The position numbers and the translations under genes were made by a program. Positions 1 to 64,000 of a stretch of 64,000 bases of DNA are shown piece after piece (position 1 is the first letter of the stretch; each line of letters starts with the position of its first letter). Below the pieces are notes generated by a model. That model saw only the letters and a program-made list of their open reading frames with translations, was not told the origin of the DNA and did not search any database. Origin of the DNA: an uncultured Eubacteriales bacterium (GTDB taxonomy: Bacteria > Bacillota > Clostridia > Lachnospirales > Lachnospiraceae). The DNA lies in assembly GCA_949283695.1 (NCBI GenBank), contig CASDTX010000038.1:1-64000 (forward strand), given 5' to 3'.

Positions 1-130
1 CCGAGAGACCCGTTTACGGGTAGCAAGTAATCCTGCGCGTGGCTGGCAGGCCAATAAAAAGACGCACTTGTGCGTAGCTAGTGGTATTAGGGCTATGCCC
101 GAAAAGGAAAAACCACCCGCTATGCGGGTG
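1..130. repeat. Array of short hairpins, possible transposable-element end
   Basis: Five compact inverted repeats follow each other: ACCCG/CGGGT (8-21), CCTGC/GCAGG (32-50), ACGCAC/GTGCGT (62-75), GGGC/GCCC (90-100) and CCACCCGC/GCGGGTGG (112-130), several with a loop of TAT or TTTA. No open frame runs through them. Such hairpin series occur at the ends of IS200/IS605- and IS607-type elements, where they can belong to the guide RNA of TnpB, or in REP-like repeats. The element body would lie left of the window, so this remains a guess. Confidence 0.4.
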
Positions 131-184
131 GATAATTATTTAATAGCTGGCTTATATACTATATCCTGTATTACATAAGGGAGC

Positions 185-204
185 AGCGGCAGGGGTTCTG
201 CCGC
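185..204. other. Stem-loop just before the first gene
   Basis: GCGGCAG and CTGCCGC form a 7-bp stem in the leader of the following gene, about 15 bases before its start codon. It may be part of the 5' untranslated region or the terminator of something upstream. Confidence 0.3.
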
Positions 205-217
205 GTAAAGTGAGGGT

Positions 218-2134
218 ATGAAAAGAAGAAAACAGATGAAAAAAGCAGGGAGGCGTTCCCTGAAGAGACACTATGTTATTTTCGTAGCAGCCTGCCTGAT
301 TGCGGCTTTTCTGTCGGCAGAGTTCCAGGGATCTCTGAGTTTCTCCTCGGCACAGAGCTATGAAGTGGGAGACAATGAGTCGGGGGCTGACGGAGAAACC
401 GTGGACCGGATTATCGTCACGGGATCCGCGGTGGGGCTGGACTGGGCGGATGTACTGCGGATCATGGCGGAGGAGGATACAGAAGCCGGCAGGGAGCTGA
501 CAGAGGAGATCCAGGCAGATGAGATCGAGCGGGCGAAGAGCGGCGACCCCATGTTCGGCCGGACCCGGGGCGTGTTTTCCGGTCTTGTGAATCAGATTAC
601 ATCCGGTTCGATCCTTGTGACGGCTGCGGCAGCGATCAGCTCGATCACCGGTTCGGACGGACTGGGGATTTTGATTCTGATTCTATTGGGCGCGGCGGGG
701 ATGCTTTTATTCTGGTTCCTGATTCAGAATACATTTCCGGTGGTGATACGAAGGGTCTTCCTGGAGGGAATGATCTACGAGAGAGTGACGCCGCAGCGGT
801 TTGTGTTCCTGCTCAGGGTCAGAAAATGGCTGAAGGCTTCCTGGATCATGTTTGTGAAGTATGTGTATTATCTGCTCTGGTGCTTCACAGGCGTGGGCGC
901 GGTGGTGAAGCGGTATTCTTATTACCTTGTGCCTTACATTGCGGCGGAAAATCCGGACATGACGGCCCGGCAGGCGATCACGCTGTCGCGGAACATGATG
1001 AAGGGGCATAAATGGGAATGCTTTGTGTTTGAACTGTCCTTTATCGGATGGCAGATACTGGGATACTTTACGATGGGACTGTTCAATATTTTCTATACGA
1101 ATCCCTATAAAATCTCTGCGTTCACACGGTATTATGCGGAGCTGAGAGCGCTGGCGATCAAGAATGGAATCGAAGGCGCGGAACTTCTGTATGACATGTA
1201 TCTGTACGAGCGGGCTGAGAGCGGGACGATTGCTCTGAAATATGGGGATGTGATTGAGGCGATGGAGAATCCGCCGGAGGAAGCGCCGGGGATGGAAGCG
1301 CTGGATGGGTGGCGCGGGTTCCTGGCACGCAACTTTGGAATCCTGCTTTTCCGCAGGCAGCAGGAGCGCCAGTATGAGAAGCGTCAGGCAGAGACCGTGA
1401 GACTGCAGGCGCTGATGGATGATGCCAGAGGAGAAGCGTATCCGGTCAGGCTTTACCCGATCCCTGAGGAAGAGCGCCGGATGCTGGTACAGTCGCTGAA
1501 CTATATGAGGCATTATTCGGTCTGGTGTCTGATTGTGATTTTCATCGGCCTGTCCTTCTTCGGATGGCTGTGGGAAGTGGGAATGCATCTGGTGGCTTAC
1601 GGAGAATTTGTAAACCGGGGAGCTCTGCACGGCCCGTGGCTTCCGATCTACGGGTCCGGCGCAGTGCTGATTCTGACGGTGCTCAACCGTCTGCGCAGGT
1701 ATCCGGCACTGGAGTTTACGGCCACCATCGTACTGTGCGGGTTCCTGGAATATATGACCTCCCTGATCATGGAGATCACAAGCGGAGGCACAAAATGGTG
1801 GGACTACAGCGGGTATTTCCTGAATCTGCATGGAAGAATCTGCGCAGAAGGACTCCTGGTATTCGGCGTCGGAGGGCTGGCCATCGTCTATGTGCTGGCG
1901 CCGGTCATTGATAATCTGATTGATGACATCGCAGAAAAGAAACTGAGAACCGTGTGCCTGATCCTGCTGGCGGTATTCTTTGCGGACGCGGGATATTCTC
2001 AGATCCATCCGAATGTGGGCAAGGGTGTTACGGATATTGAGGAGGCCGCCGTCTTGTCGCCACGTCCTGGAAGCGAAAGTAATCTGGACGGTGCCGTGAC
2101 TGCGTATATTCAAACTGAATCCCGTTATCGTTAA
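218..2134 (+). CDS. DUF975 / CmpB (putative ABC transporter type IV) fusion membrane protein
   Basis: This 638-residue membrane protein of unknown role joins two recognisable parts. Residues about 165-340 look like DUF975 (hydrophobic helices plus the MTARQAITLSRNMMKGHKWE stretch). Residues about 435-600 look like the ABC_trans_CmpB family (GWLWEVGMHLV, ALHGPWLPIYGSGA, KWWDYSGYFLNLHGRI). A hydrophobic segment at about 20-37 and a loop rich in acidic residues precede them. Family proteins usually end just after a motif like HPNVGKGVTD. Here the frame continues about 25 further residues, which are simply the antisense of the convergent treR gene. The natural stop may therefore have been lost. 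Function is not known; transport or envelope stress roles have been guessed for the family. Confidence 0.7.
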   Translation: MKRRKQMKKAGRRSLKRHYVIFVAACLIAAFLSAEFQGSLSFSSAQSYEVGDNESGADGETVDRIIVTGSAVGLDWADVLRIMAEEDTEAGRELTEEIQADEIERAKSGDPMFGRTRGVFSGLVNQITSGSILVTAAAAISSITGSDGLGILILILLGAAGMLLFWFLIQNTFPVVIRRVFLEGMIYERVTPQRFVFLLRVRKWLKASWIMFVKYVYYLLWCFTGVGAVVKRYSYYLVPYIAAENPDMTARQAITLSRNMMKGHKWECFVFELSFIGWQILGYFTMGLFNIFYTNPYKISAFTRYYAELRALAIKNGIEGAELLYDMYLYERAESGTIALKYGDVIEAMENPPEEAPGMEALDGWRGFLARNFGILLFRRQQERQYEKRQAETVRLQALMDDARGEAYPVRLYPIPEEERRMLVQSLNYMRHYSVWCLIVIFIGLSFFGWLWEVGMHLVAYGEFVNRGALHGPWLPIYGSGAVLILTVLNRLRRYPALEFTATIVLCGFLEYMTSLIMEITSGGTKWWDYSGYFLNLHGRICAEGLLVFGVGGLAIVYVLAPVIDNLIDDIAEKKLRTVCLILLAVFFADAGYSQIHPNVGKGVTDIEEAAVLSPRPGSESNLDGAVTAYIQTESRYR

Positions 2135-2765
2135 AAGTCTGGCTGGTGATGACAGCCATACAGTTATAGTCTTTTAGGTCAATATATTTCTCATCGATCT
2201 GGGTCACACGCTCTACCGTAAGCGTCCGCTTGCTGGTGGTGATTGTAAGGCCCAGATCCCCTTCCAGATATTCATAGACGGACTGCGACGCGATCTCGGG
2301 CGTCAGTCCCGGCGTTAATTCTTTTAAGAAGTAATTGTGATCCAGAATCAGCGGTTTCCCGTTCAGGGAACGGAGTCTCTGTATATAGTAGAGTTCCGCG
2401 CCTTTCCGGAATCCGGTTCTTCGCTCGATCTTCGCATCTGCCGTAATCTCCGTGAAAAGAAGCACTCTTGTAAAAGAAGTGCGCCGGTTCCGGATGGCGG
2501 ATTCTTTGAAGGATTCAATCCCCCCAACTGTGAAAGAAGTCTGTTCAACCGGCTGGAAAATATTCCTTACCCCCTTGCCGTGCATAGGCTGCACATAGCC
2601 GTCCGAGGTGAGTTCGGCAAGCGCCCGGCGGACCGTGTTGCGGGAACAGCTGTATTCCTGGACGAGCGTATTCTCTGAAGGAAGCATCTCCTGATAGGCG
2701 TAGATTTCGGTTTCAATTTTTTCTTTTAGATCTCTGTAAATGTGATCATACTTTACTTTAGGCAT
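2028..2765 (-). CDS. treR: GntR-family trehalose operon repressor TreR
   Basis: A 245-residue transcription factor with an N-terminal winged helix (YDHIYRDLKEKI, then LPSENTLVQEYSCSRNTVRR) and a C-terminal UTRA effector domain ending in EYTQSRHRPDYFRF, a tail typical of TreR. In the family, trehalose-6-phosphate binding releases DNA. It is divergent from treP. An upstream ATG at 2795 is in frame, but the promoter's TATAAT (2804-2809) sits right before it, leaving no leader. The ATG at 2765 has AGGAG about 10 bases before it and fits family length, so I chose it. An operator-like TGTTTAAACA lies between promoter and start, which suggests autoregulation. The 3' end overlaps the convergent upstream gene by 107 bases. 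Confidence 0.9.
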   Translation of the reverse strand: MPKVKYDHIYRDLKEKIETEIYAYQEMLPSENTLVQEYSCSRNTVRRALAELTSDGYVQPMHGKGVRNIFQPVEQTSFTVGGIESFKESAIRNRRTSFTRVLLFTEITADAKIERRTGFRKGAELYYIQRLRSLNGKPLILDHNYFLKELTPGLTPEIASQSVYEYLEGDLGLTITTSKRTLTVERVTQIDEKYIDLKDYNCMAVITSQTFNDNGIQFEYTQSRHRPDYFRFQDVATRRRPPQYP

Positions 2766-2784
2766 TGCAAGTTCAGCTCCTACT

Positions 2785-2794
2785 TGTTTAAACA
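2785..2794. promoter_or_regulatory. TreR operator copy 1 (treR leader)
   Basis: The perfect palindrome TGTTTAAACA lies in the 5' leader of treR, downstream of its own promoter. The same 10-mer occurs in the treP promoter, so it is most likely the TreR binding box and allows negative autoregulation. Confidence 0.7.
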
Positions 2795-2803
2795 TCTTAT
2801 CCT

Positions 2804-2831
2804 ATTATAGAAATCCTATGATAAAAATCAA
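2804..2831 (-). promoter_or_regulatory. treR promoter
   Basis: Read on the minus strand: TTGATT (2831-2826), a 16-base spacer, then a perfect TATAAT (2809-2804). Transcription would begin near 2797, which excludes the in-frame ATG at 2795 as a normal start. Confidence 0.65.
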
Positions 2832-2939
2832 GAAAAATCAAGTACAAAAGTCATAATATTTTAGATTCAGGGACAATTTACAAAAATGGTGCTGTGGATT
2901 TGTGCAGATTTCCGAATCTTCAGATTTTCTCAAATTCGA

Positions 2940-2984
2940 TTGACATGTTTAAACAAGCATGTTATATTAAGGTTGTTCAAACAA
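2940..2984 (+). promoter_or_regulatory. treP promoter with two TreR operators
   Basis: TTGACA (2940-2945), 17 bases, TATATT (2963-2968) form a near-consensus sigma-A promoter. TGTTTAAACA (2946-2955) fills the spacer directly behind the -35 box. A near-palindromic copy, TTGTTCAAACAA (2973-2984), covers the expected transcription start. A repressor on these boxes would block RNA polymerase, so trehalose induction by derepression is expected. Confidence 0.75.
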
Positions 2985-3015
2985 GTTGCGAAAAACAAAG
3001 AAAAGGAGAGAGACA

Positions 3016-4986
3016 ATGGGCAAGTATGATAATGATGTAAAACGTCTGTTGAACCTCATCGGTGGGAAAGAAAACATTCAGGCAGTATCCCACTGTATGA
3101 CAAGAATGCGCTTTGTTCTGGTGGATCCGAAGAAAGCAGATGAAAAAGCGATTGAAGACCTTCCGAGCGTGAAGGGAACGTTCACTCAGGCCGGGCAGTA
3201 TCAGGTCATCATCGGAAATGATGTATCTGTATTCTACAATGAATTTACTGCTTATGCGGGAATCGAGGGCGTGAGCAAGGACGCTGTGAAGGCGGCGGCT
3301 AAGACGAATCAGAATCCTCTTCAGAAGATCATGGGCACGCTGGGTGAGATTTTCGCCCCCCTGATCCCGGCCCTGATCTGCGGCGGTCTTGTACTTGGTT
3401 TCCGTAATGTAATCGGTGAGATTAATTTCTTTAACAACGGAACGCAGAGTCTTTCGGATATCTCCCAGTTCTGGGCAGGTACCTACAACTTCCTGTGGCT
3501 GATCGGTGAAGCAGTCTTCCATCTGCTGCCAGTCGGCATTGTGTGGTCGATCACAAAGAAGATGGGCACAACGCAGATCCTCGGTATTATCCTTGGTCTG
3601 ACGCTGGTATCCTCACAGCTGCTCAACGGTTTCAGCGTATCTTCAACAGCTGCAGATGAGATTCCGGTATGGGATTTCGGGTTTGCGCAGGTTGAGATGA
3701 TCGGTTATCAGGGCCAGGTGATCGCGGCAATGATGGCAGGTTTCGTTCTGGTATATCTGGAGAAGTTCTTTAAGAAGATATGTCCGGAAGTGATCAGTAT
3801 GATTGTAGTGCCGTTCTGTTCTCTTGTTCCGGCAGTCATCATCGCGCATACGATCGTAGGACCGATCGGCTGGGCGATCGGCGATGCCATCGGAAATGTG
3901 GTATACGCAGGACTTACATCAAACGTCAGATTCCTGTTTGCGGCTGTATTCGGTCTCTTGTATGCACCGCTGGTTATGACCGGTCTGCATCATATGACAA
4001 ACGCAATCGATTCACAGCTTCTTGCATCCCCGTCAAAGAGTACGATCCTGTGGCCGATGATCGCGCTGTCCAATATCGCACAGGGTTCCAGTGTACTGGC
4101 AATGTCGGTTCTTCAGAAGAAGAACGAGCGTGCTCAGCAGGTCAACGTACCGGCATGTATCTCCTGTTACCTGGGTGTAACGGAGCCGGCACTGTTTGGT
4201 GTCAACCTGAAATATGTGTTCCCGCTTATCTGCGGTATGATCGGTTCCTGCTGCGCGGCAATGATTTCTGTCGGGTTCGGCGTGGAAGCACTGAGCATCG
4301 GTGTCGGCGGACTTCCGGGAATCCTTTCCATTAAGCCGGAATACTACCTGATCTTCCTGCTGGCTATGATTGTAGCAGTGGTGATTCCATTTACACTGAC
4401 ATTCATTGTAGGAAGAATCAAACTTTCGAAAGAAGACCGCTTCGGCAAAGAGGCAGCTCCGGCAGAGATCTCTGCGGAGAATGCCGCAGCAGAGCAGACA
4501 GCTGATACAAAGAGTGCAGCAGCTGCAGATGTAAAAGAACTGAAATCCATCCTTGACGGCAAAGTAATGCCGATCGAGGAGGCTCCGGATGATGTGTTCT
4601 CTCAGAAGATCATGGGAGACGGGCTTGCAATCGAGCCGTCAAATACAGTTGTAACCGCACCGGCAGACTGTGACGTAAGTGTGGTGATGGCTGACACGGG
4701 CCATGCATGCGGACTGACCCTTCCGAACGGCGTAGAACTTCTGATCCATGTCGGAGTAGACACCGTGGATATGGGCGGAGAAGGATTCAAACTTCTGGTC
4801 AGCGAGGGAGACCATGTGAAGGCAGGACAGCCGCTGATCGAGTTCGATCCGGCGAAGATCAAGGCAGCAGGCCATCCGTGCACAACGATGCTGATCGTAA
4901 CAGCAGAAGGTGATGCGGCGAATCTGAAGATGCATTCGGGAATGGAAGCAAAAGCAGGCGAGACGACAGTGATCTCTTGGGACTAA
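3016..4986 (+). CDS. treP: Trehalose-specific PTS enzyme IIBCA
   Basis: A 656-residue phosphotransferase permease that imports trehalose and phosphorylates it to trehalose-6-phosphate at the membrane. EIIB spans about residues 5-80 with the phospho-accepting Cys27 in AVSHCMTRMRF. EIIC spans about 105-475 as a series of hydrophobic segments. An Ala/Glu-rich linker follows, and EIIA (about 510-650) carries the phospho-accepting His578 in ELLIHVGVDT. A fused EIIA makes the protein independent of a separate IIA-Glc. A TTG at 2986 is in frame, but AAAGGAG precedes the ATG at 3016 and family proteins start there. It is first in the treP-treA operon and regulated by the TreR boxes in its promoter. 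Confidence 0.93.
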   Translation: MGKYDNDVKRLLNLIGGKENIQAVSHCMTRMRFVLVDPKKADEKAIEDLPSVKGTFTQAGQYQVIIGNDVSVFYNEFTAYAGIEGVSKDAVKAAAKTNQNPLQKIMGTLGEIFAPLIPALICGGLVLGFRNVIGEINFFNNGTQSLSDISQFWAGTYNFLWLIGEAVFHLLPVGIVWSITKKMGTTQILGIILGLTLVSSQLLNGFSVSSTAADEIPVWDFGFAQVEMIGYQGQVIAAMMAGFVLVYLEKFFKKICPEVISMIVVPFCSLVPAVIIAHTIVGPIGWAIGDAIGNVVYAGLTSNVRFLFAAVFGLLYAPLVMTGLHHMTNAIDSQLLASPSKSTILWPMIALSNIAQGSSVLAMSVLQKKNERAQQVNVPACISCYLGVTEPALFGVNLKYVFPLICGMIGSCCAAMISVGFGVEALSIGVGGLPGILSIKPEYYLIFLLAMIVAVVIPFTLTFIVGRIKLSKEDRFGKEAAPAEISAENAAAEQTADTKSAAAADVKELKSILDGKVMPIEEAPDDVFSQKIMGDGLAIEPSNTVVTAPADCDVSVVMADTGHACGLTLPNGVELLIHVGVDTVDMGGEGFKLLVSEGDHVKAGQPLIEFDPAKIKAAGHPCTTMLIVTAEGDAANLKMHSGMEAKAGETTVISWD

Positions 4987-5006
4987 TCGATCAAGCAGAT
5001 AATCAT

Positions 5007-5049
5007 GCGCCGCTGCGACGGACGTTCGTACCGGCCGCCGCGGCGGCGC
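5007..5049 (+). other. GC-rich stem-loop between treP and treA
   Basis: The 14-base perfect palindrome GCCGCCGCGGCGGC (5034-5047) overlaps a second possible stem, GCGCCGC (5007-5013) with GCGGCGC (5043-5049). There is no T-tail. It could stabilise the treP message end or tune treA expression relative to treP. Confidence 0.45.
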
Positions 5050-5119
5050 TGAGTTTATCAGCAGAAGCCGGGCAGTGTAAGCCTGGAAATTAAGTAAGGA
5101 AAGGGCAGGTTTTGAAGTT

Positions 5120-6781
5120 ATGAAGAAAGATTTCAGAAAGAGTACAGTTTACCAGATTTATCCGAAGTCATTCTGTGATACGAACAAAGACGGACTCGGC
5201 GATCTCCGGGGTGTGATTGAGAAACTGGATTACATCAAAGAACTCGGCGTGGATTATATCTGGCTTACCCCCTTCTTTGTATCGCCTCAGAATGATAATG
5301 GATATGATGTAGCGGATTATTACAACATTGATCCCCGCTACGGGACTATGGCAGATGTGGAAGAACTGATCGCGGAAGCAGACAAGCGCGGGATCGGGCT
5401 GATGTTTGATATGGTGTTCAACCATGTGTCTACAGAACATGAATGGTTTAAAAAAGCGATGGAAGGCGACCCGTATTATAAGGATTTCTTCTTCTTCCGC
5501 AAGGGCAGCGGAGACGGAGTTCCGCCGACAAACTGGGAGAGCAAGTTCGGCGGAAATGCATGGCAGTATGTGGAGAAGTTTGATGAGTATTATCTGCATC
5601 TGTTCCATGTGACGCAGGCGGATCTGAACTGGGACAATGAGAACGTGAGAAAAGAAGTTCAGAAGATCGTACGGTTCTGGATGGACAAGGGCGTGAAAGG
5701 ATTCCGCTTTGATGTGGTCAACCTGATCAGCAAGGCCTGCTTTGAGAACGATGAGAGCGGGGACGGAAGAAAGTATTATACAGATGGCCCCAATATTCAT
5801 AAGTATCTCAAAGAGCTGCACGATATGACATTCGGTACAGACGCTGAGATCATTACCGTAGGTGAGATGTCCAGTACATCGATTGAGAACTGCTACCAGT
5901 ATGCCGGTGCAGAAACAGGCGAACTGTCGATGGTATTCAGTTTCCATCATCTGAAAGTGGACTTTATGGGCAATGAGAAATGGGTTCTTGTGCCGGCAGA
6001 TTTCCAGAAGCTGAAGGACATCATCTTCGAGTGGCAGACCAAGATGGCACAGCACAATGCATGGAATGCTGTTTTCTGGTGCAACCATGACCAGCCGCGT
6101 GTAGTCTCCCGATTCGGAGATGAGGGGAAATACTGGAAAGAATCTGCGAAGATGCTGGGAACTATCGTGCACTGCCTGCGCGGTACTCCCTATGTATACC
6201 AGGGCGAAGAAATCGGAATGACCAATACGGATTTTACTGATATTTCCCAGTTTAAGGATGTAGAGAGCCTCAACCATTATGAGATCCTTCAGAATAAAGG
6301 ACTGTCCGCGTCAGACGCCCTTCGCATTATCCAGATCCATTCCAGAGATAATGGACGTACACCGATGCAGTGGGATGACACGAAGTATGCAGGCTTCGCG
6401 GCAGAAGAAAGCAGTGAGCCGTGGATCGCAGTAAACGGAAACCATACGAAGATCAATGCGGCTGATCAGCTCAAAGATGATGATTCCGTATTCCACTATT
6501 ATCAGAAACTGATTGCCCTCCGGAAAGAACTGGATGTGATCGCATACGGAGACATCGAGCCTCTGGCAGTGAAAGATCCTTCTGTGTTCGCTTACCGCAG
6601 GACCTATGAGGGACATGAGCTCATCGCAGCAGCGAATTTCTATGGAAGAGATTATACCTGGAAGGGCGCGCCGCAGCTGGAAGGATTCCAGAGAGTGCTT
6701 GGAAACTATGAAGACTGCCCGGCAGCAGAAGAGGGCAGCCTGAAGCTGAGACCTTATGAGGCCGCTGTGTGGTATAAATAA
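5120..6781 (+). CDS. treA: Trehalose-6-phosphate hydrolase (GH13)
   Basis: A cytoplasmic 553-residue GH13 enzyme that splits trehalose-6-phosphate into glucose and glucose-6-phosphate. The conserved alpha-amylase regions are visible: DMVFNHVS (region I), GFRFDVVNLI with the nucleophile Asp (region II), GEMSST with the acid/base Glu (region III) and WCNHDQPR (region IV). The C-terminal beta domain ends in LKLRPYEAAVWYK. The start NFRKSTVYQIYPKSF-like context, with KKDFRKS after the ATG, matches family members. It is the second gene of the operon, 133 bases after treP, and completes uptake and cleavage of trehalose. Confidence 0.95.
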   Translation: MKKDFRKSTVYQIYPKSFCDTNKDGLGDLRGVIEKLDYIKELGVDYIWLTPFFVSPQNDNGYDVADYYNIDPRYGTMADVEELIAEADKRGIGLMFDMVFNHVSTEHEWFKKAMEGDPYYKDFFFFRKGSGDGVPPTNWESKFGGNAWQYVEKFDEYYLHLFHVTQADLNWDNENVRKEVQKIVRFWMDKGVKGFRFDVVNLISKACFENDESGDGRKYYTDGPNIHKYLKELHDMTFGTDAEIITVGEMSSTSIENCYQYAGAETGELSMVFSFHHLKVDFMGNEKWVLVPADFQKLKDIIFEWQTKMAQHNAWNAVFWCNHDQPRVVSRFGDEGKYWKESAKMLGTIVHCLRGTPYVYQGEEIGMTNTDFTDISQFKDVESLNHYEILQNKGLSASDALRIIQIHSRDNGRTPMQWDDTKYAGFAAEESSEPWIAVNGNHTKINAADQLKDDDSVFHYYQKLIALRKELDVIAYGDIEPLAVKDPSVFAYRRTYEGHELIAAANFYGRDYTWKGAPQLEGFQRVLGNYEDCPAAEEGSLKLRPYEAAVWYK

Positions 6782-6790
6782 GCACGAAGT

Positions 6791-6822
6791 GCGGTTTCCC
6801 GAATGGCGCGGGCTGAACGGTG
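6791..6822 (+). repeat. Dispersed ~30-base repeat, copy A
   Basis: This contains GAATGGCGCGGGCTGAACGGT, preceded by GCGG and a T-run. Copies B (7655-7688), C (48339-48368, inverted, the same 21 bases) and D (53629-53659) share the core CGAATGGCG and a GTGAAC/CTGAAC tail. It sits right after treA and forms part of a stem with TTCGGCCCGC further on. Confidence 0.6.
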
Positions 6823-6860
6823 ACAGATGGTTCGGCCCGCTGTCCGCGGGAATAAAACAG

Positions 6861-6900
6861 CACCGCAGGGGAGATGGGAGATCCCATTTCCTCTGCGGTG
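6861..6900 (-). terminator. Intrinsic terminator after the bL25 gene
   Basis: A long imperfect stem, CACCGCAGGGGAGATGGG with CCCATTTCCTCTGCGGTG, spans 40 bases. On the minus strand it is followed by TGTTTTATT, as expected behind the bL25 gene. It may also stop read-through from treA, though no T-run follows on the plus strand. Confidence 0.7.
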
Positions 6901-6927
6901 CATTCTCATATCAGCCGGAAAATCTGA

Positions 6928-7518
6928 TTATTCCTCTGCTTTTTCGGCAACATCCGCTGCCTCTGCCGCCGCAGCTGCCCGAACTTCTGTGACAGTGACG
7001 ACAGTGGTCTCCGGGTCCGTAGAAAGATCCACGTCCTTATCCCGGGCGATGGCAAGATCCTTCACACGGACGGTATCTCCGACCTTCAGATCTTTGATGT
7101 CCAGTTCAATCTTTTCTACCAGAGCAGCCGGAAGCGCCCGGAACTCTACTTCGTGAAGCATCTGCTGCGGTACGCCTGCAGCAAGTTTATCCGCATTGAT
7201 CAGGTGGATCTCTGCAGACGAGTGAACTTTCTCTGTGCTTACCAGAGCCTGGAAGTCAATCTCATCTACCCAGCCTTTCATCGCGTTGTAATCAACCTCT
7301 TTGATCAAGGCGTCATAGCTCTGTCCTTCAAGGTCGAGCCGGACTCTTCCGCCCTTGCCCTCTTCTTTGAGCAGACGCTCCACCGCTCCCTTTTCCATTT
7401 TAAGCGGTATGGATTCTGCCATCTCCCGTCCGAACAGATTCCCTGTGACGAAGCCCTCTCTTCTAAGTTTCTTGGCTTTGATTGTCATGTCTCTCTTTTC
7501 AGCTTTTAAAGTATTCAT
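6928..7518 (-). CDS. rplY: 50S ribosomal protein bL25 (Ctc form)
   Basis: A 196-residue long-form bL25, the 5S rRNA-binding protein of the large subunit, called Ctc in Firmicutes where it is also a general stress protein. The N-terminal L25 domain (residues about 1-90, starting NTLKAEKR and containing VTGNLFGRE) is followed by the TL5/Ctc-type beta domain (about 95-180, LDIKDLKVGDTVRVKDL). The tail is Ala/Glu-rich. A start at 7518 with GGAGG about 9 bases before it fits. It stands alone, convergent with treA, and is separated from it by a strong terminator. Confidence 0.93.
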   Translation of the reverse strand: MNTLKAEKRDMTIKAKKLRREGFVTGNLFGREMAESIPLKMEKGAVERLLKEEGKGGRVRLDLEGQSYDALIKEVDYNAMKGWVDEIDFQALVSTEKVHSSAEIHLINADKLAAGVPQQMLHEVEFRALPAALVEKIELDIKDLKVGDTVRVKDLAIARDKDVDLSTDPETTVVTVTEVRAAAAAEAADVAEKAEE

Positions 7519-7654
7519 TTATCTTTTCCTCCAATCACTGAATCACGCTTAGCAGCCTTCCACTTTGTTTGGTATGTTAAGTGTATTTCCTTGTTACACT
7601 TATACTATAGCACCGTTGTCAAGGGGCAGAAGAGGTCTTTTTTGCTCTTTTTTT

Positions 7655-7688
7655 GCGGCTGTTTTCCGAATGGCGTTCTATTGTGAAA
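7655..7688 (+). repeat. Dispersed ~30-base repeat, copy B (divergent)
   Basis: GCGGCTGTTTTCCGAATGGC followed by GTTCTATTGTGAAA resembles copies A, C and D in its first half and in the GTGAA tail. It lies in the intergenic space between bL25 and yfcE, just before an extended -10 promoter. Confidence 0.4.
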
Positions 7689-7690
7689 TA

Positions 7691-7699
7691 TGATATAAT
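7691..7699 (+). promoter_or_regulatory. Extended -10 promoter of yfcE
   Basis: TGATATAAT is a TGn extended -10 element with a perfect TATAAT (7694-7699), about 80 bases before the yfcE start. I see no good -35 box, which extended -10 promoters tolerate. Confidence 0.5.
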
Positions 7700-7781
7700 A
7701 GCGTCGGTGTACAAGCGGCAATACGGTTATTGAATGAGAGATGATCGTCAGAACGAAATCAGTATGGAGGATATATAGAAT

Positions 7782-8351
7782 ATGAAATTAATGATTGCAT
7801 CAGATATCCACGGATCTGCCCTGTACTGCGGGCAGATGCTCCGTGCGTATGAGAGAGAGGGAGCGGACCGGCTGCTCTTGCTGGGGGACATTTTGTATCA
7901 CGGACCGCGCAATGATCTGCCGGAGGGATATGCTCCGAAGGAAGTGATCCGGATGCTCAATCCCATGAAAGATTCTCTGCTCTGTGTACGGGGAAACTGT
8001 GACACGGAGGTGGATCAGATGGTGCTGGAATTCCCTATAATGGCGGAATATTGTTTCCTGGAGCTGTCCGGGGTGACGATATTTGCGACCCACGGGCATG
8101 TCTGGCATCCCCATCATCTGCCGCCGCTCAGGAGCGGGGATATCCTGATGAACGGCCATACCCATATCCCGGCGTGCGAGGAGATCCTGGACATGAACGG
8201 GGGCACATACCGTTATCTGAATCCGGGTTCTGTCTCCATTCCGAAAGAAGGTTCAGTGCATAGCTATATGATCTGTGAAAACGGGACTTTTGTGTGGAAG
8301 AATCTGGAAGGGGAGGAATACATGACATGGAAGACAGATATGCACTTCTGA
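7782..8351 (+). CDS. yfcE: YfcE-type metallophosphoesterase
   Basis: A 189-residue calcineurin-fold phosphodiesterase of the YfcE/MJ0936 family. Metal-binding motifs are complete and in order: ASDIHGS, LLGDILYHGPRND, RGNCDTEVD, ATHGHVW and NGHTHIP, followed by LNPGSVSIPK. YfcE enzymes hydrolyse phosphodiesters in vitro with Mn2+; the natural substrate is not settled. The ATG at 7782 has GGAGG about 10 bases upstream. Its 3' end overlaps the next gene by 25 bases, so the two are probably translationally coupled. Confidence 0.9.
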   Translation: MKLMIASDIHGSALYCGQMLRAYEREGADRLLLLGDILYHGPRNDLPEGYAPKEVIRMLNPMKDSLLCVRGNCDTEVDQMVLEFPIMAEYCFLELSGVTIFATHGHVWHPHHLPPLRSGDILMNGHTHIPACEEILDMNGGTYRYLNPGSVSIPKEGSVHSYMICENGTFVWKNLEGEEYMTWKTDMHF

Positions 8352-9298
8352 TTGATGCGGATAATGTGTCCGCGAAATATATACAGCCGGTCCTGGACGA
8401 GCTGTCGAAGTACGGAAAGGTGACTTACAAAAGGATCTATGGGGACTGGACCCGCACGAATAATGCGAGCTGGAAGGAGGAACTGCTGCAGAATTCGATT
8501 ACTCCGATCCAGCAGTTCAGCTATACCTATGGGAAGAATGCCACGGATTCGGCTATGATCATTGATGCCATGGATATGCTGTATACGAGTGAGCTGGAAG
8601 GCTTCTGTCTGGTATCCAGTGACAGCGATTTCACCAGGCTGGCCAGCCGTCTGCGGGAAAGCGGAAAGATGGTGATCGGCATGGGAGAGGATAAGACGCC
8701 GTCCCCCTTCCGCAAAGCCTGTGATATTTTCACAGAGCTGGAACTTCTGCTGGAAGATAATACGATGGACAAGGATGAACGGGAAGAAAAGACCTCTGCG
8801 CACCATGTGCATACGAAAGGACAGAAGAAGCAGACGCCTGTGTCGAAAGAGCAGATCGAGGAAGCTGTGGTCAGGATTATTACCGAGAATCAGAATGACG
8901 ACAGAGAGACAGGTCTGGGAGAGGTGGGAAGCCGTCTGGTTAAGCTGTATCCTGATTTTGATGTGCGCCGCTATGGATACAGTCTGTTGTCCAAGTTCCT
9001 GGAAACGCTTCCCAAGCTGAAGCTGACGCAGGAGGGAACCCAGGTTACGGTGTCTCTTTATGAAGACAAGAGCCGGAAAGAGCGCATCGAAGAGTATATC
9101 CTGCAGCAGATCCAAAGCAGCGGCAGATATGGAATCACGCTGAGTTCTCTCGGGAACCGGATCCGCATGAGATTTGGAGATTTTAAGGTGAGGGATTATG
9201 GATTCTCTCAATTTAAGCAGTATATAGAAAGCTTTTCGGATGTGGAGCTGGTGGACGACGGCGAGCGGACACGGGCAGTATATGCCGGGAAAGAATAG
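8327..9298 (+). CDS. NYN-domain protein with two OST-HTH/LOTUS domains
   Basis: A 323-residue protein. An N-terminal NYN (PIN-like) domain, residues about 1-150, shows the acidic residues expected for a Mg-dependent RNase: ALLIDADNVS, DSAMIIDAMDML and LVSSDSDFTRLA. A charged linker leads to two LOTUS/OST-HTH-like domains at about 185-250 (IEEAVVRII to VTVSL) and 258-320 (RIEEYILQQI to AVYAG), which in other proteins bind RNA, notably G-rich RNA. It is likely an RNA-processing or RNA-decay factor. The start at 8327 has GGGAGG 11 bases upstream and lies inside yfcE; an in-frame start at 8294 lacks a good site. Confidence 0.85.
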   Translation: MEDRYALLIDADNVSAKYIQPVLDELSKYGKVTYKRIYGDWTRTNNASWKEELLQNSITPIQQFSYTYGKNATDSAMIIDAMDMLYTSELEGFCLVSSDSDFTRLASRLRESGKMVIGMGEDKTPSPFRKACDIFTELELLLEDNTMDKDEREEKTSAHHVHTKGQKKQTPVSKEQIEEAVVRIITENQNDDRETGLGEVGSRLVKLYPDFDVRRYGYSLLSKFLETLPKLKLTQEGTQVTVSLYEDKSRKERIEEYILQQIQSSGRYGITLSSLGNRIRMRFGDFKVRDYGFSQFKQYIESFSDVELVDDGERTRAVYAGKE

Positions 9299-9339
9299 AG
9301 AAACTGCGCTGTTTCGATGCATAATAGAACGATGAATAC

Positions 9340-9566
9340 AAGAAAAATCCACTGTACTTATTTCCTTCCTGTACAGTGGATTTTCAGCTTATTCCATCCA
9401 TTGGTTTTACCTCCTATTTAATTGATATCTATCTGAAACTATTTTTTCAAATAGTGTTTTTTTGATTTTTTAAACTTAATATCCCATTGGACTCTCCCTC
9501 TTTTCTTTTTAAATTATTCGATTTAATATTAAGTTTTTGGTGGTCCGTCCTCCTTTTCTTTTGATG
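9340..9566 (-). ncRNA. Candidate orphan small RNA (~225 nt)
   Basis: Read on the minus strand, a consensus promoter (TTGACA 9600-9595, 17 bases, TATTAT 9577-9572) starts a transcript near 9565. It ends at the perfect 14-bp stem AAAATCCACTGTAC/GTACAGTGGATTTT (9384-9344). In between lie an 11-bp stem (ATATTAAGTTT/AAACTTAATAT, 9526-9536 with 9472-9482) and a 7-bp stem (9438-9455). Three Shine-Dalgarno-like tracts occur, but only mini-frames of 3 and 5 codons follow them. It is therefore either a structured sRNA or a leader with micro-ORFs. Confidence 0.5.
9344..9384. terminator. Bidirectional terminator, NYN gene / small RNA
   Basis: A perfect 14-bp inverted repeat, AAAATCCACTGTAC with GTACAGTGGATTTT and a 13-base loop. 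A-rich and T-rich flanks on both sides fit termination of the NYN-LOTUS gene from the left and of the minus-strand RNA from the right. Confidence 0.75.
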
Positions 9567-9571
9567 TCATT

Positions 9572-9600
9572 ATAATACCCCATTCCAATGAAAATGTCAA
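9572..9600 (-). promoter_or_regulatory. Consensus promoter of the small RNA
   Basis: TTGACA, 17-base spacer, TATTAT on the minus strand. It is one of the best sigma-A promoters in the window although no gene of useful length follows. Confidence 0.65.
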
Positions 9601-9875
9601 TATGAAATCTGATAAAAAATGCAAAAAATGTAAAAAAAACAGAAAATAAAATAATTAATAAAAAATAATAAAAATATAACAAATATAAAAATGAAAAATC
9701 AGTTATTGATGGGTGAACCGATGCCTTACTGGCGAAGATTTTATGGAAAAAGATATGCAAAGCAACTGGATCATTGTATAATCTGGGATACATGGTGCCG
9801 ATTGTTCTGTGGAAATCGGGGCCTGCGGAGATCAGATAATACAGAAATAAGGATAGAAAGAAGAGGAGAATCCAG

Positions 9876-10442
9876 ATGGAGAATCAAAAGTTATACGACC
9901 GAGGCGTGACAGGAAACGGCCCGGCAGAAGAAGATAGGAACAACCGGTTTGAGTTCAGGAATATTCTTCCGGAGGAGGCCGGACAGGCGGCGGAGATCGA
10001 GCGGATCTGCTTCCCGCCTAACGAGGCATGTTCAGAGGCAATGATGCGGCAGCGGGTGGCAGCAGTGCCGGATTTATTTCTGGTTGCAGTGGACCGGGAG
10101 AGCGGGCGGCTTGTGGGATTTCTGAACGGTCTGGCTACAGATGAAGAGACATTTCAGGATGTGTTTTTTACTGATGCAGGCCAGCACCGGCCGCAGGGGC
10201 GCAATATTATGCTGCTGGGGCTGGACGTGCTTCCGGAGTATCGGCGGCAGGGGCTGGCCAGGGAGCTTGTGTCCAGGTATCTGAGCCGGGAACGCAGCCG
10301 GGGCAGGAAGCGCGTCATTCTGACCTGCCTGGAAGAGAAGGTCAGGATGTATGAGAAAATGGGGTTCCAGAATCATGGGATTTCCCAATCAAGCTGGGGC
10401 GGAGAAGCCTGGTACGAGATGAGCTGTCTGCTGAACGAATAG
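9876..10442 (+). CDS. GNAT-family N-acetyltransferase
   Basis: A 188-residue acetyltransferase. After a variable 25-residue lead, the GNAT fold runs from FEFRNILPEEAGQAAEIER (beta1-alpha1) through LVGFLNGL (beta4) to the acetyl-CoA loop LLGLDVLPEYRRQGLARELV, with the Q/R-x-x-G-x-A pattern of motif A. The end, RVILTCLEEKVRMYEKMGFQ, is typical. It resembles the arylalkylamine-type GNATs that acetylate small amines, but the substrate cannot be read from sequence. The ATG at 9876 follows GAGGAG. Only 3 bases separate its stop from the stop of the convergent HTH regulator. Confidence 0.85.
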   Translation: MENQKLYDRGVTGNGPAEEDRNNRFEFRNILPEEAGQAAEIERICFPPNEACSEAMMRQRVAAVPDLFLVAVDRESGRLVGFLNGLATDEETFQDVFFTDAGQHRPQGRNIMLLGLDVLPEYRRQGLARELVSRYLSRERSRGRKRVILTCLEEKVRMYEKMGFQNHGISQSSWGGEAWYEMSCLLNE

Positions 10443-10445
10443 AGC

Positions 10446-11894
10446 TCAGGAAGTGTATTCCTGAAGCAGCAGCTCCAGTCTGTTGATCGTCTCCTCCGGG
10501 GAATAGAAAAGGGACTCCTCCATCGTGTCGAAAAAGTCCAGGAATGTCTGAAGCAGCCCGGCTTCTTCGATGTTAAGATAGATCGGGGTTCCGGAGTTCA
10601 GCGGAGTGAACAGCAGATAGCCTGCATTAGGAGTAATGTAGATGTTGGCACCGTTGCGCACAGAACCGATGCTCTGTTTCAGCATCCGCATCTGATACAG
10701 TCCGTTGCGGAGTTCGCCCACCAGGAGACGGATCAGATGGATCCGGTCTTCTTTCTCAAAGGGCGTATAGACATAGGAAGGGTATTCTTCCAGATGGCCG
10801 GTTTGGAGGAATTCCTGTATGCCTTCTTCGGAGAAGATGAGAACATGATTTCTCTGTACATGCCGGGCATAAGTACCCCGGATATGAGCCTCAAAGTGCT
10901 TGATAAAGATTTCCCGGGAAGGAAGCTGCGGGTTTATATATTTATCCAGATAATGTGCGGGCAGCAGGGCAGTCATGCAGGGGGTCATCTGAAAGGTGAA
11001 CTCAATGGCAGAATCCGCATCCAGAATCTGCTGGACATATTTCAGCTGATCGTAAATATTGTCGATCTTTGTCAGCAGCGGACGGGACAGTGCGGCAGCA
11101 TGGCCGAAAATTCTGCTGAGCATGGCAAGGAGATCCTGCTGCCTGGTGAGAAAGCCTGCCTGGAGTGTTCCGGACAGTACGACGGCATACTCATCTGTCA
11201 GGATCAGATAGGGAAACAGCGGGAACGTTTCCAGCTGAGAACTGACATTTTCATAGTAGTAGCGAGGCTGATACTGATAACCACATGCGCAGAGCGGCAG
11301 AATATTCATCAGGCAGTGGAGATTATAGTTCTTCTTAGCCGCAGTAACCTGTTCGGTATTATTCAGGCAGATCATGTGGCTGATGACAAGATTGCTGCCG
11401 CCGGGGGACGCGGAAGTCAGCAGATGGATCAGGAACTGGTAATCCGGGCGCACCAGCATACGGATCCGGCCCTGGCCTTTCTGAATCTGACTGGTAACTG
11501 CTGTGAATACGGCATGATTTACTTCGGTTTCATTGTTCAGAGCGACCAGGGTATTTGAGTATTCCGACATGGTCATGAAAGACGGGGACAGACTGCCGAT
11601 GTTTGCAATCTCCTGGAAATTGTTCAGAAAGTCGAACATATCCCGTCTCCGATAGTAATTTTCATATCCGACCTGGGTAATCTGGTAGGCTGTCCTCAGC
11701 TCTTTATATTCTCCCGGGGTTAGTTTCAGAAATGCAGATATTTTATCAATGGTATCTATGGACGCAGGCGTACGTTTCCCGCGGATGATTTTATACATCA
11801 TGGAAGGGTCAATGCCGCAGTATTCGGCCAGGGAATACGTGCGGATATTTTTTCTGTGTATGTATTCAGCCAGAAGCTGAGAAAATAGAGACAT
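10446..11894 (-). CDS. Large HTH (XRE-type) regulator, paralog 1
   Basis: This 482-residue protein begins with a helix-turn-helix (LLAEYIHRKNIRTYSLAEYC, then SMMYKIIRGKRTPAS, residues about 8-65). About 400 residues that match no domain I can name follow. It is clearly paralogous to the protein at 17550-18998: same length, same HTH, and shared stretches such as DFLNNFQEIANI, IHLLTSASP, LPLCACGYQYQPRYYYEN, QMTPCMTALL and RMLKQSIGSVRNGANI. The large C-terminal part is probably a sensor domain. The start has AGGAGG upstream. The neighbours do not reveal a target. Confidence 0.75.
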   Translation of the reverse strand: MSLFSQLLAEYIHRKNIRTYSLAEYCGIDPSMMYKIIRGKRTPASIDTIDKISAFLKLTPGEYKELRTAYQITQVGYENYYRRRDMFDFLNNFQEIANIGSLSPSFMTMSEYSNTLVALNNETEVNHAVFTAVTSQIQKGQGRIRMLVRPDYQFLIHLLTSASPGGSNLVISHMICLNNTEQVTAAKKNYNLHCLMNILPLCACGYQYQPRYYYENVSSQLETFPLFPYLILTDEYAVVLSGTLQAGFLTRQQDLLAMLSRIFGHAAALSRPLLTKIDNIYDQLKYVQQILDADSAIEFTFQMTPCMTALLPAHYLDKYINPQLPSREIFIKHFEAHIRGTYARHVQRNHVLIFSEEGIQEFLQTGHLEEYPSYVYTPFEKEDRIHLIRLLVGELRNGLYQMRMLKQSIGSVRNGANIYITPNAGYLLFTPLNSGTPIYLNIEEAGLLQTFLDFFDTMEESLFYSPEETINRLELLLQEYTS

Positions 11895-12037
11895 TCATTT
11901 CTCCTCCTGATCGCAAAATTCGAATAGGTTCAGTATATCATCCAAGTGCCGGAGCCGCCAGAATTTTGCAAAAAAATCTCTGTCCACAAAGTGTACCACA
12001 TAACGTGCATTTCGATTTTCTGCAGTCCGACGCGCGT

Positions 12038-13024
12038 CTAAAAGAGAATCTCTGACTGCCGCCGGACCTCGTCGATGACCCGGAGGGTATCCAGCGAATA
12101 CTGCAGATACTTGTGATCCGTCTGTTTCTGATCAATCAGTCTCAGGAATTCCATGATTTCATAGATCATATTATTCTGCGCCGGGTGTAGAGGCAGCTCT
12201 TCGGTGGCGCTGTGGGGCGTGCGGTGTGCGCCTTCTCTGAGATACAGCTGTACATGTCTGGGACGGCTGACAGAATCAAGCGTAATGGTTCCGTCTTCAC
12301 CCTGGATGACGCTGGGATTCACAGAGGCCGTGATTTTAGAATATACGGCTTCTGCGGCCATGCCGTCATATTCCATGAGGACAGTTCCGCTGCCTTCGAA
12401 TCCGTTTTCCAGCTTGGTGGAAAGACAGCGGATCCCGCGGGGCATGCCGAAGAGGCGGATCAGGGAATGGATACAATAGACGCCGATATCCATAACAGCG
12501 GCGTTGCCCAGGCGGGGATTGAAGGCGTTCTGGATGACGCCTTCCCGGAAGCTGTCGTAGCGGCTGGAATACTGGCAGTATTCAAAACAGGCACGGCGCA
12601 CTTTGCCGATCCGTGGCAGCGCAGCCGTGATCAAGTCATACGCCGGATCAAAATCCGGGCGCATGGCTTCCAGAAGGATGACCTTGTTCTCCCGCGCACA
12701 GTGGATCATGGCATCAGCTTCCTGGGCGTTGACGGCCATGATTTTCTCAAAGAGGACGTGGATCTTCCGGCGGAGTGCCTGAAGAGTCTGGCAGCAGTGC
12801 ACAGCGTTGGGGGAGGCCACATAGACTGCGTCCGGCCCGGAGTCCAGAAAGTCTTCATAGTCTGTATAAACTTGGGGGATTTTATGCCGGGAAGCAAAGG
12901 CGGCCCCGGTCTCCTGTCTGCGGGAGTAGACCGCGCAGGGCTCTGCGTCTGGGATCTGAGCGAGTGCGCCGCAGAACTCGTCACTGATGAAATTAGTTCC
13001 GATGATTCCGAATTTCACTGTCAT
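12038..13024 (-). CDS. Gfo/Idh/MocA-family oxidoreductase
   Basis: A 328-residue NAD(P)-dependent dehydrogenase. The Rossmann N-terminus reads VKFGIIGTNFISDEF; the conserved Lys of the usual EKP motif appears as FEKIMAVNAQEAD, so the Pro is replaced. The C-terminal beta-sheet domain contains NAAVMDIGVYCIH. Members oxidise or reduce sugars, inositols or related polyols; no substrate can be assigned. It is transcribed with the M18 aminopeptidase upstream, 88 bases away, and is not part of the distant C-glycoside locus. Confidence 0.85.
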   Translation of the reverse strand: MTVKFGIIGTNFISDEFCGALAQIPDAEPCAVYSRRQETGAAFASRHKIPQVYTDYEDFLDSGPDAVYVASPNAVHCCQTLQALRRKIHVLFEKIMAVNAQEADAMIHCARENKVILLEAMRPDFDPAYDLITAALPRIGKVRRACFEYCQYSSRYDSFREGVIQNAFNPRLGNAAVMDIGVYCIHSLIRLFGMPRGIRCLSTKLENGFEGSGTVLMEYDGMAAEAVYSKITASVNPSVIQGEDGTITLDSVSRPRHVQLYLREGAHRTPHSATEELPLHPAQNNMIYEIMEFLRLIDQKQTDHKYLQYSLDTLRVIDEVRRQSEILF

Positions 13025-13112
13025 GGAATGTCGTCCTCTCTTATTGTTTTCGTATATGAATGCGTATATGAATGGTGCCAGGCTGTACTGCTGCGGTACC
13101 TCTTCGCCCGGG

Positions 13113-14387
13113 TCAGCAGAAGAATTCTTCTGACGCGCGGATGAGGAAGTCCGTATCTTTTATGCCTGCCGTCTCATAAGGAGAGTGCATAGCCAGCTGA
13201 GGCAGGCCGATATCCGCGGTGATTACAGCCACGCGGGTGCTGGAAATGTTGCCCAGAGTGGAGCCGCCGGCCAGATCAGACCGGTTGACGAAGGTCTGGA
13301 CAGGCACATCCGCTCTGGCGCAGATCTCACGGAACATGGCGGCAGAAATTCCGTCTGTACAGTATTTCTGATTCGCGTTGAACTTAAGGACAATGCCTCC
13401 GTTCAGGCAGGGGCGGTTGGAGGGATCTGTCTTGTCCGGACAGTTAGGATGGACAGCGTGGGCGTTGTCGGCAGAGAGCATGAAGCTTTCGTCCAGATGG
13501 ATCAGATAATCCTCCTTAGAGCAGCCGAAACTTTCGTGGATTCTCGTCAGGGTGTCATAGAGGAAGGTGGATGCGGCACCCTGCCGGGTTCCGCTGCCAA
13601 CTTCTTCGTTATCCAGGATACACCAGACGGCCATGTGGCTTTCTTTGGCTCCCCGCAGAAAACCTTGCAGAGAGGCGAAAGCACACTGAAGGTCATCCAG
13701 CCGTCCGCAGGAGATGAACTCCTGCGCCGCGCCCCAGATACTTGCCTTCTGGCGGTTATAGAGAAACAGGTCGTGGCCCAGGATCTCCTGCTCGGAGACA
13801 CCGGCCGCGTCCGCGATCGTCTTCAGGAAAGTGCCTTTTGCCGTAATATCTCCGTACAGCGGCAGAAGGTCCTTCTGTATATTGTATTTAAGACCGTCAT
13901 TGGCCCCGCGGTTCATGTGGATCGCCAGATTCGGGATCAAGAGCAGATCACGGTCAATATTCACCAGCTTCGGCACAAAAGCACCCGAGAGAGGATCCTT
14001 GACAATGATGCGGCCGGCCACAGAAAGCGGACGGTCAAACCAGGGGGCACACAGCATCCCGCCGTAACCTTCCACGTTCAGTCTGATGTAATGGCCGTCA
14101 GAATCCAGCTCGGGATTCTCCTTAATCTTAAAAGAAGGAGAATCACTGTGGCTGGCCAGAATACGCATACCGGTCAGACCGGTTTCAGGAATCGTGAAGG
14201 CAATCAGAGAAGAACCATTGCGGGTTACAAAATAATTGCCGCCCTTAAGAAGCTGCCATTTTTGATTTTCATGTAATTGAATAAAATGATTGCTCAAAAG
14301 AAAAGATTGTATATTGTTAACAGCATGAAAAGAAGTAGGACTCTGCTCGATAAAAAGCGCGAGTTCAGAAGCAGTTGAGTGGGACAT
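13113..14387 (-). CDS. apeB: M18-family aminopeptidase
   Basis: A 424-residue cytosolic zinc aminopeptidase of family M18 (aspartyl/yeast vacuolar aminopeptidase I type). Metal and catalytic motifs are present: RILASHSDSPSFKI (first His), the central VWCILDNEEVGSGTRQGA with the catalytic Glu and metal ligands, and the C-terminal LAMHSPYETAGIKD (last His). It trims N-terminal residues from peptides. I start at 14387 because SHSTASELALFIEQSPTSFHA aligns with family N-termini and AAAGGAG lies about 13 bases upstream; the longer frame from 14438 runs into a 40-base palindrome. Confidence 0.9.
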   Translation of the reverse strand: MSHSTASELALFIEQSPTSFHAVNNIQSFLLSNHFIQLHENQKWQLLKGGNYFVTRNGSSLIAFTIPETGLTGMRILASHSDSPSFKIKENPELDSDGHYIRLNVEGYGGMLCAPWFDRPLSVAGRIIVKDPLSGAFVPKLVNIDRDLLLIPNLAIHMNRGANDGLKYNIQKDLLPLYGDITAKGTFLKTIADAAGVSEQEILGHDLFLYNRQKASIWGAAQEFISCGRLDDLQCAFASLQGFLRGAKESHMAVWCILDNEEVGSGTRQGAASTFLYDTLTRIHESFGCSKEDYLIHLDESFMLSADNAHAVHPNCPDKTDPSNRPCLNGGIVLKFNANQKYCTDGISAAMFREICARADVPVQTFVNRSDLAGGSTLGNISSTRVAVITADIGLPQLAMHSPYETAGIKDTDFLIRASEEFFC

Positions 14388-14423
14388 AGCGAATAAATAC
14401 TCCTTTGTCTGAAAATTTCTGTC

Positions 14424-14463
14424 AAAGGGGACAGGCACTTTTGCAAAAGTGCCTGTCCCCTTT
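14424..14463. repeat. Perfect 40-base palindrome
   Basis: Two 19-base arms, AAAGGGGACAGGCACTTTT and its exact complement, flank a central GC. The hairpin lies in the divergent space between apeB and the response regulator, where it would fold in either transcript. A shorter relative with the GGGACAG core is the hairpin at 42868-42915. Similar GGGACAGGCAC palindromes recur in Firmicute genomes as far as I remember. Confidence 0.85.
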
Positions 14464-14610
14464 GGGGGATAATTTCAGAATATTCTTGGTTTTGTTTCTT
14501 GTCAAGATACTACTTTTATCAAGGGAGGTTTCTGCCAGCATATATCCTGGATTTTAAGGTGAATTTATGCTAAATTGGCATTAATAGGCCGGAAAGGAGT
14601 GGATTCTGCT

Positions 14611-15285
14611 GTGAGGATATTGATTGCGGAGGATGAGCGGGATTTGAATCGGATGATTACGGATAGGCTGAAGCAGGAGCATTATAGTGTGGACTCGTGT
14701 TTCGACGGTCAGGAGGCGCTGGAGTTTCTGGAATGTGCGGAGTATGATGCGGCTGTGCTGGATATCATGATGCCGGTTATGGATGGACTTCGTGTTTTGA
14801 GACGGATGCGGGAGCGGAATGATCCCACACCGGTACTGCTTCTGACGGCGAAGGATAGTATTGAAGATCGGGTTCAGGGCTTGGACGCGGGGGCGAATGA
14901 TTATCTGATCAAGCCGTTTGCTTTTGAGGAGCTGCTGGCTCGCATCCGTGTGCTTTTGAGGAAGCCTGCAGATACGCCGAAGTCTTGCTATTCGGTCGGT
15001 GATCTGGAAGTTCATATAGATACGCGCAGGGTATTCCGCGGCGGCAGAGAGATTCTGCTTTCGGGAAAGGAGTTTGCCCTGCTTAGATATATGGTGCAGA
15101 ATGCAGGAATTGTGCTGTCCAGGGACCGGTTGGAGCAGCATCTTTGGAATTTCGATTATGCGGGCGGCTCTAATGTGATTGATGTCTACATTCGATATCT
15201 CAGGAGAAAAATAGACGATGGACATACAAAGAAACTGATCCATACAGTTCGCGGGGCCGGTTATGTGCTGAAAGAAGATGTGTGA
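14611..15285 (+). CDS. OmpR-family response regulator
   Basis: A 224-residue two-component regulator. The receiver domain (residues 1-115) has the acidic pocket AEDE and the phospho-accepting Asp51 in AVLDIMMPVMDG, the TAKDS switch and the Lys in LIKPFAFEELLAR. The C-terminal winged helix (about 128-222) shows SGKEFALLRYMVQ and SNVIDVYIRYLRRKI. The GTG at 14611 follows AAAGGAG by 11 bases and puts VRILIAEDE at the proper start; the ATG at 14575 has no ribosome site. It pairs with the kinase 19 bases downstream and probably controls the PepSY lipoprotein gene. Confidence 0.92.
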   Translation: MRILIAEDERDLNRMITDRLKQEHYSVDSCFDGQEALEFLECAEYDAAVLDIMMPVMDGLRVLRRMRERNDPTPVLLLTAKDSIEDRVQGLDAGANDYLIKPFAFEELLARIRVLLRKPADTPKSCYSVGDLEVHIDTRRVFRGGREILLSGKEFALLRYMVQNAGIVLSRDRLEQHLWNFDYAGGSNVIDVYIRYLRRKIDDGHTKKLIHTVRGAGYVLKEDV

Positions 15286-15304
15286 CAAAGAAGTGTGAGA
15301 TGCG

Positions 15305-16747
15305 ATGAGACGAATGACACTGAAATTAAAACTGACATTACTTTATACGTTTTTTATGGTGCTCCTGACCTGTGCGGCTCTGGCGATCCTGTTTTCGTTG
15401 AGCAGCCGTGAGATTCTTGCGTCTGTTCAGGCGAAACTGGAGCACCGGGTACAGGAAAGTCTGGATGATCTCCGGCTGCAGGATGGAGAATTGCGTCTGG
15501 ATCTGGATTTTTATTCCGTAACGCAGGATGTCTACCTGTCTGTGTATGATGAATCCCAGTATTTTCTGTATGGAAAGGTACCTTACGGATTTGACCTGCA
15601 GCCGGAGATTTCGGATGGACAGCTGCAGAGGATAAAGGACCGCGGCAGAGAATGGTATGTATATGATATTTCGTTCCGGCTCTCTTCGGACAGGACGGTG
15701 TATGTCCGCGGGGTGACCTCGGTTACGGATGCTGAGGAGAGTTTTCGTGTTACGCTGCGGTTCGCGCTGATTCTGCTTCCGATGATGGTGCTTGCAACAG
15801 CGCTGATCGGGTACCGGTTCACGAGAAGAACATTGCTTCCCGTGAAAAAGATTACCTGGACGGTACAGAAAATTCGTGCGGATGCGGATCTGTCCCGCCG
15901 GATTGGACTGACAGCTCCCAGGCGGAGGACGGGCAAGGGGGCGCTGATGGACACGGAGAAGAAGGATGAGAAAATGGCCGAAAGCCGGGATGAGATTTAC
16001 GCTCTTGCTGAGACATTTGACGACATGCTGTCAGAGCTGGAGGAAGTATTCAACAGAGAGAAACAGTTTACTTCCGATGTTTCTCATGAACTGCGGACAC
16101 CGGTGAGCGTCATTTTGGCACAGTGTGATATGCTGTTGGATGATGAGAGTCTGTCAGAACAGCAGAAAGAAGGGGTATGCCTGATCAGAAAGAAGGCAGG
16201 CGGTATGGCAGATATGATTTCCCAGCTCTTGTTCTTATCCCGGGCAGACCAGGGAAGACAGGCGGCAGTTATGGAACGGCTAAACTTAAGTGAATTGACG
16301 GAAATGGTGGTTGAGGAGCAGCAGATCTTATCGGAAGCGGAGGGAAGGGGCATACGTGTGACCTCGCAGATTCAGCCGGAAGTCCTTGCGTGGGCGGACG
16401 AGACATTTTATATTCGGATACTGGTGAATCTGATTTCCAATGCCAGACGGTTCAGTTATGAAAATGGGGAAGTAACGGTGACCCTTGTCTCTGACGGCAT
16501 TCAAGTCAAAGGAACGGTTGTAGATCATGGGACTGGAATTCCGCCGGAGGCCCTTCCGCATATCTGGGAACGGTTTTATTGCGCAGATCCGTCCAGAAGC
16601 GGAGAGAACCATTCGGGTCTGGGATTGTCTATGGTGAAGTGGATGGTACAGGCGCATGGAGGAAGTGTTTCGGCAGAAAGCCGGGAAGGCGAAGGGAGCC
16701 GGTTCACGTTCTGTTTCCCGATCGACCAGAAACCGCAGGAAGTCTGA
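15305..16747 (+). CDS. Sensor histidine kinase with enlarged HAMP linker
   Basis: A 480-residue membrane kinase. TM1 is at about 8-30, an extracytoplasmic sensor domain at about 31-155 and TM2 at about 157-175. A HAMP domain follows, then the dimerisation helix with His261 in SDVSHELRTPVS, and the ATPase domain with the N box NLISNARRFS, G1 DHGTGIPPEA and G2 HSGLGLSMVK. The HAMP is interrupted by about 22 charged residues (RRRTGKGALMDTEKKDEKMAES) between its two helices. The kinase is the partner of the preceding regulator and is followed by a PepSY protein, a common trio in Firmicutes for sensing envelope or cation stress. Confidence 0.9.
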   Translation: MRRMTLKLKLTLLYTFFMVLLTCAALAILFSLSSREILASVQAKLEHRVQESLDDLRLQDGELRLDLDFYSVTQDVYLSVYDESQYFLYGKVPYGFDLQPEISDGQLQRIKDRGREWYVYDISFRLSSDRTVYVRGVTSVTDAEESFRVTLRFALILLPMMVLATALIGYRFTRRTLLPVKKITWTVQKIRADADLSRRIGLTAPRRRTGKGALMDTEKKDEKMAESRDEIYALAETFDDMLSELEEVFNREKQFTSDVSHELRTPVSVILAQCDMLLDDESLSEQQKEGVCLIRKKAGGMADMISQLLFLSRADQGRQAAVMERLNLSELTEMVVEEQQILSEAEGRGIRVTSQIQPEVLAWADETFYIRILVNLISNARRFSYENGEVTVTLVSDGIQVKGTVVDHGTGIPPEALPHIWERFYCADPSRSGENHSGLGLSMVKWMVQAHGGSVSAESREGEGSRFTFCFPIDQKPQEV

Positions 16748-16750
16748 ATT

Positions 16751-16783
16751 TTTAATGATCCTTTAATCTTCATCGTGTATATT
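16751..16783 (+). promoter_or_regulatory. PepSY gene promoter with TTTAAT direct repeat
   Basis: TTTAAT occurs at 16751-16756 and 16762-16767, one helical turn (11 bases) apart. It takes the place of a -35 box in front of the -10 element TATATT (16778-16783). Such phased direct repeats are typical binding sites of OmpR-type regulators, which suggests the upstream two-component system activates the lipoprotein gene. Confidence 0.55.
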
Positions 16784-16838
16784 AAAGTCACAGAAAACAA
16801 CATAATAGATAGAAAGCAGAGAAGAGAGGAGAATCACC

Positions 16839-17471
16839 ATGAGAAAAACAGCAAGAACAGCAGTTTTGATCGTGTCTGCGCTGATCATGACAGCAGGAAT
16901 GGCGGGCTGCGGAGCAGGAGAAAAAGATATTGGACGGGATGCGGCGCTGGAGGCGGCCTTGAATGATGCCGGAGTGAATGAATCAGATACAACAAGACTG
17001 AAGGTATCTGAGGACAGAGACGATGGAAGAACTGTCTATGAGATTCGTTTTGACGCAGACGGAAAAGAGTATGAATATGAAATCCAGGCGTCAGACGGAA
17101 AGATCTTAAGTTCGGAAATCGAAACGCTGACAGAGGGCGCGCAGGAAAATGAGGCTCAGAATCATACTGCAGATGCACAGACAGAGAGCGGTGAGGCGCA
17201 GGCACAACAGAACAATACAGCATCCAGCAATACAGATACCGCAGGGGGCAGCCGTACGAATCCGGATGTGGCAGTCAGCCTGGAAGATGCGAAAGCGATT
17301 GCACTGGAACGGGTGCCTGGAGCAGAGGACAAAGATCTGAAGATTGAGCTGGATTATGACGACGGAGTCTATAAGTACGAGGGCGATATTATCTACGGGC
17401 AGAAGGAGTATGATTTTGAAATTGATGCCAACAGCGGCACGATTCTGGAGTGGAGCGAAGAAAGATATTAA
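16839..17471 (+). CDS. PepSY-domain lipoprotein
   Basis: A 210-residue secreted lipoprotein. The signal peptide RTAVLIVSALIMTAGMAGC ends in a lipobox with the lipid-bearing Cys24. Two PepSY-like units follow at about 30-90 (ALEAALNDAGVNESD, EYEYEIQASDGKILSS) and 145-208 (SLEDAKAIALERVPGAE, DFEIDANSGTILEW). They are joined by a Gln/Ala/Asn-rich linker. PepSY units are thought to inhibit peptidases or to modulate cell-surface signalling. The gene follows a regulator/kinase pair and has its own promoter carrying a phased direct repeat, so it is a probable target and perhaps a feedback modulator of the kinase. Confidence 0.85.
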   Translation: MRKTARTAVLIVSALIMTAGMAGCGAGEKDIGRDAALEAALNDAGVNESDTTRLKVSEDRDDGRTVYEIRFDADGKEYEYEIQASDGKILSSEIETLTEGAQENEAQNHTADAQTESGEAQAQQNNTASSNTDTAGGSRTNPDVAVSLEDAKAIALERVPGAEDKDLKIELDYDDGVYKYEGDIIYGQKEYDFEIDANSGTILEWSEERY

Positions 17472-17479
17472 ATGATAAT

Positions 17480-17520
17480 GGAAAAGGAACGCGGGAAATT
17501 GTTCTCAGCGTTCCTTTTCC
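17480..17520. terminator. Bidirectional terminator
   Basis: GGAAAAGGAACGC (17480-17492) pairs perfectly with GCGTTCCTTTTCC (17508-17520) around a 15-base loop. It lies between the convergent PepSY gene and HTH paralog 2, and can act in both directions. Confidence 0.7.
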
Positions 17521-17549
17521 ATTACGGCCAGAAATGTGCTCCGGCTGAG

Positions 17550-18998
17550 TCAGAGCTGTTCAGAATATTTTTGGATGAGCTGTTCGATTCTGAAGATCGT
17601 CTCCATATGAGGATAAAACATACTGTCATCCATATGTTCAAAGAAATCCAGGAAAGCGGAAAGCAGTCCGGATTCCCGAATATCCAGCCAGACCGGTACA
17701 TCGAAAGATACCGGAGTAAAGAACAGATAACCGCTGTGACTGCAGACATGGATGTTGGCCCCGTTTTTGACCGATCCGATGCTCTGGCGCAGCATACGGA
17801 TCCGCTGGGGGAGGTCGCGGTACTTATTGACAAACCGTTCCAGCAGCCGCAGCCGGTCTCTGAGGGAGAACGGAGAATAAATATAGGACGGATATTCTTC
17901 CAGGAGCCCGGTATCCAGAAAATGCTGAATCCCTTCTTCAGAGAAGATGATGACGACAGGGCTCTGGCTGAAATATTTATTCAGGCCGCGGATATGTTCT
18001 GTAAGGTTCTGAATCTGAGACTGTCTGGACGGGAGGCCGGGATTTATATATTTCTCCAGGAGTTCTCCGGTCAGCAGATCTGTCATACAGGGCGTCATCT
18101 GCAGAATATATTCGGCAGAACAGTCGGCGGTAAAGGAATCCTGTATATAGGTGATCTGTTCGGGGATGTTGTCAATTTTTTTCAACAGTACCCGTGACTG
18201 CGCCTTGTATTGACTGAAAAGGCTGCGGAGCAAGGAGAGAAAATCCGGCTGCTGGGAGAAAATCCCGGATTCCAGTGTATCCGAGAGCAGAACCGTACCG
18301 CTGTCGGTCAGGATCATATACGGAAACAGCCGCAGCCCGTCCTCAGAAAGGATATTATCATAGTAATAATAAGGCAGATAGGAGCAGCCGCATGTACACA
18401 GGGGGAGAATATCCATCAGGCGGTGGAGATTATAATTCTTCTTATGATTGATCTGCTCCGAATTATTAAGCTGGATGATGTGATTGATCTTCACGCTTTT
18501 ACTGTGATGTGCCATGGAGATCAGAAGGTGTGTGAGGAAGGGATAATCTGTCCGAAGCAGCAGGTTAATCTCCCCGTCCCCTGCCTGGAGCTGTCTGGCG
18601 ATAATGCTTAGAACAGCCTGGTTCACCTGTGTCGGATTATCCAGCGCCACGAGATCTGTTTCAAACAGAGGAAGTTCTGCGCGGGAATGATCAAGATGAT
18701 TCGTGTTGGCAATATTTTTAAAATTATTAAGAAAGTTAAAAATATCTCTTCTTCGGTAAAAATTGTCGTATCCCTGGGCTTCCACTGCGTATGCTGTGGA
18801 AAGTTCCTGGAATTCTCCGGGGGTCAGGCGAAGATATTCTGCGATCTTATCAACAACCAGAGCGGAAGCAGGCAGCCGTTTCCCATGTATGATCTTGTAC
18901 ATCAGGGAACGGTCGACCCCACAGTATTCGGAGAGAGAATAGATACGGATATTTTTCTGATGTATATATTCCGTAAGCAGCTGAGAAAAATCTGACAT
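17550..18998 (-). CDS. Large HTH (XRE-type) regulator, paralog 2
   Basis: A 482-residue paralog of the protein at 10446-11894, judged by eye to be near half identical. The HTH (residues about 8-65) reads LLTEYIHQKNIRIYSLSEYC and SLMYKIIHGKRLPAS. Conserved blocks in the unassigned remainder include DIFNLNNFKNIANT-like, LMDILPLCTCGCSYLPYYYYDN, QMTPCMTDLL, VIIFSEEGIQHFLDTG-like and LRQSIGSVKNGANIHV. The start has AGGAGG upstream. Identical lengths and evenly spread similarity argue for a folded sensor region rather than a decaying domain. The target genes are unknown. Confidence 0.75.
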   Translation of the reverse strand: MSDFSQLLTEYIHQKNIRIYSLSEYCGVDRSLMYKIIHGKRLPASALVVDKIAEYLRLTPGEFQELSTAYAVEAQGYDNFYRRRDIFNFLNNFKNIANTNHLDHSRAELPLFETDLVALDNPTQVNQAVLSIIARQLQAGDGEINLLLRTDYPFLTHLLISMAHHSKSVKINHIIQLNNSEQINHKKNYNLHRLMDILPLCTCGCSYLPYYYYDNILSEDGLRLFPYMILTDSGTVLLSDTLESGIFSQQPDFLSLLRSLFSQYKAQSRVLLKKIDNIPEQITYIQDSFTADCSAEYILQMTPCMTDLLTGELLEKYINPGLPSRQSQIQNLTEHIRGLNKYFSQSPVVIIFSEEGIQHFLDTGLLEEYPSYIYSPFSLRDRLRLLERFVNKYRDLPQRIRMLRQSIGSVKNGANIHVCSHSGYLFFTPVSFDVPVWLDIRESGLLSAFLDFFEHMDDSMFYPHMETIFRIEQLIQKYSEQL

Positions 18999-19705
18999 AC
19001 ATAAGCCTCCTCTACTTCTCGATAAAAGTAAAAACTAGTATAACATTTAAGGTGTGTGAAAACTATGCTTTTGGAGGAAGAAAAGCTGTCCACAATGTTG
19101 TCCACACATTGAACGACAGATTTAAAATGCGTAAAATATACACGGCGGTACTCAAAAGCGACGGATAGAATTGGGCGATTTGGCGGGTACACCGGCGCTA
19201 AGATTTCTTTTTGTTCATGGACAGCACCTGGAAGAAGGAATCTGGAATCCGGCACGCGAGGTTCAGAGAGGGAGAGTTTTGAGATAGAAACGGCGTAGAA
19301 ACGGATACCCTTTCATCCATGGAGCATGGCATTATGATCAGGCTGATAAGCGGCAGGGAGGAGTTCCGGAGATTGTAAGTACCGCTCAGAAATCTTCAGG
19401 ACATCTGCCGGACATACAGATGCTGTTAGGAGAACGATTTTGAGGCATCTGAAACTCTGTTATTTTTTGATCGTATGCTTTAGGGGCGGGAGATAGGAAA
19501 AGTACGGACGATTCACAGAAACGGCCTGAGGAGAAATCCGGTATGGAGAATTATGCCGTGCTCCTGACTGGCGAGAAGCAGCGGAAAAAGCGGCTGAAAT
19601 TTTCATTGACGTATCAGAATAAGTTTGGTATAATTCAGAAGATGTCTGAATAGAATAGTGATACATGGTATCTGTCAGCGGCAGTGGTCATGGTTTCACA
19701 GGCAA
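18999..19705. other. 707-base gap with decayed coding remnants
   Basis: No intact gene is visible. Two short frames look like debris of a hydrolase. One around 19192-19290 reads LRFLFVHGQHLEEGIWNP. One at 19303-19443 reads FIHGAWHYDQADKRQGG and ends with a stop; both carry a His-Gly pair as seen near the oxyanion region of alpha/beta hydrolases. This is a weak resemblance only. The promoter of HTH paralog 2 and that of the tRNA must also lie here. Confidence 0.3.
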
Positions 19706-19777
19706 GGCGCAGTAGCCAAGTGGTAAGGCGTGGGTCTGCAACACCCTGATTCACCGGTTCAAATCCGGTCTGCGCCT
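19706..19777 (+). tRNA. tRNA-Cys (GCA)
   Basis: The cloverleaf folds completely: acceptor GGCGCAG/CTGCGCC, D-arm GCC/GGC, anticodon loop CTGCAAC with anticodon GCA, T-arm ACCGG/CCGGT with TTCAAAT, discriminator T. The outermost pair of the anticodon stem is a T-T mismatch. No CCA is encoded. A terminator follows at once, and a truncated integrase lies about 200 bases downstream. Confidence 0.95.
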
Positions 19778-19786
19778 CTCAAAAAG

Positions 19787-19818
19787 CCCGAAAAACTAGG
19801 TTTTTCGGGTATTTTTTT
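19787..19818 (+). terminator. Intrinsic terminator of tRNA-Cys
   Basis: CCCGAAAAA pairs with TTTTTCGGG around a 5-base loop and is followed by a run of seven T. Confidence 0.85.
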
Positions 19819-19952
19819 ACCCTGAAATTTTTTCATGGATATGATGGCGCCTACCCTAAATATTTTTTCGGGTCATGCTTCTGCCTTTTCTGTTCCAAAT
19901 AATAGTTCTAAAATAATAAACAGCCAGAAACCGCATAAAATCGCGTAAAACC

Positions 19953-19976
19953 GGTTCATAAGGTGGTTCATAAGGT
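19953..19976. repeat. Exact 12-base tandem repeat
   Basis: GGTTCATAAGGT occurs twice without a gap, just beyond the stop codon of the integrase remnant. It may be part of an ancestral attachment or recombination region. Confidence 0.6.
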
Positions 19977-19983
19977 GGCGGAT

Positions 19984-20228
19984 TTAAGCCGCCTGATCCA
20001 GAGAATCTATGAGTTCTACTTTCTTTTCGCTGTCAGTATGGAAATAGGTATTGATTACAACCTCGTAGCTGTCTCCTAAAAGTTCAGCAGCTTCTTTTAA
20101 ATCTCCCATGCTCTGTGTATTGCGAATAAGATTTGTTGCAAATGTATGCCGTAATGCGTGCAGATTATAAAGCGGCAGACCTTTTTTTCGGTATCGGGCC
20201 GTCCATCCTCCTCTCTTGTTTTGGGTTT
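19984..20228 (-). pseudogene. Truncated tyrosine recombinase (integrase), C-terminal remnant
   Basis: About 80 codons without a start remain of a phage/ICE-type integrase. The frame reads GGWTARYRKKGLPLYNLHAL, then RHTFATNLIRNT with the catalytic R-H-x-x-F/R box. It continues ELLGDSYEVVINTYFH with the tyrosine nucleophile region, and ends EKKVELIDSLDQAA. An in-frame stop lies just upstream at about 20229, and the first two thirds of the protein are missing. It sits next to tRNA-Cys, the classical place for an integrase inserted with its element at a tRNA 3' end. The element body is gone; the other side of the break is a GH2 gene tail. Confidence 0.8.
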
Positions 20229-20245
20229 ACCTATCCCTAACATGA

Positions 20246-20986
20246 GAGAGATGGCTTTTGGGAGATACCGGGGTGATCAATATTATTGGTGATCCCGGCG
20301 GCGAGGCTTTGTATAATAAGGCCGTATGGGGATTAAGCGACAAGCCCGGCATAGAGGTACGTCCGTTAAACCGCGATGCAGACAAAGCCTATAAATCAGC
20401 ATGGCGCGGGACGGACGCTATACCGTCATGGTCCTGGCGCGGCTGTGAGGGCAGAAAGGCTTTGATAGAGGTTTATTCCAGTGATGCGGAAGTGGAGCTG
20501 TTTTTGAATGGCATATCCATAGGAAGAAACAGTACGGAAGAATACAAAAGCTGCTTTGAGACTACATATCAGGCAGGCACATTAGAAGCTGTCGCCTATG
20601 ACATTCAGGGGAATGAAACGGGCAGGAGTTCTCTTACTTCGGCAAAGGGAGACCTTAGAATATCTGTTTGCCCCGAAACTAAGGCATACGCAGGGAAACT
20701 GCTTTATGTAAACATAGACATTTGCGGCGAAGACGGAATCGTAGAATCCAATGCTGACGCCGAGTTGACAGTTTCTGTTGCGGGCGGCGAACTGCTTGGT
20801 TATGGCAGCGCCAATTCAAGGACTGAAGAAAGCTATCTTCGAGGAAAATTCACCACATATCGAGGGAGATCTCAAGCCATCATCCGTGTGGGTGGTGGGG
20901 AAAAATTAGAAATATTCGTTCAAGGGGGAGGTATGAGGTCTTCAAGCGGCATTAAAATCAGCAGCGAAGATGCAGGCTGGCGGTGA
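20246..20986 (+). pseudogene. C-terminal fragment of a GH2 beta-galactosidase-type enzyme
   Basis: The frame is open from 20246 and contains only the accessory C-terminal beta-sandwich region of a family 2 glycoside hydrolase. Recognisable blocks are YNKAVWGLSDKPGIEVRP, AWRGTDAIPSWSWRGCEG, LFLNGISIGR, GTLEAVAYDIQGNE and GSANSRTEESYLRGKFTTY. The N-terminal sugar-binding, linker and catalytic TIM-barrel domains, with both catalytic glutamates, are missing. A TTG at 20258 is the only nearby start and has no ribosome site. It is a fragment left by a deletion that fused integrase debris to the end of a GH2 gene. Confidence 0.8.
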
Positions 20987-21269
20987 GCACATGGCGGATT
21001 GTGAAGATAAGTTTCATGTAAATTATAAAGTAAACTTTGAAGAGAGACTTTAAGTAGATTTAAGACCTCCTAGGGGATTCCTCTCAATAGCATTAAGGTA
21101 AGAATTTTTTGAAAAAACTACGAAGGAATCTACGATTCGTGCATATGCCGGACTGAGAGTGACTGCGAGATAGCGGATCACTGCCACTGTGGAGGCTTAA
21201 AGGCTTCCAGTGTCGGATGCTGTCAGTGATGCCGTTCCGATGACTTTCTGCTGTCAAATTAGTCTAACA
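20987..21269. other. Noncoding stretch with weak stem-loops
   Basis: No gene is visible. ATCACTG (about 21178) and CAGTGAT (about 21229) form an outer stem around a GGAGGC/GCTTCC inner hairpin. It may be the end of the decayed IS element or a relic of the lost island. Confidence 0.3.
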
Positions 21270-21735
21270 CATTTACGGCTCGCATACCATGGAATATGCA
21301 GTAGTATGAGCTCATGGTTGCGTCCTGCGGAGCCTTTCTGATAGGGAGCGGGTCGCAGTAAAACATACGTGTCCGTGGATTTTTCTGCGGTCCAGCTCGA
21401 TGGCTGCTGGATTTGAGAATTTCGTTTTCACAAAGTGGATGGTAAGCAGTACCTTGCCGCCCTTTTTCCCTTCTACAGAATCAATCTGTGTGACAGGCAG
21501 ATGGCGATGCTCCTGCATAAAAAGGAGGAAGTCTTCATAAGTCCTCCCGATTCTGCGTTTTTTAAAGGGTACACTTTTTCAAGTCAGGACAGCCGTTGCA
21601 GACGTAAGGCGGTCGGGAAAGCCGGGGGCATTTCTCCGCCACAAAATCCGGGCAGACAGAAGTACATTTTTTGCAAGACCAGCAATACCGTCTGCTGTTG
21701 CGGAACTGCACAATCTCCGCCGGTCACAGTGATAG
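21270..21735 (-). pseudogene. Broken IS30-family transposase
   Basis: Scattered minus-strand pieces belong to an IS30-type transposase. The Cys-rich segment reads CPDFVAEKCPRLSRPPYVCNGC, written here in two halves as CPDFVAEKC and LSRPPYVCNGC. Then come RTYEDFLLFMQEH, VTQIDSVEGKKGGKVLLTI and FSNPAAIELDRRK, and after a frame change FYCDP and PYQKGSAGRNHEL. The central part between KVLLTIHFV and FSNPAAIE is deleted, and at least two frameshifts and a stop interrupt it. The DDE catalytic set is incomplete, so it cannot transpose. Confidence 0.75.
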
Positions 21736-21964
21736 CGTAAAGAGCAGTTGTTTTGCAATAAAGAGATGTATAAATTTATACCGGAGTAACTTCCGCCTAT
21801 GACTTATTTCCAAGTAACTTCTACTTTGGAAAGACTAAGGATGGAATTTAGTTTGGAAAATAACTATGGAATCTCATGCATAACAAAATTCAAATAACCA
21901 ATAGGAATCCTCCTCTTTTTCTGATATAATATTCGGATAATACTGCTAAAAGGATGGATCGGAA

Positions 21965-22666
21965 ATGCAGCTCTATGAAAAAATATACTATGATATTTAT
22001 AACAAAATCGTATCCGGTGAATACAAAGAAGGAGATCTGTGTCCCAGTGAGAAAGAGCTGGCAGAACAATATCAGGTCAGCAAAGCGCCGATCCGTCAGG
22101 CAATGAATAAACTGGAGACCATTGGCATGATCGAAAGAAAACGCGGGAAAGGCACCTATGTACGCAGGCTGGAACCCTCAAACTATAAAATGCAGCTCTG
22201 CGGGCTGACCGCGAATTTTTATGAAGCTGTGCCCGGCATGAAATATACTACACAGACATTAGACATCACTCCTACGCCGCAGGAAATTGCCGCCAGGGTG
22301 GCAGACGAGCTGCCGCCGCGCTGCATACATATCGAAAGGACCGGGTACCTGAATGGAAAGCCACAGCAGATATCCCGGCATTATCTGTTCGATATTACCT
22401 ACTGGGATCGGATGGAAACCAATATACAGACGTGGAGATACTTTCTGGAGCGCAATCTGGATATTGTATTCAGCCACACAACGGATCAGCTTTCTGCTGT
22501 CAATGTAAAAGGAGAGATGGCTCATTTTTTCCACCCCGGGTCCGAAAGCGAAACTGTTCTTCTTGTAGAACGCTTTTCCAGAGAGCGCACCGGGACTCTT
22601 ATTGAATACTCGGCATTTTATATGAATACAGACAACTGGAAATATACCGTTGAATTCGGAGGTTAA
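21965..22666 (+). CDS. GntR/HutC-family transcriptional regulator
   Basis: A 233-residue regulator with an N-terminal winged helix (YEKIYYDIYNKIVSGEYKEG, then CPSEKELAEQYQVSKAPIRQ, residues about 1-70) and a UTRA effector-binding domain (about 90-230). The UTRA domain is recognisable by HIERTGYLNGKPQQISRHYL and IEYSAFYMNTDNWKYTVEF. HutC-type regulators bind a small metabolite and derepress transport or catabolic genes. It faces the APC permease gene tail-to-tail, sharing one terminator, so control of that permease is possible but not shown. Confidence 0.88.
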   Translation: MQLYEKIYYDIYNKIVSGEYKEGDLCPSEKELAEQYQVSKAPIRQAMNKLETIGMIERKRGKGTYVRRLEPSNYKMQLCGLTANFYEAVPGMKYTTQTLDITPTPQEIAARVADELPPRCIHIERTGYLNGKPQQISRHYLFDITYWDRMETNIQTWRYFLERNLDIVFSHTTDQLSAVNVKGEMAHFFHPGSESETVLLVERFSRERTGTLIEYSAFYMNTDNWKYTVEFGG

Positions 22667-22703
22667 AACAACAGCGCAGGGATTTTCCCTGCGCCGTTGT
22701 TTT
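22665..22703. terminator. Bidirectional terminator
   Basis: GCGCAGGG/CCCTGCGC with a 5-base loop, extended by AAAACAAC on one side and GTTGTTTT on the other. It serves the convergent GntR and permease genes. Confidence 0.8.
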
Positions 22704-22732
22704 GGAAGGATTCTTATGGAGCAGCTTTTCAA

Positions 22733-24160
22733 CTATATCTCCGGGCGGGATCCGAAATCATCTCCATATCTCTTTCTGCACAGAAAGTAAAAGAAGATGC
22801 CAAGCAGAATCCAGCCCCCGGCAATCATCCATTCCTGAGGTTTGAGCGTATTCCCCGAACCGGGGATTATGTACATGGCAGTCATAAATGCAGACATGCA
22901 TACTGCCAGCAGACCAACTATTTTATAATGCTTCACTTTATATGGCCGGGGAAGATCCGGCTCTTTTTTACGCAGGATCAAAAAAGAAACTGACACGATG
23001 CAATATGCGATGCAGCATCCGAAATTCCCTGCCGGGATAATCCAGCGCACGATATTCTGTCCGAAAAACGGCGCGATACAGGAAAGGATTCCGATCAGCA
23101 CAAGTGCATTTACAGGTGTTTTGTAGCGGGGATGCAACCTGGCAAAGCATTGCGGAAGCATATGTGACTGGGCCAGGGCATAGATCGAACGGCTCCCGCC
23201 TATCAGGAAGGAGTTCCAGCTTGTGGCAATGCCGCAGATCCCGCCGATGATCAGGACATCCGCCATGACAGGACTGCGAAATGCTCTGGTCATCGCTTCT
23301 GCCGGAATAAGCGCAAGGCGTTCAGTGAGCTGCCCGATCTCTTCCCGGCTGTAGATCAGACCAACTCCCAGGATAACGAGACTGTAAAACGCGATGGCAA
23401 AAAGGATAGAAAACATCATGATCTTCCCCACTTTTTTCAATGGAAAGCACATCTCCTCCGCTGTCTGCGGGATCACATCAAAGCCGATAAAGAAAAAAGG
23501 AGTGATGATCGCAACGCTGACAACGGAATGGAACGCTCCGGATGCAGAACTGCCCGTAAACAGCTGTCCCGACAGATTGCCCGCATCACCGTTGCCCGCA
23601 GCGCCGGCAATGAGCAGGATCCCGGCTGCGCCCACGATAAACGTAAGGACATTCTGCAGGTTAGCCGCTTCTTTGGTGCCGCGTATATTTACATAAGTGA
23701 CAAAGACAGAGATGAGGATCGCGGCGGCGATCCAGCTTACATAGATATCTGATCCTGCCACGGTTCCCAGATATCCTTTCAGGAACGGCGGATAAAGATA
23801 CGCGATGATCGTCGGGAGCGCGCACGCCTCGAAGCACACGCAGCCCACATACCCCAGTATGATGGCCCAGGTACAGATAAATGAGCCGTTCGGTCCCAGC
23901 GCACGGTAGCTGAAGACGTGGTTCCCGCCGCACTGGGGCATCGCTGAGGTGAGCTCCGCATAAGCCAGCCCGACGCAGAATACCATCATCCCGCCGACAG
24001 CAAAACCAATGACAGCACCCAGCACACCTCCTGACAGGATCCAGTCACCGGCCGAAATAACCCAGCCCCATCCGATCATAGCTCCGAACGCGAGCATCAG
24101 GACATCCTTAGCGGATAACACTTTTTCAAATTTTGAACCCGATCGATCTGTACTGTTCAT
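22733..24160 (-). CDS. APC-family amino acid permease
   Basis: A 475-residue integral membrane transporter of the amino acid/polyamine/organocation superfamily with about 12 hydrophobic segments. The signature GAMIGWGWVISAGDWI in helix 1 carries the unwound glycine stretch that binds the amino group. AYAELTSAMPQCGGNHVFSY follows helix 2, and FIGFDVIPQTAEEM marks helix 6. The upstream in-frame ATG at 24205 has a poor site; the ATG at 24160 follows GGGAG by about 7 bases. It is transcribed after the short YheO/DauR-like gene, whose end overlaps the longer frame, so both form one unit. An amino acid or amine is the likely cargo. Confidence 0.85.
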   Translation of the reverse strand: MNSTDRSGSKFEKVLSAKDVLMLAFGAMIGWGWVISAGDWILSGGVLGAVIGFAVGGMMVFCVGLAYAELTSAMPQCGGNHVFSYRALGPNGSFICTWAIILGYVGCVCFEACALPTIIAYLYPPFLKGYLGTVAGSDIYVSWIAAAILISVFVTYVNIRGTKEAANLQNVLTFIVGAAGILLIAGAAGNGDAGNLSGQLFTGSSASGAFHSVVSVAIITPFFFIGFDVIPQTAEEMCFPLKKVGKIMMFSILFAIAFYSLVILGVGLIYSREEIGQLTERLALIPAEAMTRAFRSPVMADVLIIGGICGIATSWNSFLIGGSRSIYALAQSHMLPQCFARLHPRYKTPVNALVLIGILSCIAPFFGQNIVRWIIPAGNFGCCIAYCIVSVSFLILRKKEPDLPRPYKVKHYKIVGLLAVCMSAFMTAMYIIPGSGNTLKPQEWMIAGGWILLGIFFYFLCRKRYGDDFGSRPEI

Positions 24161-24176
24161 AACATTCTCCCTTCGT

Positions 24177-24587
24177 TTAATCCCCTGCATGCTTTTCCAG
24201 TTCATTCAGATAACGGTAAACACTTGCGACGGAACAGGACATCCGTTTTGCCACATATGGCACAGAGCCTTTTAGCTGGAAAAGCCCCTTCCTGTTCAAA
24301 TGAGAGATCACGGATATCTTTTCATCCTGTGTCATCCCGTCCTCCGTGGTCCCTTTATAATTGCACAGATAATTATGTGAGAGATATGCCCTGGACGCCA
24401 GCATCTGCAGTGCTGCATCCGTAAGCGGACTTCCGGTCTTGCGCCGTCTGATGTCGCCGTTTGCGATCGCAACCACTGCATTATCCTTACGGTTCAGATC
24501 ATGCAGCACGATCTCATAATTTTCTCCAAGTGTATGCCCCAGAAAAGTGACGAGCGTCTTGCATAAATGAAGATCTCTACTGTTCAT
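24177..24587 (-). CDS. Short YheO/DauR-like regulator (136 aa)
   Basis: This regulator has the first part of a YheO-type PAS domain (LGENYEIVLHDLNRKDNAVVA, IANGDIRRRKTGSPL) joined directly to the HTH of the DauR type (KGSVPYVAKRMSCSVASVYR). Compared with its 239-residue relative at 27866-28582, the middle (second half of PAS and linker) is missing. It could be a natural short form or an internally deleted gene; the HTH is complete. It is the first gene of a unit with the APC permease, and a 25-base palindrome lies in its promoter region. DauR relatives sense D-arginine; here the ligand is unknown. Confidence 0.75.
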   Translation of the reverse strand: MNSRDLHLCKTLVTFLGHTLGENYEIVLHDLNRKDNAVVAIANGDIRRRKTGSPLTDAALQMLASRAYLSHNYLCNYKGTTEDGMTQDEKISVISHLNRKGLFQLKGSVPYVAKRMSCSVASVYRYLNELEKHAGD

Positions 24588-24609
24588 GTATTACCACTCC
24601 TCTGATAAT

Positions 24610-24634
24610 TAAATTATTATGCGATAATAATTTA
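24610..24634. promoter_or_regulatory. 25-base AT-rich palindromic operator
   Basis: TAAATTATTAT, a 3-base spacer (GCG) and the exact reverse complement. It lies 23 bases before the short regulator's start codon, in the divergent space shared with ridA, and is a strong candidate binding site for one of the two YheO/DauR-like proteins. Confidence 0.55.
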
Positions 24635-24734
24635 TTACTTCAATTTCCATTATTTCACGAAATGTAATCAAAATCAACAACTATTTTGTTTATCTATAAA
24701 TTTATATTGACATTTTCAACATATTATAATATTA

Positions 24735-24754
24735 TAATAAAACAAATTTTATTA
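24735..24754. promoter_or_regulatory. Palindromic operator upstream of ridA
   Basis: TAATAAAA, 4 bases, TTTTATTA. It is very close to the palindrome in front of the second regulator (27821-27838), suggesting both are read by the same protein. It lies about 33 bases before the ridA start codon, where a repressor would act. Confidence 0.5.
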
Positions 24755-24786
24755 CGTTTCAAATTTATTTGAAAAGGAGGATTCAT

Positions 24787-25167
24787 ATGAAGACAATCTT
24801 AAACAGCAGCAAGGCTCCGGGCGCGATCGGACCCTATGTCCAGGGGGTAGACACAGGCAGCTTATTATTTCTGTCCGGACAGCTCCCGATTGATCCGGAG
24901 GCGGGAAAGATCACGGCAGAAACCATCGAAGAGCAGACGCGGCAGTCTCTCACGAATGTCCGCAATATTCTGGAATCAGCGGGCTGCACAATGAGCAGCA
25001 TTGTGAAAACAACGGTATTTTTGTCAGATATCAAAAATTTTGCAAAGATGAATGAAGTATACGGTTCCTTTTTCGAAGACGGTACATATCCTGCAAGATC
25101 CGCATTTGAGGTAGCAGCGCTTCCGCAGGGAGCACTCGTGGAGATCGAAGTAATCGCACAGAAATAA
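24787..25167 (+). CDS. ridA: RidA-family enamine/imine deaminase
   Basis: A 126-residue trimeric RidA protein that hydrolyses reactive enamines such as 2-aminoacrylate to ketoacids and ammonia. Family marks are SKAPGAIGPYVQGV, LLFLSGQLPIDPE, and the substrate-binding Arg in DGTYPARSAFEVAALPQGA followed by LVEIEVIA. AAAAGGAGG lies 7 bases before the ATG at 24787. It leads an operon with an MFS carrier and a PatB/MalY-type lyase. That lyase family releases aminoacrylate from cysteine-like substrates, so RidA next to it makes chemical sense. Confidence 0.93.
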   Translation: MKTILNSSKAPGAIGPYVQGVDTGSLLFLSGQLPIDPEAGKITAETIEEQTRQSLTNVRNILESAGCTMSSIVKTTVFLSDIKNFAKMNEVYGSFFEDGTYPARSAFEVAALPQGALVEIEVIAQK

Positions 25168-25208
25168 TCCGGAACAATACAATCGAAAATCTGATGGAGG
25201 AACATATT

Positions 25209-26492
25209 ATGTTATCAATGTTTGGAATGAAGAAAACGCTGAAGCAGTGGCTTACTCTCCTGGCGATCTGTATTGCCGGCGGAGTGATCTTCAAGGTCGC
25301 GTATATGAGGGATGTATTCTATGTGCCGATGCGTGAAGCATTCGGTGTAACGGATACCCAGCTCGGATGGATGATGACGGCATTCGCCATCACGCAGTTT
25401 ATCGCTTATCTCCCGGGCGGATGGATCACGGATATTGTACCGGTCAAGATCCTGGTGCCGCTGTCACTGATCACAACCGGACTCTGCGGACTCTGGATGG
25501 CGTCTTTCCCGGACTTTAAGATCGTCCTGCTGATTCAGGCGATCATGGGCATCACGATCACACTTCTATTCTGGGAAGCAATGATCAAGGGCACGCGAAT
25601 GATCGGTACTCACGAAGAACAGGGACGTCTGTTCGGGCTTCTGGAAGGCGGCCGCGGTCTCTTCTCAACACTGATCTCTTTCGCCGCCCTGGCGATCTTC
25701 GGCCAGTTCCTGGACGCAAAAATGGGACTTCGCACGACCATGATCTTCTACGGCCTGATCCTCTGTGCTCTGGGCGTGCTGACATTCTTCTTGATCGAGA
25801 AGAATGAGACTGAGGGTGAACTTCATCCGATGGAAGCTCTCAAAGGTATGGTCCAGGTGGCGAAGCTCCCGAAGGTATGGCTCGCTGGCGCGATTATTTT
25901 CTTTGGATATTCTTTCTACAACGGCCTCGGATACCTGACCCCGTATCTGACGGACGAATACGGAATGTCTGTAAATCTCGGCGCGGCACTGAGTATCGTC
26001 CGCACTTACCTGATCGCGTTCCTCGCCGCTCCTGTAGGAGGGATCATCGCGGATAAGATGGGATCCCGCATCAGCTACCTTAAGGTCGCGTTTGTGATCG
26101 GATCGATCCTTACCGCATTATATCTGATTATCCCCTCAGGAAGCTCTATCGTGATCGTGGTTGCGGTAATGCTCATCCTTGCTGTCGTGATCATGACTAT
26201 CCGCGGTATATATTACTCCACCACCAGTGAGATCGGAATCCCCCTTGCGCTTTCCGGAGCTGCAGCAGGTATTCTGTCGCTGGTCGGAAACACACCCGAT
26301 CTCTTTATCTTTACATTGTACGGAAGCTTTATAGACCAGTTCCCGGGAGCACAGGGCTATAAGTATATTTTTATCGTTATGATCGTATTTGCCGTTCTCG
26401 GCCTGGTGAGCTGTCTGCTCCTGTCACATATCGTAAAGAAGGAGCAGTCAAGCGGCAAGGCAAGTTCTATCACTATCGGTCAGGATAAATAA
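25209..26492 (+). CDS. MFS transporter
   Basis: A 427-residue major facilitator with about 12 transmembrane segments. The N-terminal half shows FGVTDTQLGWMMTAFAITQF and the loop 2-3 motif region PGGWITDIVPVK. The second half has GGIIADKMGSRISYLKV. It belongs to the sugar-phosphate/anion:cation-like branch of MFS by general look, but the cargo cannot be read. The start at 25209 has GGAGG 9 bases before it. It lies 41 bases after ridA and 30 before the PatB/MalY gene and probably imports the amino compound that this operon degrades. Confidence 0.82.
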   Translation: MLSMFGMKKTLKQWLTLLAICIAGGVIFKVAYMRDVFYVPMREAFGVTDTQLGWMMTAFAITQFIAYLPGGWITDIVPVKILVPLSLITTGLCGLWMASFPDFKIVLLIQAIMGITITLLFWEAMIKGTRMIGTHEEQGRLFGLLEGGRGLFSTLISFAALAIFGQFLDAKMGLRTTMIFYGLILCALGVLTFFLIEKNETEGELHPMEALKGMVQVAKLPKVWLAGAIIFFGYSFYNGLGYLTPYLTDEYGMSVNLGAALSIVRTYLIAFLAAPVGGIIADKMGSRISYLKVAFVIGSILTALYLIIPSGSSIVIVVAVMLILAVVIMTIRGIYYSTTSEIGIPLALSGAAAGILSLVGNTPDLFIFTLYGSFIDQFPGAQGYKYIFIVMIVFAVLGLVSCLLLSHIVKKEQSSGKASSITIGQDK

Positions 26493-26522
26493 ACAATTTT
26501 TGTTCTAAAGGAGGATTTTATA

Positions 26523-27707
26523 ATGAACTATATTCATAATTTCGATGAGCCGATCAACCGTGTCGGGACAGATTCTTTTAAATGGGATTATGAGGGAGAG
26601 GATGGGAAATATATTCCGCTCGGAGTAGCTGATACTGACTTTAAAGCACCTCAGCCGGTGATCGACGCAGTGCGCAAAGTCGTTGATTTCGGAGTCTTCG
26701 CATACGGAGCACTGCCCCAGAAACGCTTTGCGGAGGCAGTGACAGGCTGGTACAAAAAACGCTATGATCTCACTGTTGATCCTGAGACCGTCCGCCATTC
26801 CCAGGGCCTGATGACAGGCGCTCTTTGGATGATCCTGAACGCCTACACAAGGCCCGGAGATAAAATTTTGATCCAGTCCCCGGTATATAATACCTTCAAC
26901 GTAGTCATCCAGGGAGCCGGCCGCTTCGTAGAGAGCAATGACCTGATCTTAAATAACGGACATTACGAGATCGACTTCGAGGATCTGGAGAAGAAGACCG
27001 CGGATCCGAGAGTCCGCATCCTTCTCGTCTGCAATCCGCACAACCCGGTCGGCAGAGTCTGGACAGCGGAAGAGCTGATGAAAATGTACGAGATCTGTAA
27101 GAAGAACAATACGCTGATCGTCAGTGATGAGATCCATGGCGATATTGTTTACGGGGATAATAAGCACATCCCGTTCTTCTCTCTCTCCCCGGAAGTGGCA
27201 GACAATGTGGTCGTTATGAGCTCGCCGAGCAAGACCTTCAATCTGGCATGCTTCTACTCCGCATATGTTGTCATCCACAACAAGGCACTCCGGGATCAGT
27301 ATATGGTTGTCTATGACGATTATCACTTTGACTACAACTATCTTGGAATTGAGGGACTGATCGCGGCATACAATGAGTGTGAAGAATACGTGGACCAGCA
27401 AAACGAATATTTCCAGAAGAATATCGCCATCTTCCGCAATTTCCTTAAAGAAAATATGCCGGAGGTAAAGATGATCGAGCCGGAAGGCACGTACCTGTTA
27501 TGGGTAGATTTCCGCGCATGGGGACTGCCGCAGGATGAACTGATGCAAATGTTCATGAAGGGCGGCGTGAAGCTAAACAGCGGAAGCAATTACGGCAAGC
27601 CGGGCGTCGGATTCGCCCGTGTAAATATTGCCACACAGACTGCTGTCCTGGAAGAAGCGCTCGCCAAGATTAAAGCTGTCTATGACGAGTGGAAAGCGCA
27701 GAGTTAA
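26523..27707 (+). CDS. PatB/MalY-type PLP-dependent C-S lyase / aminotransferase
   Basis: A 394-residue fold-type I PLP enzyme of the MalY/PatB family (cystathionine beta-lyase activity in many members). Key parts are FKWDYEGEDGKYIPLGVADT at the start, LVCNPHNPVGRVW with the Asn contacting PLP, IVSDEIHGDIVYGDNKHIPF and the PLP-lysine in SSPSKTFNLACFYSAY. The Arg that binds the carboxylate is in VGFARVNIATQ. These lyases split cysteine conjugates or cystathionine to pyruvate, ammonia and a thiol via 2-aminoacrylate. The adjacent RidA would clear that intermediate. It is the last gene of the operon; a strong terminator follows. Confidence 0.88.
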   Translation: MNYIHNFDEPINRVGTDSFKWDYEGEDGKYIPLGVADTDFKAPQPVIDAVRKVVDFGVFAYGALPQKRFAEAVTGWYKKRYDLTVDPETVRHSQGLMTGALWMILNAYTRPGDKILIQSPVYNTFNVVIQGAGRFVESNDLILNNGHYEIDFEDLEKKTADPRVRILLVCNPHNPVGRVWTAEELMKMYEICKKNNTLIVSDEIHGDIVYGDNKHIPFFSLSPEVADNVVVMSSPSKTFNLACFYSAYVVIHNKALRDQYMVVYDDYHFDYNYLGIEGLIAAYNECEEYVDQQNEYFQKNIAIFRNFLKENMPEVKMIEPEGTYLLWVDFRAWGLPQDELMQMFMKGGVKLNSGSNYGKPGVGFARVNIATQTAVLEEALAKIKAVYDEWKAQS

Positions 27708-27744
27708 AAAAGACACAACTGTCATGCTAACACCCTCCATATTG

Positions 27745-27794
27745 AACAAAACCTGCCCGCGAGCTGTACCCGTCTGCTGCGGGCAGGTTTTGTT
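27745..27794 (+). terminator. Intrinsic terminator after the PatB/MalY gene
   Basis: AACAAAACCTGCCCGC (27745-27760) pairs perfectly with GCGGGCAGGTTTTGTT (27779-27794), a 16-bp stem. Confidence 0.85.
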
Positions 27795-27820
27795 TGCCTG
27801 ATATTATTGATTTTCTCTCC

Positions 27821-27838
27821 GTAATAAAATATTATTAC
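27821..27838. promoter_or_regulatory. Palindromic operator of the second YheO/DauR-like gene
   Basis: GTAATA, 6 bases, TATTAC, in an AT-rich context that repeats the TAATAAAA half-site found before ridA. It lies about 28 bases before the start codon, so autoregulation is likely. Confidence 0.5.
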
Positions 27839-27865
27839 AGTAAGAAAATTTTACGGAGGGACAAT

Positions 27866-28582
27866 ATGGCTTCGAAAACGCTGGAACAATATAAGGCATT
27901 GGTCAAATTTCTCGGGGAAGTGCTGGGGCAGGATTACGAAGTGGCATTATACGATCTTACCGAAAAGAATTATCCTGCTGTTGCGGTCGCAAACGGTCAG
28001 GTCACCCAGCTGAGAACCGGCAATCCCCTGGCATCCGCTGAAGTGCAGCGGTATACTGCTCTCTGCTCTGGGGACAGCCCGATGTGCTTCCATATACCGC
28101 TGGTGGCAAAGGATGGTCATCTGCTGAGGTCATCTGCCATGCTGATCGGCGATCAGACGGATATCCGGGGACTTCTCCGTATCACTTTTGATGACCGGCG
28201 CTATGAAGAGTTATGCGACAGACTCCTTAAACTGCTTCACCCCAAAGACTTCCGTGACACATTAGCGCCTGCGGAAAGCTGCAAAGTATCCGCTGCAGCA
28301 AGAAGTTCCTTTGCTGATCATGGCTCTGTCGTTTCTAAAAACAAAAAGGAAATCCCCTCCATGATGGACGAGCTGTTCGGAGAAGCGGTACAGGAGCTGG
28401 CGCTGCCCGAGGGGGAGCTTGATCAGGAAGAGAAGATAAAAGCGGTCGCGTACCTGTATGAACACGGACTGTTTGAGATAAAGGGCGCTGTCCCGTTCGC
28501 CGCGCGGAAGCTTTCCTGTTCTACAGCAAGCATATACCGTTATATCCACCAGTTAAAGAACAGCCCGGATCCGCAAGCCTGA
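27866..28582 (+). CDS. YheO/DauR-like PAS-HTH regulator
   Basis: A 238-residue transcription factor. The YheO-type PAS domain (residues about 8-120: LGQDYEVALYDLTEKNYPAV, AVANGQVTQLRTGNPL) and the C-terminal DauR-type HTH (about 185-235: GELDQEEKIKAVAYLYEHG, IKGAVPFAARKLSCSTASIY) are both complete. DauR controls D-arginine catabolism with a RidA-like protein in Pseudomonas; here the nearby operon also contains RidA, a PLP enzyme and transporters, so a role as an amino acid-responsive regulator fits. GGAGGG precedes the ATG at 27866; the longer frame from 27794 starts inside the terminator. Confidence 0.85.
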   Translation: MASKTLEQYKALVKFLGEVLGQDYEVALYDLTEKNYPAVAVANGQVTQLRTGNPLASAEVQRYTALCSGDSPMCFHIPLVAKDGHLLRSSAMLIGDQTDIRGLLRITFDDRRYEELCDRLLKLLHPKDFRDTLAPAESCKVSAAARSSFADHGSVVSKNKKEIPSMMDELFGEAVQELALPEGELDQEEKIKAVAYLYEHGLFEIKGAVPFAARKLSCSTASIYRYIHQLKNSPDPQA

Positions 28583-28749
28583 TCTGCAGATGATAAAGTC
28601 AGCCTCTTTGTGAGACGAAAACGTCAAACTTCGCAATTAATCAGCTACAATTTTGACAGGTAAAAATAATTCGTATAACATCTGTTGAAATGGGCAGACT
28701 CGGAGTATTTGTTATACAAATTCATCAAATTCTCCGAACCGGATAGAAG

Positions 28750-29187
28750 AAGGAGCTTCTGATTGCCAGTTTCCGCATTAAGGCAGATGACAGCAGTACG
28801 GCGGACAATTCCAGGGTGTCTGAGATTCGGGCTGAGCTTTTCTTCAAGCTGCTTGGTCTGAGCTATTCGATTCATTCGGCAATGGCGGCCAGGGACAATG
28901 AGATTATCTTCCATGACAGGGAGAGCTATCAGAAGGTGATGGGAGATTTTGCGTCTCATCTCGTCAACCGGTACGGGATGGATGAAGTGGAGTCCTGGTA
29001 TTTTGACCTGTGGAAGGATATGGATTATTTAAGAGAGCTTTCGAAAGGAGAGATCGATTATCTGCGGCGGGCGGCAACACCGAAAGTGGAGATGCGCAAG
29101 CTGCATGTGAGTGACGGGGTGCTGCGGATCGGGACCAGGATGCAGGCCCATGAGATCAAAGCACTGGATATTCGTTATCAATATTGA
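28750..29187 (+). pseudogene. Internally deleted remnant of an AraC-GH39 regulator
   Basis: The fragment matches two separated parts of the intact regulator at 48425-50887. The part HLVNRYGMDEVESWYFDLW corresponds to its HLVNRYGVEELESWYFEYW, and the tail EIDYLRRAATPKVEMRKL corresponds to its EMDYLKRSAAPRLEMQSI. Between them about 280 residues of the GH39-like domain are deleted, and the cupin and AraC HTH regions upstream are gone. A start codon at 28816 gives 123 residues without any complete domain. It ends in a perfect terminator and stands directly before the C-glycoside operon, so it is probably the remains of that operon's original local regulator. Confidence 0.8.
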
Positions 29188-29193
29188 AAAAAG

Positions 29194-29238
29194 ACAGAGG
29201 ACAAAAAAAGCACATCTTTTTTTGTCCTCTGTTTTTTT
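29194..29238 (+). terminator. Intrinsic terminator before the C-glycoside operon
   Basis: ACAGAGGACAAAAAAA pairs perfectly over 16 bases with its complement at 29217-29232, followed by a T-run. It is a relic 3' end of the AraC-GH39 remnant and isolates the following operon. Confidence 0.85.
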
Positions 29239-29311
29239 GTTGGAAAAAAAGAGTCTAAAACCGATGGCAATTTAGGATAATTTGAAGAAAGTTTTTAAAG
29301 CCGCAGGCTCC

Positions 29312-29317
29312 TATAAT
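29312..29317 (+). promoter_or_regulatory. -10 element of the C-glycoside operon
   Basis: A perfect TATAAT lies 34 bases before the first start codon. At the -35 distance only an A/T-rich AAGTTTTT stretch is seen, so an activator, for example the AraC-GH39 protein, may be needed. Confidence 0.4.
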
Positions 29318-29350
29318 GAAGACAAGTAAAAAAGAAAAGGAGAAAGGACA

Positions 29351-30271
29351 ATGAAATTAGGATTTGTGAGCGCCATTCTTGACACATGGTCATATGAGGA
29401 AATGATGGACTTTGCGGCAGACAACGGATTCGAGTGCGTGGAAGTGGCATGCTGGCCGCAGGGAAAAGCGGAGAGAAGATACGCCGGAGTGAGCCATATC
29501 GATGCAGAGCGTGTGCTGGAAGATGACGAATATGCAAAGCATATCGCTGATTACAGCAAAGAGAAGCAGGTAGAGATCTCCTCTCTGGCATTCTATCCAA
29601 ACACGATGGACGCAGATCTTGAAAAACGCGGGGCGTCCGTAACACACCTTAAGAACCTCATAAAAGCGAGCGCGAAGCTTCATGTAGGGATGGTGACCAC
29701 CTTTATCGGAAGGGACCAGTCCAAGACCGTGGAAGAGAATCTGGAGCTGGTGAAGGAGGTATGGCCTCCGATCATCAAAACAGCAGAAGAGTACGGGGTG
29801 AAGATCGGCATCGAGAACTGTCCGATGCTCTTCGGACCGGACCAGTGGCCGGGCGGACAGAACCTGATGACTACGCCGAAGATCTGGCGGCAGGTGTTTG
29901 AGATCCTGGACAGCGACAATCTGGGAATCAACTATGACCCCTCACATTTCGTATGGCAGATGATCGATTATATCAAGCCGATCTATGAGTTTAAAGACAA
30001 GATATTCCATGTACATTACAAGGATATCAAAGTATATCCGGACCGTCTGAACGACTGCGGCATCATGGCATATCCGCTGGATTTCATGTCTCCGAAGCTT
30101 CCGGGTCTGGGCGATGTAGACTGGGGCAAATATGTCTCCGCGCTGACCGATATCGGATTCGACGGATATACATGCATTGAGGTTGAGGACAAGGCGTTCG
30201 AGGGATCGAAAGAGAAGGTGGAAGATTCCCTCAGACTGAGCCAGAGATATTTAAAACAGTTCGTGATCTGA
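29351..30271 (+). CDS. Sugar phosphate isomerase/epimerase-type TIM barrel
   Basis: A 306-residue xylose-isomerase-like TIM barrel, probably metal dependent. Metal-ligand candidates stand at the usual strand ends: Glu in KIGIENCPM, Asp and His in NYDPSHFVWQ, His in IFHVHYKDIK and Glu in YTCIEVED. Such proteins isomerise or epimerise keto-sugars, and in C-glycoside loci one is thought to handle the oxidised sugar released by C-C cleavage. It is the first gene of the locus, 92 bases before the first dehydrogenase, with AAAAGGAG before the ATG. It lacks the partner features of the 352-residue barrel further on and may have a different substrate. Confidence 0.75.
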   Translation: MKLGFVSAILDTWSYEEMMDFAADNGFECVEVACWPQGKAERRYAGVSHIDAERVLEDDEYAKHIADYSKEKQVEISSLAFYPNTMDADLEKRGASVTHLKNLIKASAKLHVGMVTTFIGRDQSKTVEENLELVKEVWPPIIKTAEEYGVKIGIENCPMLFGPDQWPGGQNLMTTPKIWRQVFEILDSDNLGINYDPSHFVWQMIDYIKPIYEFKDKIFHVHYKDIKVYPDRLNDCGIMAYPLDFMSPKLPGLGDVDWGKYVSALTDIGFDGYTCIEVEDKAFEGSKEKVEDSLRLSQRYLKQFVI

Positions 30272-30363
30272 GGCTGCAAAGAAGGACAGCGGCAGGAACA
30301 AGAGGCAATCGAAATGATTACGCCTGGGGCGTAGCAAATAAAAAACAAAAAGGAGAAAGTATC

Positions 30364-31476
30364 ATGGGAAAATTAAAAGTGGCAATCGTAGGATGCGGAG
30401 GAATCGCAAATCAGAAACACATGCCGTCATTAAAGGCAAATGCGGACAAGGCTGAGATGGTGGCTTTCTGTGACATCATTCCGGAGCGCGCAGAGAAAGC
30501 AGCGAAAGAGTACGGCGCAGAAGGGGCCAAAGTCTATACGGATTATAAGGAAATGCTGGCAGATCAGAGCGTTGAGATCGATGTTGTGCATGTATGTACA
30601 CCGAACGTAGCTCACTGCCCGATCACTGTGGCTGCATTTGAGGCGGGCAAGCATGTGATGTGTGAGAAGCCAATGGCTCATAATACAGAGGACGCGCAGA
30701 AAATGCTGGACGCATGGAAGGCTTCCGGAAAGAAATTCACGATCGGATATCAGAACCGTCTGCGTGACGACACACAGACACTGCACGCTTCCTGTGAAGC
30801 CGGAGAGCTTGGAGAGATCTATTTCGCAAAGGCTCATGCGCTCAGGAGAAGAGCAGTTCCGACATGGGGCGTATTCCCGAACAAGGCGCTGCAGGGCGGC
30901 GGACCGCTGATCGACATCGGAACACACGCACTGGATATCACACTGTGGATGATGAATAACTACGAGCCGGCATCCGTATCCGGACAGGTATTCTACAAGC
31001 TGGGACGCCAGGCTGACGGACCGGAAGGAAATGTGTTCGGACCCTGGGATCCGGAGACATTTGAGGTAGAGGATTCCGCGTTCGGACTCATTAAGATGAA
31101 GAACGGAGCCACGATCTATCTCGAGGCATCCTGGGCACTGAATGTGCTGAAATCCATGGAGGCTTCCACAACCCTGTGCGGTACAAAAGCAGGCGCTGAG
31201 ATCCATCACGGCGGAAGCTATCCCCAGGATGAGCTGATCTACAATACAGTAGAGCACAATCAGCTGATGGAAAAGACGATCTCACCGGCAGGAGTCGTTG
31301 ACTTCTTCGAAGGCGGAGCTGCAGCCGAGGCGGTGCGCGAGCAGACCCAGTGGCTGGATGCGATCATCAATGACGGCGAGCCGCTCGTAAAGCCGGAGCA
31401 GGCATTTGTCGTAACACAGATCCTGGAAGCGATCTACAAATCAGCAGAGACAGGAAAAGAAGTGTTCTTTGACTGA
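30364..31476 (+). CDS. Gfo/Idh/MocA oxidoreductase, likely C-glycoside 3-oxidase (DgpA-like)
   Basis: A 370-residue NAD-dependent dehydrogenase: Rossmann fold VAIVGCGGIANQKHMPSL, then the conserved HVMCEKPMAHNTEDAQ with the catalytic Lys, and DIGTHALDITLWMM with the catalytic-site Asp/His pair. In the characterised gut pathway for puerarin and other C-glycosides, an enzyme of this type (DgpA) oxidises the sugar C3-OH so that the C-C bond can be cleaved. It is followed after 63 bases by the two deglycosidase subunits, an order seen in such loci. Assignment rests on family and neighbours, not on substrate-specific residues. Confidence 0.75.
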   Translation: MGKLKVAIVGCGGIANQKHMPSLKANADKAEMVAFCDIIPERAEKAAKEYGAEGAKVYTDYKEMLADQSVEIDVVHVCTPNVAHCPITVAAFEAGKHVMCEKPMAHNTEDAQKMLDAWKASGKKFTIGYQNRLRDDTQTLHASCEAGELGEIYFAKAHALRRRAVPTWGVFPNKALQGGGPLIDIGTHALDITLWMMNNYEPASVSGQVFYKLGRQADGPEGNVFGPWDPETFEVEDSAFGLIKMKNGATIYLEASWALNVLKSMEASTTLCGTKAGAEIHHGGSYPQDELIYNTVEHNQLMEKTISPAGVVDFFEGGAAAEAVREQTQWLDAIINDGEPLVKPEQAFVVTQILEAIYKSAETGKEVFFD

Positions 31477-31539
31477 TCTGCGTCTGCATCGGCAGACGTT
31501 CAGAGAAACAGCAGTTCAGCGAAAGAGGAGGAATGAATA

Positions 31540-31935
31540 ATGGCTGGCAGACAGATCTATCATCCGAACGGGTTTAAAAATATTGAGACAGACGGGAAAG
31601 TGACCGGGTTCGAATTTCAGTTCAAAGCGCAGTATTACCGCGGCATCACACTTTCCATCGTAAGAGATATCAAAGTCAATGTAGACGGGGTGGATTATCC
31701 GAGGGAGTCCGTGAGATTTACGGTAAACGGCGAGACCTTCACTCTTGAAGAGATGCGGACAGTGGTGGATCCCGACTACCGCTGGGAGTTCGGCGATTAT
31801 GCGACAGTCTCTGTTCTGACAGAAGGCGGTCTTGCGAAAGGAAATCATCATATCAACACATTGCAGATCATCGATCCGTCCTACATGCCGTTCCAGATCG
31901 AGGCGGTATGTGAGGCAGACTTTGTGATCGGATAA
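31540..31935 (+). CDS. C-glycoside deglycosidase small (beta) subunit, DUF6379/DgpB-like
   Basis: A 131-residue all-beta protein with blocks HPNGFKNIETDGKVTGFEFQ, YYRGITLSIVRDIKVNVDG and ESVRFTVNGETFTLEEM. This looks like the small subunit (DgpB/CgdB/DfgC type, DUF6379) of heteromeric C-glycoside deglycosidases, which has no enzymatic fold of its own but completes the active site of the TIM-barrel partner. That partner gene follows after 12 bases, as expected for a stoichiometric complex. It is the most specific marker for the function of this locus. Recognition is from memory of the family, so a profile search should confirm it. Confidence 0.75.
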   Translation: MAGRQIYHPNGFKNIETDGKVTGFEFQFKAQYYRGITLSIVRDIKVNVDGVDYPRESVRFTVNGETFTLEEMRTVVDPDYRWEFGDYATVSVLTEGGLAKGNHHINTLQIIDPSYMPFQIEAVCEADFVIG

Positions 31936-31947
31936 GGAGGAGCGGAC

Positions 31948-33006
31948 ATGAGTTACGATATCAAAAGAAGCGTTTCCCTGTACAGTTATCAGGATGAATA
32001 TTATAACAAACAGCTTGATCTGGAAGGATGTCTCAGAGAGACGGCAAAGACCGGGGCGACTGGCGTGGAACTTCTTGCAGAGCAGATGATCCGCAGATTC
32101 CCCCTGCCCATCGAGGATGAGGCATTTCGTGAGCAGTGGTTCGAATGGCTGAAAAAATACAATCTTGAACCTTCCTGCTACGATGCGTTCTTAGAGAACC
32201 ACATTTATGACAACAGAATGCTCTCTCTCGGTGAGCAGATCAATATGATGAAGCGCGATATCCGGCTTGCATCCATGCTTGGCTTCAAGAACCTCCGCAC
32301 ACTGGTGTCCACACCGATGGATGTGATCGAGGGAAGTCTGGAGTATGCAGAGCAGATGGATGTGCGGATCGGGCTGGAGGTACACGCTCCTTTCTCACTG
32401 AATTCCGGATGGGCAGAGGGGTATATGGAGATGATCCGCCGCACAGGCACGAAATATTTCGGATTCATCCCGGATATGGGTATCTTCTGTAAGAATATCC
32501 CGGATGTTCTCAGGGACAAGGCCAGAAGGATGGGCGCTTCCGAGGAGTGCATCAAGATCGTTGACGACGCGTATGCACAGAGGATCGAGAAAGGCTTTGT
32601 GAAGATCAAATATGATCTGGATCTGGGGAAAGCCAACATGGAATACCGGATGGCGAACGGCATGAAAGAGATGATGGATGCAGTGAAAGCAGCAGGCGGC
32701 GGCCCGGCAGACATGATGTATGCAGGTTCCTCCTTTACCTACTCCTGGTCCGAGCCGCAGGACATCATCGACAACATTGACTACATCTATCATACCCATG
32801 CGAAGTTCTACAATGTAAACGAAGATTATGTTGAGACGGCGGTGGCGATACCGGAGGTGATCGATGCCTTCAAGAAAGCCGGATACAAGGGATACTTAAG
32901 TTCTGAGTACGAGGGCGGAGAGCATCTGAGAGCAGACATGGAAGTGGACAGCATCGAGCAGGTGAGACGCCATCAGGAAGCGATGAGAAGAGCGATCGAA
33001 GGCTGA
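31948..33006 (+). CDS. C-glycoside deglycosidase large (alpha) subunit, DgpC-like TIM barrel
   Basis: A 352-residue TIM barrel of the xylose isomerase/AP-endonuclease-2 superfamily. It starts with SYDIKRSVSLYSYQDEYY and shows likely metal ligands Glu in RIGLEVHAPFSL, Asp in FGFIPDMGIF, His in YIYHTHAKFYNV and Glu in YLSSEYEGGE. With the preceding small subunit it should form the Mn-dependent lyase that breaks the C-C bond of 3-oxo-C-glycosides to give the free aromatic aglycone and an unsaturated or oxo sugar. The pair is translated almost continuously. Substrates known for relatives include puerarin, orientin-type flavones and carminic acid; which one applies here cannot be told. Confidence 0.75.
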   Translation: MSYDIKRSVSLYSYQDEYYNKQLDLEGCLRETAKTGATGVELLAEQMIRRFPLPIEDEAFREQWFEWLKKYNLEPSCYDAFLENHIYDNRMLSLGEQINMMKRDIRLASMLGFKNLRTLVSTPMDVIEGSLEYAEQMDVRIGLEVHAPFSLNSGWAEGYMEMIRRTGTKYFGFIPDMGIFCKNIPDVLRDKARRMGASEECIKIVDDAYAQRIEKGFVKIKYDLDLGKANMEYRMANGMKEMMDAVKAAGGGPADMMYAGSSFTYSWSEPQDIIDNIDYIYHTHAKFYNVNEDYVETAVAIPEVIDAFKKAGYKGYLSSEYEGGEHLRADMEVDSIEQVRRHQEAMRRAIEG

Positions 33007-33030
33007 GAGCCTGAAAGGAAGGGCAGAGTT

Positions 33031-34080
33031 ATGGAGAAAATGAAATTGGGGATCGTCGGATTCGGTTTCATGGGACACTGTGACGCGGACATGATGGCCA
33101 CATTTGAGGATATCGACCTGGCGGCAGTGGCGGACACGAATCCAGAACAGCTGAAAGACGCGCCGGAAGGCGTAGAGACGTATGCGGACATTGACGAGAT
33201 GCTGGCCAATGCGGATATCAATGTGGTGATGGTATCGACGCCCAATCCGAGTCATCCGGAGATGGTGAAGAAGGCTGCGGCGGCAAAGAAACATGTGATC
33301 TGCGAGAAGCCGGCAGCTATGAGTGTGGCTGAGTTTGACGAGATGACGGAGGCCTGCAGGGAAAATGGCGTGATCTTCACCGTGCATCAGCAGAGAAGGT
33401 GGGACACGGACTACCGGATCATGAAAGAGGTCTACGACAAAGAACTGGTGGGAGATATGTACATCATCAAATCCCAGCTCTACGGGTTCAACGGAAACAT
33501 GCATGACTGGCATGTGTACCCGGAGATGGGCGGGGGAATGCTCTACGACTGGGGCGTGCACCTGATCGACCAGATGCTGGATCTGGTGAAGTCGGATATC
33601 GTATCCCTTTACGCAGATGTGCAGAATGTGATCAATGAGAAGGTAGACGACTACTTCAAGATCATCATGAAATTCGCAAACGGAGTGACCGCAGAGATCG
33701 AGCTGGGCACCTATTATCTGACGCCGAAGCGCGCATGGTTCATCGGCGGAAATAAAGGATCTGCGATCATCGACGGTTTCGCAGGAGAAGGAAAGATCGT
33801 GCGCACGGCGCATCTTCTGGAAAATGTTCCCGGGAAGATCACCATGACAGCGGCGGGGCCGACCAGAAGTTTCGGACCGGCGGCTCCGGGACTGCTCCTG
33901 GAAGAGCCCCTTCCGGAAGTAAATGTCTCCCACAGAATGTATTTTGAGCATTTCTTAAAAGCGCTGCGGGGCGAGGAAGAGATCATCATCAAACCGGAGC
34001 AGGTAAGACGTGTGCTGTGCGTGATGGACGCAGTGAGAGAATCTGCGCGCACCGGAAAAGCCATCGAATTCGAGAAATAG
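33031..34080 (+). CDS. Second Gfo/Idh/MocA oxidoreductase
   Basis: A 349-residue dehydrogenase with Rossmann fold LGIVGFGFMGHCDADMM, the motif HVICEKPAAMSVAEFDEM and DWGVHLIDQMLDLV. It is only distantly similar to the dehydrogenase three genes upstream and so has probably a different sugar or direction. It could reduce the released 3-oxo-sugar back to a hexose, regenerating NAD+, or oxidise another sugar position. It follows the deglycosidase large subunit by 24 bases and is part of the same operon. Confidence 0.75.
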   Translation: MEKMKLGIVGFGFMGHCDADMMATFEDIDLAAVADTNPEQLKDAPEGVETYADIDEMLANADINVVMVSTPNPSHPEMVKKAAAAKKHVICEKPAAMSVAEFDEMTEACRENGVIFTVHQQRRWDTDYRIMKEVYDKELVGDMYIIKSQLYGFNGNMHDWHVYPEMGGGMLYDWGVHLIDQMLDLVKSDIVSLYADVQNVINEKVDDYFKIIMKFANGVTAEIELGTYYLTPKRAWFIGGNKGSAIIDGFAGEGKIVRTAHLLENVPGKITMTAAGPTRSFGPAAPGLLLEEPLPEVNVSHRMYFEHFLKALRGEEEIIIKPEQVRRVLCVMDAVRESARTGKAIEFEK

Positions 34081-34169
34081 AGAAAAGCTGGTATTGGAGA
34101 AAGCGGAAACAAAGGAAAAGAACCATAGATCAAGGAAGTACATAAAGAACGAAAAGTGAGGGAAAAACA

Positions 34170-35621
34170 ATGGCAGATTATGAAACGCAGATCGTTGTCA
34201 TAGCGGCAGGACCGTCAGGATTGTCCGCGGCAGTTCAGGCGGCAGAAGACGGAGCGGAAGTCATCGTCCTGGAGAAAGCGGCAGCAGTCGGCGGCGCGGC
34301 GAACATGGGAATGGGTCCGCTTGGGATCGGAACAAAATATCAGAAACAGAACATGATCGATATCAGTGTTGAGAAAGCGTTCAACATGTTCATGGAGTAC
34401 ACCCACTACAATGTGGACGCCAGACTGGTGAAACGTTACTTCGAGCAGTCCGCGGAGACCATCGAGTGGCTCGAGGATCTGGGAGTCGAATTCGAGGGTG
34501 CGTTCCGCTACTTCCCGAAATCCGAGGCAACCTGGCATATCGTGAAGACAGATACGGGGATCGGACCGAGGGCGGCGTCATTTATGAACAAAGCACTGTA
34601 CGCAAGGGCGCAGGAACTGGGCGTACAGATTCTCCTGGAAACACCGGCGAAGAAGATCCTTATGGAAGACGGCAAAGTGGCAGGCGTTCTTGCCACAGAT
34701 AAGGACGGAAAAGAGATCCAGATCTCCTGTAAGGCAGCCATCATCTGTACCGGAGGAGCAGGGTGCAACAAGCAGTTCATCCTGGATGAGACGGGCTATA
34801 AGCACGGGGAGGATATGTTCAACTTCGCGATCCCGGGCATTATGGGCGACGGCCTGAGAATGGCATGGGAGGCAGGCGCTGACAAGCTTCCGGTCCGGAT
34901 CGAGCAGGCGGCAGCCATCGAAGGGACAGAGGACCTTCCGGGCAGCGTGGGGAACGTGATGAGCCAGCCAAACCTTCTGGTCAACTATCAGGGAAAGCGT
35001 GTGATGAACGAGGATCATATGCAGAATGCCACCTATCTCTCCAACGTGGTATCTCACCAGAAAGGCAGGGTATGCTTCAGCATCATTGATTCTTCCATCG
35101 CGAAATACTACATGAGAAACGGAGTGGATAATGTAAGTCTTGTGCGTCCGGATCCGGATGTGTCGGACTTCATAGACGGTGTGAAGATGGCACAGGAAAA
35201 CGGGAACGAAGGACTGTTCATTGCGGACAGCATTGAGGAACTGGCAGAGATGACAGGCATCGATGTGGACAATCTGGTGGATACCGTGGATGAATACAAT
35301 GACTTCTGTGACAGCACGGATGAGGAATTCTTCAAGCCGAAGAAATACTTAAGACCGCTGGTAAAAGCACCGTACTATGCGGCACGCATCCGTCCGGGCG
35401 GATACGGGACAGTAGGAGGCATCCGCATCAATGAAAACTGCGAGGCATGTGATAAGGAATTCGAACCTGTTCCGGGGCTGTACGCTGCCGGCGCGGACGC
35501 ATGCAATATCTATGACGACAGCTATATGTTCCTGCTTCCCGGAAACTCTATGGGCTTTGCGGTGAACACCGGGCGGATCGCCGGGATGAGCGCAGCGGAG
35601 TACGTAGAAGACGAAGACTGA
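34170..35621 (+). CDS. FAD-dependent reductase of the fumarate reductase flavoprotein family
   Basis: A 483-residue flavoprotein. The N-terminal dinucleotide motif is VVIAAGPSGLSAAVQAA, with Ala instead of the first Gly. EVIVLEKAAAVGGAANMGMG, IICTGGAGCNKQF and the C-terminal RPGGYGTVGGIRI, then LLPGNSMGFAVNTGRIAG complete the FAD_binding_2 fold. There is no FMN, heme or Tat segment, so electrons must come from a soluble partner, plausibly the iron-sulfur pair encoded at 36948-40284. Relatives reduce activated C=C bonds or oxidise ketosteroids. In this context an enone of the aglycone is a good guess, without direct proof. Confidence 0.75.
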   Translation: MADYETQIVVIAAGPSGLSAAVQAAEDGAEVIVLEKAAAVGGAANMGMGPLGIGTKYQKQNMIDISVEKAFNMFMEYTHYNVDARLVKRYFEQSAETIEWLEDLGVEFEGAFRYFPKSEATWHIVKTDTGIGPRAASFMNKALYARAQELGVQILLETPAKKILMEDGKVAGVLATDKDGKEIQISCKAAIICTGGAGCNKQFILDETGYKHGEDMFNFAIPGIMGDGLRMAWEAGADKLPVRIEQAAAIEGTEDLPGSVGNVMSQPNLLVNYQGKRVMNEDHMQNATYLSNVVSHQKGRVCFSIIDSSIAKYYMRNGVDNVSLVRPDPDVSDFIDGVKMAQENGNEGLFIADSIEELAEMTGIDVDNLVDTVDEYNDFCDSTDEEFFKPKKYLRPLVKAPYYAARIRPGGYGTVGGIRINENCEACDKEFEPVPGLYAAGADACNIYDDSYMFLLPGNSMGFAVNTGRIAGMSAAEYVEDED

Positions 35622-35666
35622 TATACGGCGAGGACTGATATACGACGAGAAATGATATGCGAGAAG
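35617..35666 (+). repeat. Three tandem ~17-base repeats at the gene end
   Basis: ACTGATATACGGCGAGG, ACTGATATACGACGAGA and AATGATATGCGAGAAG follow each other; the stop codon of the FAD protein lies in the first. They look like a recent slip duplication. Confidence 0.7.
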
Positions 35667-35689
35667 ACCGGCTGAGAGCCGGCAGAGAA

Positions 35690-35725
35690 AATCAGGGCGG
35701 ATTTGGCATTGGATCCGCCCTGATT
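35690..35725 (+). other. Intercistronic stem-loop
   Basis: AATCAGGGCGGAT and ATCCGCCCTGATT form a perfect 13-bp stem with a 10-base loop, without T-tail, between the flavoprotein and the MFS gene. It is an attenuator, partial terminator or RNA-stability element. Confidence 0.55.
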
Positions 35726-35745
35726 CCAAAAAGGGGTGACAAATT

Positions 35746-36930
35746 ATGACAGAACAGAGACAGACGGAGAGATCCGTACGCATCCGCATCGCGGTGAGTG
35801 TGTTCCTCTCCGCGTTTGCCTTCGGCCTCAATATTACCGGCATTTCTCCGGTGCTTGGAGTGCTGAATGAAACATACAGTGAATATGGTACCAGCATGGT
35901 ACAGCTTCTGCAGACGCTTCCCTATCTTCTTCTGATCGGGGGATCTCTGATCATCGGATGGCTGACGACAAAATTGAGCAAAAAGAATATCACCCTTCTG
36001 GGCCTTCTGATCGTGGGCTGCTGCGGAGTCCTTCCGTTCTTTGCAGACAGCTTCGGGGCACTCTTTCTGGCCCGGCTGCTGATCGGGTTTGGCTTCGGCA
36101 TCATGAGCCCCATGAATACGGCCATCATCGCGGAGTTTTTCCCGCCTGAGGAACGGGCTTCCTATATGGGCCTTCATGTAGTGGGGATGGGCATCGGAAC
36201 AATGGCGGGAAACCTGTTGGGCGGAATGCTCGCGGGAATCGGATACCGGTGGTTCTATCTGGTGTATCTGATCGCTTTCGCGGCCATGATCGGCGTCAAA
36301 GGGGTACTGATTGAAACACCGCCTGTGAAACCGGCAGCATCCGGCAGCAGAAAACTGAACAAGATGGTGTTCGTGGTCTCATTTGCATCCTTTGCCCACA
36401 CGCTTTTTATCAATGCATACAACACGAATATCGGGATCTATATCATGCAGAATATCACAGACGATCCGTCCCTCACCGGCGTAGTGACTGCGGTGAATGC
36501 GGCGTTCGCGCTGCTGGTGGGCATGTTTTTCGCGAAGATTTCAGGGTTTTTCAAGACCTATACGCTGACGTTTTCCATCTTTGCCGCAGCCGCCGGATAT
36601 GCGGTGATCCTGTTCGTGCCGGGGATGGCCGGAGTCTATATGGCCAGCGCGCTGTGCGGAGTCTCGCTGAGCTGCTTTATGGCGATTGCATCTTACCTGA
36701 TCTCCATCTCGGTTGAGCAGGATGCAGTGGCGCAGGCCAGCGGCGTATTCTCTATCATCGGCGGGATCGGCGGCCTGATCGCTCCCATTGTATTAGGAGG
36801 CGCGGCCGGCGCGCTCGGAGGAAATACAGCGGTCAACCAGTTCCGGGTGTCATTAACAGGAATGGTGATCCTCGGCGCGGCGGCGCTGATCGCTGCATTC
36901 AGTAAGATCAAGGAAGAACAAAGAGCATGA
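35746..36930 (+). CDS. MFS transporter 1 of the catabolic locus
   Basis: A 394-residue major facilitator with 12 predicted transmembrane segments; FGLNITGISPVLGVLNETY opens it and RLLIGFGFGIMSPMNTAII marks helix 4. The loop 2-3 motif is GWLTTKLSKKN. It is paralogous to the carrier at 45151-46302, and each sits inside one block of the locus. Uptake of an aromatic compound or export of its product is likely. It ends 17 bases before the next gene; AAAGGAGG of that gene lies next to its stop. Confidence 0.8.
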   Translation: MTEQRQTERSVRIRIAVSVFLSAFAFGLNITGISPVLGVLNETYSEYGTSMVQLLQTLPYLLLIGGSLIIGWLTTKLSKKNITLLGLLIVGCCGVLPFFADSFGALFLARLLIGFGFGIMSPMNTAIIAEFFPPEERASYMGLHVVGMGIGTMAGNLLGGMLAGIGYRWFYLVYLIAFAAMIGVKGVLIETPPVKPAASGSRKLNKMVFVVSFASFAHTLFINAYNTNIGIYIMQNITDDPSLTGVVTAVNAAFALLVGMFFAKISGFFKTYTLTFSIFAAAAGYAVILFVPGMAGVYMASALCGVSLSCFMAIASYLISISVEQDAVAQASGVFSIIGGIGGLIAPIVLGGAAGALGGNTAVNQFRVSLTGMVILGAAALIAAFSKIKEEQRA

Positions 36931-36947
36931 TAAAGGAGGTTATTGTT

Positions 36948-39062
36948 ATGGCGAAGATTACAATTGACGGAGTCTGTCTGGAGGTTCCGGAGAACAAGAA
37001 TGTGCTGGAATGCGCTCTGGACGCCGGGATCTACATTCCCCACCTCTGCCACCACAAGGATTTAAGCCCGCTGGGTTCCTGCCGCATGTGCGTGGTAGAA
37101 GTGGAAGGCCAGGAAGGGGTGACCACATCCTGCACACTCAAAGCAAAGGACGGCATGGTGATCCGTACCAAGACGCCGGAGCTGGATCGTCTGAGAATGC
37201 TGGCCCTGGAGCTTCTGCTCACCGGCCATCCGGAGGACTGCTCCACTTGTCCGAAATACGGGAACTGCGAACTGCAGACCCTGATCCAGTACATCGGACC
37301 GAAGACAGGACGGCTGAAAATGCGGACAAAAGGATTCCGTCCCCAGGAGAACAATCCGCTGCTGCTGCATGATATGAACCGCTGTGTTCTCTGCGGCAGA
37401 TGCGTGCGCGCCTGCAATGAGCTGCGGGGCGTCAAGGTACTTCAGTATCAGAAGAAGGATCTGGAGACTTATGTAGGAACTTTACATAACAAACTGCTCA
37501 AAGATGCGGACTGCCGTTTTTGCGGAGCGTGTGCGGAAGTCTGCCCCACAGGGACCATACGCGATAAGATCATCCATACAGAAGTGAAGAGAGAGGACGC
37601 AGCCGTGCCCTGCCGCCACGCCTGTCCGGCCCATACCGATGTTCCCCGCTATATCCGTCATATCAAAAACGGGGAATACGACGAGGCGGCAGCTGTGATC
37701 AGGGAGAAAGTGCCCTTCCCCAAGGCTCTGGGCTACATCTGTACTCACGTCTGCGAACTGGAATGTAAGCGCAGGGAGGTCAGCGAGGCCATGTCCATCC
37801 GCAATATCAAGCGCTATGCCGCGGATCACGATACAGGATCCTGCTGGAGAGAAAAAGGAAAGCAGCTGGCAGACACCGGCAGGAAAGTCTGCGTGGTCGG
37901 TGGAGGCCCGGCAGGCCTGACAGCCGCTTACTACCTGCGCAAGCAGGGCCATGATGTAACTCTGAAAGAAGCACTCCCCACTGTCGGCGGAATGATGGCA
38001 TACGGGATCCCGGCTTACCGTCTCCCGCGGGAGATCATCGCCGAGGAAGCTGCGGTGATTGAGGAACAGGGCGTGAAGATCGAAGTCAACACCAGGGTGG
38101 AGAAGCCGGCGGAACTGCTCCAGGAGTACGATGCAGTGCTGATGACCATCGGCGGCCATAAGGGCGTCCGGCTCCCCATGGAGGGATGTGATCTGGAAGG
38201 CGTGATCTTAAATGCGGATTTCCTGCGCAGCGCGAGCATGGGCAAGGAGACCGGCATCGGAAAGCGGATCATCGTCCTCGGAGGCGGCAATGTTGCCTTT
38301 GACTGTGCCCGCACGGCCAGGAGACTGGGGGCAGAGGAGATCCATCTGGCGTGTCTGGAGGCCAGAGATGTGATGACCGCGGATGAGGAAGAGATCATCC
38401 AGGCGCAGGAGGAAGGCATCTTTGTCCACCCGGCTCAGACCTTTGAGCGGATCACAGGGGACGATCATGTCACCGGCGTGGATTTCATGAATGTCAGATC
38501 CTTCTCCTTTGATGAGAACCGCAGGGCGGTCATTGAGAAAGAGGAAGGCTCCGAACACCATATTGATGCGGACACGGTGATCTTCGCCGTAGGCCAGAGA
38601 CCGGACATCACAGAGGAAGCAGGACTGGAACTGGGAAGAGGAAACAGCATCGCAGTCAGAGACATGGAGAAGGACAAGAGGACATCCGTGGAAGGGATCT
38701 TCGCGGCCGGCGACGCGATCTACGGGACGAAATCCGTGATTATGGCCATCGAATCCGGACGTGAGGCGGCAAGTCAGATCGACAGGTACTTAGGCGGCGA
38801 CGGGGATCTCTCGGAAGTCCTGGCTCCGGTACAGAAACCGGATCCGTATATCGGGCAGTGTCCGGGATTCGGATACCAGGAGAGAAAAGAGCCGAAAATC
38901 GATGCGCCGGAAGACAGATGCGCAGGCTTTGATCTGTTCGACCACGGGATCTGCGACGCCGATATCTGTGCGGAAGCAGGAAGATGTCTTCAGTGCGATC
39001 TGCGGCTGCAGATCTCCAGACCGCGCCTGTGGGGCGATTTTACAGAGAGCAGGGAGGCGTAG
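36948..39062 (+). CDS. NuoG/GltD-type iron-sulfur flavoprotein (NAD(P)H oxidoreductase)
   Basis: A 704-residue fusion. Residues 1-75 form a 2Fe-2S ferredoxin (HLCHHKDLSPLGSCRMCVVE). At about 80-120 lies the NuoG-type His/Cys cluster (HPEDCSTCPKYGNCELQ). Two 4Fe-4S motifs follow (CVLCGRCVRACNE, CRFCGACAEVCPTGT). From about 215 it continues as a GltD-like domain: CRHACPAHTDVPRYI, FAD-binding VCVVGGGPAGLTAAYYLRKQ, NAD(P)-binding IIVLGGGNVAFDCARTA and the FAD closing motif GIFAAGDAIYG. It should take hydride from NAD(P)H and pass electrons through its clusters. With the following gene it likely feeds the flavin reductases of this locus; electron bifurcation is conceivable. Confidence 0.82.
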   Translation: MAKITIDGVCLEVPENKNVLECALDAGIYIPHLCHHKDLSPLGSCRMCVVEVEGQEGVTTSCTLKAKDGMVIRTKTPELDRLRMLALELLLTGHPEDCSTCPKYGNCELQTLIQYIGPKTGRLKMRTKGFRPQENNPLLLHDMNRCVLCGRCVRACNELRGVKVLQYQKKDLETYVGTLHNKLLKDADCRFCGACAEVCPTGTIRDKIIHTEVKREDAAVPCRHACPAHTDVPRYIRHIKNGEYDEAAAVIREKVPFPKALGYICTHVCELECKRREVSEAMSIRNIKRYAADHDTGSCWREKGKQLADTGRKVCVVGGGPAGLTAAYYLRKQGHDVTLKEALPTVGGMMAYGIPAYRLPREIIAEEAAVIEEQGVKIEVNTRVEKPAELLQEYDAVLMTIGGHKGVRLPMEGCDLEGVILNADFLRSASMGKETGIGKRIIVLGGGNVAFDCARTARRLGAEEIHLACLEARDVMTADEEEIIQAQEEGIFVHPAQTFERITGDDHVTGVDFMNVRSFSFDENRRAVIEKEEGSEHHIDADTVIFAVGQRPDITEEAGLELGRGNSIAVRDMEKDKRTSVEGIFAAGDAIYGTKSVIMAIESGREAASQIDRYLGGDGDLSEVLAPVQKPDPYIGQCPGFGYQERKEPKIDAPEDRCAGFDLFDHGICDADICAEAGRCLQCDLRLQISRPRLWGDFTESREA

Positions 39063-39066
39063 AAGG

Positions 39067-40284
39067 ATGAATGCTTTAGAGAATGCAAAGAAAATGAGCA
39101 GGGAAGAAGTACTGGATCAGATCCGGAACAGCGGCCTGCAGGAATACGGCCTCTGCGCCGGACCGCTGGCGGACCGTATCGAAGCGGCGAAAGAGGAATG
39201 CCTGGAAGAAGGCAAAGAGCCGGGGGCGGCAGCAGCGCTGAACAATGCAGACACGGAGAAAGTGCTGCTCAGCCTGCTGAAAACAGAACCGGAGAAAGTC
39301 CTGGAAGGGATCGCTGCCGCAGCGTATGTTATGGGCGCTGAGAAGAAGTATCTCTATGTTCCCGAAGACGCAGCCGCGCAGAGAGAAGGTCTGATGGAAG
39401 AACTGAAGGATAAGGCAGAGGCTTACGGCGTGGAGATCATAGAGGGGCTTGTAAATGTGCGGGAGCGCAAAGGATGTCTCCTTATGCATATGGTGACTGC
39501 AGCTGAACTTGCCAATCTGCTTGCGGGAGAAGCGGAAGAAGGCGTGTATGTATCGGTCAACGGCGGAGCGCTCAGGAAAGTGCCGGCAGAGCAGAAGATC
39601 TCAGAACTGGAAGGGATCGGGGATACGGCCGGGGCAAAAGGATTCCTCATCGGTTACGAGTACCACGGACCGGAGGCGGCGGATCTGACAGTGGGGGAAG
39701 CCAATGCAGAGAACGGCGTCATCCGCACGGTCACAGACAAGGACTGCATCGTCAGTCAGACCGAGAACGTGCTGATGAGATCCAGGAAGCAGAGCTGCGG
39801 GAAATGCGTATTCTGCCGGGAAGGGCTTATCCAGCTTCAGTATATGAACAAAGAGATCACAGAAGGAAGAGGAAAGGCGGAGTATCCGGAACTGATCAAG
39901 GAGATCGGCGAGGCGATGACGTTCTCCGCTCCGTGCAGCATGGGGCTTAATTCCTCCCGGATCGCGCTGTCTGCGCTGGAGAAGTTTGAGAGTGAGTATA
40001 CTGCTCACATCCGGAAAAAGAAATGTCCGGCAGGGGTATGTTTCTCCCAGGAGACGATCTATATCGATCCGAAGAAATGCAGCGGATGCGGGGAGTGTAT
40101 GGACGTATGTCCGAAAGATTGTATTGAAGGAAAGGCGAAGTACATCCATATGATCGATGGATTTGACTGCGATCAGTGCGGCAAATGCATCGAAGTATGC
40201 GAGGAGGAAGCGATCATAAAGACATCCGGCAAGGTGCCCAAGCTTCCGAACCGGCTGACGAAGGTGGGAAGGTTCCGGCGCTAG
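39067..40284 (+). CDS. NuoF-like iron-sulfur protein without the FMN/NADH domain
   Basis: A 405-residue protein. Its middle and C-terminal part resemble NuoF: a 4Fe-4S site SCGKCVFCREGLIQLQ with the fourth Cys in SAPCSMGLNSS, then two ferredoxin-type clusters CSGCGECMDVCPKDC and CDQCGKCIEVCEEEA. The N-terminal glycine-rich NADH and FMN sites of true NuoF are absent; instead there are about 200 residues of helical, Ala/Glu-rich sequence. It is therefore an electron conduit, not an NADH dehydrogenase. It begins 4 bases after the NuoG/GltD-like gene, surely its complex partner. Confidence 0.8.
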   Translation: MNALENAKKMSREEVLDQIRNSGLQEYGLCAGPLADRIEAAKEECLEEGKEPGAAAALNNADTEKVLLSLLKTEPEKVLEGIAAAAYVMGAEKKYLYVPEDAAAQREGLMEELKDKAEAYGVEIIEGLVNVRERKGCLLMHMVTAAELANLLAGEAEEGVYVSVNGGALRKVPAEQKISELEGIGDTAGAKGFLIGYEYHGPEAADLTVGEANAENGVIRTVTDKDCIVSQTENVLMRSRKQSCGKCVFCREGLIQLQYMNKEITEGRGKAEYPELIKEIGEAMTFSAPCSMGLNSSRIALSALEKFESEYTAHIRKKKCPAGVCFSQETIYIDPKKCSGCGECMDVCPKDCIEGKAKYIHMIDGFDCDQCGKCIEVCEEEAIIKTSGKVPKLPNRLTKVGRFRR

Positions 40285-40298
40285 CGTAAACTCTGGGA

Positions 40299-40676
40299 TC
40301 ATTCTGACAGAGCGATGGCATAAGCGCCGGCCAGGTCTGTGTCGTAGGTAAGGGAGATCAGGATACGATGGATCCCCTTCTCCGCGGCCAGACGCGCGGC
40401 ATTGCCGTGGAGAGTGACAGTGGGCTGCCCGTTTTCATTTTCCAGAATTTCGATCTCGTTGAGCCGGACCGCGTTGCCGTTTACATTCAGGGCTTTAAAG
40501 ACCGCTTCCTTTCCGGAAAAGCGGGTGGCATAGCTGTTGAGCGGAACAGGGCGGGATTCGATCAGCCGGATCTCGGCGGGCGTATAGGTCTTGCGGACAA
40601 AGGGACCGTCCGGGTCCGATACGCCCTCCGCGATCTGAGAGAGATATAAAATATCAGTTCCGATCCCATAGATCAT
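40299..40676 (-). CDS. acpS: Holo-[acyl-carrier-protein] synthase
   Basis: A 125-residue AcpS, which transfers the phosphopantetheine arm of CoA to an ACP serine. The metal-binding Asp is in IYGIGTDILYL and the Glu in ATRFSGKEAVFKAL; the end AYAIALSE is normal. I chose the ATG at 40676, where GIGTDI begins, with AAAGGAA before it; the longer frame to 40991 is antisense to the next gene. It is oriented against its neighbours, between the two halves of the locus, and a free-standing acyl carrier protein gene lies 2 kb away. It may be dedicated to that carrier. Confidence 0.88.
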   Translation of the reverse strand: MIYGIGTDILYLSQIAEGVSDPDGPFVRKTYTPAEIRLIESRPVPLNSYATRFSGKEAVFKALNVNGNAVRLNEIEILENENGQPTVTLHGNAARLAAEKGIHRILISLTYDTDLAGAYAIALSE

Positions 40677-40755
40677 AGCAGTTCCTTTCCTCTCCGGCAT
40701 CCCTGACTGACAGGGCAGAGCCGGAGATATACAAAAGATGTATTTCATAGATATT

Positions 40756-40784
40756 ACTATACCAAAAATGCAGTCTTCGGACAA
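40756..40784 (-). promoter_or_regulatory. Putative acpS promoter
   Basis: On the minus strand TTGTCC (40784-40779), 17 bases, TATAGT (40761-40756). The divergent CocE-like gene starts at 40828, so the two genes share this control region. Confidence 0.4.
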
Positions 40785-40827
40785 TGCGCGTACCATTTTA
40801 AAATAAAAACACAGGAGGAAAACGAAC

Positions 40828-42570
40828 GTGGCAGAAGCAGAAAAAATATTGAAGACCGTTGATATGGACGGGGAGCAGGTGGAGATCTGGATGACCAAGA
40901 TGATGTCCCCCTGTACAAAGGAAGAGTTCGAGGCCATGTCACTGGAAGAGAGAGAACATGCGAAGATCCAGCCGGCTCTCAACCAGCGCACCTACAGTCC
41001 GGAGGAGGGGATCATCTGTATGCAGGATGTGCCGATCACCATGCGGGACGGCGCGGTGATCTACGCAGATATTTACAAACCGGAAGCAGAAGGGAAATAT
41101 CCGCTCATCATTTCCTGGAGCTTTTATGGAAAACGTCCCTTTGAAGGACAGGCCGAGTGGCAGATTATGGGTGTTCCGCCGCACACAGTATCCGATATGT
41201 CCAAGTTCGAGAGCCCGGATCCGGGATACTGGTGCCGTCACGGATATGCCATCGCCAATGTGGATCCGAGAGGGATCGGTCATTCCGACGGTGATTTCGT
41301 GCAGTTCGGAACACAGGATGGAAAAGACGGATACGACTTTATCGAGTGGGCGGCGCAGCAGGACTGGTGCAATGGACGCTGCGGGCTTGCAGGAAACAGC
41401 TGTGTGGCCATGACGCAGTGGAGGATCGCAGCCCAGCAGCCGCCGCATCTGACCTGTATCGCACCGTGGGAGTCCACAACTGATATGTACAGAGAGTCTC
41501 TGTGTGAGGGCGGCATTCCGGCGAAGACATTCGTTGCCTTTGTCATGAGGGAGGCCTGCGGTCCCAATTATATCGACAACACACCGATGAATCTGGAGAA
41601 ATATCCTTTCGTCAACTGTACCTACTGGAAAGACAAAGAGCCGGATTTCTCCAAGGTAAAGATCCCGGTATACCAGACCGCGTGCTGGAACCATTTCCAT
41701 CTGCGCGGGTCCATCAACGCGTTCCGCAAATGCAAGTCCCGACGCAAATGGCTCCGGGCTCACCGTAATTTTGAGTGGCCGGACGCATACAGCAATGAGA
41801 ATATCCAGGATCTGGAGAAGTTCTATGCCAGGTATCTGAAGCTTGAGAGGAACGGCTGGGAGCTGACGCCAAAGGTCCGTATTGAAGTGCAGGACACCGG
41901 AGAGTTCAATTATCAGACCAACCGTCCGGAGGAGGCGTTCCCGCTCAAGCGCACGAAATATGAGAAACTGTACCTCAACGCTGCGGACAATTCCATGCAG
42001 ACAGAGCCGGTGAGCGAGGCGGCGAAGGCAGTGTACGACAGCCAGACCGGAGAAGTGTGCTTTGACTATAGATTCGAGGAGGACACAGAACTGACTGGCT
42101 ACCTGAAACTGCGCCTTTACGTGGCAGCGGAGAGCTACAACGATATGGATCTTTTCATCAATGTGCAGAAATTAAGCACAACGGGAGAATTCCTGCCTAT
42201 CACGCTGTTCGGAGAAGCGCATCCGGGGGTATGGGGCAAGATGCGTGTCTCCAGAAGGAAGCTGGATGAAAAGCTGTCCACAGACTACTGCCCGGTGCAG
42301 GCTCACACATGCGAGGAGAAACTTGAGCCTGGTCAGATCGTACCGGTGGATATCGAGATCGTTCCTACCAGCAGGTTCTTCCATAAAGGACAGCAGATCC
42401 GAGTGCAGATCGCAGGACGCTACATCCGCGGAGACTGGTTCGAGCCGCTGACATGGGATACAGACAACAAAGGGAACCATATCATCTATACCGGCGGGGA
42501 ATACGAGTCATACCTGCAGATCCCGGTGATCCCGCCCAAATTCCAGGATGGGGATATCATTATCCGTTAG
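40828..42570 (+). CDS. CocE/NonD-family hydrolase
   Basis: A 580-residue alpha/beta hydrolase with the two-domain layout of cocaine esterase/X-Pro peptidase. Core features are DGAVIYADIYKPEA, the DPRGIGHSDGDF stretch, and the nucleophile elbow CGLAGNSCVAMTQW with Ser as nucleophile. The position usually holding Asp (GWYD) reads ACWNHFHLRGSINAF, and the His region reads RAHRNFEWPD; a C-terminal jelly roll (from about 380) ends the protein. This WNHFHLRG subfamily is common near aromatic-degradation genes. It probably opens an ester or a ring-derived diketone or lactone. The GTG start has AGGAGG before it. It leads the second block of the locus. Confidence 0.78.
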   Translation: MAEAEKILKTVDMDGEQVEIWMTKMMSPCTKEEFEAMSLEEREHAKIQPALNQRTYSPEEGIICMQDVPITMRDGAVIYADIYKPEAEGKYPLIISWSFYGKRPFEGQAEWQIMGVPPHTVSDMSKFESPDPGYWCRHGYAIANVDPRGIGHSDGDFVQFGTQDGKDGYDFIEWAAQQDWCNGRCGLAGNSCVAMTQWRIAAQQPPHLTCIAPWESTTDMYRESLCEGGIPAKTFVAFVMREACGPNYIDNTPMNLEKYPFVNCTYWKDKEPDFSKVKIPVYQTACWNHFHLRGSINAFRKCKSRRKWLRAHRNFEWPDAYSNENIQDLEKFYARYLKLERNGWELTPKVRIEVQDTGEFNYQTNRPEEAFPLKRTKYEKLYLNAADNSMQTEPVSEAAKAVYDSQTGEVCFDYRFEEDTELTGYLKLRLYVAAESYNDMDLFINVQKLSTTGEFLPITLFGEAHPGVWGKMRVSRRKLDEKLSTDYCPVQAHTCEEKLEPGQIVPVDIEIVPTSRFFHKGQQIRVQIAGRYIRGDWFEPLTWDTDNKGNHIIYTGGEYESYLQIPVIPPKFQDGDIIIR

Positions 42571-42604
42571 GAGCAAAGCTAGAAGAGAAAAAGGAGAGAC
42601 AAAA

Positions 42605-42844
42605 ATGAGAGAAGACGTTTTAAAAAAGATCATTGAGAAGGCAAGCAAGATTTGGAATGTAGCTGAGGCGGAATTAAGCGAAGAGACTGCATTTGCCTCC
42701 CTGAACCCGAAATCCGTGCACTATTCACAGATGACCACATACCTGGAAGATGAGTTTGACGCGGAAGTGCCGTATCTGAACTTCAAACGCTGCAAGACAT
42801 TCGGCGAGGCAGCAGATTATGTTGCGGAGCTTCTGGACGAGTAG
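42605..42844 (+). CDS. Stand-alone acyl carrier protein with unusual attachment site
   Basis: A 79-residue four-helix ACP-like protein, very acidic at the C-terminus. Aligning it with fatty-acid ACP places Ser37 of LNPKSVHYSQMTTYLEDEF at the phosphopantetheine serine; the usual Asp before it is Lys, and DSL becomes KSV. The rest (YLEDEFDAEVPYLNFKRCKT) fits the ACP fold. It stands between a hydrolase and an acyl-phosphate-forming enzyme, far from any fatty-acid or polyketide gene, and an acpS gene lies nearby. It probably carries an acyl intermediate of the catabolic pathway. The AAAAAGGAG site is strong, suggesting high expression. Confidence 0.78.
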   Translation: MREDVLKKIIEKASKIWNVAEAELSEETAFASLNPKSVHYSQMTTYLEDEFDAEVPYLNFKRCKTFGEAADYVAELLDE

Positions 42845-42867
42845 AGAATCTGCTTAAGCGCATAAAA

Positions 42868-42915
42868 ACGAAAAGGGACAGCCCGGCTTTCTGAAAGAGG
42901 TCTGTCCCTTTTCGT
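42868..42915 (+). terminator. Strong stem-loop between ACP and Pta-like genes
   Basis: ACGAAAAGGGACAG and CTGTCCCTTTTCGT form a perfect 14-bp stem. A 14-base palindrome, GGCGCTTAAGCGCC (42930-42943), follows. They could partly terminate or process the message so that the acyl carrier protein is made in excess. Confidence 0.6.
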
Positions 42916-42987
42916 ATCGGCGTACAGAAGGCGCTTAAGCGCCGGGATACAAAGTAAAATGCACTAAGGTGAGAAAGGACTGCGGAT

Positions 42988-43989
42988 ATGAATACATTTA
43001 TCAGGACAATGACAGAAAAAGCAAAACTCGCGCCCAAGCGCGTGGCGTTCGCGGAGGCGGGAAACATCGATATCCTGCGGACCGCGCAGGAGACGGCGGC
43101 ATCGGGGATCGGATTCCCCGTGCTGCTGGGGCAGCGGGAGACCATTGAAGCTCTGGCAGGGGAGAACGGTATTTCTACAGAAGGATTTACGTATTTTGAC
43201 TATACGGATGAAGCAAACCGACTGGCCCTGGCTGAAGAGTATACTGCCCGGTATGAAGACTTTTCGGCGAAAGCGGTGGCCAGAAAGACGAAAGATCCGC
43301 TGCGCTGTGCGATGTTCCTTCTGAAACTGCACAGAGCGGACTGCGTGGCAGCAGGAAAAGAGTATTCTACAGGAGATGTGATCTTTGAGGCCATCAGCAT
43401 CATTGGGATGCAGGAGGGCGTGGAGAGCGTATCCAGTCTGGGGATCGCGGACATCCCGGGATTTGAGGGGCCGCAGGGAAGTATGCTGGGCCTGGCGGAC
43501 TGCGCCATCAACGCTCAGCCGGATGCCAAAGATCTGGCGGGGATCGCGATCTCATCCGCGGACACGGCGAAGAAACTTCTGGACTGGGAGCCAAGAGTGG
43601 CTATGCTGGCATTTTCTACCTGCGGAAGTTCAGAGCATGAAAGCCTGGAAGTGATCAACGAGGCCGTGGAGCTTGTGCGGAAGATGCGCCCGGATATCAA
43701 AGTAGACGGAGAATTTCAGCTTGACTCCGCGATCATTCCGGCTGTGGCCGCACGCAAAGTCAGACGTGAGAGCGAGGTGGCAGGAAAGGCCAATATCCTG
43801 ATCTTCCCCAATCTCCATGCGGGAAATATTGGGGTGAAGCTGATCCAGATCTTCGGACATGCCAACGCTTACGGCCCGGTACTTCAGGGATTTGCCCAGC
43901 CGGTATGCGATTTCTCAAGGAGTGCACCGGTAGAAGAGATGCTGGGAAATGTGGCAATGCTGGTGATCCGTGCTGCGGCAGAGGATTAG
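42988..43989 (+). CDS. Phosphate acyltransferase (Pta/Ptb family)
   Basis: A 333-residue enzyme of the phosphotransacetylase family, which exchanges an acyl group between a thiol carrier and phosphate. The conserved C-terminal region FSTCGSSEHESLEVINEA, VDGEFQLDSAIIPAVAARKV, NILIFPNLHAGNIGVKL and GPVLQGFAQPVCDFSRSA is intact. Length suits Pta/Ptb. Sitting directly behind an ACP gene and 25 bases before a butyrate-kinase homolog, it probably makes an acyl phosphate for ATP synthesis. Whether the donor is acyl-CoA, as in known members, or acyl-ACP is open. Confidence 0.83.
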   Translation: MNTFIRTMTEKAKLAPKRVAFAEAGNIDILRTAQETAASGIGFPVLLGQRETIEALAGENGISTEGFTYFDYTDEANRLALAEEYTARYEDFSAKAVARKTKDPLRCAMFLLKLHRADCVAAGKEYSTGDVIFEAISIIGMQEGVESVSSLGIADIPGFEGPQGSMLGLADCAINAQPDAKDLAGIAISSADTAKKLLDWEPRVAMLAFSTCGSSEHESLEVINEAVELVRKMRPDIKVDGEFQLDSAIIPAVAARKVRRESEVAGKANILIFPNLHAGNIGVKLIQIFGHANAYGPVLQGFAQPVCDFSRSAPVEEMLGNVAMLVIRAAAED

Positions 43990-44014
43990 AACTGATAAGA
44001 AAGAGGAAAGAAAG

Positions 44015-45154
44015 ATGAAACCATACAAGATATTTACGATCAATCCGGGATCCACATCAACGAAGATCGCTCTGTTTGAGGGCGAAGAAAAGGTGTTTTC
44101 CGCCAACGTCAGCCATGATGCTAAGATCCTCGCGCAGTTTAAGACGCCCAATGAACAGCGCCCTTACCGGGAGGAAACCATCCGGGCGCTGCTGGAAGAG
44201 AACGGGATCTCCATGGACGGTCTGGACGCCTGCGTGGGACGGGGCGGCGGCCTTCTGTCCATGGAAGGAGGGACTTATGAGATCGACGATCTGATCCTGA
44301 ATCACTCTTCGGAGTGCGCGAACGGTGTTCAGCACCCGGCCAATCTGGGACCGGGACTGGCGAAAGAATTCGCCGACCGGTACGGGGCGAAAGCCTATGT
44401 GGTCAACCCTCCGGATGTGGACGAGCTTCAGGATCTGGCAAGGATGACGGGGATCAAAGGCGTTTATCGGGTGATCCACCTGCATGCTCTTAATTTAAAA
44501 GAAACAGCAATCCGACATGCCGCATCCATGGGAAAGGCGTATGAGGACTGTAACTTCATCGTCTGCCACATCGGCGGGGGCATATCCGTATCTGCCCACA
44601 GAAAAGGCAGGATGATCGATGGGTTCGATATTGTGGGCGGAGAGGGCCCTATGGCACCGACGCGCTGCGGAAGTGTGGCTGCGGCAGATCTTCTCCGCTA
44701 CTGCGAGGGAAAAGATCTCAGAGAAGTAAAGAAGCTCTGCACGAAGAACGGAGGCTTTGTCAGCCACACCGGGATCTCAGACGCTCTGGAGCTGACAAAG
44801 CGGGCTTCGGCGGGCGATAAGTATGCCGGGATGCTGTGGAACACCATGATCTATCAGATCGGCAAATGCATCGGTTCTATGGCCGTGGTTCTGGAAGGGC
44901 ATGTTGACGGGATCCTGCTTGGCGGCGGAATGGTGTACAATGAAGAACTGGTCCGGAAGCTGGAAGACACCTGCGGCTGGATCGCTCCAGTTACTGCCTA
45001 TCCGGGTGAATTCGAGATGGAGGCCATGGCAGCGGGAGCGCAGCGTGTGCTCTCCGGCAAGGAGACGGCGAAGAAATATCCAGGCGTCAGCCGCTTTCAG
45101 GGGTTTGACTTTGAGAAGCAGGAAAATCAGACAGGAAGGGAGAGGGAGCGTTGA
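44015..45154 (+). CDS. buk: Butyrate kinase-family acyl kinase
   Basis: A 379-residue acid kinase of the acetokinase/butyrate kinase family that turns an acyl phosphate plus ADP into the free acid and ATP. Phosphate-binding loop ILTINPGSTSTK-like FTINPGSTSTKIALFEG, the middle ANLGPGLAKEFADRYGA, CHIGGGISVSAHRKGRMID and the C-terminal GILLGGGMVYN are all present. Members accept butyrate, branched and sometimes aromatic acids. It works with the preceding acyltransferase to conserve energy from the pathway product. Its stop overlaps the start of the next gene by 4 bases. Confidence 0.88.
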   Translation: MKPYKIFTINPGSTSTKIALFEGEEKVFSANVSHDAKILAQFKTPNEQRPYREETIRALLEENGISMDGLDACVGRGGGLLSMEGGTYEIDDLILNHSSECANGVQHPANLGPGLAKEFADRYGAKAYVVNPPDVDELQDLARMTGIKGVYRVIHLHALNLKETAIRHAASMGKAYEDCNFIVCHIGGGISVSAHRKGRMIDGFDIVGGEGPMAPTRCGSVAAADLLRYCEGKDLREVKKLCTKNGGFVSHTGISDALELTKRASAGDKYAGMLWNTMIYQIGKCIGSMAVVLEGHVDGILLGGGMVYNEELVRKLEDTCGWIAPVTAYPGEFEMEAMAAGAQRVLSGKETAKKYPGVSRFQGFDFEKQENQTGRERER

Positions 45155-46302
45155 GCAGTGCGAAGAAACTAAAGGTCATCATCACGATCATATGTATTTC
45201 ATTTATCCAGGGGCTGCAGTTCTGCGTGTCCCCGGTCCTGGGCCCCATCCAGGAGCATTATCCGGAGGCCGGAGTGAGCCTGGTGCAGATGCTGGTGACC
45301 GTGCCTACATTTCTCTCCATCGTGGTAGCGGTGATCTCAGGCTGGCTGGTGGTGAAGGTGAGCAAGAAAAAGATGCTCATCTTCTCGGGAGCAGTGGCGG
45401 GGATTACGGGTTTTCTTCCCTTTCTGGCAGATAATTTCTGGCTTCTGTTTGCCTCGAGGACACTGTACGGCGTGGCGCTGGGACTGTGCATCGCGCTCAA
45501 CACGGCTGTGGTGGCGGAATTTTTTGAAGGAAATGAGAGGGTACGTGTTATGGGGATCCAGGCGGCGAGCGTGGGAGCAGGAATGGTCCTGGTGACTACG
45601 CTGGGCGGCGTGCTGGGAGCCGGAGACTTCCGCAATGCCTACTATACGAACGTGATCGGCTTTATTGCCATGGTGCTGATCGCGTTCTGTTTGCCGGAGA
45701 CGGGCACCGTGAAGGTGGAGAAGAACGAGAAGATCGAACTGAACAGGACGGTGTTCACTACAGCTTTCCTCGGTGTCCTGGAGATGCTCTTTCTGATCAC
45801 ATTCTCCACCAATATCGCCCTGCATTTAAGCGGCGGCCTGGCGGGGAGTACTACCGTGTCAGGGAATCTGACAGGGATCTTCTCCGCTGCGCAGATCGTG
45901 ATCGGGCTGGTGTTGGGGACGGTGACGAAGATCACGAAGAAGTATACGCTTCCCGCAGCTATGCTATGCTTCAGTGCGGGCGCAGTGCTTCTGATCCTGT
46001 TCCCGTCCAATTACGTGATGCTTATGATCGGCGCGGTATTCTGCGGATTTTCACAGGGAATGTTCATCCCCACAGCTATGGTTGATGTGTCCAATGCTGT
46101 GACTCCGGCATCTACGGCGATGGCGGCGGCCTGCATGACCTGTGGGAACTGCTTCGGACAGCTGATCTCGCCTACCGTGATGAACACGGCGGCAAAGGCG
46201 GTGTTCGGCACAGTGACAACGACGAACGTATATATCCTGGCAGCGGCCGGGATGACCATATCTGCGCTGGCGGTGATTGCGGCAAAGGCGCGGAAGAAAT
46301 AA
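45151..46302 (+). CDS. MFS transporter 2 of the catabolic locus
   Basis: A 383-residue, 12-helix carrier related to the one at 35746-36930. It shows FIQGLQFCVSPVLGPIQEHY in helix 1, GWLVVKVSKKKM in loop 2-3 and LYGVALGLCIALNTAVVAEF in helix 4. The TTG start overlaps the butyrate kinase stop (TTGA), with AGGGAGAGGGAG before it, so translation is coupled to the kinase. This suggests export of the acid end product or proton-coupled uptake of the substrate. Confidence 0.78.
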   Translation: MSSAKKLKVIITIICISFIQGLQFCVSPVLGPIQEHYPEAGVSLVQMLVTVPTFLSIVVAVISGWLVVKVSKKKMLIFSGAVAGITGFLPFLADNFWLLFASRTLYGVALGLCIALNTAVVAEFFEGNERVRVMGIQAASVGAGMVLVTTLGGVLGAGDFRNAYYTNVIGFIAMVLIAFCLPETGTVKVEKNEKIELNRTVFTTAFLGVLEMLFLITFSTNIALHLSGGLAGSTTVSGNLTGIFSAAQIVIGLVLGTVTKITKKYTLPAAMLCFSAGAVLLILFPSNYVMLMIGAVFCGFSQGMFIPTAMVDVSNAVTPASTAMAAACMTCGNCFGQLISPTVMNTAAKAVFGTVTTTNVYILAAAGMTISALAVIAAKARKK

Positions 46303-46323
46303 TATTGATCGAAGGAGGACGTT

Positions 46324-48294
46324 ATGAGAGCAAGAAGCTGCAAAGGAAAAGAAAAATACCCTCATCTTTTTTCCCCGCTCCGCATCGGGAATATCAGGAT
46401 GAAAAACAGGATCATCGCGGCGCCCACAAGCCCAAGCATGATCACGGCAGAGGGGCACTTCACCCCGGAGATGACCGCCTATCTGGAAGAAAAGGCAATG
46501 GGCGGCGCGGCAGTCGTGACTTACGGAGAGGCGATCGTGCACTCCGCTACAGGGAAGTCTCACAATAAGCAGCTACAGCTGGATTCTTTCGGCGTAAAGC
46601 AGGGAATGGCGCAGACGGCGCGGGCCATCCACAACGCAGGCGCATACGCCAACATCCAGCTCTCCCACGGCGGGAAATACGGCGGGCTGACCAGTGTGGG
46701 CGGAGATCAGGACAAATGTGATACAGCATACGGCCCGAGCCATGAGATCACGCCTGTGGGGGAAGTGCAGGAGATGCCCAGGGAAATGATTCTGGAGATC
46801 GTGGAATCCTACAAAAAGAGCGCGAAGCTGTGCAGAGACTGCGGGTTTGATATGGTCCAGGTGCATGCGGCGCATGGCTGGCTGTTTTCCCAGTTCCTCT
46901 CTCCGGTGTTCAATCAGAGAAAGGATGAGTTCGGAGGAAGTCTGGAGAACAGGGCAAGGTTCCTCTTGATGGCTCTGGACGCGGTGAGAGAGGGCGCAGG
47001 CCCGGACTTCCCCATCGAGATCAGACTTTCGGGAGACGATCTGACAGAAAACGGCCTGGGGCTGGAGGACTGCGTGAAAGTGGCGCAGATGGCAGATGAT
47101 AAGGTGGACCTGATCAATGTCTCCTGCGGAAACCATGAAGACCCGGATATGTTCTGCCGCACACACCCATCTGCCTTTTACCCCCGTGGGGTCAACGTAT
47201 ATCTGGCGGCAGAGATTAAGAAACATGTGAAGACTCCGGTGGCCTGCGTGGGATCGCTGAACGACCCGGCACAGATGGAAGAGATCATTGCTTCCGGTCA
47301 GGCAGATGTGGTAGAGATCGGACGAGCTCTTCTGGCAGATCCTTATCTGCCGGACAAAGCGCTGCATGGATGCGCAGAGGATATTACACCATGTCTGAGA
47401 TGCTACGAATGCTTCGGGGAGACGGGAAAGAGTGAGACGGTGAAATGTTCAGTAAATCCTACGATGGGCCAGCAGCTTCCGGAGAAATATCCGCGGCAGG
47501 CGCCCAAACGGAGCAAACGGGTCCTGATTGTCGGCGGAGGTCCGGCCGGGATGCAGGCAGCTGTCACTGCGGCGAAAAGAGGACACAAAGTGACGCTTGC
47601 CGAACGCGGGGAACGTCTCGGCGGCAATCTGTACGCAGCAGGAGCTCCGTTTTTCAAGAAAGACATCGCTGACTTCTGTGAAGTGATGAAAAAGCGGGTG
47701 GAAAAGTCAGGGGCGGAGATCATTCTGAACACGGAAGTGACGCCAGAGTGGATCACGGAGTTTGATCCGGATGCTCTGATCATCGCAATCGGTTCCAGAG
47801 AGATAAAGCCCCTGATCAAAGGGTTGGACAGAGAGAATGTCGTCATGGCTGCCGAGGCTGAGCTTCATCCGGAGAAACTGGGAAGAAGAGTCGTCATCAT
47901 GGGCGGCGGACTGGTCGGCACGGAGGCAGCGGTCTCCTTTGCGCATGAAGGGAAGGAGTGTGCGGTGATAGAGATGAAAGACGCTGTGGCGTCCGATGCA
48001 AATTCATTCTACCGCGGCGGTCTGATGCCGGAAGTGGAGCAAGCGGCAAAGCTCTATGTGAATACAACGGTCAAAGAAGTTCTGGAAGACGGTGTGCTCT
48101 GTGAGCGGGAGGGAGAGACTTTTAAAGTAGAGGCAGATACCGTAGTATGTGCTTTGGGATACCGGGCGCCGTATGCAGAAGTGGATGCTCTTGGCGGGAC
48201 TGTGGATGAGACTTATATCATCGGAGACTGTACAAATGTGGGTCTGATCTATCACGCGGTGAACCAGGCATATTATACGGCGATGCGTTTATAA
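46324..48294 (+). CDS. NADH:flavin oxidoreductase (Old Yellow Enzyme / 2-enoate reductase type)
   Basis: A 656-residue FMN, FAD and iron-sulfur enzyme of the BaiCD/2,4-dienoyl-CoA reductase family. The N-terminal TIM barrel (about 1-370) has VQVHAAHGWLFSQFLSPVFN and FGGSLENRARF. The cluster motif is CLRCYECFGETGKSETVKC, where the first three Cys are spaced C-x2-C-x2-C instead of the usual C-x2-C-x3-C. The C-terminal half binds FAD and NAD (VLIVGGGPAGMQAAVTAAKR, VVIMGGGLVGTEAAVSFA, YIIGDCTNVG). It reduces activated C=C bonds; relatives act on cinnamate, flavones, daidzein and 3-oxo-delta-4 steroids. It ends the second block. Confidence 0.85.
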   Translation: MRARSCKGKEKYPHLFSPLRIGNIRMKNRIIAAPTSPSMITAEGHFTPEMTAYLEEKAMGGAAVVTYGEAIVHSATGKSHNKQLQLDSFGVKQGMAQTARAIHNAGAYANIQLSHGGKYGGLTSVGGDQDKCDTAYGPSHEITPVGEVQEMPREMILEIVESYKKSAKLCRDCGFDMVQVHAAHGWLFSQFLSPVFNQRKDEFGGSLENRARFLLMALDAVREGAGPDFPIEIRLSGDDLTENGLGLEDCVKVAQMADDKVDLINVSCGNHEDPDMFCRTHPSAFYPRGVNVYLAAEIKKHVKTPVACVGSLNDPAQMEEIIASGQADVVEIGRALLADPYLPDKALHGCAEDITPCLRCYECFGETGKSETVKCSVNPTMGQQLPEKYPRQAPKRSKRVLIVGGGPAGMQAAVTAAKRGHKVTLAERGERLGGNLYAAGAPFFKKDIADFCEVMKKRVEKSGAEIILNTEVTPEWITEFDPDALIIAIGSREIKPLIKGLDRENVVMAAEAELHPEKLGRRVVIMGGGLVGTEAAVSFAHEGKECAVIEMKDAVASDANSFYRGGLMPEVEQAAKLYVNTTVKEVLEDGVLCEREGETFKVEADTVVCALGYRAPYAEVDALGGTVDETYIIGDCTNVGLIYHAVNQAYYTAMRL

Positions 48295-48338
48295 ACTTGT
48301 GGAGATATAAGGAATATGGCATACTGTAAATCATAATA

Positions 48339-48368
48339 ACCGTTCAGCCCGCGCCATTCGCAAAGCGG
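48339..48368 (-). repeat. Dispersed ~30-base repeat, copy C
   Basis: On the minus strand it holds GAATGGCGCGGGCTGAACGG, identical to copy A over 20 bases or more and preceded by GCTTTGC. It lies between the reductase and the AraC-GH39 gene. Confidence 0.6.
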
Positions 48369-48424
48369 AACTGATACCATAAAAATGCTGCAGCAGCATG
48401 GATGTTCATAAAAGGAGACGCAGT

Positions 48425-50887
48425 ATGGAAAACGAAAGAAAATTAATGCAGTTCTATTTTATCACAGAGGGGGAGCTGTCCACACATTATCATCAGAACC
48501 TGGAGCTCTTTTATGTGCTGAAAGGGAATCTGGAAGTGCGGATTGATGATACCTGTTTCCGGCTGGGACAGGGGGATATCATCGCGATCAATGCCAATAA
48601 ACGGCATACCATGAACGGCAAGGAGGGACTTCTGGGCGCCAGATTCGAGATTGACTTCCGCCTGCTGGCGGAGGAGCTGGGGACGATGCAGCTTCTGTTC
48701 TGGTGCAATACAGTGGCAGACCGCAATGAGGCATATGAAGACCTGAGGCGGATCCTGGACCGCATCCTGGAACGCCATTTCGAGAGGGAGCAGAAAGGTG
48801 CGCTTCACCTGAATGCTCTGTATTATGAAGCGCTGCATATCCTGACGAGTAATTTTATGGTGCGCTCAGATGACGCACGGCTGCAGGTGGAGGATTCTCA
48901 GGACCGGATAAGGGTGCAGCAGATCCAGAACTATATTCAGGCTAATTATCAGAGCCAGATCAGTCTCAATGATCTGGCTGAGCGCCTGTACCTTTCAAAT
49001 GCTTATCTGTCCAAATATGTGAAAAGACATATGGGTCTGACGTTCATGGAATATCTGAATAATGTGCGTCTGTTCTACGCGGTGGATGAGCTCCTCTATA
49101 CAAAGAAAAACATGACGCGCATCGCGCTGGACAACGGGTTCCCTACATCGGCTGCATTTACCAAGGCATTCCGGGATATCTACGGGGAAGCACCCAGTAC
49201 GTATAGAAAGAGAGTGCAGAAGGAGATGGAACCGGAACAGCCCTCAGCAGAGCTGTCGGAGGCAGAACAGCAGAAGATCCTGGAATATCTGCGCTTCCGG
49301 GAAGAGAAGGGGCTGCCGGAACCGGATCGGGAGCACGTATGTGAGGCGGATGCAGTCTGTTATCAGAAGATGGAGCATGTGGCAAGCCGAGCGGTCAATG
49401 TAGGAGACGCCTATCTGATCCTGCAGTCAGAAGTTCAGAACCAGCTTAAGGAGATCCGAAAGAACACAGAACTTTGCTATGTAAGGATCTGGAATCTGCT
49501 TTCTAGGGAAAATTGTTTTGACGGACAGAAAGGATATAACTTCCGGAAACTGGATCTGGTGCTGGATTTCCTTCTTGAGAATCAGATGAAGCCTTATCTG
49601 GTGCTGGGACAGAAGCCGATCCTGTTCATGTACACGCCGGAGCGCAGCGTCCGTGAAATGGAAGCCACAGAGACTTACAGTTTGGAGACTTTTTCGGGAA
49701 TCATTAAAGCACTTTCCAAACATCTGGTAAACCGCTATGGTGTGGAGGAACTGGAGAGCTGGTATTTTGAATACTGGTATGATCATAATAATCTGACGCG
49801 CCGCCGGTCACAGGAGAAAGACAGCCGCAGGGTTGAATACTGGGACGATCTTCAGGGAGAAATAGACAGGGAAGACTGGGAGTTTTTTGAATATTTCGAG
49901 ACGCTCTACCGCATGCTGAAAGCGATCTCTCCGGATATTCGTGTGGGAGGAGCAGAATTTATCCTGGGGTTTGAGACACTGTGGTGCAGAGAGGTGTTCC
50001 AGATATGGAAGAAACGCAGCATCTGGCCGGATTTTCTTTCCTTCTGTTCCTATCAGTACATCGCGATCTACGAGGATGGCAAACGCTACGGCCGAAAGTC
50101 CATTGACGGAAGCTACATACGCAATCAGGTGGAGATCATGCGGGAAGTGATGGCGGAGACCGGATTTTCCGCGCCGGAGTTTCATATCGATGAGTGGAAT
50201 TTTACCATATCGAATCGGAATGTCTTGAACGACAGCTGTGAGCAGGGGGCCTATATCCTTAAGAACTGCATTGATCTGGCCGGGGATGTGGATATCATGG
50301 CCTACTGGCACGCGCTGGATGTCTATTCGGATTACTATGATACAGATCTGATCCTCAACGGAGACTCTGGGCTGATCACAAGAGACGGGATTGCCAAGCC
50401 GTCATATTACGCATTTACATTCTTAAATAAACTCCTTCCCAATGTGGTGGCAAAAGATGAGAACATGCTGATCACAACCAACGGGAAAGGCCGTTTCATG
50501 ATCGTGTGCCACAATTATAAAAAGCTTTCTTCGCAGTATGTATCTGCCGAGGAAGATCAGATCAAAGTGGAAGAACTGGACCAGTATATAGAAGACCGAG
50601 AGCCGCTGAAACTGAGGATCAAGCTGAATCATGTGAAAAATGGAAATTACCTGGTGAGGAGCTTCTATATTAACCGGGAGAACGGAAGTGTACAGGATAT
50701 CTGGAAACGGATGGAATATACAAGTCACCCCACGCAGGATGAGATGGATTATCTTAAGAGGAGTGCGGCGCCGCGTCTGGAGATGCAGAGCATTGATGTT
50801 GAGGACGGGGTGCTGGAACTGGAAAATATCCTGCTGGATCAGGAGATCAGGCTTCTGGATATCCAGTACCGTTATGACTCTCTATAG
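48425..50887 (+). CDS. AraC-family regulator fused to a GH39-like sensor domain
   Basis: An 820-residue regulator. A cupin-type arm spans residues about 5-130 (THYHQNLELFYVLKGNLEVR). The AraC HTH pair spans about 165-270 (SLNDLAERLYLSNAYLSKYV, RIALDNGFPTSAAFTKAF). From about 310 to 780 it resembles GH39 beta-xylosidase. In enzymes the acid/base motif is WNEP; here it reads SWYFEYWYDHNN, so the acid/base Glu is lost, while the nucleophile region FHIDEWNF is kept. It is therefore more likely a sugar- or glycoside-binding sensor than an enzyme. It probably activates the flanking operons. A second, broken copy lies at 28750-29187. Confidence 0.85.
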   Translation: MENERKLMQFYFITEGELSTHYHQNLELFYVLKGNLEVRIDDTCFRLGQGDIIAINANKRHTMNGKEGLLGARFEIDFRLLAEELGTMQLLFWCNTVADRNEAYEDLRRILDRILERHFEREQKGALHLNALYYEALHILTSNFMVRSDDARLQVEDSQDRIRVQQIQNYIQANYQSQISLNDLAERLYLSNAYLSKYVKRHMGLTFMEYLNNVRLFYAVDELLYTKKNMTRIALDNGFPTSAAFTKAFRDIYGEAPSTYRKRVQKEMEPEQPSAELSEAEQQKILEYLRFREEKGLPEPDREHVCEADAVCYQKMEHVASRAVNVGDAYLILQSEVQNQLKEIRKNTELCYVRIWNLLSRENCFDGQKGYNFRKLDLVLDFLLENQMKPYLVLGQKPILFMYTPERSVREMEATETYSLETFSGIIKALSKHLVNRYGVEELESWYFEYWYDHNNLTRRRSQEKDSRRVEYWDDLQGEIDREDWEFFEYFETLYRMLKAISPDIRVGGAEFILGFETLWCREVFQIWKKRSIWPDFLSFCSYQYIAIYEDGKRYGRKSIDGSYIRNQVEIMREVMAETGFSAPEFHIDEWNFTISNRNVLNDSCEQGAYILKNCIDLAGDVDIMAYWHALDVYSDYYDTDLILNGDSGLITRDGIAKPSYYAFTFLNKLLPNVVAKDENMLITTNGKGRFMIVCHNYKKLSSQYVSAEEDQIKVEELDQYIEDREPLKLRIKLNHVKNGNYLVRSFYINRENGSVQDIWKRMEYTSHPTQDEMDYLKRSAAPRLEMQSIDVEDGVLELENILLDQEIRLLDIQYRYDSL

Positions 50888-50929
50888 AAAGAAAAGGAAT
50901 TTGCCGCACTGATTTTGTGCAGAAAACGG

Positions 50930-50970
50930 GCGGGACAAAAAATATGCATTGTTTTTTGTCCCGCTTTTTT
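50930..50970 (+). terminator. Intrinsic terminator after the AraC-GH39 gene
   Basis: GCGGGACAAAAAA pairs perfectly with TTTTTTGTCCCGC around 9 bases, followed by six T. Confidence 0.9.
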
Positions 50971-51085
50971 CTTTGTGTGAAAAACATAACAAAATTTCCC
51001 GCATTATCATGACAAGCACAGGAAAGCGGCAAAGAGGGAAACAGAGTAAATTATAGGCAGATAGAAAAAAACACGGAGGTACAAC

Positions 51086-52048
51086 ATGAAAGTATTAGGA
51101 ATTTCTTTTGGAAGGAGAAACCAGAGAAGTGATGTCATGGTGAAAGAAGCTCTTTTCGCGGCAAAAGCAGCGGGCGCTGACGTGCAGTTCATCAATACGG
51201 TACGCATGGATATCGGACACTGCCGGGCATGTGACTACTGCAGCAGAATGCGCGACAAAGGCGAGACAGAGATCCACTGCTGCATGAAAGACGATTATCA
51301 CATCCTGGAAGAAGCCTGCCTCGAGGCGGACGGGATCATCATCGCAGCTCCGGTCTACGCGGTCGGCATCGTAGGACAGTTCAAGAACTTTGTAGACCGT
51401 TTCGGCCCCTCACACGACAGAGCCGCACTGCTCGAAGAGAACAAAAAGAGAAAAGCGGAAGGCAAACCGGAACTGGATCCGCGCTATTTCAAGGACCGCT
51501 ATACAGGATTTATTTCCGTGGGCGGAGCACAGACTCATAACTGGGTATCCCTCGGACTTCCGATGCTGGATCTTTTCAGCTTCTCATTCTGCATGAAATG
51601 CGTAGGCCATGTAGATGCTTATGATCAGGGAAGGACAGGCCATCCGCTGTTTGATCCCGCGCTTATGAAAAAATGTGCAGAACTTGGAACAGCAGTGGCA
51701 CAGTCTCTTGGAAAGCCGTATGATGAAGTGAACACATGGGTTGGAGACGAGGGCGTATGTCCGGTCTGCCATAATCCTCTCCTCAGCATGAACGGAACGA
51801 CGCATGTCGAGTGCCCGATCTGCGGGATCTGGGGCGAACTGTCCGTAGACGGGGATAAAGTCAGTGTGGAATGGTCCGAGGAAGAGATCGCACGGGCGAG
51901 AAACACGACCATCGGTATCTATGAGCATTACAACGAGATCCAGAATATGATCGAGGTCTGTGTGCCGAAACTCATCGCAAACAAAGACACGCTGCCCAAG
52001 ATGATGGAAAAGTATGAAAAATTTGAGGAAACCATCGAGAATATGTAA
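51086..52048 (+). CDS. Flavodoxin-fold NAD(P)H-dependent reductase with zinc-ribbon tail
   Basis: A 320-residue protein. The flavodoxin/FMN-reductase fold (residues about 1-215) starts MKVLGISFGRRNQRSDVMVK, carries a Cys-rich stretch HCRACDYCSRMRDKGETEIHC like iron-sulfur flavoproteins, and AAPVYAVGIVGQFKNFVDR around the FMN. A C-terminal ribbon has two CxxC pairs (VCPVCHN, CPICGIW), as in rubredoxin or zinc ribbons. It may hand electrons to the reductases of the locus or itself reduce a quinone-like aromatic. GGAGG stands 7 bases before the ATG. It is co-transcribed with the sugar symporter that follows. Confidence 0.75.
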   Translation: MKVLGISFGRRNQRSDVMVKEALFAAKAAGADVQFINTVRMDIGHCRACDYCSRMRDKGETEIHCCMKDDYHILEEACLEADGIIIAAPVYAVGIVGQFKNFVDRFGPSHDRAALLEENKKRKAEGKPELDPRYFKDRYTGFISVGGAQTHNWVSLGLPMLDLFSFSFCMKCVGHVDAYDQGRTGHPLFDPALMKKCAELGTAVAQSLGKPYDEVNTWVGDEGVCPVCHNPLLSMNGTTHVECPICGIWGELSVDGDKVSVEWSEEEIARARNTTIGIYEHYNEIQNMIEVCVPKLIANKDTLPKMMEKYEKFEETIENM

Positions 52049-52069
52049 AGGTACGAGGGAGGAAATCTC

Positions 52070-53461
52070 ATGAAGGAACAGGCATTAAATGAATACGGCA
52101 TGAAGCCGTTGACAGCGAAACATTATTTTGTATATGGAATGGGGAACTTTGCGTCACAGCTCTCATGGACAATGGTAAGCACCTATCTGTCCATCTTCTA
52201 CACCGACGTATTCGGACTGGGAACGGGAGCGGTTGCCCTTCTGATGCTGATCGCGAAAGTGTGGGACGGGATCAACGATCCGATGATGGGAACACTGATG
52301 GAGCGTACCCATACGAGATGGGGAAGGTTCAGACCTTATATCGCAGTCGGAGCAGTATTCCTGGTCATCTTTACCATACTGACATTTACTGTGCCCGGAT
52401 TCGGCGGCCCGGCGAAACTGGCATATGCATACATTACCTATATCGGTCTGGGAATGTCCTATACGATGACGAACGTACCGTATCTGGCGCTCCCTGTTGT
52501 TATGACCCGTGACCCCAAAGAGATCAACAAGCTGAACGCGGCTCAGATGATGGGGATGACGATCGGTCAGATCGTCCTGAACCTGTTCGTGCTTAAGCTG
52601 GTGCTCTGGTTCGGCAAAGGCGATGAAGCCGCAGGATATCAGTCAACAGCGATCCTGCTCGCCCTGATTGCGCTGCCGATGTTCTGGGCAGTTGCCAAGC
52701 TGTCAAAGGAACGCATCACAGTTAAGAAAGAAGATCAGGGAAAGATCAGCGACGGATTAAAGCTGGTATTCCGGAACAAGAACCTTTTATGCGCAATGAT
52801 GTACAGCTTCTTCAACATGTTCGGCATGCTGGGACGGATCTCGGTTGCTGTTTACTTCTACATGCACTGCGTACAGAACTTTACCTTCATCACCGTATTC
52901 ATGATGATGCAGATGATCGTGGGAACACTGATCATGCCGTTCACTCCGAAGGTGATCGAAAAGTTCGGAAAGAGAAATACAGCCATCATTTCTATGATCA
53001 TCCAGGGATCAGCGCTGATCATCCTCTTCTTCGGACCGTATGAGAACATTGTATTTGACTTTGTTGTACTGGTTTATTACGGCCTCGGCTATGTGGCAGG
53101 ACCGTGCGGATCCGGAATGATGGTAGACGCGATCGACGACTTCGACGATAAATACGGCTACAGAAATGACGGTATGGCATTCTCCTTCCAGGGAACAGCC
53201 ATCAAGATCGCCACAGCGATCGCGAACTCTCTGTTCCTGGTAGTGATGGGCGCGTTCGGATACGCAGGCGGCGTTGAGATGACACCGCATATCCAGCAGG
53301 GAATCAATATCGCGGCGAACCTCCTCCCGGGACTCGTATTCTTCGTGGGCATTATCCCGCTGGCCATCTACAGCCTCGACAAACCGGGCTACATGGACGG
53401 TGTAAGAGAGAGACTGACAGCAAGAGATCAGGCGAAGAGAGAAGCAGAAGCAAAAGAATGA
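52070..53461 (+). CDS. GPH-family sugar/glycoside:cation symporter
   Basis: A 463-residue transporter of the glycoside-pentoside-hexuronide family (MelB-like). Helix 1 has YGMGNFASQLSWTMVSTYLS, and the cation/sugar signature KVWDGINDPMMGTLMERTHT is followed by RWGRFRPYIAVGAV. Later parts include DDFDDKYGYRNDGMAFSFQG. These symporters import glycosides with H+ or Na+. Next to a flavin reductase, an AraC-GH39 sensor and C-glycoside cleavage genes, it is the best candidate for uptake of the glycoside. It starts 22 bases after the preceding gene. Confidence 0.87.
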   Translation: MKEQALNEYGMKPLTAKHYFVYGMGNFASQLSWTMVSTYLSIFYTDVFGLGTGAVALLMLIAKVWDGINDPMMGTLMERTHTRWGRFRPYIAVGAVFLVIFTILTFTVPGFGGPAKLAYAYITYIGLGMSYTMTNVPYLALPVVMTRDPKEINKLNAAQMMGMTIGQIVLNLFVLKLVLWFGKGDEAAGYQSTAILLALIALPMFWAVAKLSKERITVKKEDQGKISDGLKLVFRNKNLLCAMMYSFFNMFGMLGRISVAVYFYMHCVQNFTFITVFMMMQMIVGTLIMPFTPKVIEKFGKRNTAIISMIIQGSALIILFFGPYENIVFDFVVLVYYGLGYVAGPCGSGMMVDAIDDFDDKYGYRNDGMAFSFQGTAIKIATAIANSLFLVVMGAFGYAGGVEMTPHIQQGINIAANLLPGLVFFVGIIPLAIYSLDKPGYMDGVRERLTARDQAKREAEAKE

Positions 53462-53475
53462 CGAAGTTGGAAAGG

Positions 53476-53513
53476 AAGCCGGAATTTCTTGTAATTGCAG
53501 GAAATTCCGGCTT
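53476..53513 (+). terminator. Terminator after the GPH symporter
   Basis: AAGCCGGAATTTC pairs perfectly with GAAATTCCGGCTT; the T-tail is short (TTTCTGT). It marks the right end of the catabolic locus. Confidence 0.7.
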
Positions 53514-53588
53514 TCTGTAAAATCGTACATTTTGGTCTTTCGCAAACGCCTTACATTTTTCAAAAACCTCTTTACAAATGATATGGAT

Positions 53589-53600
53589 ATGATATGTTAA
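53589..53600. promoter_or_regulatory. ATGATATGTTAA box upstream of the GntR/LacI-type gene
   Basis: ATGATATGTTAA preceded by another ATGATAT 12 bases earlier. The same 12-mer with the same kind of upstream half-site recurs at 54885-54896 between the regulator and the ABC operon, so it is a likely operator of this regulator. Confidence 0.45.
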
Positions 53601-53628
53601 ATATATGTCAGATGAAATGCTCCCGCAG

Positions 53629-53659
53629 GCGGTTTTACGAATGGCGCTCTGTGAACAGT
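53629..53659 (+). repeat. Dispersed ~30-base repeat, copy D
   Basis: GCGGTTTTACGAATGGCG followed by CTCTGTGAACAGT, sharing layout and core with copies A to C. It lies in the leader region of the GntR/LacI-type regulator. Confidence 0.5.
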
Positions 53660-53745
53660 AATTGGTAGGGAGGTCATTGTCTGGAAATAAATTCATGTCG
53701 GAAATATCGGCAGAGCAATCTTGTACGAGAGGGCGGAAGAGCGGA

Positions 53746-54867
53746 ATGAGCAAAACGATTATGTATGAGCGGATTTATAATGATCTTCTGGAGAAAATTC
53801 GAACGGGAGAATATCAGACGGGGGAGCGCCTGCCGTCGGAAAAGGAACTGGCAGAAAGCTATGGGGTGAGCCGTATCACAACGAAGAAAGCGATGGATAT
53901 GCTGGCGCAGCAGCAGTATATTTCGAGGAGCCCGGGCAGAGGGTCGTTTGTGTTAGAAAGAGCCGGCTGTGACGGGGCGTATAACGGAGCGCCGGATGCG
54001 GAGAATTCGCAGAACAAGATTTCAGAAGAACATGCAGGGCGGGGGAATCTGATTGCAGTGATTTTTGATTCGTTCAGCAGTGACTTCGGAAGTGTTCTGC
54101 TGCGCAGCATTGAGCGAGAGTGCAGGCGGAAACACTATGGGATGCTGTTCTATTGTTCGTATGGCAGTATTGAGGAGGAGAACCGGGCGATCGGCAGCGC
54201 GCTTGAGTTGGGCGCGAAGGGGATTGTTCTTATGTGTGTGCAGGGAGAGCGGTATAACAATACAGTTCTTCGGCTGGGGCTGAGCGGCTATCCGCTGGTG
54301 TTTGTGGACCGTCAACTGAAAGGGGTTTCGATCCCGTGCGTGAAGACGGATAATTATTCGGCGGCATATGAACTGACGGAAATGCTGCTGCGCAAAGGAC
54401 ATAAGAAGATCTGTTTTGTATCCCATCTGAATACAAGTACGACGACCATTAATGAGCGTTATGAGGGGTTCGTGGAATGTATTATGCAGCAGGAGGATGC
54501 GAAAGGCGTGCTGGCAAAGCTGGAGAATTATAATTCTGTGCTGCTGGATTCGGATATTGAATATGAAGAAGAAAGCGGCAGGGCAATGGAGCGTGTGCTG
54601 GATCAGTACGAGGACTGTACGGCGTTTCTCATGGTAGAATATAAGATGGCCGTGCTGATGTCCAGGATTCTTATGCGCAGAGGCAAGGAAAGGGAGATCG
54701 CGACTTTTGATGGGTTGGAATCCATCTATTGCAGGGGAGACGGATTTATTCATGTACGTCAGGATGAAGCAGGAATCGGGAAAAAGGTTGTGGAACTGGT
54801 GTGCGGGTGGATTGATGGGGAAAGAACAGGAGACAGCATCAATGTACCATATATAATAGAAAAATAG
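53746..54867 (+). CDS. GntR-type HTH fused to a LacI-type sugar-binding domain
   Basis: A 373-residue regulator, AraR-like in design. Residues 1-70 form a GntR winged helix (YERIYNDLLEKIRTGEYQTG, LPSEKELAESYGVSRITTKK). From about 100 it is a periplasmic-binding-protein-like effector domain (LIAVIFDSFSSDFGSVLLRS, KGIVLMCVQGERYNN, PLVFVDRQLKG, KKICFVSHLNTSTTTINERY). Sugar binding should release it from DNA. I start at 53746, where the winged helix begins; starts at 53662 and 53695 are possible and the ribosome site is weak. It is the first gene before a sugar ABC importer and GH125, its likely targets. Confidence 0.85.
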   Translation: MSKTIMYERIYNDLLEKIRTGEYQTGERLPSEKELAESYGVSRITTKKAMDMLAQQQYISRSPGRGSFVLERAGCDGAYNGAPDAENSQNKISEEHAGRGNLIAVIFDSFSSDFGSVLLRSIERECRRKHYGMLFYCSYGSIEEENRAIGSALELGAKGIVLMCVQGERYNNTVLRLGLSGYPLVFVDRQLKGVSIPCVKTDNYSAAYELTEMLLRKGHKKICFVSHLNTSTTTINERYEGFVECIMQQEDAKGVLAKLENYNSVLLDSDIEYEEESGRAMERVLDQYEDCTAFLMVEYKMAVLMSRILMRRGKEREIATFDGLESIYCRGDGFIHVRQDEAGIGKKVVELVCGWIDGERTGDSINVPYIIEK

Positions 54868-54884
54868 TTGAAAATGATATATAA

Positions 54885-54896
54885 ATGATATGTTAA
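54885..54896. promoter_or_regulatory. ATGATATGTTAA box before the ABC operon
   Basis: This is the second copy of the 12-mer found at 53589, again preceded by ATGATAT. Related ATGATA boxes lie at 54983 and 55032, around the promoter and leader of the solute-binding-protein gene. Confidence 0.45.
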
Positions 54897-54910
54897 TAGT
54901 TCACGAAATG

Positions 54911-54960
54911 ACGGGGGATTCTTTGTTAAAATGGTCAAATTGACAAAGAATCTCCCGTTT
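54911..54960 (+). terminator. Terminator of the GntR/LacI-type gene
   Basis: ACGGGGGATTCTTTGT pairs with ACAAAGAATCTCCCGT over 16 bases with one mismatch, and is followed by TTTATT. Confidence 0.75.
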
Positions 54961-54964
54961 ATTA

Positions 54965-54993
54965 TTGACATAATGACATATTGATGATACATT
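54965..54993 (+). promoter_or_regulatory. Promoter of the sugar ABC operon
   Basis: TTGACA (54965-54970), 17 bases, TACATT (54988-54993), with an ATGATA box overlapping the -10. Confidence 0.55.
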
Positions 54994-55073
54994 TTAGATA
55001 AATAATATGCGCGTGGATTTAAAAAGATATAATGATATATTATATCGAAAGCGTAAAAGAAGGAGGACTCAAA

Positions 55074-56456
55074 TTGAAAAAGAAACTACTTTCAACAGTA
55101 CTGTGTGCGGCAATGGTGGCTTCCCTGGCGGCGGGATGCGGCAATGACAGCCAGGATGATTCATCCTCAGGCAGTTCGAGCGGAAAAACGAAACTTACGA
55201 TTGTGTACAATGATTCCGGAGACACCGGAGAAGACGGGTACATGTATAACTGGATCATGCAGACCTATGAGAGCTGGGACCGTGCAGATGAGGTGGAGCT
55301 TGACGTACAGCCGATAGTGGCGACGGACAGCGATTATGTTACCAAAGTGCAGACTCTGGTTCAGGATGATTCTACATGCCCGGATTTGTTCTTTGAGGAT
55401 ACGTTCCAGCTGAACACGGACGTGGCAGCAGGATATGTAGCGAATATTACAGATTACGTAGCGGCATGGGATGAGTGGGACAGCGCGATAATTGAGGCTC
55501 TGAAAGAGGGCACGAAGGGAACGGATGGTGATACCTACGCGGTTCCGGTGAGTACAGATGTCCGCGGACTTTGGTACAACAAGGATGTGTTTGAGGAGGC
55601 TGGCCTGGGAAGAGAATGGCAGCCGGAGAGCTGGCAGGATATCCTGGATGCGTGTGCTGCGATCCAGAAAAACTGCGAAGAAGATGTGGTGCCGATCTGG
55701 TTTGCCTGCAATTCCGGAGAAGCAGAAGCTACCAGCATGAATACGTTCCAGATGCTGCTGGCCGGTACCGGAGATTCTCTCTGTGACGACGCTACAGGTG
55801 TTTATGATCTGAGCAGCGACGGCGTGACGGATTCCCTGGAATTTATTAAAACATGTCTGGATGAGGGATATCTTGGGACGCTTTCTGAGATTCTTGACAC
55901 AAGCGATTATACGTATGCAAATACTTATATGTCTACAGGGAAACTTGGCATGTATCTGAACGGAAGCTGGGGGTATGCAGATTATCTTCAGGATGCCGGC
56001 TATCCGATGGAAGGGTATACAGATGATACGCTGACAGACGCTCTTGGATTCGCTCAGATGCCGACCAAGGAAGCGGAAGGGTATGTGACGATGTCTGGCG
56101 GCTGGAGCTGGGCACTGGCGGAGAATTCTGATCAGAAAGATCTGGCCTTTGAGTTTGTAACTGAGATGATGCAGCCGGATAACTACATTCTGTATGTGGA
56201 CGGAAGTGGAAATCTTTCTACCAGAAATGATATGGACAGCTATGAGGAGTACAGCAGTAGATTATACATAGATGAAGCGACAGCAATGTCTGAGAATGCA
56301 TATTTCCGTCCGCATGATGAGAACTATTCAAAGGTTTCTTCCTATCTCTATGCGATGATAGATACGATCGTGAGAAACGATACTGATGTGGAAACTGCGC
56401 TTGCAGATTTCCAGAGCAGCGTAAAGACTGCGATCGGGGAAGATCTTGTGAAGTGA
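55074..56456 (+). CDS. Sugar ABC transporter substrate-binding lipoprotein
   Basis: A 460-residue extracellular binding protein of the carbohydrate (CUT1) class. The signal peptide KKKLLSTVLCAAMVASLAAG ends at the lipid-bearing Cys22. Then come LTIVYNDSGDTGEDG, CPDLFFEDTFQLNT, TDVRGLWYNKDVFEEAG and MSGGWSWALAENSDQKDLAF, typical of this family. I chose the TTG at 55074 because AGGAGG stands 7 bases before it and it puts Lys residues at the signal-peptide start; the ATG at 55032 would add 14 unsuitable residues. It captures a sugar for the two permeases downstream; the GH125 gene suggests a mannose-containing oligosaccharide. No ATPase gene is present, so a shared MsmK-type ATPase is needed. 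Confidence 0.9.
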   Translation: MKKKLLSTVLCAAMVASLAAGCGNDSQDDSSSGSSSGKTKLTIVYNDSGDTGEDGYMYNWIMQTYESWDRADEVELDVQPIVATDSDYVTKVQTLVQDDSTCPDLFFEDTFQLNTDVAAGYVANITDYVAAWDEWDSAIIEALKEGTKGTDGDTYAVPVSTDVRGLWYNKDVFEEAGLGREWQPESWQDILDACAAIQKNCEEDVVPIWFACNSGEAEATSMNTFQMLLAGTGDSLCDDATGVYDLSSDGVTDSLEFIKTCLDEGYLGTLSEILDTSDYTYANTYMSTGKLGMYLNGSWGYADYLQDAGYPMEGYTDDTLTDALGFAQMPTKEAEGYVTMSGGWSWALAENSDQKDLAFEFVTEMMQPDNYILYVDGSGNLSTRNDMDSYEEYSSRLYIDEATAMSENAYFRPHDENYSKVSSYLYAMIDTIVRNDTDVETALADFQSSVKTAIGEDLVK

Positions 56457-56582
56457 TTTCGAAGCGGCGAATGAGAGTGACCCGGGGATAACATAGATCC
56501 CCAAAGAGAAATGGAGGGCTGTCTGCACAGGGGGATCTCTGCTGCGGACGGCCCTTTTCTGAAAAATCAGAAGGAGATAGGG

Positions 56583-57452
56583 ATGGAAGCATATAAGAAA
56601 AAGCGATTTTTGGAGAAATATATTTATTTGGTTCCGGCGGTTCTGCTTATGCTGTTCTTTTTCATCTGGCCGGTTGTGCTGACGGTTTATTATTCATTTA
56701 CGAACCTGGCACTGACGGGGACAGCGGCGAGTTCGCAGTCTTTTGTGGGACTGGAGAATTATAAGAGGATGTTTTCGGATTCTGCTGTTCAGACAAGCAT
56801 TGTTACGACGATTGCCTTCCTGATCGGCTCTGTGGTGGGACAGACAATTCTTGGATTTATTATCGCACTTCTAATGAAAGAAAAGAATCGAATCTTCCGC
56901 AGAGTGGTCGGGGCTGTTGTACTGGCTGCGTGGGTAATGCCGGAGACGGTTGCGGCTATCTGTGCATATACGTTTTTCACGGACAAAGGGACTTTAAACC
57001 TGATTCTGGAAGCTGTCGGAACAGGGCCGGTTTCGTGGCTGTTTAAATATCCGCTGGCATCAGTGATAATCGCCAATATCTGGCATGGAACAGCATTCTC
57101 CATGATGGTTTACCAGTCAGCTCTGGACAATGTGCCGGGAGAGGTGGCCGAGTCGGCTAAAATGGACGGCGCTGGGAGGATACAGAATCTGATTTACATT
57201 ACAATTCCGATTATTAAAGACACGATCCTGACGAATACCATGCTGATTACGCTTTCTACGCTAGGAACATTCGGTATGGTTTATACAATGACAGGAACGA
57301 CCGTGCAGACGCTGCCGGTATTTATGTATATCCGCGCGTTCAAGAACTATGAATTGGGCTACGGAACCGCGATATCGATGCTTGTACTTTTGATCGGCGC
57401 AGTATTCAGTATCTTTTATGTCCGGGTTCAGAATAAGGATGGTGCGAAATGA
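56583..57452 (+). CDS. Sugar ABC transporter permease (MalF type)
   Basis: A 289-residue inner-membrane permease with six hydrophobic segments. It begins YKKKRFLEKYIYLVPAVLLM, and the cytoplasmic EAA loop reads VAESAKMDGAGRIQNLIYIT, which contacts the ATPase. AAGGAG precedes the ATG at 56583 by about 7 bases; the longer frame from 56511 covers a non-conserved intergenic part. It overlaps the next permease by 4 bases (ATGA) and works as a heterodimer with it. Confidence 0.9.
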   Translation: MEAYKKKRFLEKYIYLVPAVLLMLFFFIWPVVLTVYYSFTNLALTGTAASSQSFVGLENYKRMFSDSAVQTSIVTTIAFLIGSVVGQTILGFIIALLMKEKNRIFRRVVGAVVLAAWVMPETVAAICAYTFFTDKGTLNLILEAVGTGPVSWLFKYPLASVIIANIWHGTAFSMMVYQSALDNVPGEVAESAKMDGAGRIQNLIYITIPIIKDTILTNTMLITLSTLGTFGMVYTMTGTTVQTLPVFMYIRAFKNYELGYGTAISMLVLLIGAVFSIFYVRVQNKDGAK

Positions 57453-58267
57453 TGAGTAAAAAGCGAGACACAATTGCTGCATATGCAGTTTTGGTAATCA
57501 TTGCGGTTGTATTTATCATACCGCTTGCGTGGGTTGTACTGGCATCTTTCGATGAAAATGCAAGTCTGGCGGTGGGGCTTCCGAACTTCACACTGGATAA
57601 TTATGTGGAGGTGCTGACCAGCCAGGCGAATCTGCGGTCTTTTGGAAATGGGCTTCTGATGTCCCTTGGAACAGCAGTGCTGGTAGTGATTTTGGCCGGA
57701 TTGGCAGCATACCCGCTGTCCAGATTTGAGATGAAACATAAGAAAATGTTTATGCTCACCATGCTGTTCATGACATCACTTCCGGTTACCACACTGATGG
57801 TTCCTGTTTTTAAGATTTTTGTCACCGTGAATTTATATGACAATATGTTTGGAATTGTTTTGTTTATGACAGCATCCGGTATGCCGTACGCAATCTGGAT
57901 GATGAAGAACTTTATGGATTCAGTTCCCGTCTCGCTGGAAGAAGCCGCGTGGGTGGATGGAAGCGGAAAACTTACAGGAATCCGTAAAGTTGTAATGCCT
58001 CTGATGATGCCCGGAATTTTTACTATTGCGATCTATACATTCTCCGGAGCATGGGGAAACTTTTTTGTTCCGTTTATTCTTCTTTCCAGCAGCGAGAAAT
58101 ATCCGGCATCCATCATGCTGTACCAGTTTTTTGGACAGCATACGGTGGCATACGGAACGCTGGCGGCCTATTCCATCGCGTACGCGATGCCGTCGGTGAT
58201 ACTTTACGTGATTATTCAAAAATGGATGTCCAAAGGCTTCAGTATGGCAGGAGCTGACAAAGGCTGA
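57449..58267 (+). CDS. Sugar ABC transporter permease (MalG type)
   Basis: A 272-residue permease with six hydrophobic segments starting KRDTIAAYAVLVIIAVVFII. The EAA loop is VSLEEAAWVDGSGKLTGIRK, and the family end reads VIQKWMSKGFSMAGADKG-like (IIQKWMSKGFSMAGA). The start codon overlaps the stop of the first permease, so the two subunits are translationally coupled. It belongs to the CUT1 carbohydrate uptake class. Confidence 0.9.
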   Translation: MMSKKRDTIAAYAVLVIIAVVFIIPLAWVVLASFDENASLAVGLPNFTLDNYVEVLTSQANLRSFGNGLLMSLGTAVLVVILAGLAAYPLSRFEMKHKKMFMLTMLFMTSLPVTTLMVPVFKIFVTVNLYDNMFGIVLFMTASGMPYAIWMMKNFMDSVPVSLEEAAWVDGSGKLTGIRKVVMPLMMPGIFTIAIYTFSGAWGNFFVPFILLSSSEKYPASIMLYQFFGQHTVAYGTLAAYSIAYAMPSVILYVIIQKWMSKGFSMAGADKG

Positions 58268-58291
58268 TACGTTAGGAGGTTAACATGTGCT

Positions 58292-59611
58292 ATGAAGGTA
58301 AGAGAATGTTATCGGGCGATCGAAGATAAAATCGCGCTTGTGCGGGAAAAATTCGGCGAAAACAGCAGGATTCCGGAAATGTTTGAAAACTGCATTTCCA
58401 ATACGCTGAAAACAACGATCCGAGTGCATGAAGATGGTTCTGTTTATATGATTACGGGAGATATTCCGGCTATGTGGCTCCGGGATTCTGCATGCCAGCT
58501 CAGACCGTTTCTCATTTTTGCCCGAGAAGATTCAGAGATTGAGGAATTGATCTGCGGATTGATCAAGAAACAGATGGAATGTATTCAAATTGACCCGTAT
58601 GCGAATGCATTTAACGAGTGGGCAGACGGAAACTGCTGGGAGCATGATAAGACGGAAATGAAGCCGGAATTATGGGAACGGAAATATGAGGTGGATTCTC
58701 TATGCTATCCGGTACAGATTTCTTATCTTCTTTGGAAAAATACCGGATGTACTAGGCATTTTACACCGGAATGGCTTGCGTCTGCAAAACGGATCTGTTC
58801 TGTCTTCCGTACGGAACAGGATCACGAAAACAGCTCGCCGTATCTTTTTGAGCGGTTTCACTGTGTGCATACGGATACACTCTCGAGAGGAGGAAAGGGA
58901 GCGCTTGTAAAGAGCGGGATCGGATTGACCTGGTCCGGATTCAGACCCAGTGACGATTCCTGTGTTTATGGATACCTGATTCCGTCGAATATGCTGGCGG
59001 CAGTGATTTTAGAAAATATGTCAGAAATCGCGGAGACCGTCTACAGGGACCGGAGCTTTTCGGAGGAGACGGCAGCCCTGGCGCGGGAGATCCGGGAAGC
59101 AGTCGAGCACTGCGGGGTAGTGCCGGGAGAGGACAAGGAGTTTTATGCCTATGAGGTGGACGGATTCGGAGAGTATAATGTGATGGACGACGCGAATCTG
59201 CCGAGTCTTCTGTCGATGCCGTATTTCGGATACTGCGGCAAAGATAACGACAGATACCGCAATACGAGAGCAGTCATATTAAGTGACAGGAATCCGTACT
59301 ATTATAAAGGCAAATATGCAGAAGGCATTGGGAGTGCTCATACACCCGCCGGCTATATCTGGCCCATTGCTCTTGCAATGCAGGCAATGACTTCGGATTC
59401 AGAAGAGGAGAAGCTTGCGATCCTTTCTGTGCTGGAACGGACAGACGCTGGTACGGGGATGATGCATGAAGCCTTCCGTGCGGATGATCCGGAGATATAT
59501 ACGAGACCCTGGTTCTCTTGGGCCAATTCTGTGTTCTGCGAGCTGGTGCTGGACTGCTGCGGCTTTCACGTGATGTCCCCGCTAAACGAGGGGAATGTGG
59601 AACGAGAGTAA
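58292..59611 (+). CDS. GH125 exo-alpha-1,6-mannosidase
   Basis: A 439-residue enzyme of glycoside hydrolase family 125, inverting, metal-independent alpha-mannosidases. Characteristic parts are [20 protein letters not shown] near the N-terminus, [38 protein letters not shown], and [20 protein letters not shown], then [20 protein letters not shown]. No signal peptide is seen, so it acts in the cytoplasm on a mannooligosaccharide brought in by the ABC importer. AGGAGG lies 12 bases before the ATG. It closes the operon and points to host or yeast N-glycan fragments as food. Confidence 0.9.
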
Positions 59612-59656
59612 CAGAAAAGAAGCGGCAAATTTGTCCCTTAACGGCTCTGTTGCCCC

Positions 59657-59686
59657 TTGTACACTGATGCTTCAGGGTGTTATAAT
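59657..59686 (+). promoter_or_regulatory. asnS promoter
   Basis: TTGTAC (59657-59662), 18 bases, perfect TATAAT (59681-59686), about 80 bases before the asnS start. Confidence 0.65.
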
Positions 59687-59700
59687 ATCAATACTGACAC

Positions 59701-59734
59701 AAAACGGCGGCATGCATTGTGTGCCGCTGTTTTT
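59701..59734 (+). terminator. Terminator-like hairpin in the asnS leader
   Basis: AAAACGGCGGCA pairs with TGCCGCTGTTTT (one G-T pair) followed by T. It begins only about 8 bases after the expected transcription start, so most transcripts might end at about 40 nt unless something prevents the fold. No T-box features are visible. Confidence 0.55.
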
Positions 59735-59766
59735 GCGAGAACATTGATTTAAGGAGTTTATTTGAC

Positions 59767-61158
59767 ATGGAATTGACAACGATCCGGGAGTTATTTAAGA
59801 ACAGAGAGGCCTATCTGGATAAGAAGGTGACTGTGGGCGGCTGGGTGCGCAGCATCCGCGATTCGAAGACGTTCGGGTTTATCGTCGTGAACGACGGATC
59901 CTATTTCGAGCCGCTTCAGGTGGTATATCATGACAGTATGGAGAATTTTGCTGAGATATCAAAGCTGAACGTGGGGGCAGCGGTGATTGTGACCGGTACA
60001 CTGGTGGCCACGCCGCAGGCGAAGCAGCCCTTTGAGATTCAGGCAGATGAGGTGCAGGTTGAGGGCGCGTCAGCTTCGGACTATCCGCTGCAGAAGAAAC
60101 GACATAGTTTCGAATATCTTAGAACGATTTCTCATCTCCGGCCGAGGACGAATACATTTCAGGCGGTATTCCGGGTGCGTTCGCTGGCGGCTTATGCTAT
60201 TCACAAGTTTTTCCAGGAGAGAGGTTTCGTGTATGTCCATACACCGCTGATCACAGGAAGTGACTGTGAAGGCGCGGGAGAGATGTTCCGCGTGACCACG
60301 ATGGACCTGGAGAATGTGCCGAAGAAAGAGGACGGCAGCGTGGATTATACGAAGGATTTCTTCGGGAAGGAGACAAGCCTTACAGTCAGCGGACAGCTCA
60401 ACGGGGAGACGTATGCGCAGGCGTTCCGCAGCATTTATACCTTTGGCCCTACCTTCCGCGCGGAGAATTCCAATACGACGAGACATGCCGCAGAGTTCTG
60501 GATGATCGAGCCGGAGATCGCGTTTGCGGACCTGGAAGATAATATGGACCTGGCGGAAGCCATGCTGAAGTATATTATTCAGTATGTGCTGGAGAATGCA
60601 CCGGAAGAGATGAACTTCTTCAATTCGTTTGTGGACAAGGGGCTTCTGGACCGGCTTCACAATGTGGCGAACTCTGACTTCGCAAGGGTAACCTACACAG
60701 AGGCGATTGAGCTTCTGCAGAAGAATAATGATAAGTTCGAGTATAAGGTATCGTGGGGATGCGATCTGCAGACCGAGCATGAGCGGTACCTGACGGAACA
60801 GATCTATAAGCGTCCGGTATTCGTGACGGACTATCCGAAGGAGATCAAGGCGTTCTACATGAAGCAGAATGACGACGGGAAGACGGTTGCGGCAGTGGAC
60901 TGTCTGGTGCCGGGGATCGGCGAGATCATCGGGGGAAGCCAGAGAGAGGATAATTATGACAAGCTTCTGGCTCGCATGAAAGAGCTTGGGCTGAAAGAAG
61001 AGGATTATGGATTCTATCTGGATCTGAGAAAATACGGATCTACCAGACATGCGGGATTCGGACTTGGATTTGAGCGCTGCGTGATGTATCTGACAGGAAT
61101 GTCTAATATCCGCGACGTGATCCCGTTCCCGAGAACGGTAAATAACTGTGAATTATAA
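59767..61158 (+). CDS. asnS: Asparaginyl-tRNA synthetase
   Basis: A 463-residue class IIb aminoacyl-tRNA synthetase that charges tRNA-Asn in the cytoplasm. The N-terminal OB fold (residues 1-115, [20 protein letters not shown]) binds the anticodon. The catalytic core has motif 2 ([20 protein letters not shown]) and motif 3 ([20 protein letters not shown]), ending [12 protein letters not shown] as usual. The ATG at 59767 follows AAGGAG. It stands alone behind its own promoter and a leader hairpin. Confidence 0.96.
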
Positions 61159-61235
61159 TCAGCGGAGAAAGTACGAGGGCGCGGCATTGGGGATGCGGCG
61201 CTCTTGTTTCGTAACGGCAGAAAGGGGATGCGGGA

Positions 61236-62288
61236 ATGAAATTTATACATATCGCAGACGTGCATCTGGGCGCAGAGCCGGACGCGGGGCCTCTGTACAC
61301 GGACAGGCGTCCGCGGGAGATATGGGAAACTTTTGAACATGTGATTCATACCTGTGAAGAAGAGCAGACGGATCTGCTGCTGATTGCGGGAGATCTGTTC
61401 CACCGGCAGCCTCTGCTGCGGGAGCTGAAGGAAACGGACGCGCTCTTTGCAGGCCTGACACATACGAAGGTTGTGCTGATCGCGGGCAATCATGATTACA
61501 TGAAGCTGGGTTCGTATTATCGAACGTTTGCATGGAGTGAAAATGTATACCCGCTGTTCGACAAGATGGTTCAGTATGTCGATTTCCCGGAACTTCATAC
61601 AGCGGTATATGGACTGAGCTATTACAGCAGAGAGATGCGGGAACCGGTGTATGATGAGATCACGGCCGGCGGAATCGAACCTGTAGAGATCCTGCTTGGC
61701 CACGGGGGCGACGAGAAACATATCCCCATTGACCGGAGCAGACTTTCGGATTCCGGATTCGCGTATATTGCACTGGGACATATTCATAAGCCCCAGGCAT
61801 TGGAGAAAAACCGGATTGTTTACAGCGGCGCTCTGGAACCCATTGACCGAAATGACACCGGAGCTCACGGGTATATCCGCGGTGAGATTACGGACCGGGG
61901 AGTTCGGATTCAGTGGGTGCCATGTGCGGTCAGAGAGTACCTCCATGCTGAGATCCCGGTGGAAGCAGATGATACAATGGTTTCAGTGGGAAAGAAAATT
62001 GAACAACTGATAAATAGAAATGGAAACAAAAACATTTACAAAATAACGCTGCGAGGAAAACGGGATCCGGATATTATCTTTGACACGAAGCGACTGTCTG
62101 AGCGGGGAAATATTCTGGAAACAGTAGACCGAACAGAGCCGGCCTATGATCTGAAGCGGCTGTTGGAGGAAAATGAGGACCGGCTTCTTGGCAGATTTAT
62201 CAGCAGGTTCGCGGGATGCAGAGAGGGCAGCGTGGAGTATGAGGCGCTGTGCGAGGGCGTGGATGCCCTGCTTGCCAGCAGGGAGTAA
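61236..62288 (+). CDS. SbcD/YhaO-type DNA repair phosphoesterase
   Basis: A 350-residue metallophosphoesterase with the Mre11/SbcD metal motifs: HIADVHLGAEPD, LLIAGDLFHRQP, IAGNHDYMK, LLGHGGDEKHIP and ALGHIHKPQ. The C-terminal capping region (from about 240) is short and ends in EALCEGVDALLASRE, which fits the YhaO subgroup. It should be a Mn-dependent nuclease that processes DNA ends together with the ATPase encoded 12 bases downstream. Confidence 0.88.
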   Translation: MKFIHIADVHLGAEPDAGPLYTDRRPREIWETFEHVIHTCEEEQTDLLLIAGDLFHRQPLLRELKETDALFAGLTHTKVVLIAGNHDYMKLGSYYRTFAWSENVYPLFDKMVQYVDFPELHTAVYGLSYYSREMREPVYDEITAGGIEPVEILLGHGGDEKHIPIDRSRLSDSGFAYIALGHIHKPQALEKNRIVYSGALEPIDRNDTGAHGYIRGEITDRGVRIQWVPCAVREYLHAEIPVEADDTMVSVGKKIEQLINRNGNKNIYKITLRGKRDPDIIFDTKRLSERGNILETVDRTEPAYDLKRLLEENEDRLLGRFISRFAGCREGSVEYEALCEGVDALLASRE

Positions 62289-62299
62289 GAAGGGAAAGG

Positions 62300-63943
62300 A
62301 TGCCAAAGATGGTAATAACAGAGCTGTATATTAAAAATTTCGGAAAGTTCTCAGACAGGCACATCAGCCTGCATGACGGGCTCCAGGTCATTACCGGAGA
62401 GAATGAATATGGGAAATCCACGATCCACGCATTTATCAGGGCCATGCTGTTCGGTCTGGAACGGGGGCGCGGGAGAGCCGCGGCGAAGGATGATTATACC
62501 CGCTACGAACCGTGGGGAGAACCAGGATATTACGCAGGGACGATGCGGTTTCTATGCGGAGGCAGGACGTTTCGGCTGGAACGGAGCTTCGGACGGTATT
62601 CCCGGCAGGCGTCCCTGATCTGCGAAGATGACGGGGAAGAGCTGTCTGTGGAACAGGGGGATCTCTCGGTCCTTCTGGGCGGTCTTACGCCTGGGCTGTT
62701 TGACAGCACGGTTTCGATCGGCCAGCTAAAATCAGAGCCGGGGCAGGAACTGTCGGCAGCGCTCGAGAACTATGCGGCCAACTACTATGAGACTGGCGAC
62801 GGTGAGATCGACCTGAACGCGGCGTTCCAGGTCCTGCGCGAGAAGCGCCGTGAGGCTGAGAAGGCTGTGCGGGAAGAGGAGGCGGAGGCAGAGGCGGCGC
62901 GCCGGAAGCTTCTGCAGGAGTGCGCGTACCTGGAACGGGATATGCAGCGCCTGCAGAGTGACTACGAGAAGTGCAGGGCGCGGCTGCATGAACGGAATAC
63001 AGAACGGACGATCGAACGGAATACAGAACGGGCGGCAGAGCGGCAGGCGGGCAGAGGCGGCGCGGGCTCCGGCGGCGCGGCCGGAACTAAGGGGACGGAA
63101 ACCGGCGGCAAGAGTCTGATGAAACTTGGGGCTGCCGGGCTCCTTGCAGGCCTGCTCGGGATCGCCTGGGGTCTGCTTCTCGGGAATCCCTGGTTCCAGG
63201 AGAATGTGAAAGGATTGTCTGGAATGTCATCATTTCCGTTTCTTTTGATCGGCGGATGTGTCGCGGCTGTCGGAATCGCTGCACTGATGGCCGGGGGTAT
63301 GAAGAAGGTGAGAGGGAGAAGCACGGCCGGGCAGAAGGTGGAACAGAAGCCCCGGCAGGAGCTGAATACGCAGAATACGGAAGAGAAGAAACGCCTGGCC
63401 TGGGAGATGGACCGGATCCGCGGGGAATGGAAGGAAAAGGAAATCCGGCGGGAAAATCTCAGGGAGCAGTGTGAAGAAAGCGAAAGCAGTGAGACTCTGG
63501 CAGCGCTGAAGCGGAGATGCACGGCCATCGCTCTCGCGGAAGAAGAACTGAAGAAAGCGGCAGAGGAGACCGGCAGCCAGACGATGCGTATGATGAATGC
63601 CAAGGCATCGGAGATTTTTGCATTTATCACAGAGGGGAAATATAAGAGAATCGACCTCGATGAGAACCGGAAAATCTCGGTGTGGGACGGAGAGAGAAGA
63701 ACAGCGGCAGAGCGTCTGAGCAGAGGGACGATCGAACAGATCTATTTCGCGGTGCGTATGGCAGCGGCGGATCTGCTCCTGGAGGAACCGGTTCCGGTGA
63801 TTCTGGACGATGTGTTTGCATTTTATGATGATAAAAGACTCGTCTCTGCATTAAAATGGTTGAGCAGCTGCGGAAAACAGGTTATAATATTTAGCTGTCA
63901 TAAGAGAGAAGAAGAGATAGTGAAGAAGGAAGAGTTACTGTGA
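62300..63943 (+). CDS. Compact SbcC/YhaN-type AAA ATPase with membrane hairpin
   Basis: A 547-residue SMC/Rad50-like ATPase. The Walker A is GENEYGKSTIHAFIRAMLFG in the N-terminal domain, the ABC signature region LSRGTIEQIYFAVRMAAADL and Walker B PVPVILDDVFAFYDDKR lie at the end. Between them are two short coiled coils and, unusual for SbcC, two hydrophobic segments at about 277-305 and 313-335, probably anchoring the protein in the membrane as in YhaN. The linker holds near-repeats NTERTIERNTERAAER. It is half the length of true SbcC. The start at 62300 is preferred; 62309 is possible. It partners the SbcD/YhaO-like nuclease. Confidence 0.85.
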   Translation: MPKMVITELYIKNFGKFSDRHISLHDGLQVITGENEYGKSTIHAFIRAMLFGLERGRGRAAAKDDYTRYEPWGEPGYYAGTMRFLCGGRTFRLERSFGRYSRQASLICEDDGEELSVEQGDLSVLLGGLTPGLFDSTVSIGQLKSEPGQELSAALENYAANYYETGDGEIDLNAAFQVLREKRREAEKAVREEEAEAEAARRKLLQECAYLERDMQRLQSDYEKCRARLHERNTERTIERNTERAAERQAGRGGAGSGGAAGTKGTETGGKSLMKLGAAGLLAGLLGIAWGLLLGNPWFQENVKGLSGMSSFPFLLIGGCVAAVGIAALMAGGMKKVRGRSTAGQKVEQKPRQELNTQNTEEKKRLAWEMDRIRGEWKEKEIRRENLREQCEESESSETLAALKRRCTAIALAEEELKKAAEETGSQTMRMMNAKASEIFAFITEGKYKRIDLDENRKISVWDGERRTAAERLSRGTIEQIYFAVRMAAADLLLEEPVPVILDDVFAFYDDKRLVSALKWLSSCGKQVIIFSCHKREEEIVKKEELL

Positions 63944-64000
63944 AAATAGCATTGCCAAGAAAAGTGATGATGATTATCAATAATCTGGAACTCCACGGGT
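63940..64000 (+). CDS. cca: CCA-adding enzyme / tRNA nucleotidyltransferase, 5' end only
   Basis: A GTG codon overlapping the preceding stop by 4 bases starts a frame reading KIALPRKVMMIINNLELHG up to the window edge. Bacterial CCA-adding enzymes commonly begin this way (a short basic lead, then an INxLexxG-like helix before the GG-motif), and the gene is often found in this position. Only 20 codons are visible, so the call is tentative. Confidence 0.45.
   Translation, partial: MKIALPRKVMMIINNLELHG

Follow-up and report, generated by a model that had tools for sequence, protein, structure and literature searches.

Textbook accounts treat substrate-level phosphorylation from acyl thioesters as a matter of CoA. 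PlsX is an acyl-ACP:phosphate acyltransferase that feeds phospholipid synthesis. In the known flavonoid pathway, phloretin hydrolase stands at the phloroglucinol-releasing step, as set out in the sections of the source used here (PMC10470551), and PhlACB carries out reversible acetyl transfer on phloroglucinol without CoA, according to the cited portion of its description (PMC6392133). A search of one open-access library found no description of an ACP-based acyl energy module. The window analyzed here, a 64,000-nucleotide stretch of DNA from an uncultured Lachnospiraceae bacterium, carries five genes for which our favored reading, with a probability of about 0.6, is a CoA-free, energy-conserving relay from acyl-ACP through acyl phosphate to ATP. 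The initial annotation had proposed such a passage of an acyl group through ACP and phosphate to ATP, and at the level of sequence this proposal gains support from the conservation of the gene set and from the loss of CoA contacts in its Pta. The genes of the module and of its surroundings are as follows.

34170-35621, plus strand: FAD_binding_2 flavoprotein, co-occurring with CocE in some relatives
36927-39062, plus strand: NuoG/GltD-like iron-sulfur flavoprotein, co-occurring with the module in some relatives
39064-40284, plus strand: NuoF-like iron-sulfur protein, likewise co-occurring with the module in some relatives
40299-40676, minus strand: AcpS-type phosphopantetheinyl transferase, divergent to the module (Pfam ACPS, 51 bits, cut-off 25)
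40828-42570, plus strand: CocE/NonD-family alpha/beta hydrolase, proposed acyl-cleaving acyltransferase (Peptidase_S15/PepX_C; CocE_NonD 207 bits, cut-off 66)
42605-42844, plus strand: stand-alone ACP of 79 aa, presumed attachment site Ser37 in a K-S motif
42868-42915, plus strand: RNA hairpin separating ACP from Pta, perhaps a terminator or a site of processing
42988-43989, plus strand: Pta-family phosphotransacylase without the contacts to the 3'-phosphate and pyrophosphate of CoA (PTA_PTB, 288 bits)
44015-45154, plus strand: Buk-family acyl kinase (butyrate kinase, 375 bits; NCBIfam butyr_kinase cut-off 289)
45151-46302, plus strand: MFS transporter, sharing 4 bases with the Buk ORF and found again in relatives
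46324-48294, plus strand: OYE/2,4-dienoyl-CoA reductase type flavoenzyme, BaiCD-like but under the BaiCD model cut-off, candidate enone reductase

The coordinates and family matches bear out the arrangement first described, in which the CocE, ACP, Pta and Buk genes run in one direction with AcpS adjacent. The region of the ACP/Pta hairpin has a z-score of -4.67 (over 42848-42960), and the matches of the OYE-type flavoenzyme are NCR and dienoyl-CoA reductase. As had also been remarked, fatty-acid and polyketide genes are missing: none occurs among the 51 ORFs, a subset of those in the window, that were scanned with Pfam. A fatty-acid or polyketide function of the ACP was rejected on this ground and because a separate ACP, 32% identical to the module ACP, lies elsewhere in the genome.

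By sequence the carrier is only weakly recognized: it has no Pfam match at 1e-3 and reaches only 31 bits (E 2e-7) with the best NCBIfam ACP model, under its cut-off of 66. Its AlphaFold2 model (mean pLDDT 94.3) predicts a helical carrier fold in which helix 2, a long one, begins with Ser37. Foldseek searches with this model returned, among the matches listed, mostly named acyl and peptidyl carrier proteins, with a best TM-score of 0.84 and a best E-value of only 0.0018. The attachment Ser is invariant in the 20 aligned ACPs (20/20), and the D-S-L attachment motif is absent from the module ACPs, all 20 of which have K-S-x. The atypical KSV site of the initial annotation thus stands in its invariant K-S, while the position after Ser is variable.

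The genome has a second AcpS copy (C18:35470) in addition to its other ACP, and the pair in the module is therefore extra; the window AcpS is presumably dedicated to the module ACP. Its start was placed at 40676, inside a longer ORF and not at the start of that ORF. GxDIL and FxxKEA are typical AcpS motifs; the window protein has both, and they occur in 14/17 and 16/17, respectively, of the aligned AcpS proteins with the window protein included, the exceptions being L050, L092 and L054, whose N-termini were possibly clipped by the choice of start. The ACP profile matched 2 of 391 genomes of the class, own genome included (E 1e-11), and the module is therefore rare and patchy.

The window Pta falls below the cut-off of the TIGR00651 pta equivalog (241 against 311). 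Roles of R87 and R133 in the M. thermophila Pta were reportedly described by Iyer and Ferry in 2001. For the PTA domain of MaeB, the cited part of the source states that R535 and K538 contact the 3'-phosphate of CoA and R581 its pyrophosphate, that R535A and R535E abolish acetyl-CoA binding, and that CoA has no effect on a relative in which these residues are missing (PMC7902834). By our own mapping, with a constant offset of 448, these three residues are R87, K90 and R133 of the M. thermophila enzyme. In an alignment on that numbering, R133 and K90 were each found in 0/24 module Ptas, a set that includes five from second loci in genomes already represented (L086-L089, L091) as well as L092, and column 87, in a gapped stretch, holds R in 2/24 and K in 4/24. 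Compared with the M. thermophila Pta, the loop is shorter by two residues in 22/24 sequences, by four in L088 and by one in L092. The catalytic S309-R310 is kept in 24/24, as is an acid at position 316 (E in 23, D in 1). In the housekeeping Ptas of the same genomes, in contrast, R87, K90 and R133 are all kept in 21/21, which is the number left of 22 control rows after HK_L115, the module Pta of the genome of L057, was dropped. R133 is also absent from seven further Ptas of a second set, five of them thiolase-type and two (L130 and L131) not, with L124 and L126 left out. An enzyme that takes its acyl group from an ACP would not have to bind the nucleotide portion of CoA, so that loss of these contacts would be expected, and the pattern in the alignment agrees with acyl-ACP as the donor. 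We regard this as the strongest of the tests, since the opposite outcome was open to it.

A scan of genome contigs for CocE gave 30 loci: 23 of the CocE clade (L038-L060, identity at least 48%), six distant ones (L061, L063-L067, at most 36%), and L062, which has a 72% identical CocE on a 4.3-kb contig that ends inside this gene and is uninformative. Protein starts were placed, within stop-to-stop frames, at the Met giving the length nearest that of the window protein. The 23 clade loci were found by CocE, which is thus present by construction; several are closely related and many come from metagenome bins. Their flanking DNA, extending no more than 10 kb to either side of CocE and often less (L045 is a 3.5-kb contig), contained ACP in 19/23, Pta in 17/23, a kinase in 16/23 (an acetate kinase in L057 was entered by hand) and AcpS in 15/23. 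For L046, L049 and L056 an ACP was found elsewhere in the genome, which brings the ACP to 22/23 genomes. The records with CocE loci include Lachnospiraceae, Clostridium caldaquaticum, Atopobium fossor and a Thermoleophilia bin, and recurrence of the gene set in distant genomes means that the grouping is not due to chance. The six distant CocE loci had no ACP, Pta, kinase or AcpS.

Gene order and strand vary between the loci of relatives. Distance matrices for CocE, ACP, Pta and Buk correlate with one another at 0.73-0.89 and with that of the housekeeping Pta at 0.35-0.39; AcpS correlates at 0.60-0.74 with the module genes and at 0.33 with the housekeeping Pta (15-24 loci among module genes, 14-17 for the housekeeping Pta). 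The set therefore travels together and not with the species. Random break-up in related genomes, which the initial annotation had named as an outcome that would speak against the relay, was not seen: all five genes stand together in 14/23 clade loci, and their distances correlate. In L057, a full-length acetate kinase (486 bits) directly follows Pta and replaces Buk, which argues that the reaction step is kept rather than one Buk lineage. Other loci depart from the full set: L038, with a 93% identical CocE, has no Buk at the locus and one elsewhere, beside a second architecture described below; L086 and L087 have ACP and Pta without an adjoining kinase, and their CocE lies elsewhere; and in L059 and L060 the core lacks AcpS, and their scanned neighbors include no flavonoid gene. 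The genome of L058 (G166) has CocE but no ACP or Buk, and its PTA_PTB match falls below the cut-off. CocE homologues in genomes without the module ACP are 57% (G078) and 50% (G166) identical, so CocE chemistry need not use that ACP.

Within CocE, Ser191 (in G-x-S) and His312 are invariant in 18/18 aligned rows, and both residues align with those of 3ib3; for L091, whose CocE gene is split over two frames, the longer piece was used in the latter alignment. At the place where the triad Asp is expected, which we take to be that of cocaine esterase, the proteins have Asn, Ser or another residue, and another acid may serve. The predicted model is only moderate (pLDDT 75), and its structural matches are of the CocE type only.

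The surroundings of the module include genes that point to flavonoid metabolism, together with genes of sugar oxidoreductase families.

31540-31935, plus strand: C-glycoside deglycosidase beta subunit (PF19906, E 2.4e-40)
31948-33006, plus strand: xylose-isomerase-like TIM barrel adjoining the beta subunit and presumed to be the alpha subunit of the deglycosidase
51086-52048, plus strand: flavone-reductase (FLR) homologue (PDB 7d38 match over residues 1-288, E 9.7e-39; 7D38 is FLR-chrysin)

Genes of phloroglucinol degradation lie at related loci. In L055, ACP-CocE-AcpS is directly followed by genes of the cupin, SDR, 3-hydroxyacyl-CoA dehydrogenase, cyclase and BKACE families, the last four of which are families of a published phloroglucinol cluster, as given in the excerpted source (PMC10470551). 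L135, from another family, has two CocE genes, an FLR homologue, a CoA-transferase pair, Buk, ACP, NuoG, NuoF and a cupin; of the four phloroglucinol genes, three have homologues there, and its 17.5-kb contig carries no Pta. L091 carries ACP, the frame-split CocE, Pta, Buk, a cupin and, at the contig end, the edge of a reductase homologue. A cyclohydrolase homologue occurs in 12/26 module-related genomes (partial in G165) and in 6/295 genomes of the order; these genomes are non-independent, and the Fisher test used 5/294, with G623 dropped as its gene is identical and is placed as in the genome of L055. This homologue is absent from the window's own genome, which is 79% complete, and from G146-G152, so that these genomes give no indication of phloroglucinol release. 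The phloretin hydrolase family (PF18089) is present in 8/26 genomes and has no match in own genome; a role for CocE as strict replacement of phloretin hydrolase was rejected on account of those eight. With the deglycosidase, the FLR homologue and the phloroglucinol genes of L055, L135 and the edge of L091, the context points to flavonoids, and it is this context that supports the aglycone as the acyl source assumed in the initial annotation. The simplest source for acyl-ACP is the acyl left when an acylphloroglucinol releases phloroglucinol.

The relay would begin with attachment of phosphopantetheine to Ser37 of the ACP by AcpS. CocE would then attack the acyl bond of the aglycone after ring opening, forming an acyl enzyme at Ser191, and give the acyl group to the ACP thiol in place of water; phloretin hydrolase, acting at this point, would conserve none of the bond energy. 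The bond would most likely be the aryl-ketone C-C bond of a phloretin-like intermediate and less likely an ester, and for this specific aryl-ketone substrate of CocE we would put the odds a little short of even. The Pta-like enzyme, which has lost its CoA contacts and kept its catalytic residues, would convert acyl-ACP and phosphate to acyl phosphate, from which the kinase, judged by its family, would form ATP and the free acid.

Searches of the same genomes with Pta and Buk revealed a second architecture at seven loci (L124-L129, L133). In L125, Pfam identifies a thiolase-like protein, a zinc-ribbon protein (zf-ChsH2) and a 79-aa ACP, followed by Pta, an AcpS-like protein and Buk. Across the seven loci, Pta is found in 7/7, Buk in 6/7 (not L129) and ACP in 6/7 (not L126), and three carry an AcpS-like protein. 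Among the protein starts compared, six match for the thiolase and five for the zinc-ribbon protein, and the remaining ones were assigned by layout. The ACP Ser of this architecture lies in an A-S motif. The thiolase resembles PhlC and thiolases known to have zinc-ribbon-type partners, and the zinc-ribbon protein may, by analogy with PhlB, be of the DUF35 type. The thiolase profile matched 0/391 class genomes, a set holding no genome known to carry this thiolase and hence uninformative. Two unrelated acyl-cleaving enzymes with the same carrier and kinase set would be expected of an energy cassette. The odds seem to us evenly balanced that the ACP-AcpS-Pta-kinase set is a CoA-free cassette of general use, conserving energy with varied acyl-cleaving enzymes (CocE, or a thiolase with a DUF35-type partner) and yielding ATP from plant polyphenol C-acyl bonds in anaerobes.

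The reactions of Pta and Buk are reversible and alpha/beta hydrolases are able to transfer acyl groups, which would allow the opposite direction: Buk and Pta could spend ATP to load an acid on ACP, from which CocE would acylate a substrate in modification or detoxification. The relation of the second architecture's thiolase to the C-acylase subunit PhlC fits such a use, but the neighbors are catabolic (deglycosidase, FLR homologue and phloroglucinol degradation genes), and we consider it unlikely. It also seems quite unlikely that Pta and Buk handle ordinary acyl-CoA arising at the phloroglucinol/butyrate end of this pathway, with a separate role for ACP and CocE. CoA esters are the usual substrates of these enzymes, and ATP formation from phloroglucinol through CoA-ester Pta and Buk has been proposed for C. 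scatologenes in the cited section of one study (PMC10470551); however, the 0/24 count for R133 against CoA contacts in 21/21 housekeeping Ptas speaks against acyl-CoA, as do the correlated distances of ACP, Pta and Buk and the absence of all three from G166.

Finally, CocE might be an ordinary ester hydrolase or an acyl-ACP thioesterase, with the ACP intermediate held for flavoprotein reduction and not for ATP. Solved CocE relatives are hydrolases, and the FAD2, NuoG, NuoF and OYE flavoproteins are found again in many loci. This explanation is nevertheless very unlikely, since the flanks of L054, L057, L059 and L060 keep ACP, Pta and kinase without such a flavoprotein beyond trace scores.

The acyl-ACP relay to ATP would, if correct, constitute a new way of conserving energy in some polyphenol-deglycosylating gut bacteria, and further systems of this kind could be sought by the marker of an ACP encoded next to a Pta that has no CoA contacts. 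The conversion of acyl-ACP to acyl phosphate proposed for the module Pta is the same half reaction as that of PlsX, but the module protein belongs to PTA_PTB (288 bits) and is followed by a kinase. PhlACB, a Friedel-Crafts C-acylase, resembles the module in its CoA-free, reversible acyl transfer to and from phloroglucinol; it is not of the CocE type, and the cited portion of its description does not mention ACP, Pta or a kinase for it (PMC6392133). Phloretin hydrolase (PF18089) shares with CocE its proposed pathway position, between ring opening and phloroglucinol, but belongs to another family, hydrolyzes without energy conservation and has no counterpart in own genome; the relay would explain energy gain by gut anaerobes at a step thought to be plain hydrolysis. 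The Pta/Ack and Ptb/Buk systems likewise pair a Pta-family enzyme with an acetokinase-family kinase, and an acyl phosphate intermediate is expected in the module as in these. In contrast to them, the module Pta is without the CoA-phosphate contacts and is accompanied by a dedicated ACP and AcpS; such a carrier would allow cells to take the acyl group directly from a bulky aromatic compound, with no CoA involved.

The gap between the acyl carrier protein (ACP) and Pta genes of the CocE module carries a strong RNA hairpin (z of -4.67, computed for window positions 42848-42960), which may give rise to unequal levels of the carrier and the downstream enzymes. This hairpin and other features of the window lie at the following positions:

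42868-42915, RNA hairpin between the ACP and Pta genes
10446-11894, minus strand, first 482-aa protein
17550-18998, minus strand, second 482-aa protein
48398-50887, 829-aa protein with AraC-type regulator domains fused to a GH39-like domain

Both 482-aa proteins have the identical domain type, Cro/C1-type HTH_26, and relatives of the 829-aa protein were found repeatedly next to the module.

Further features lie in loci from relatives' genomes:

L093:8407-8695, more distant ACP (35% identical), genome of L059
L125:6985-11595, example of a second cassette
L135:11575-12944, CoA-transferase pair

The L093 ACP has a carboxylesterase homologue on one side and a thiolase-like gene on the other. The second cassette, present in L124-L129 and L133, consists of genes for a thiolase-like protein, a zinc-ribbon (DUF35-type) protein, ACP, Pta, an AcpS-like protein and Buk, and the genomes that harbor it carry the CocE module too. 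In G165, the genome of the CocE-clade locus L057, a PTA_PTB search recovered the module type only and no housekeeping Pta; this bin may be incomplete. In G155, a stretch of 33 residues matching the phloretin hydrolase family (PF18089) is encoded at C137:22618-22716, near the right end of L094, at a contig end with the module close by. The CoA-transferase pair of L135 lies between a flavone-reductase homologue and Buk, and this locus also contains two CocE genes.
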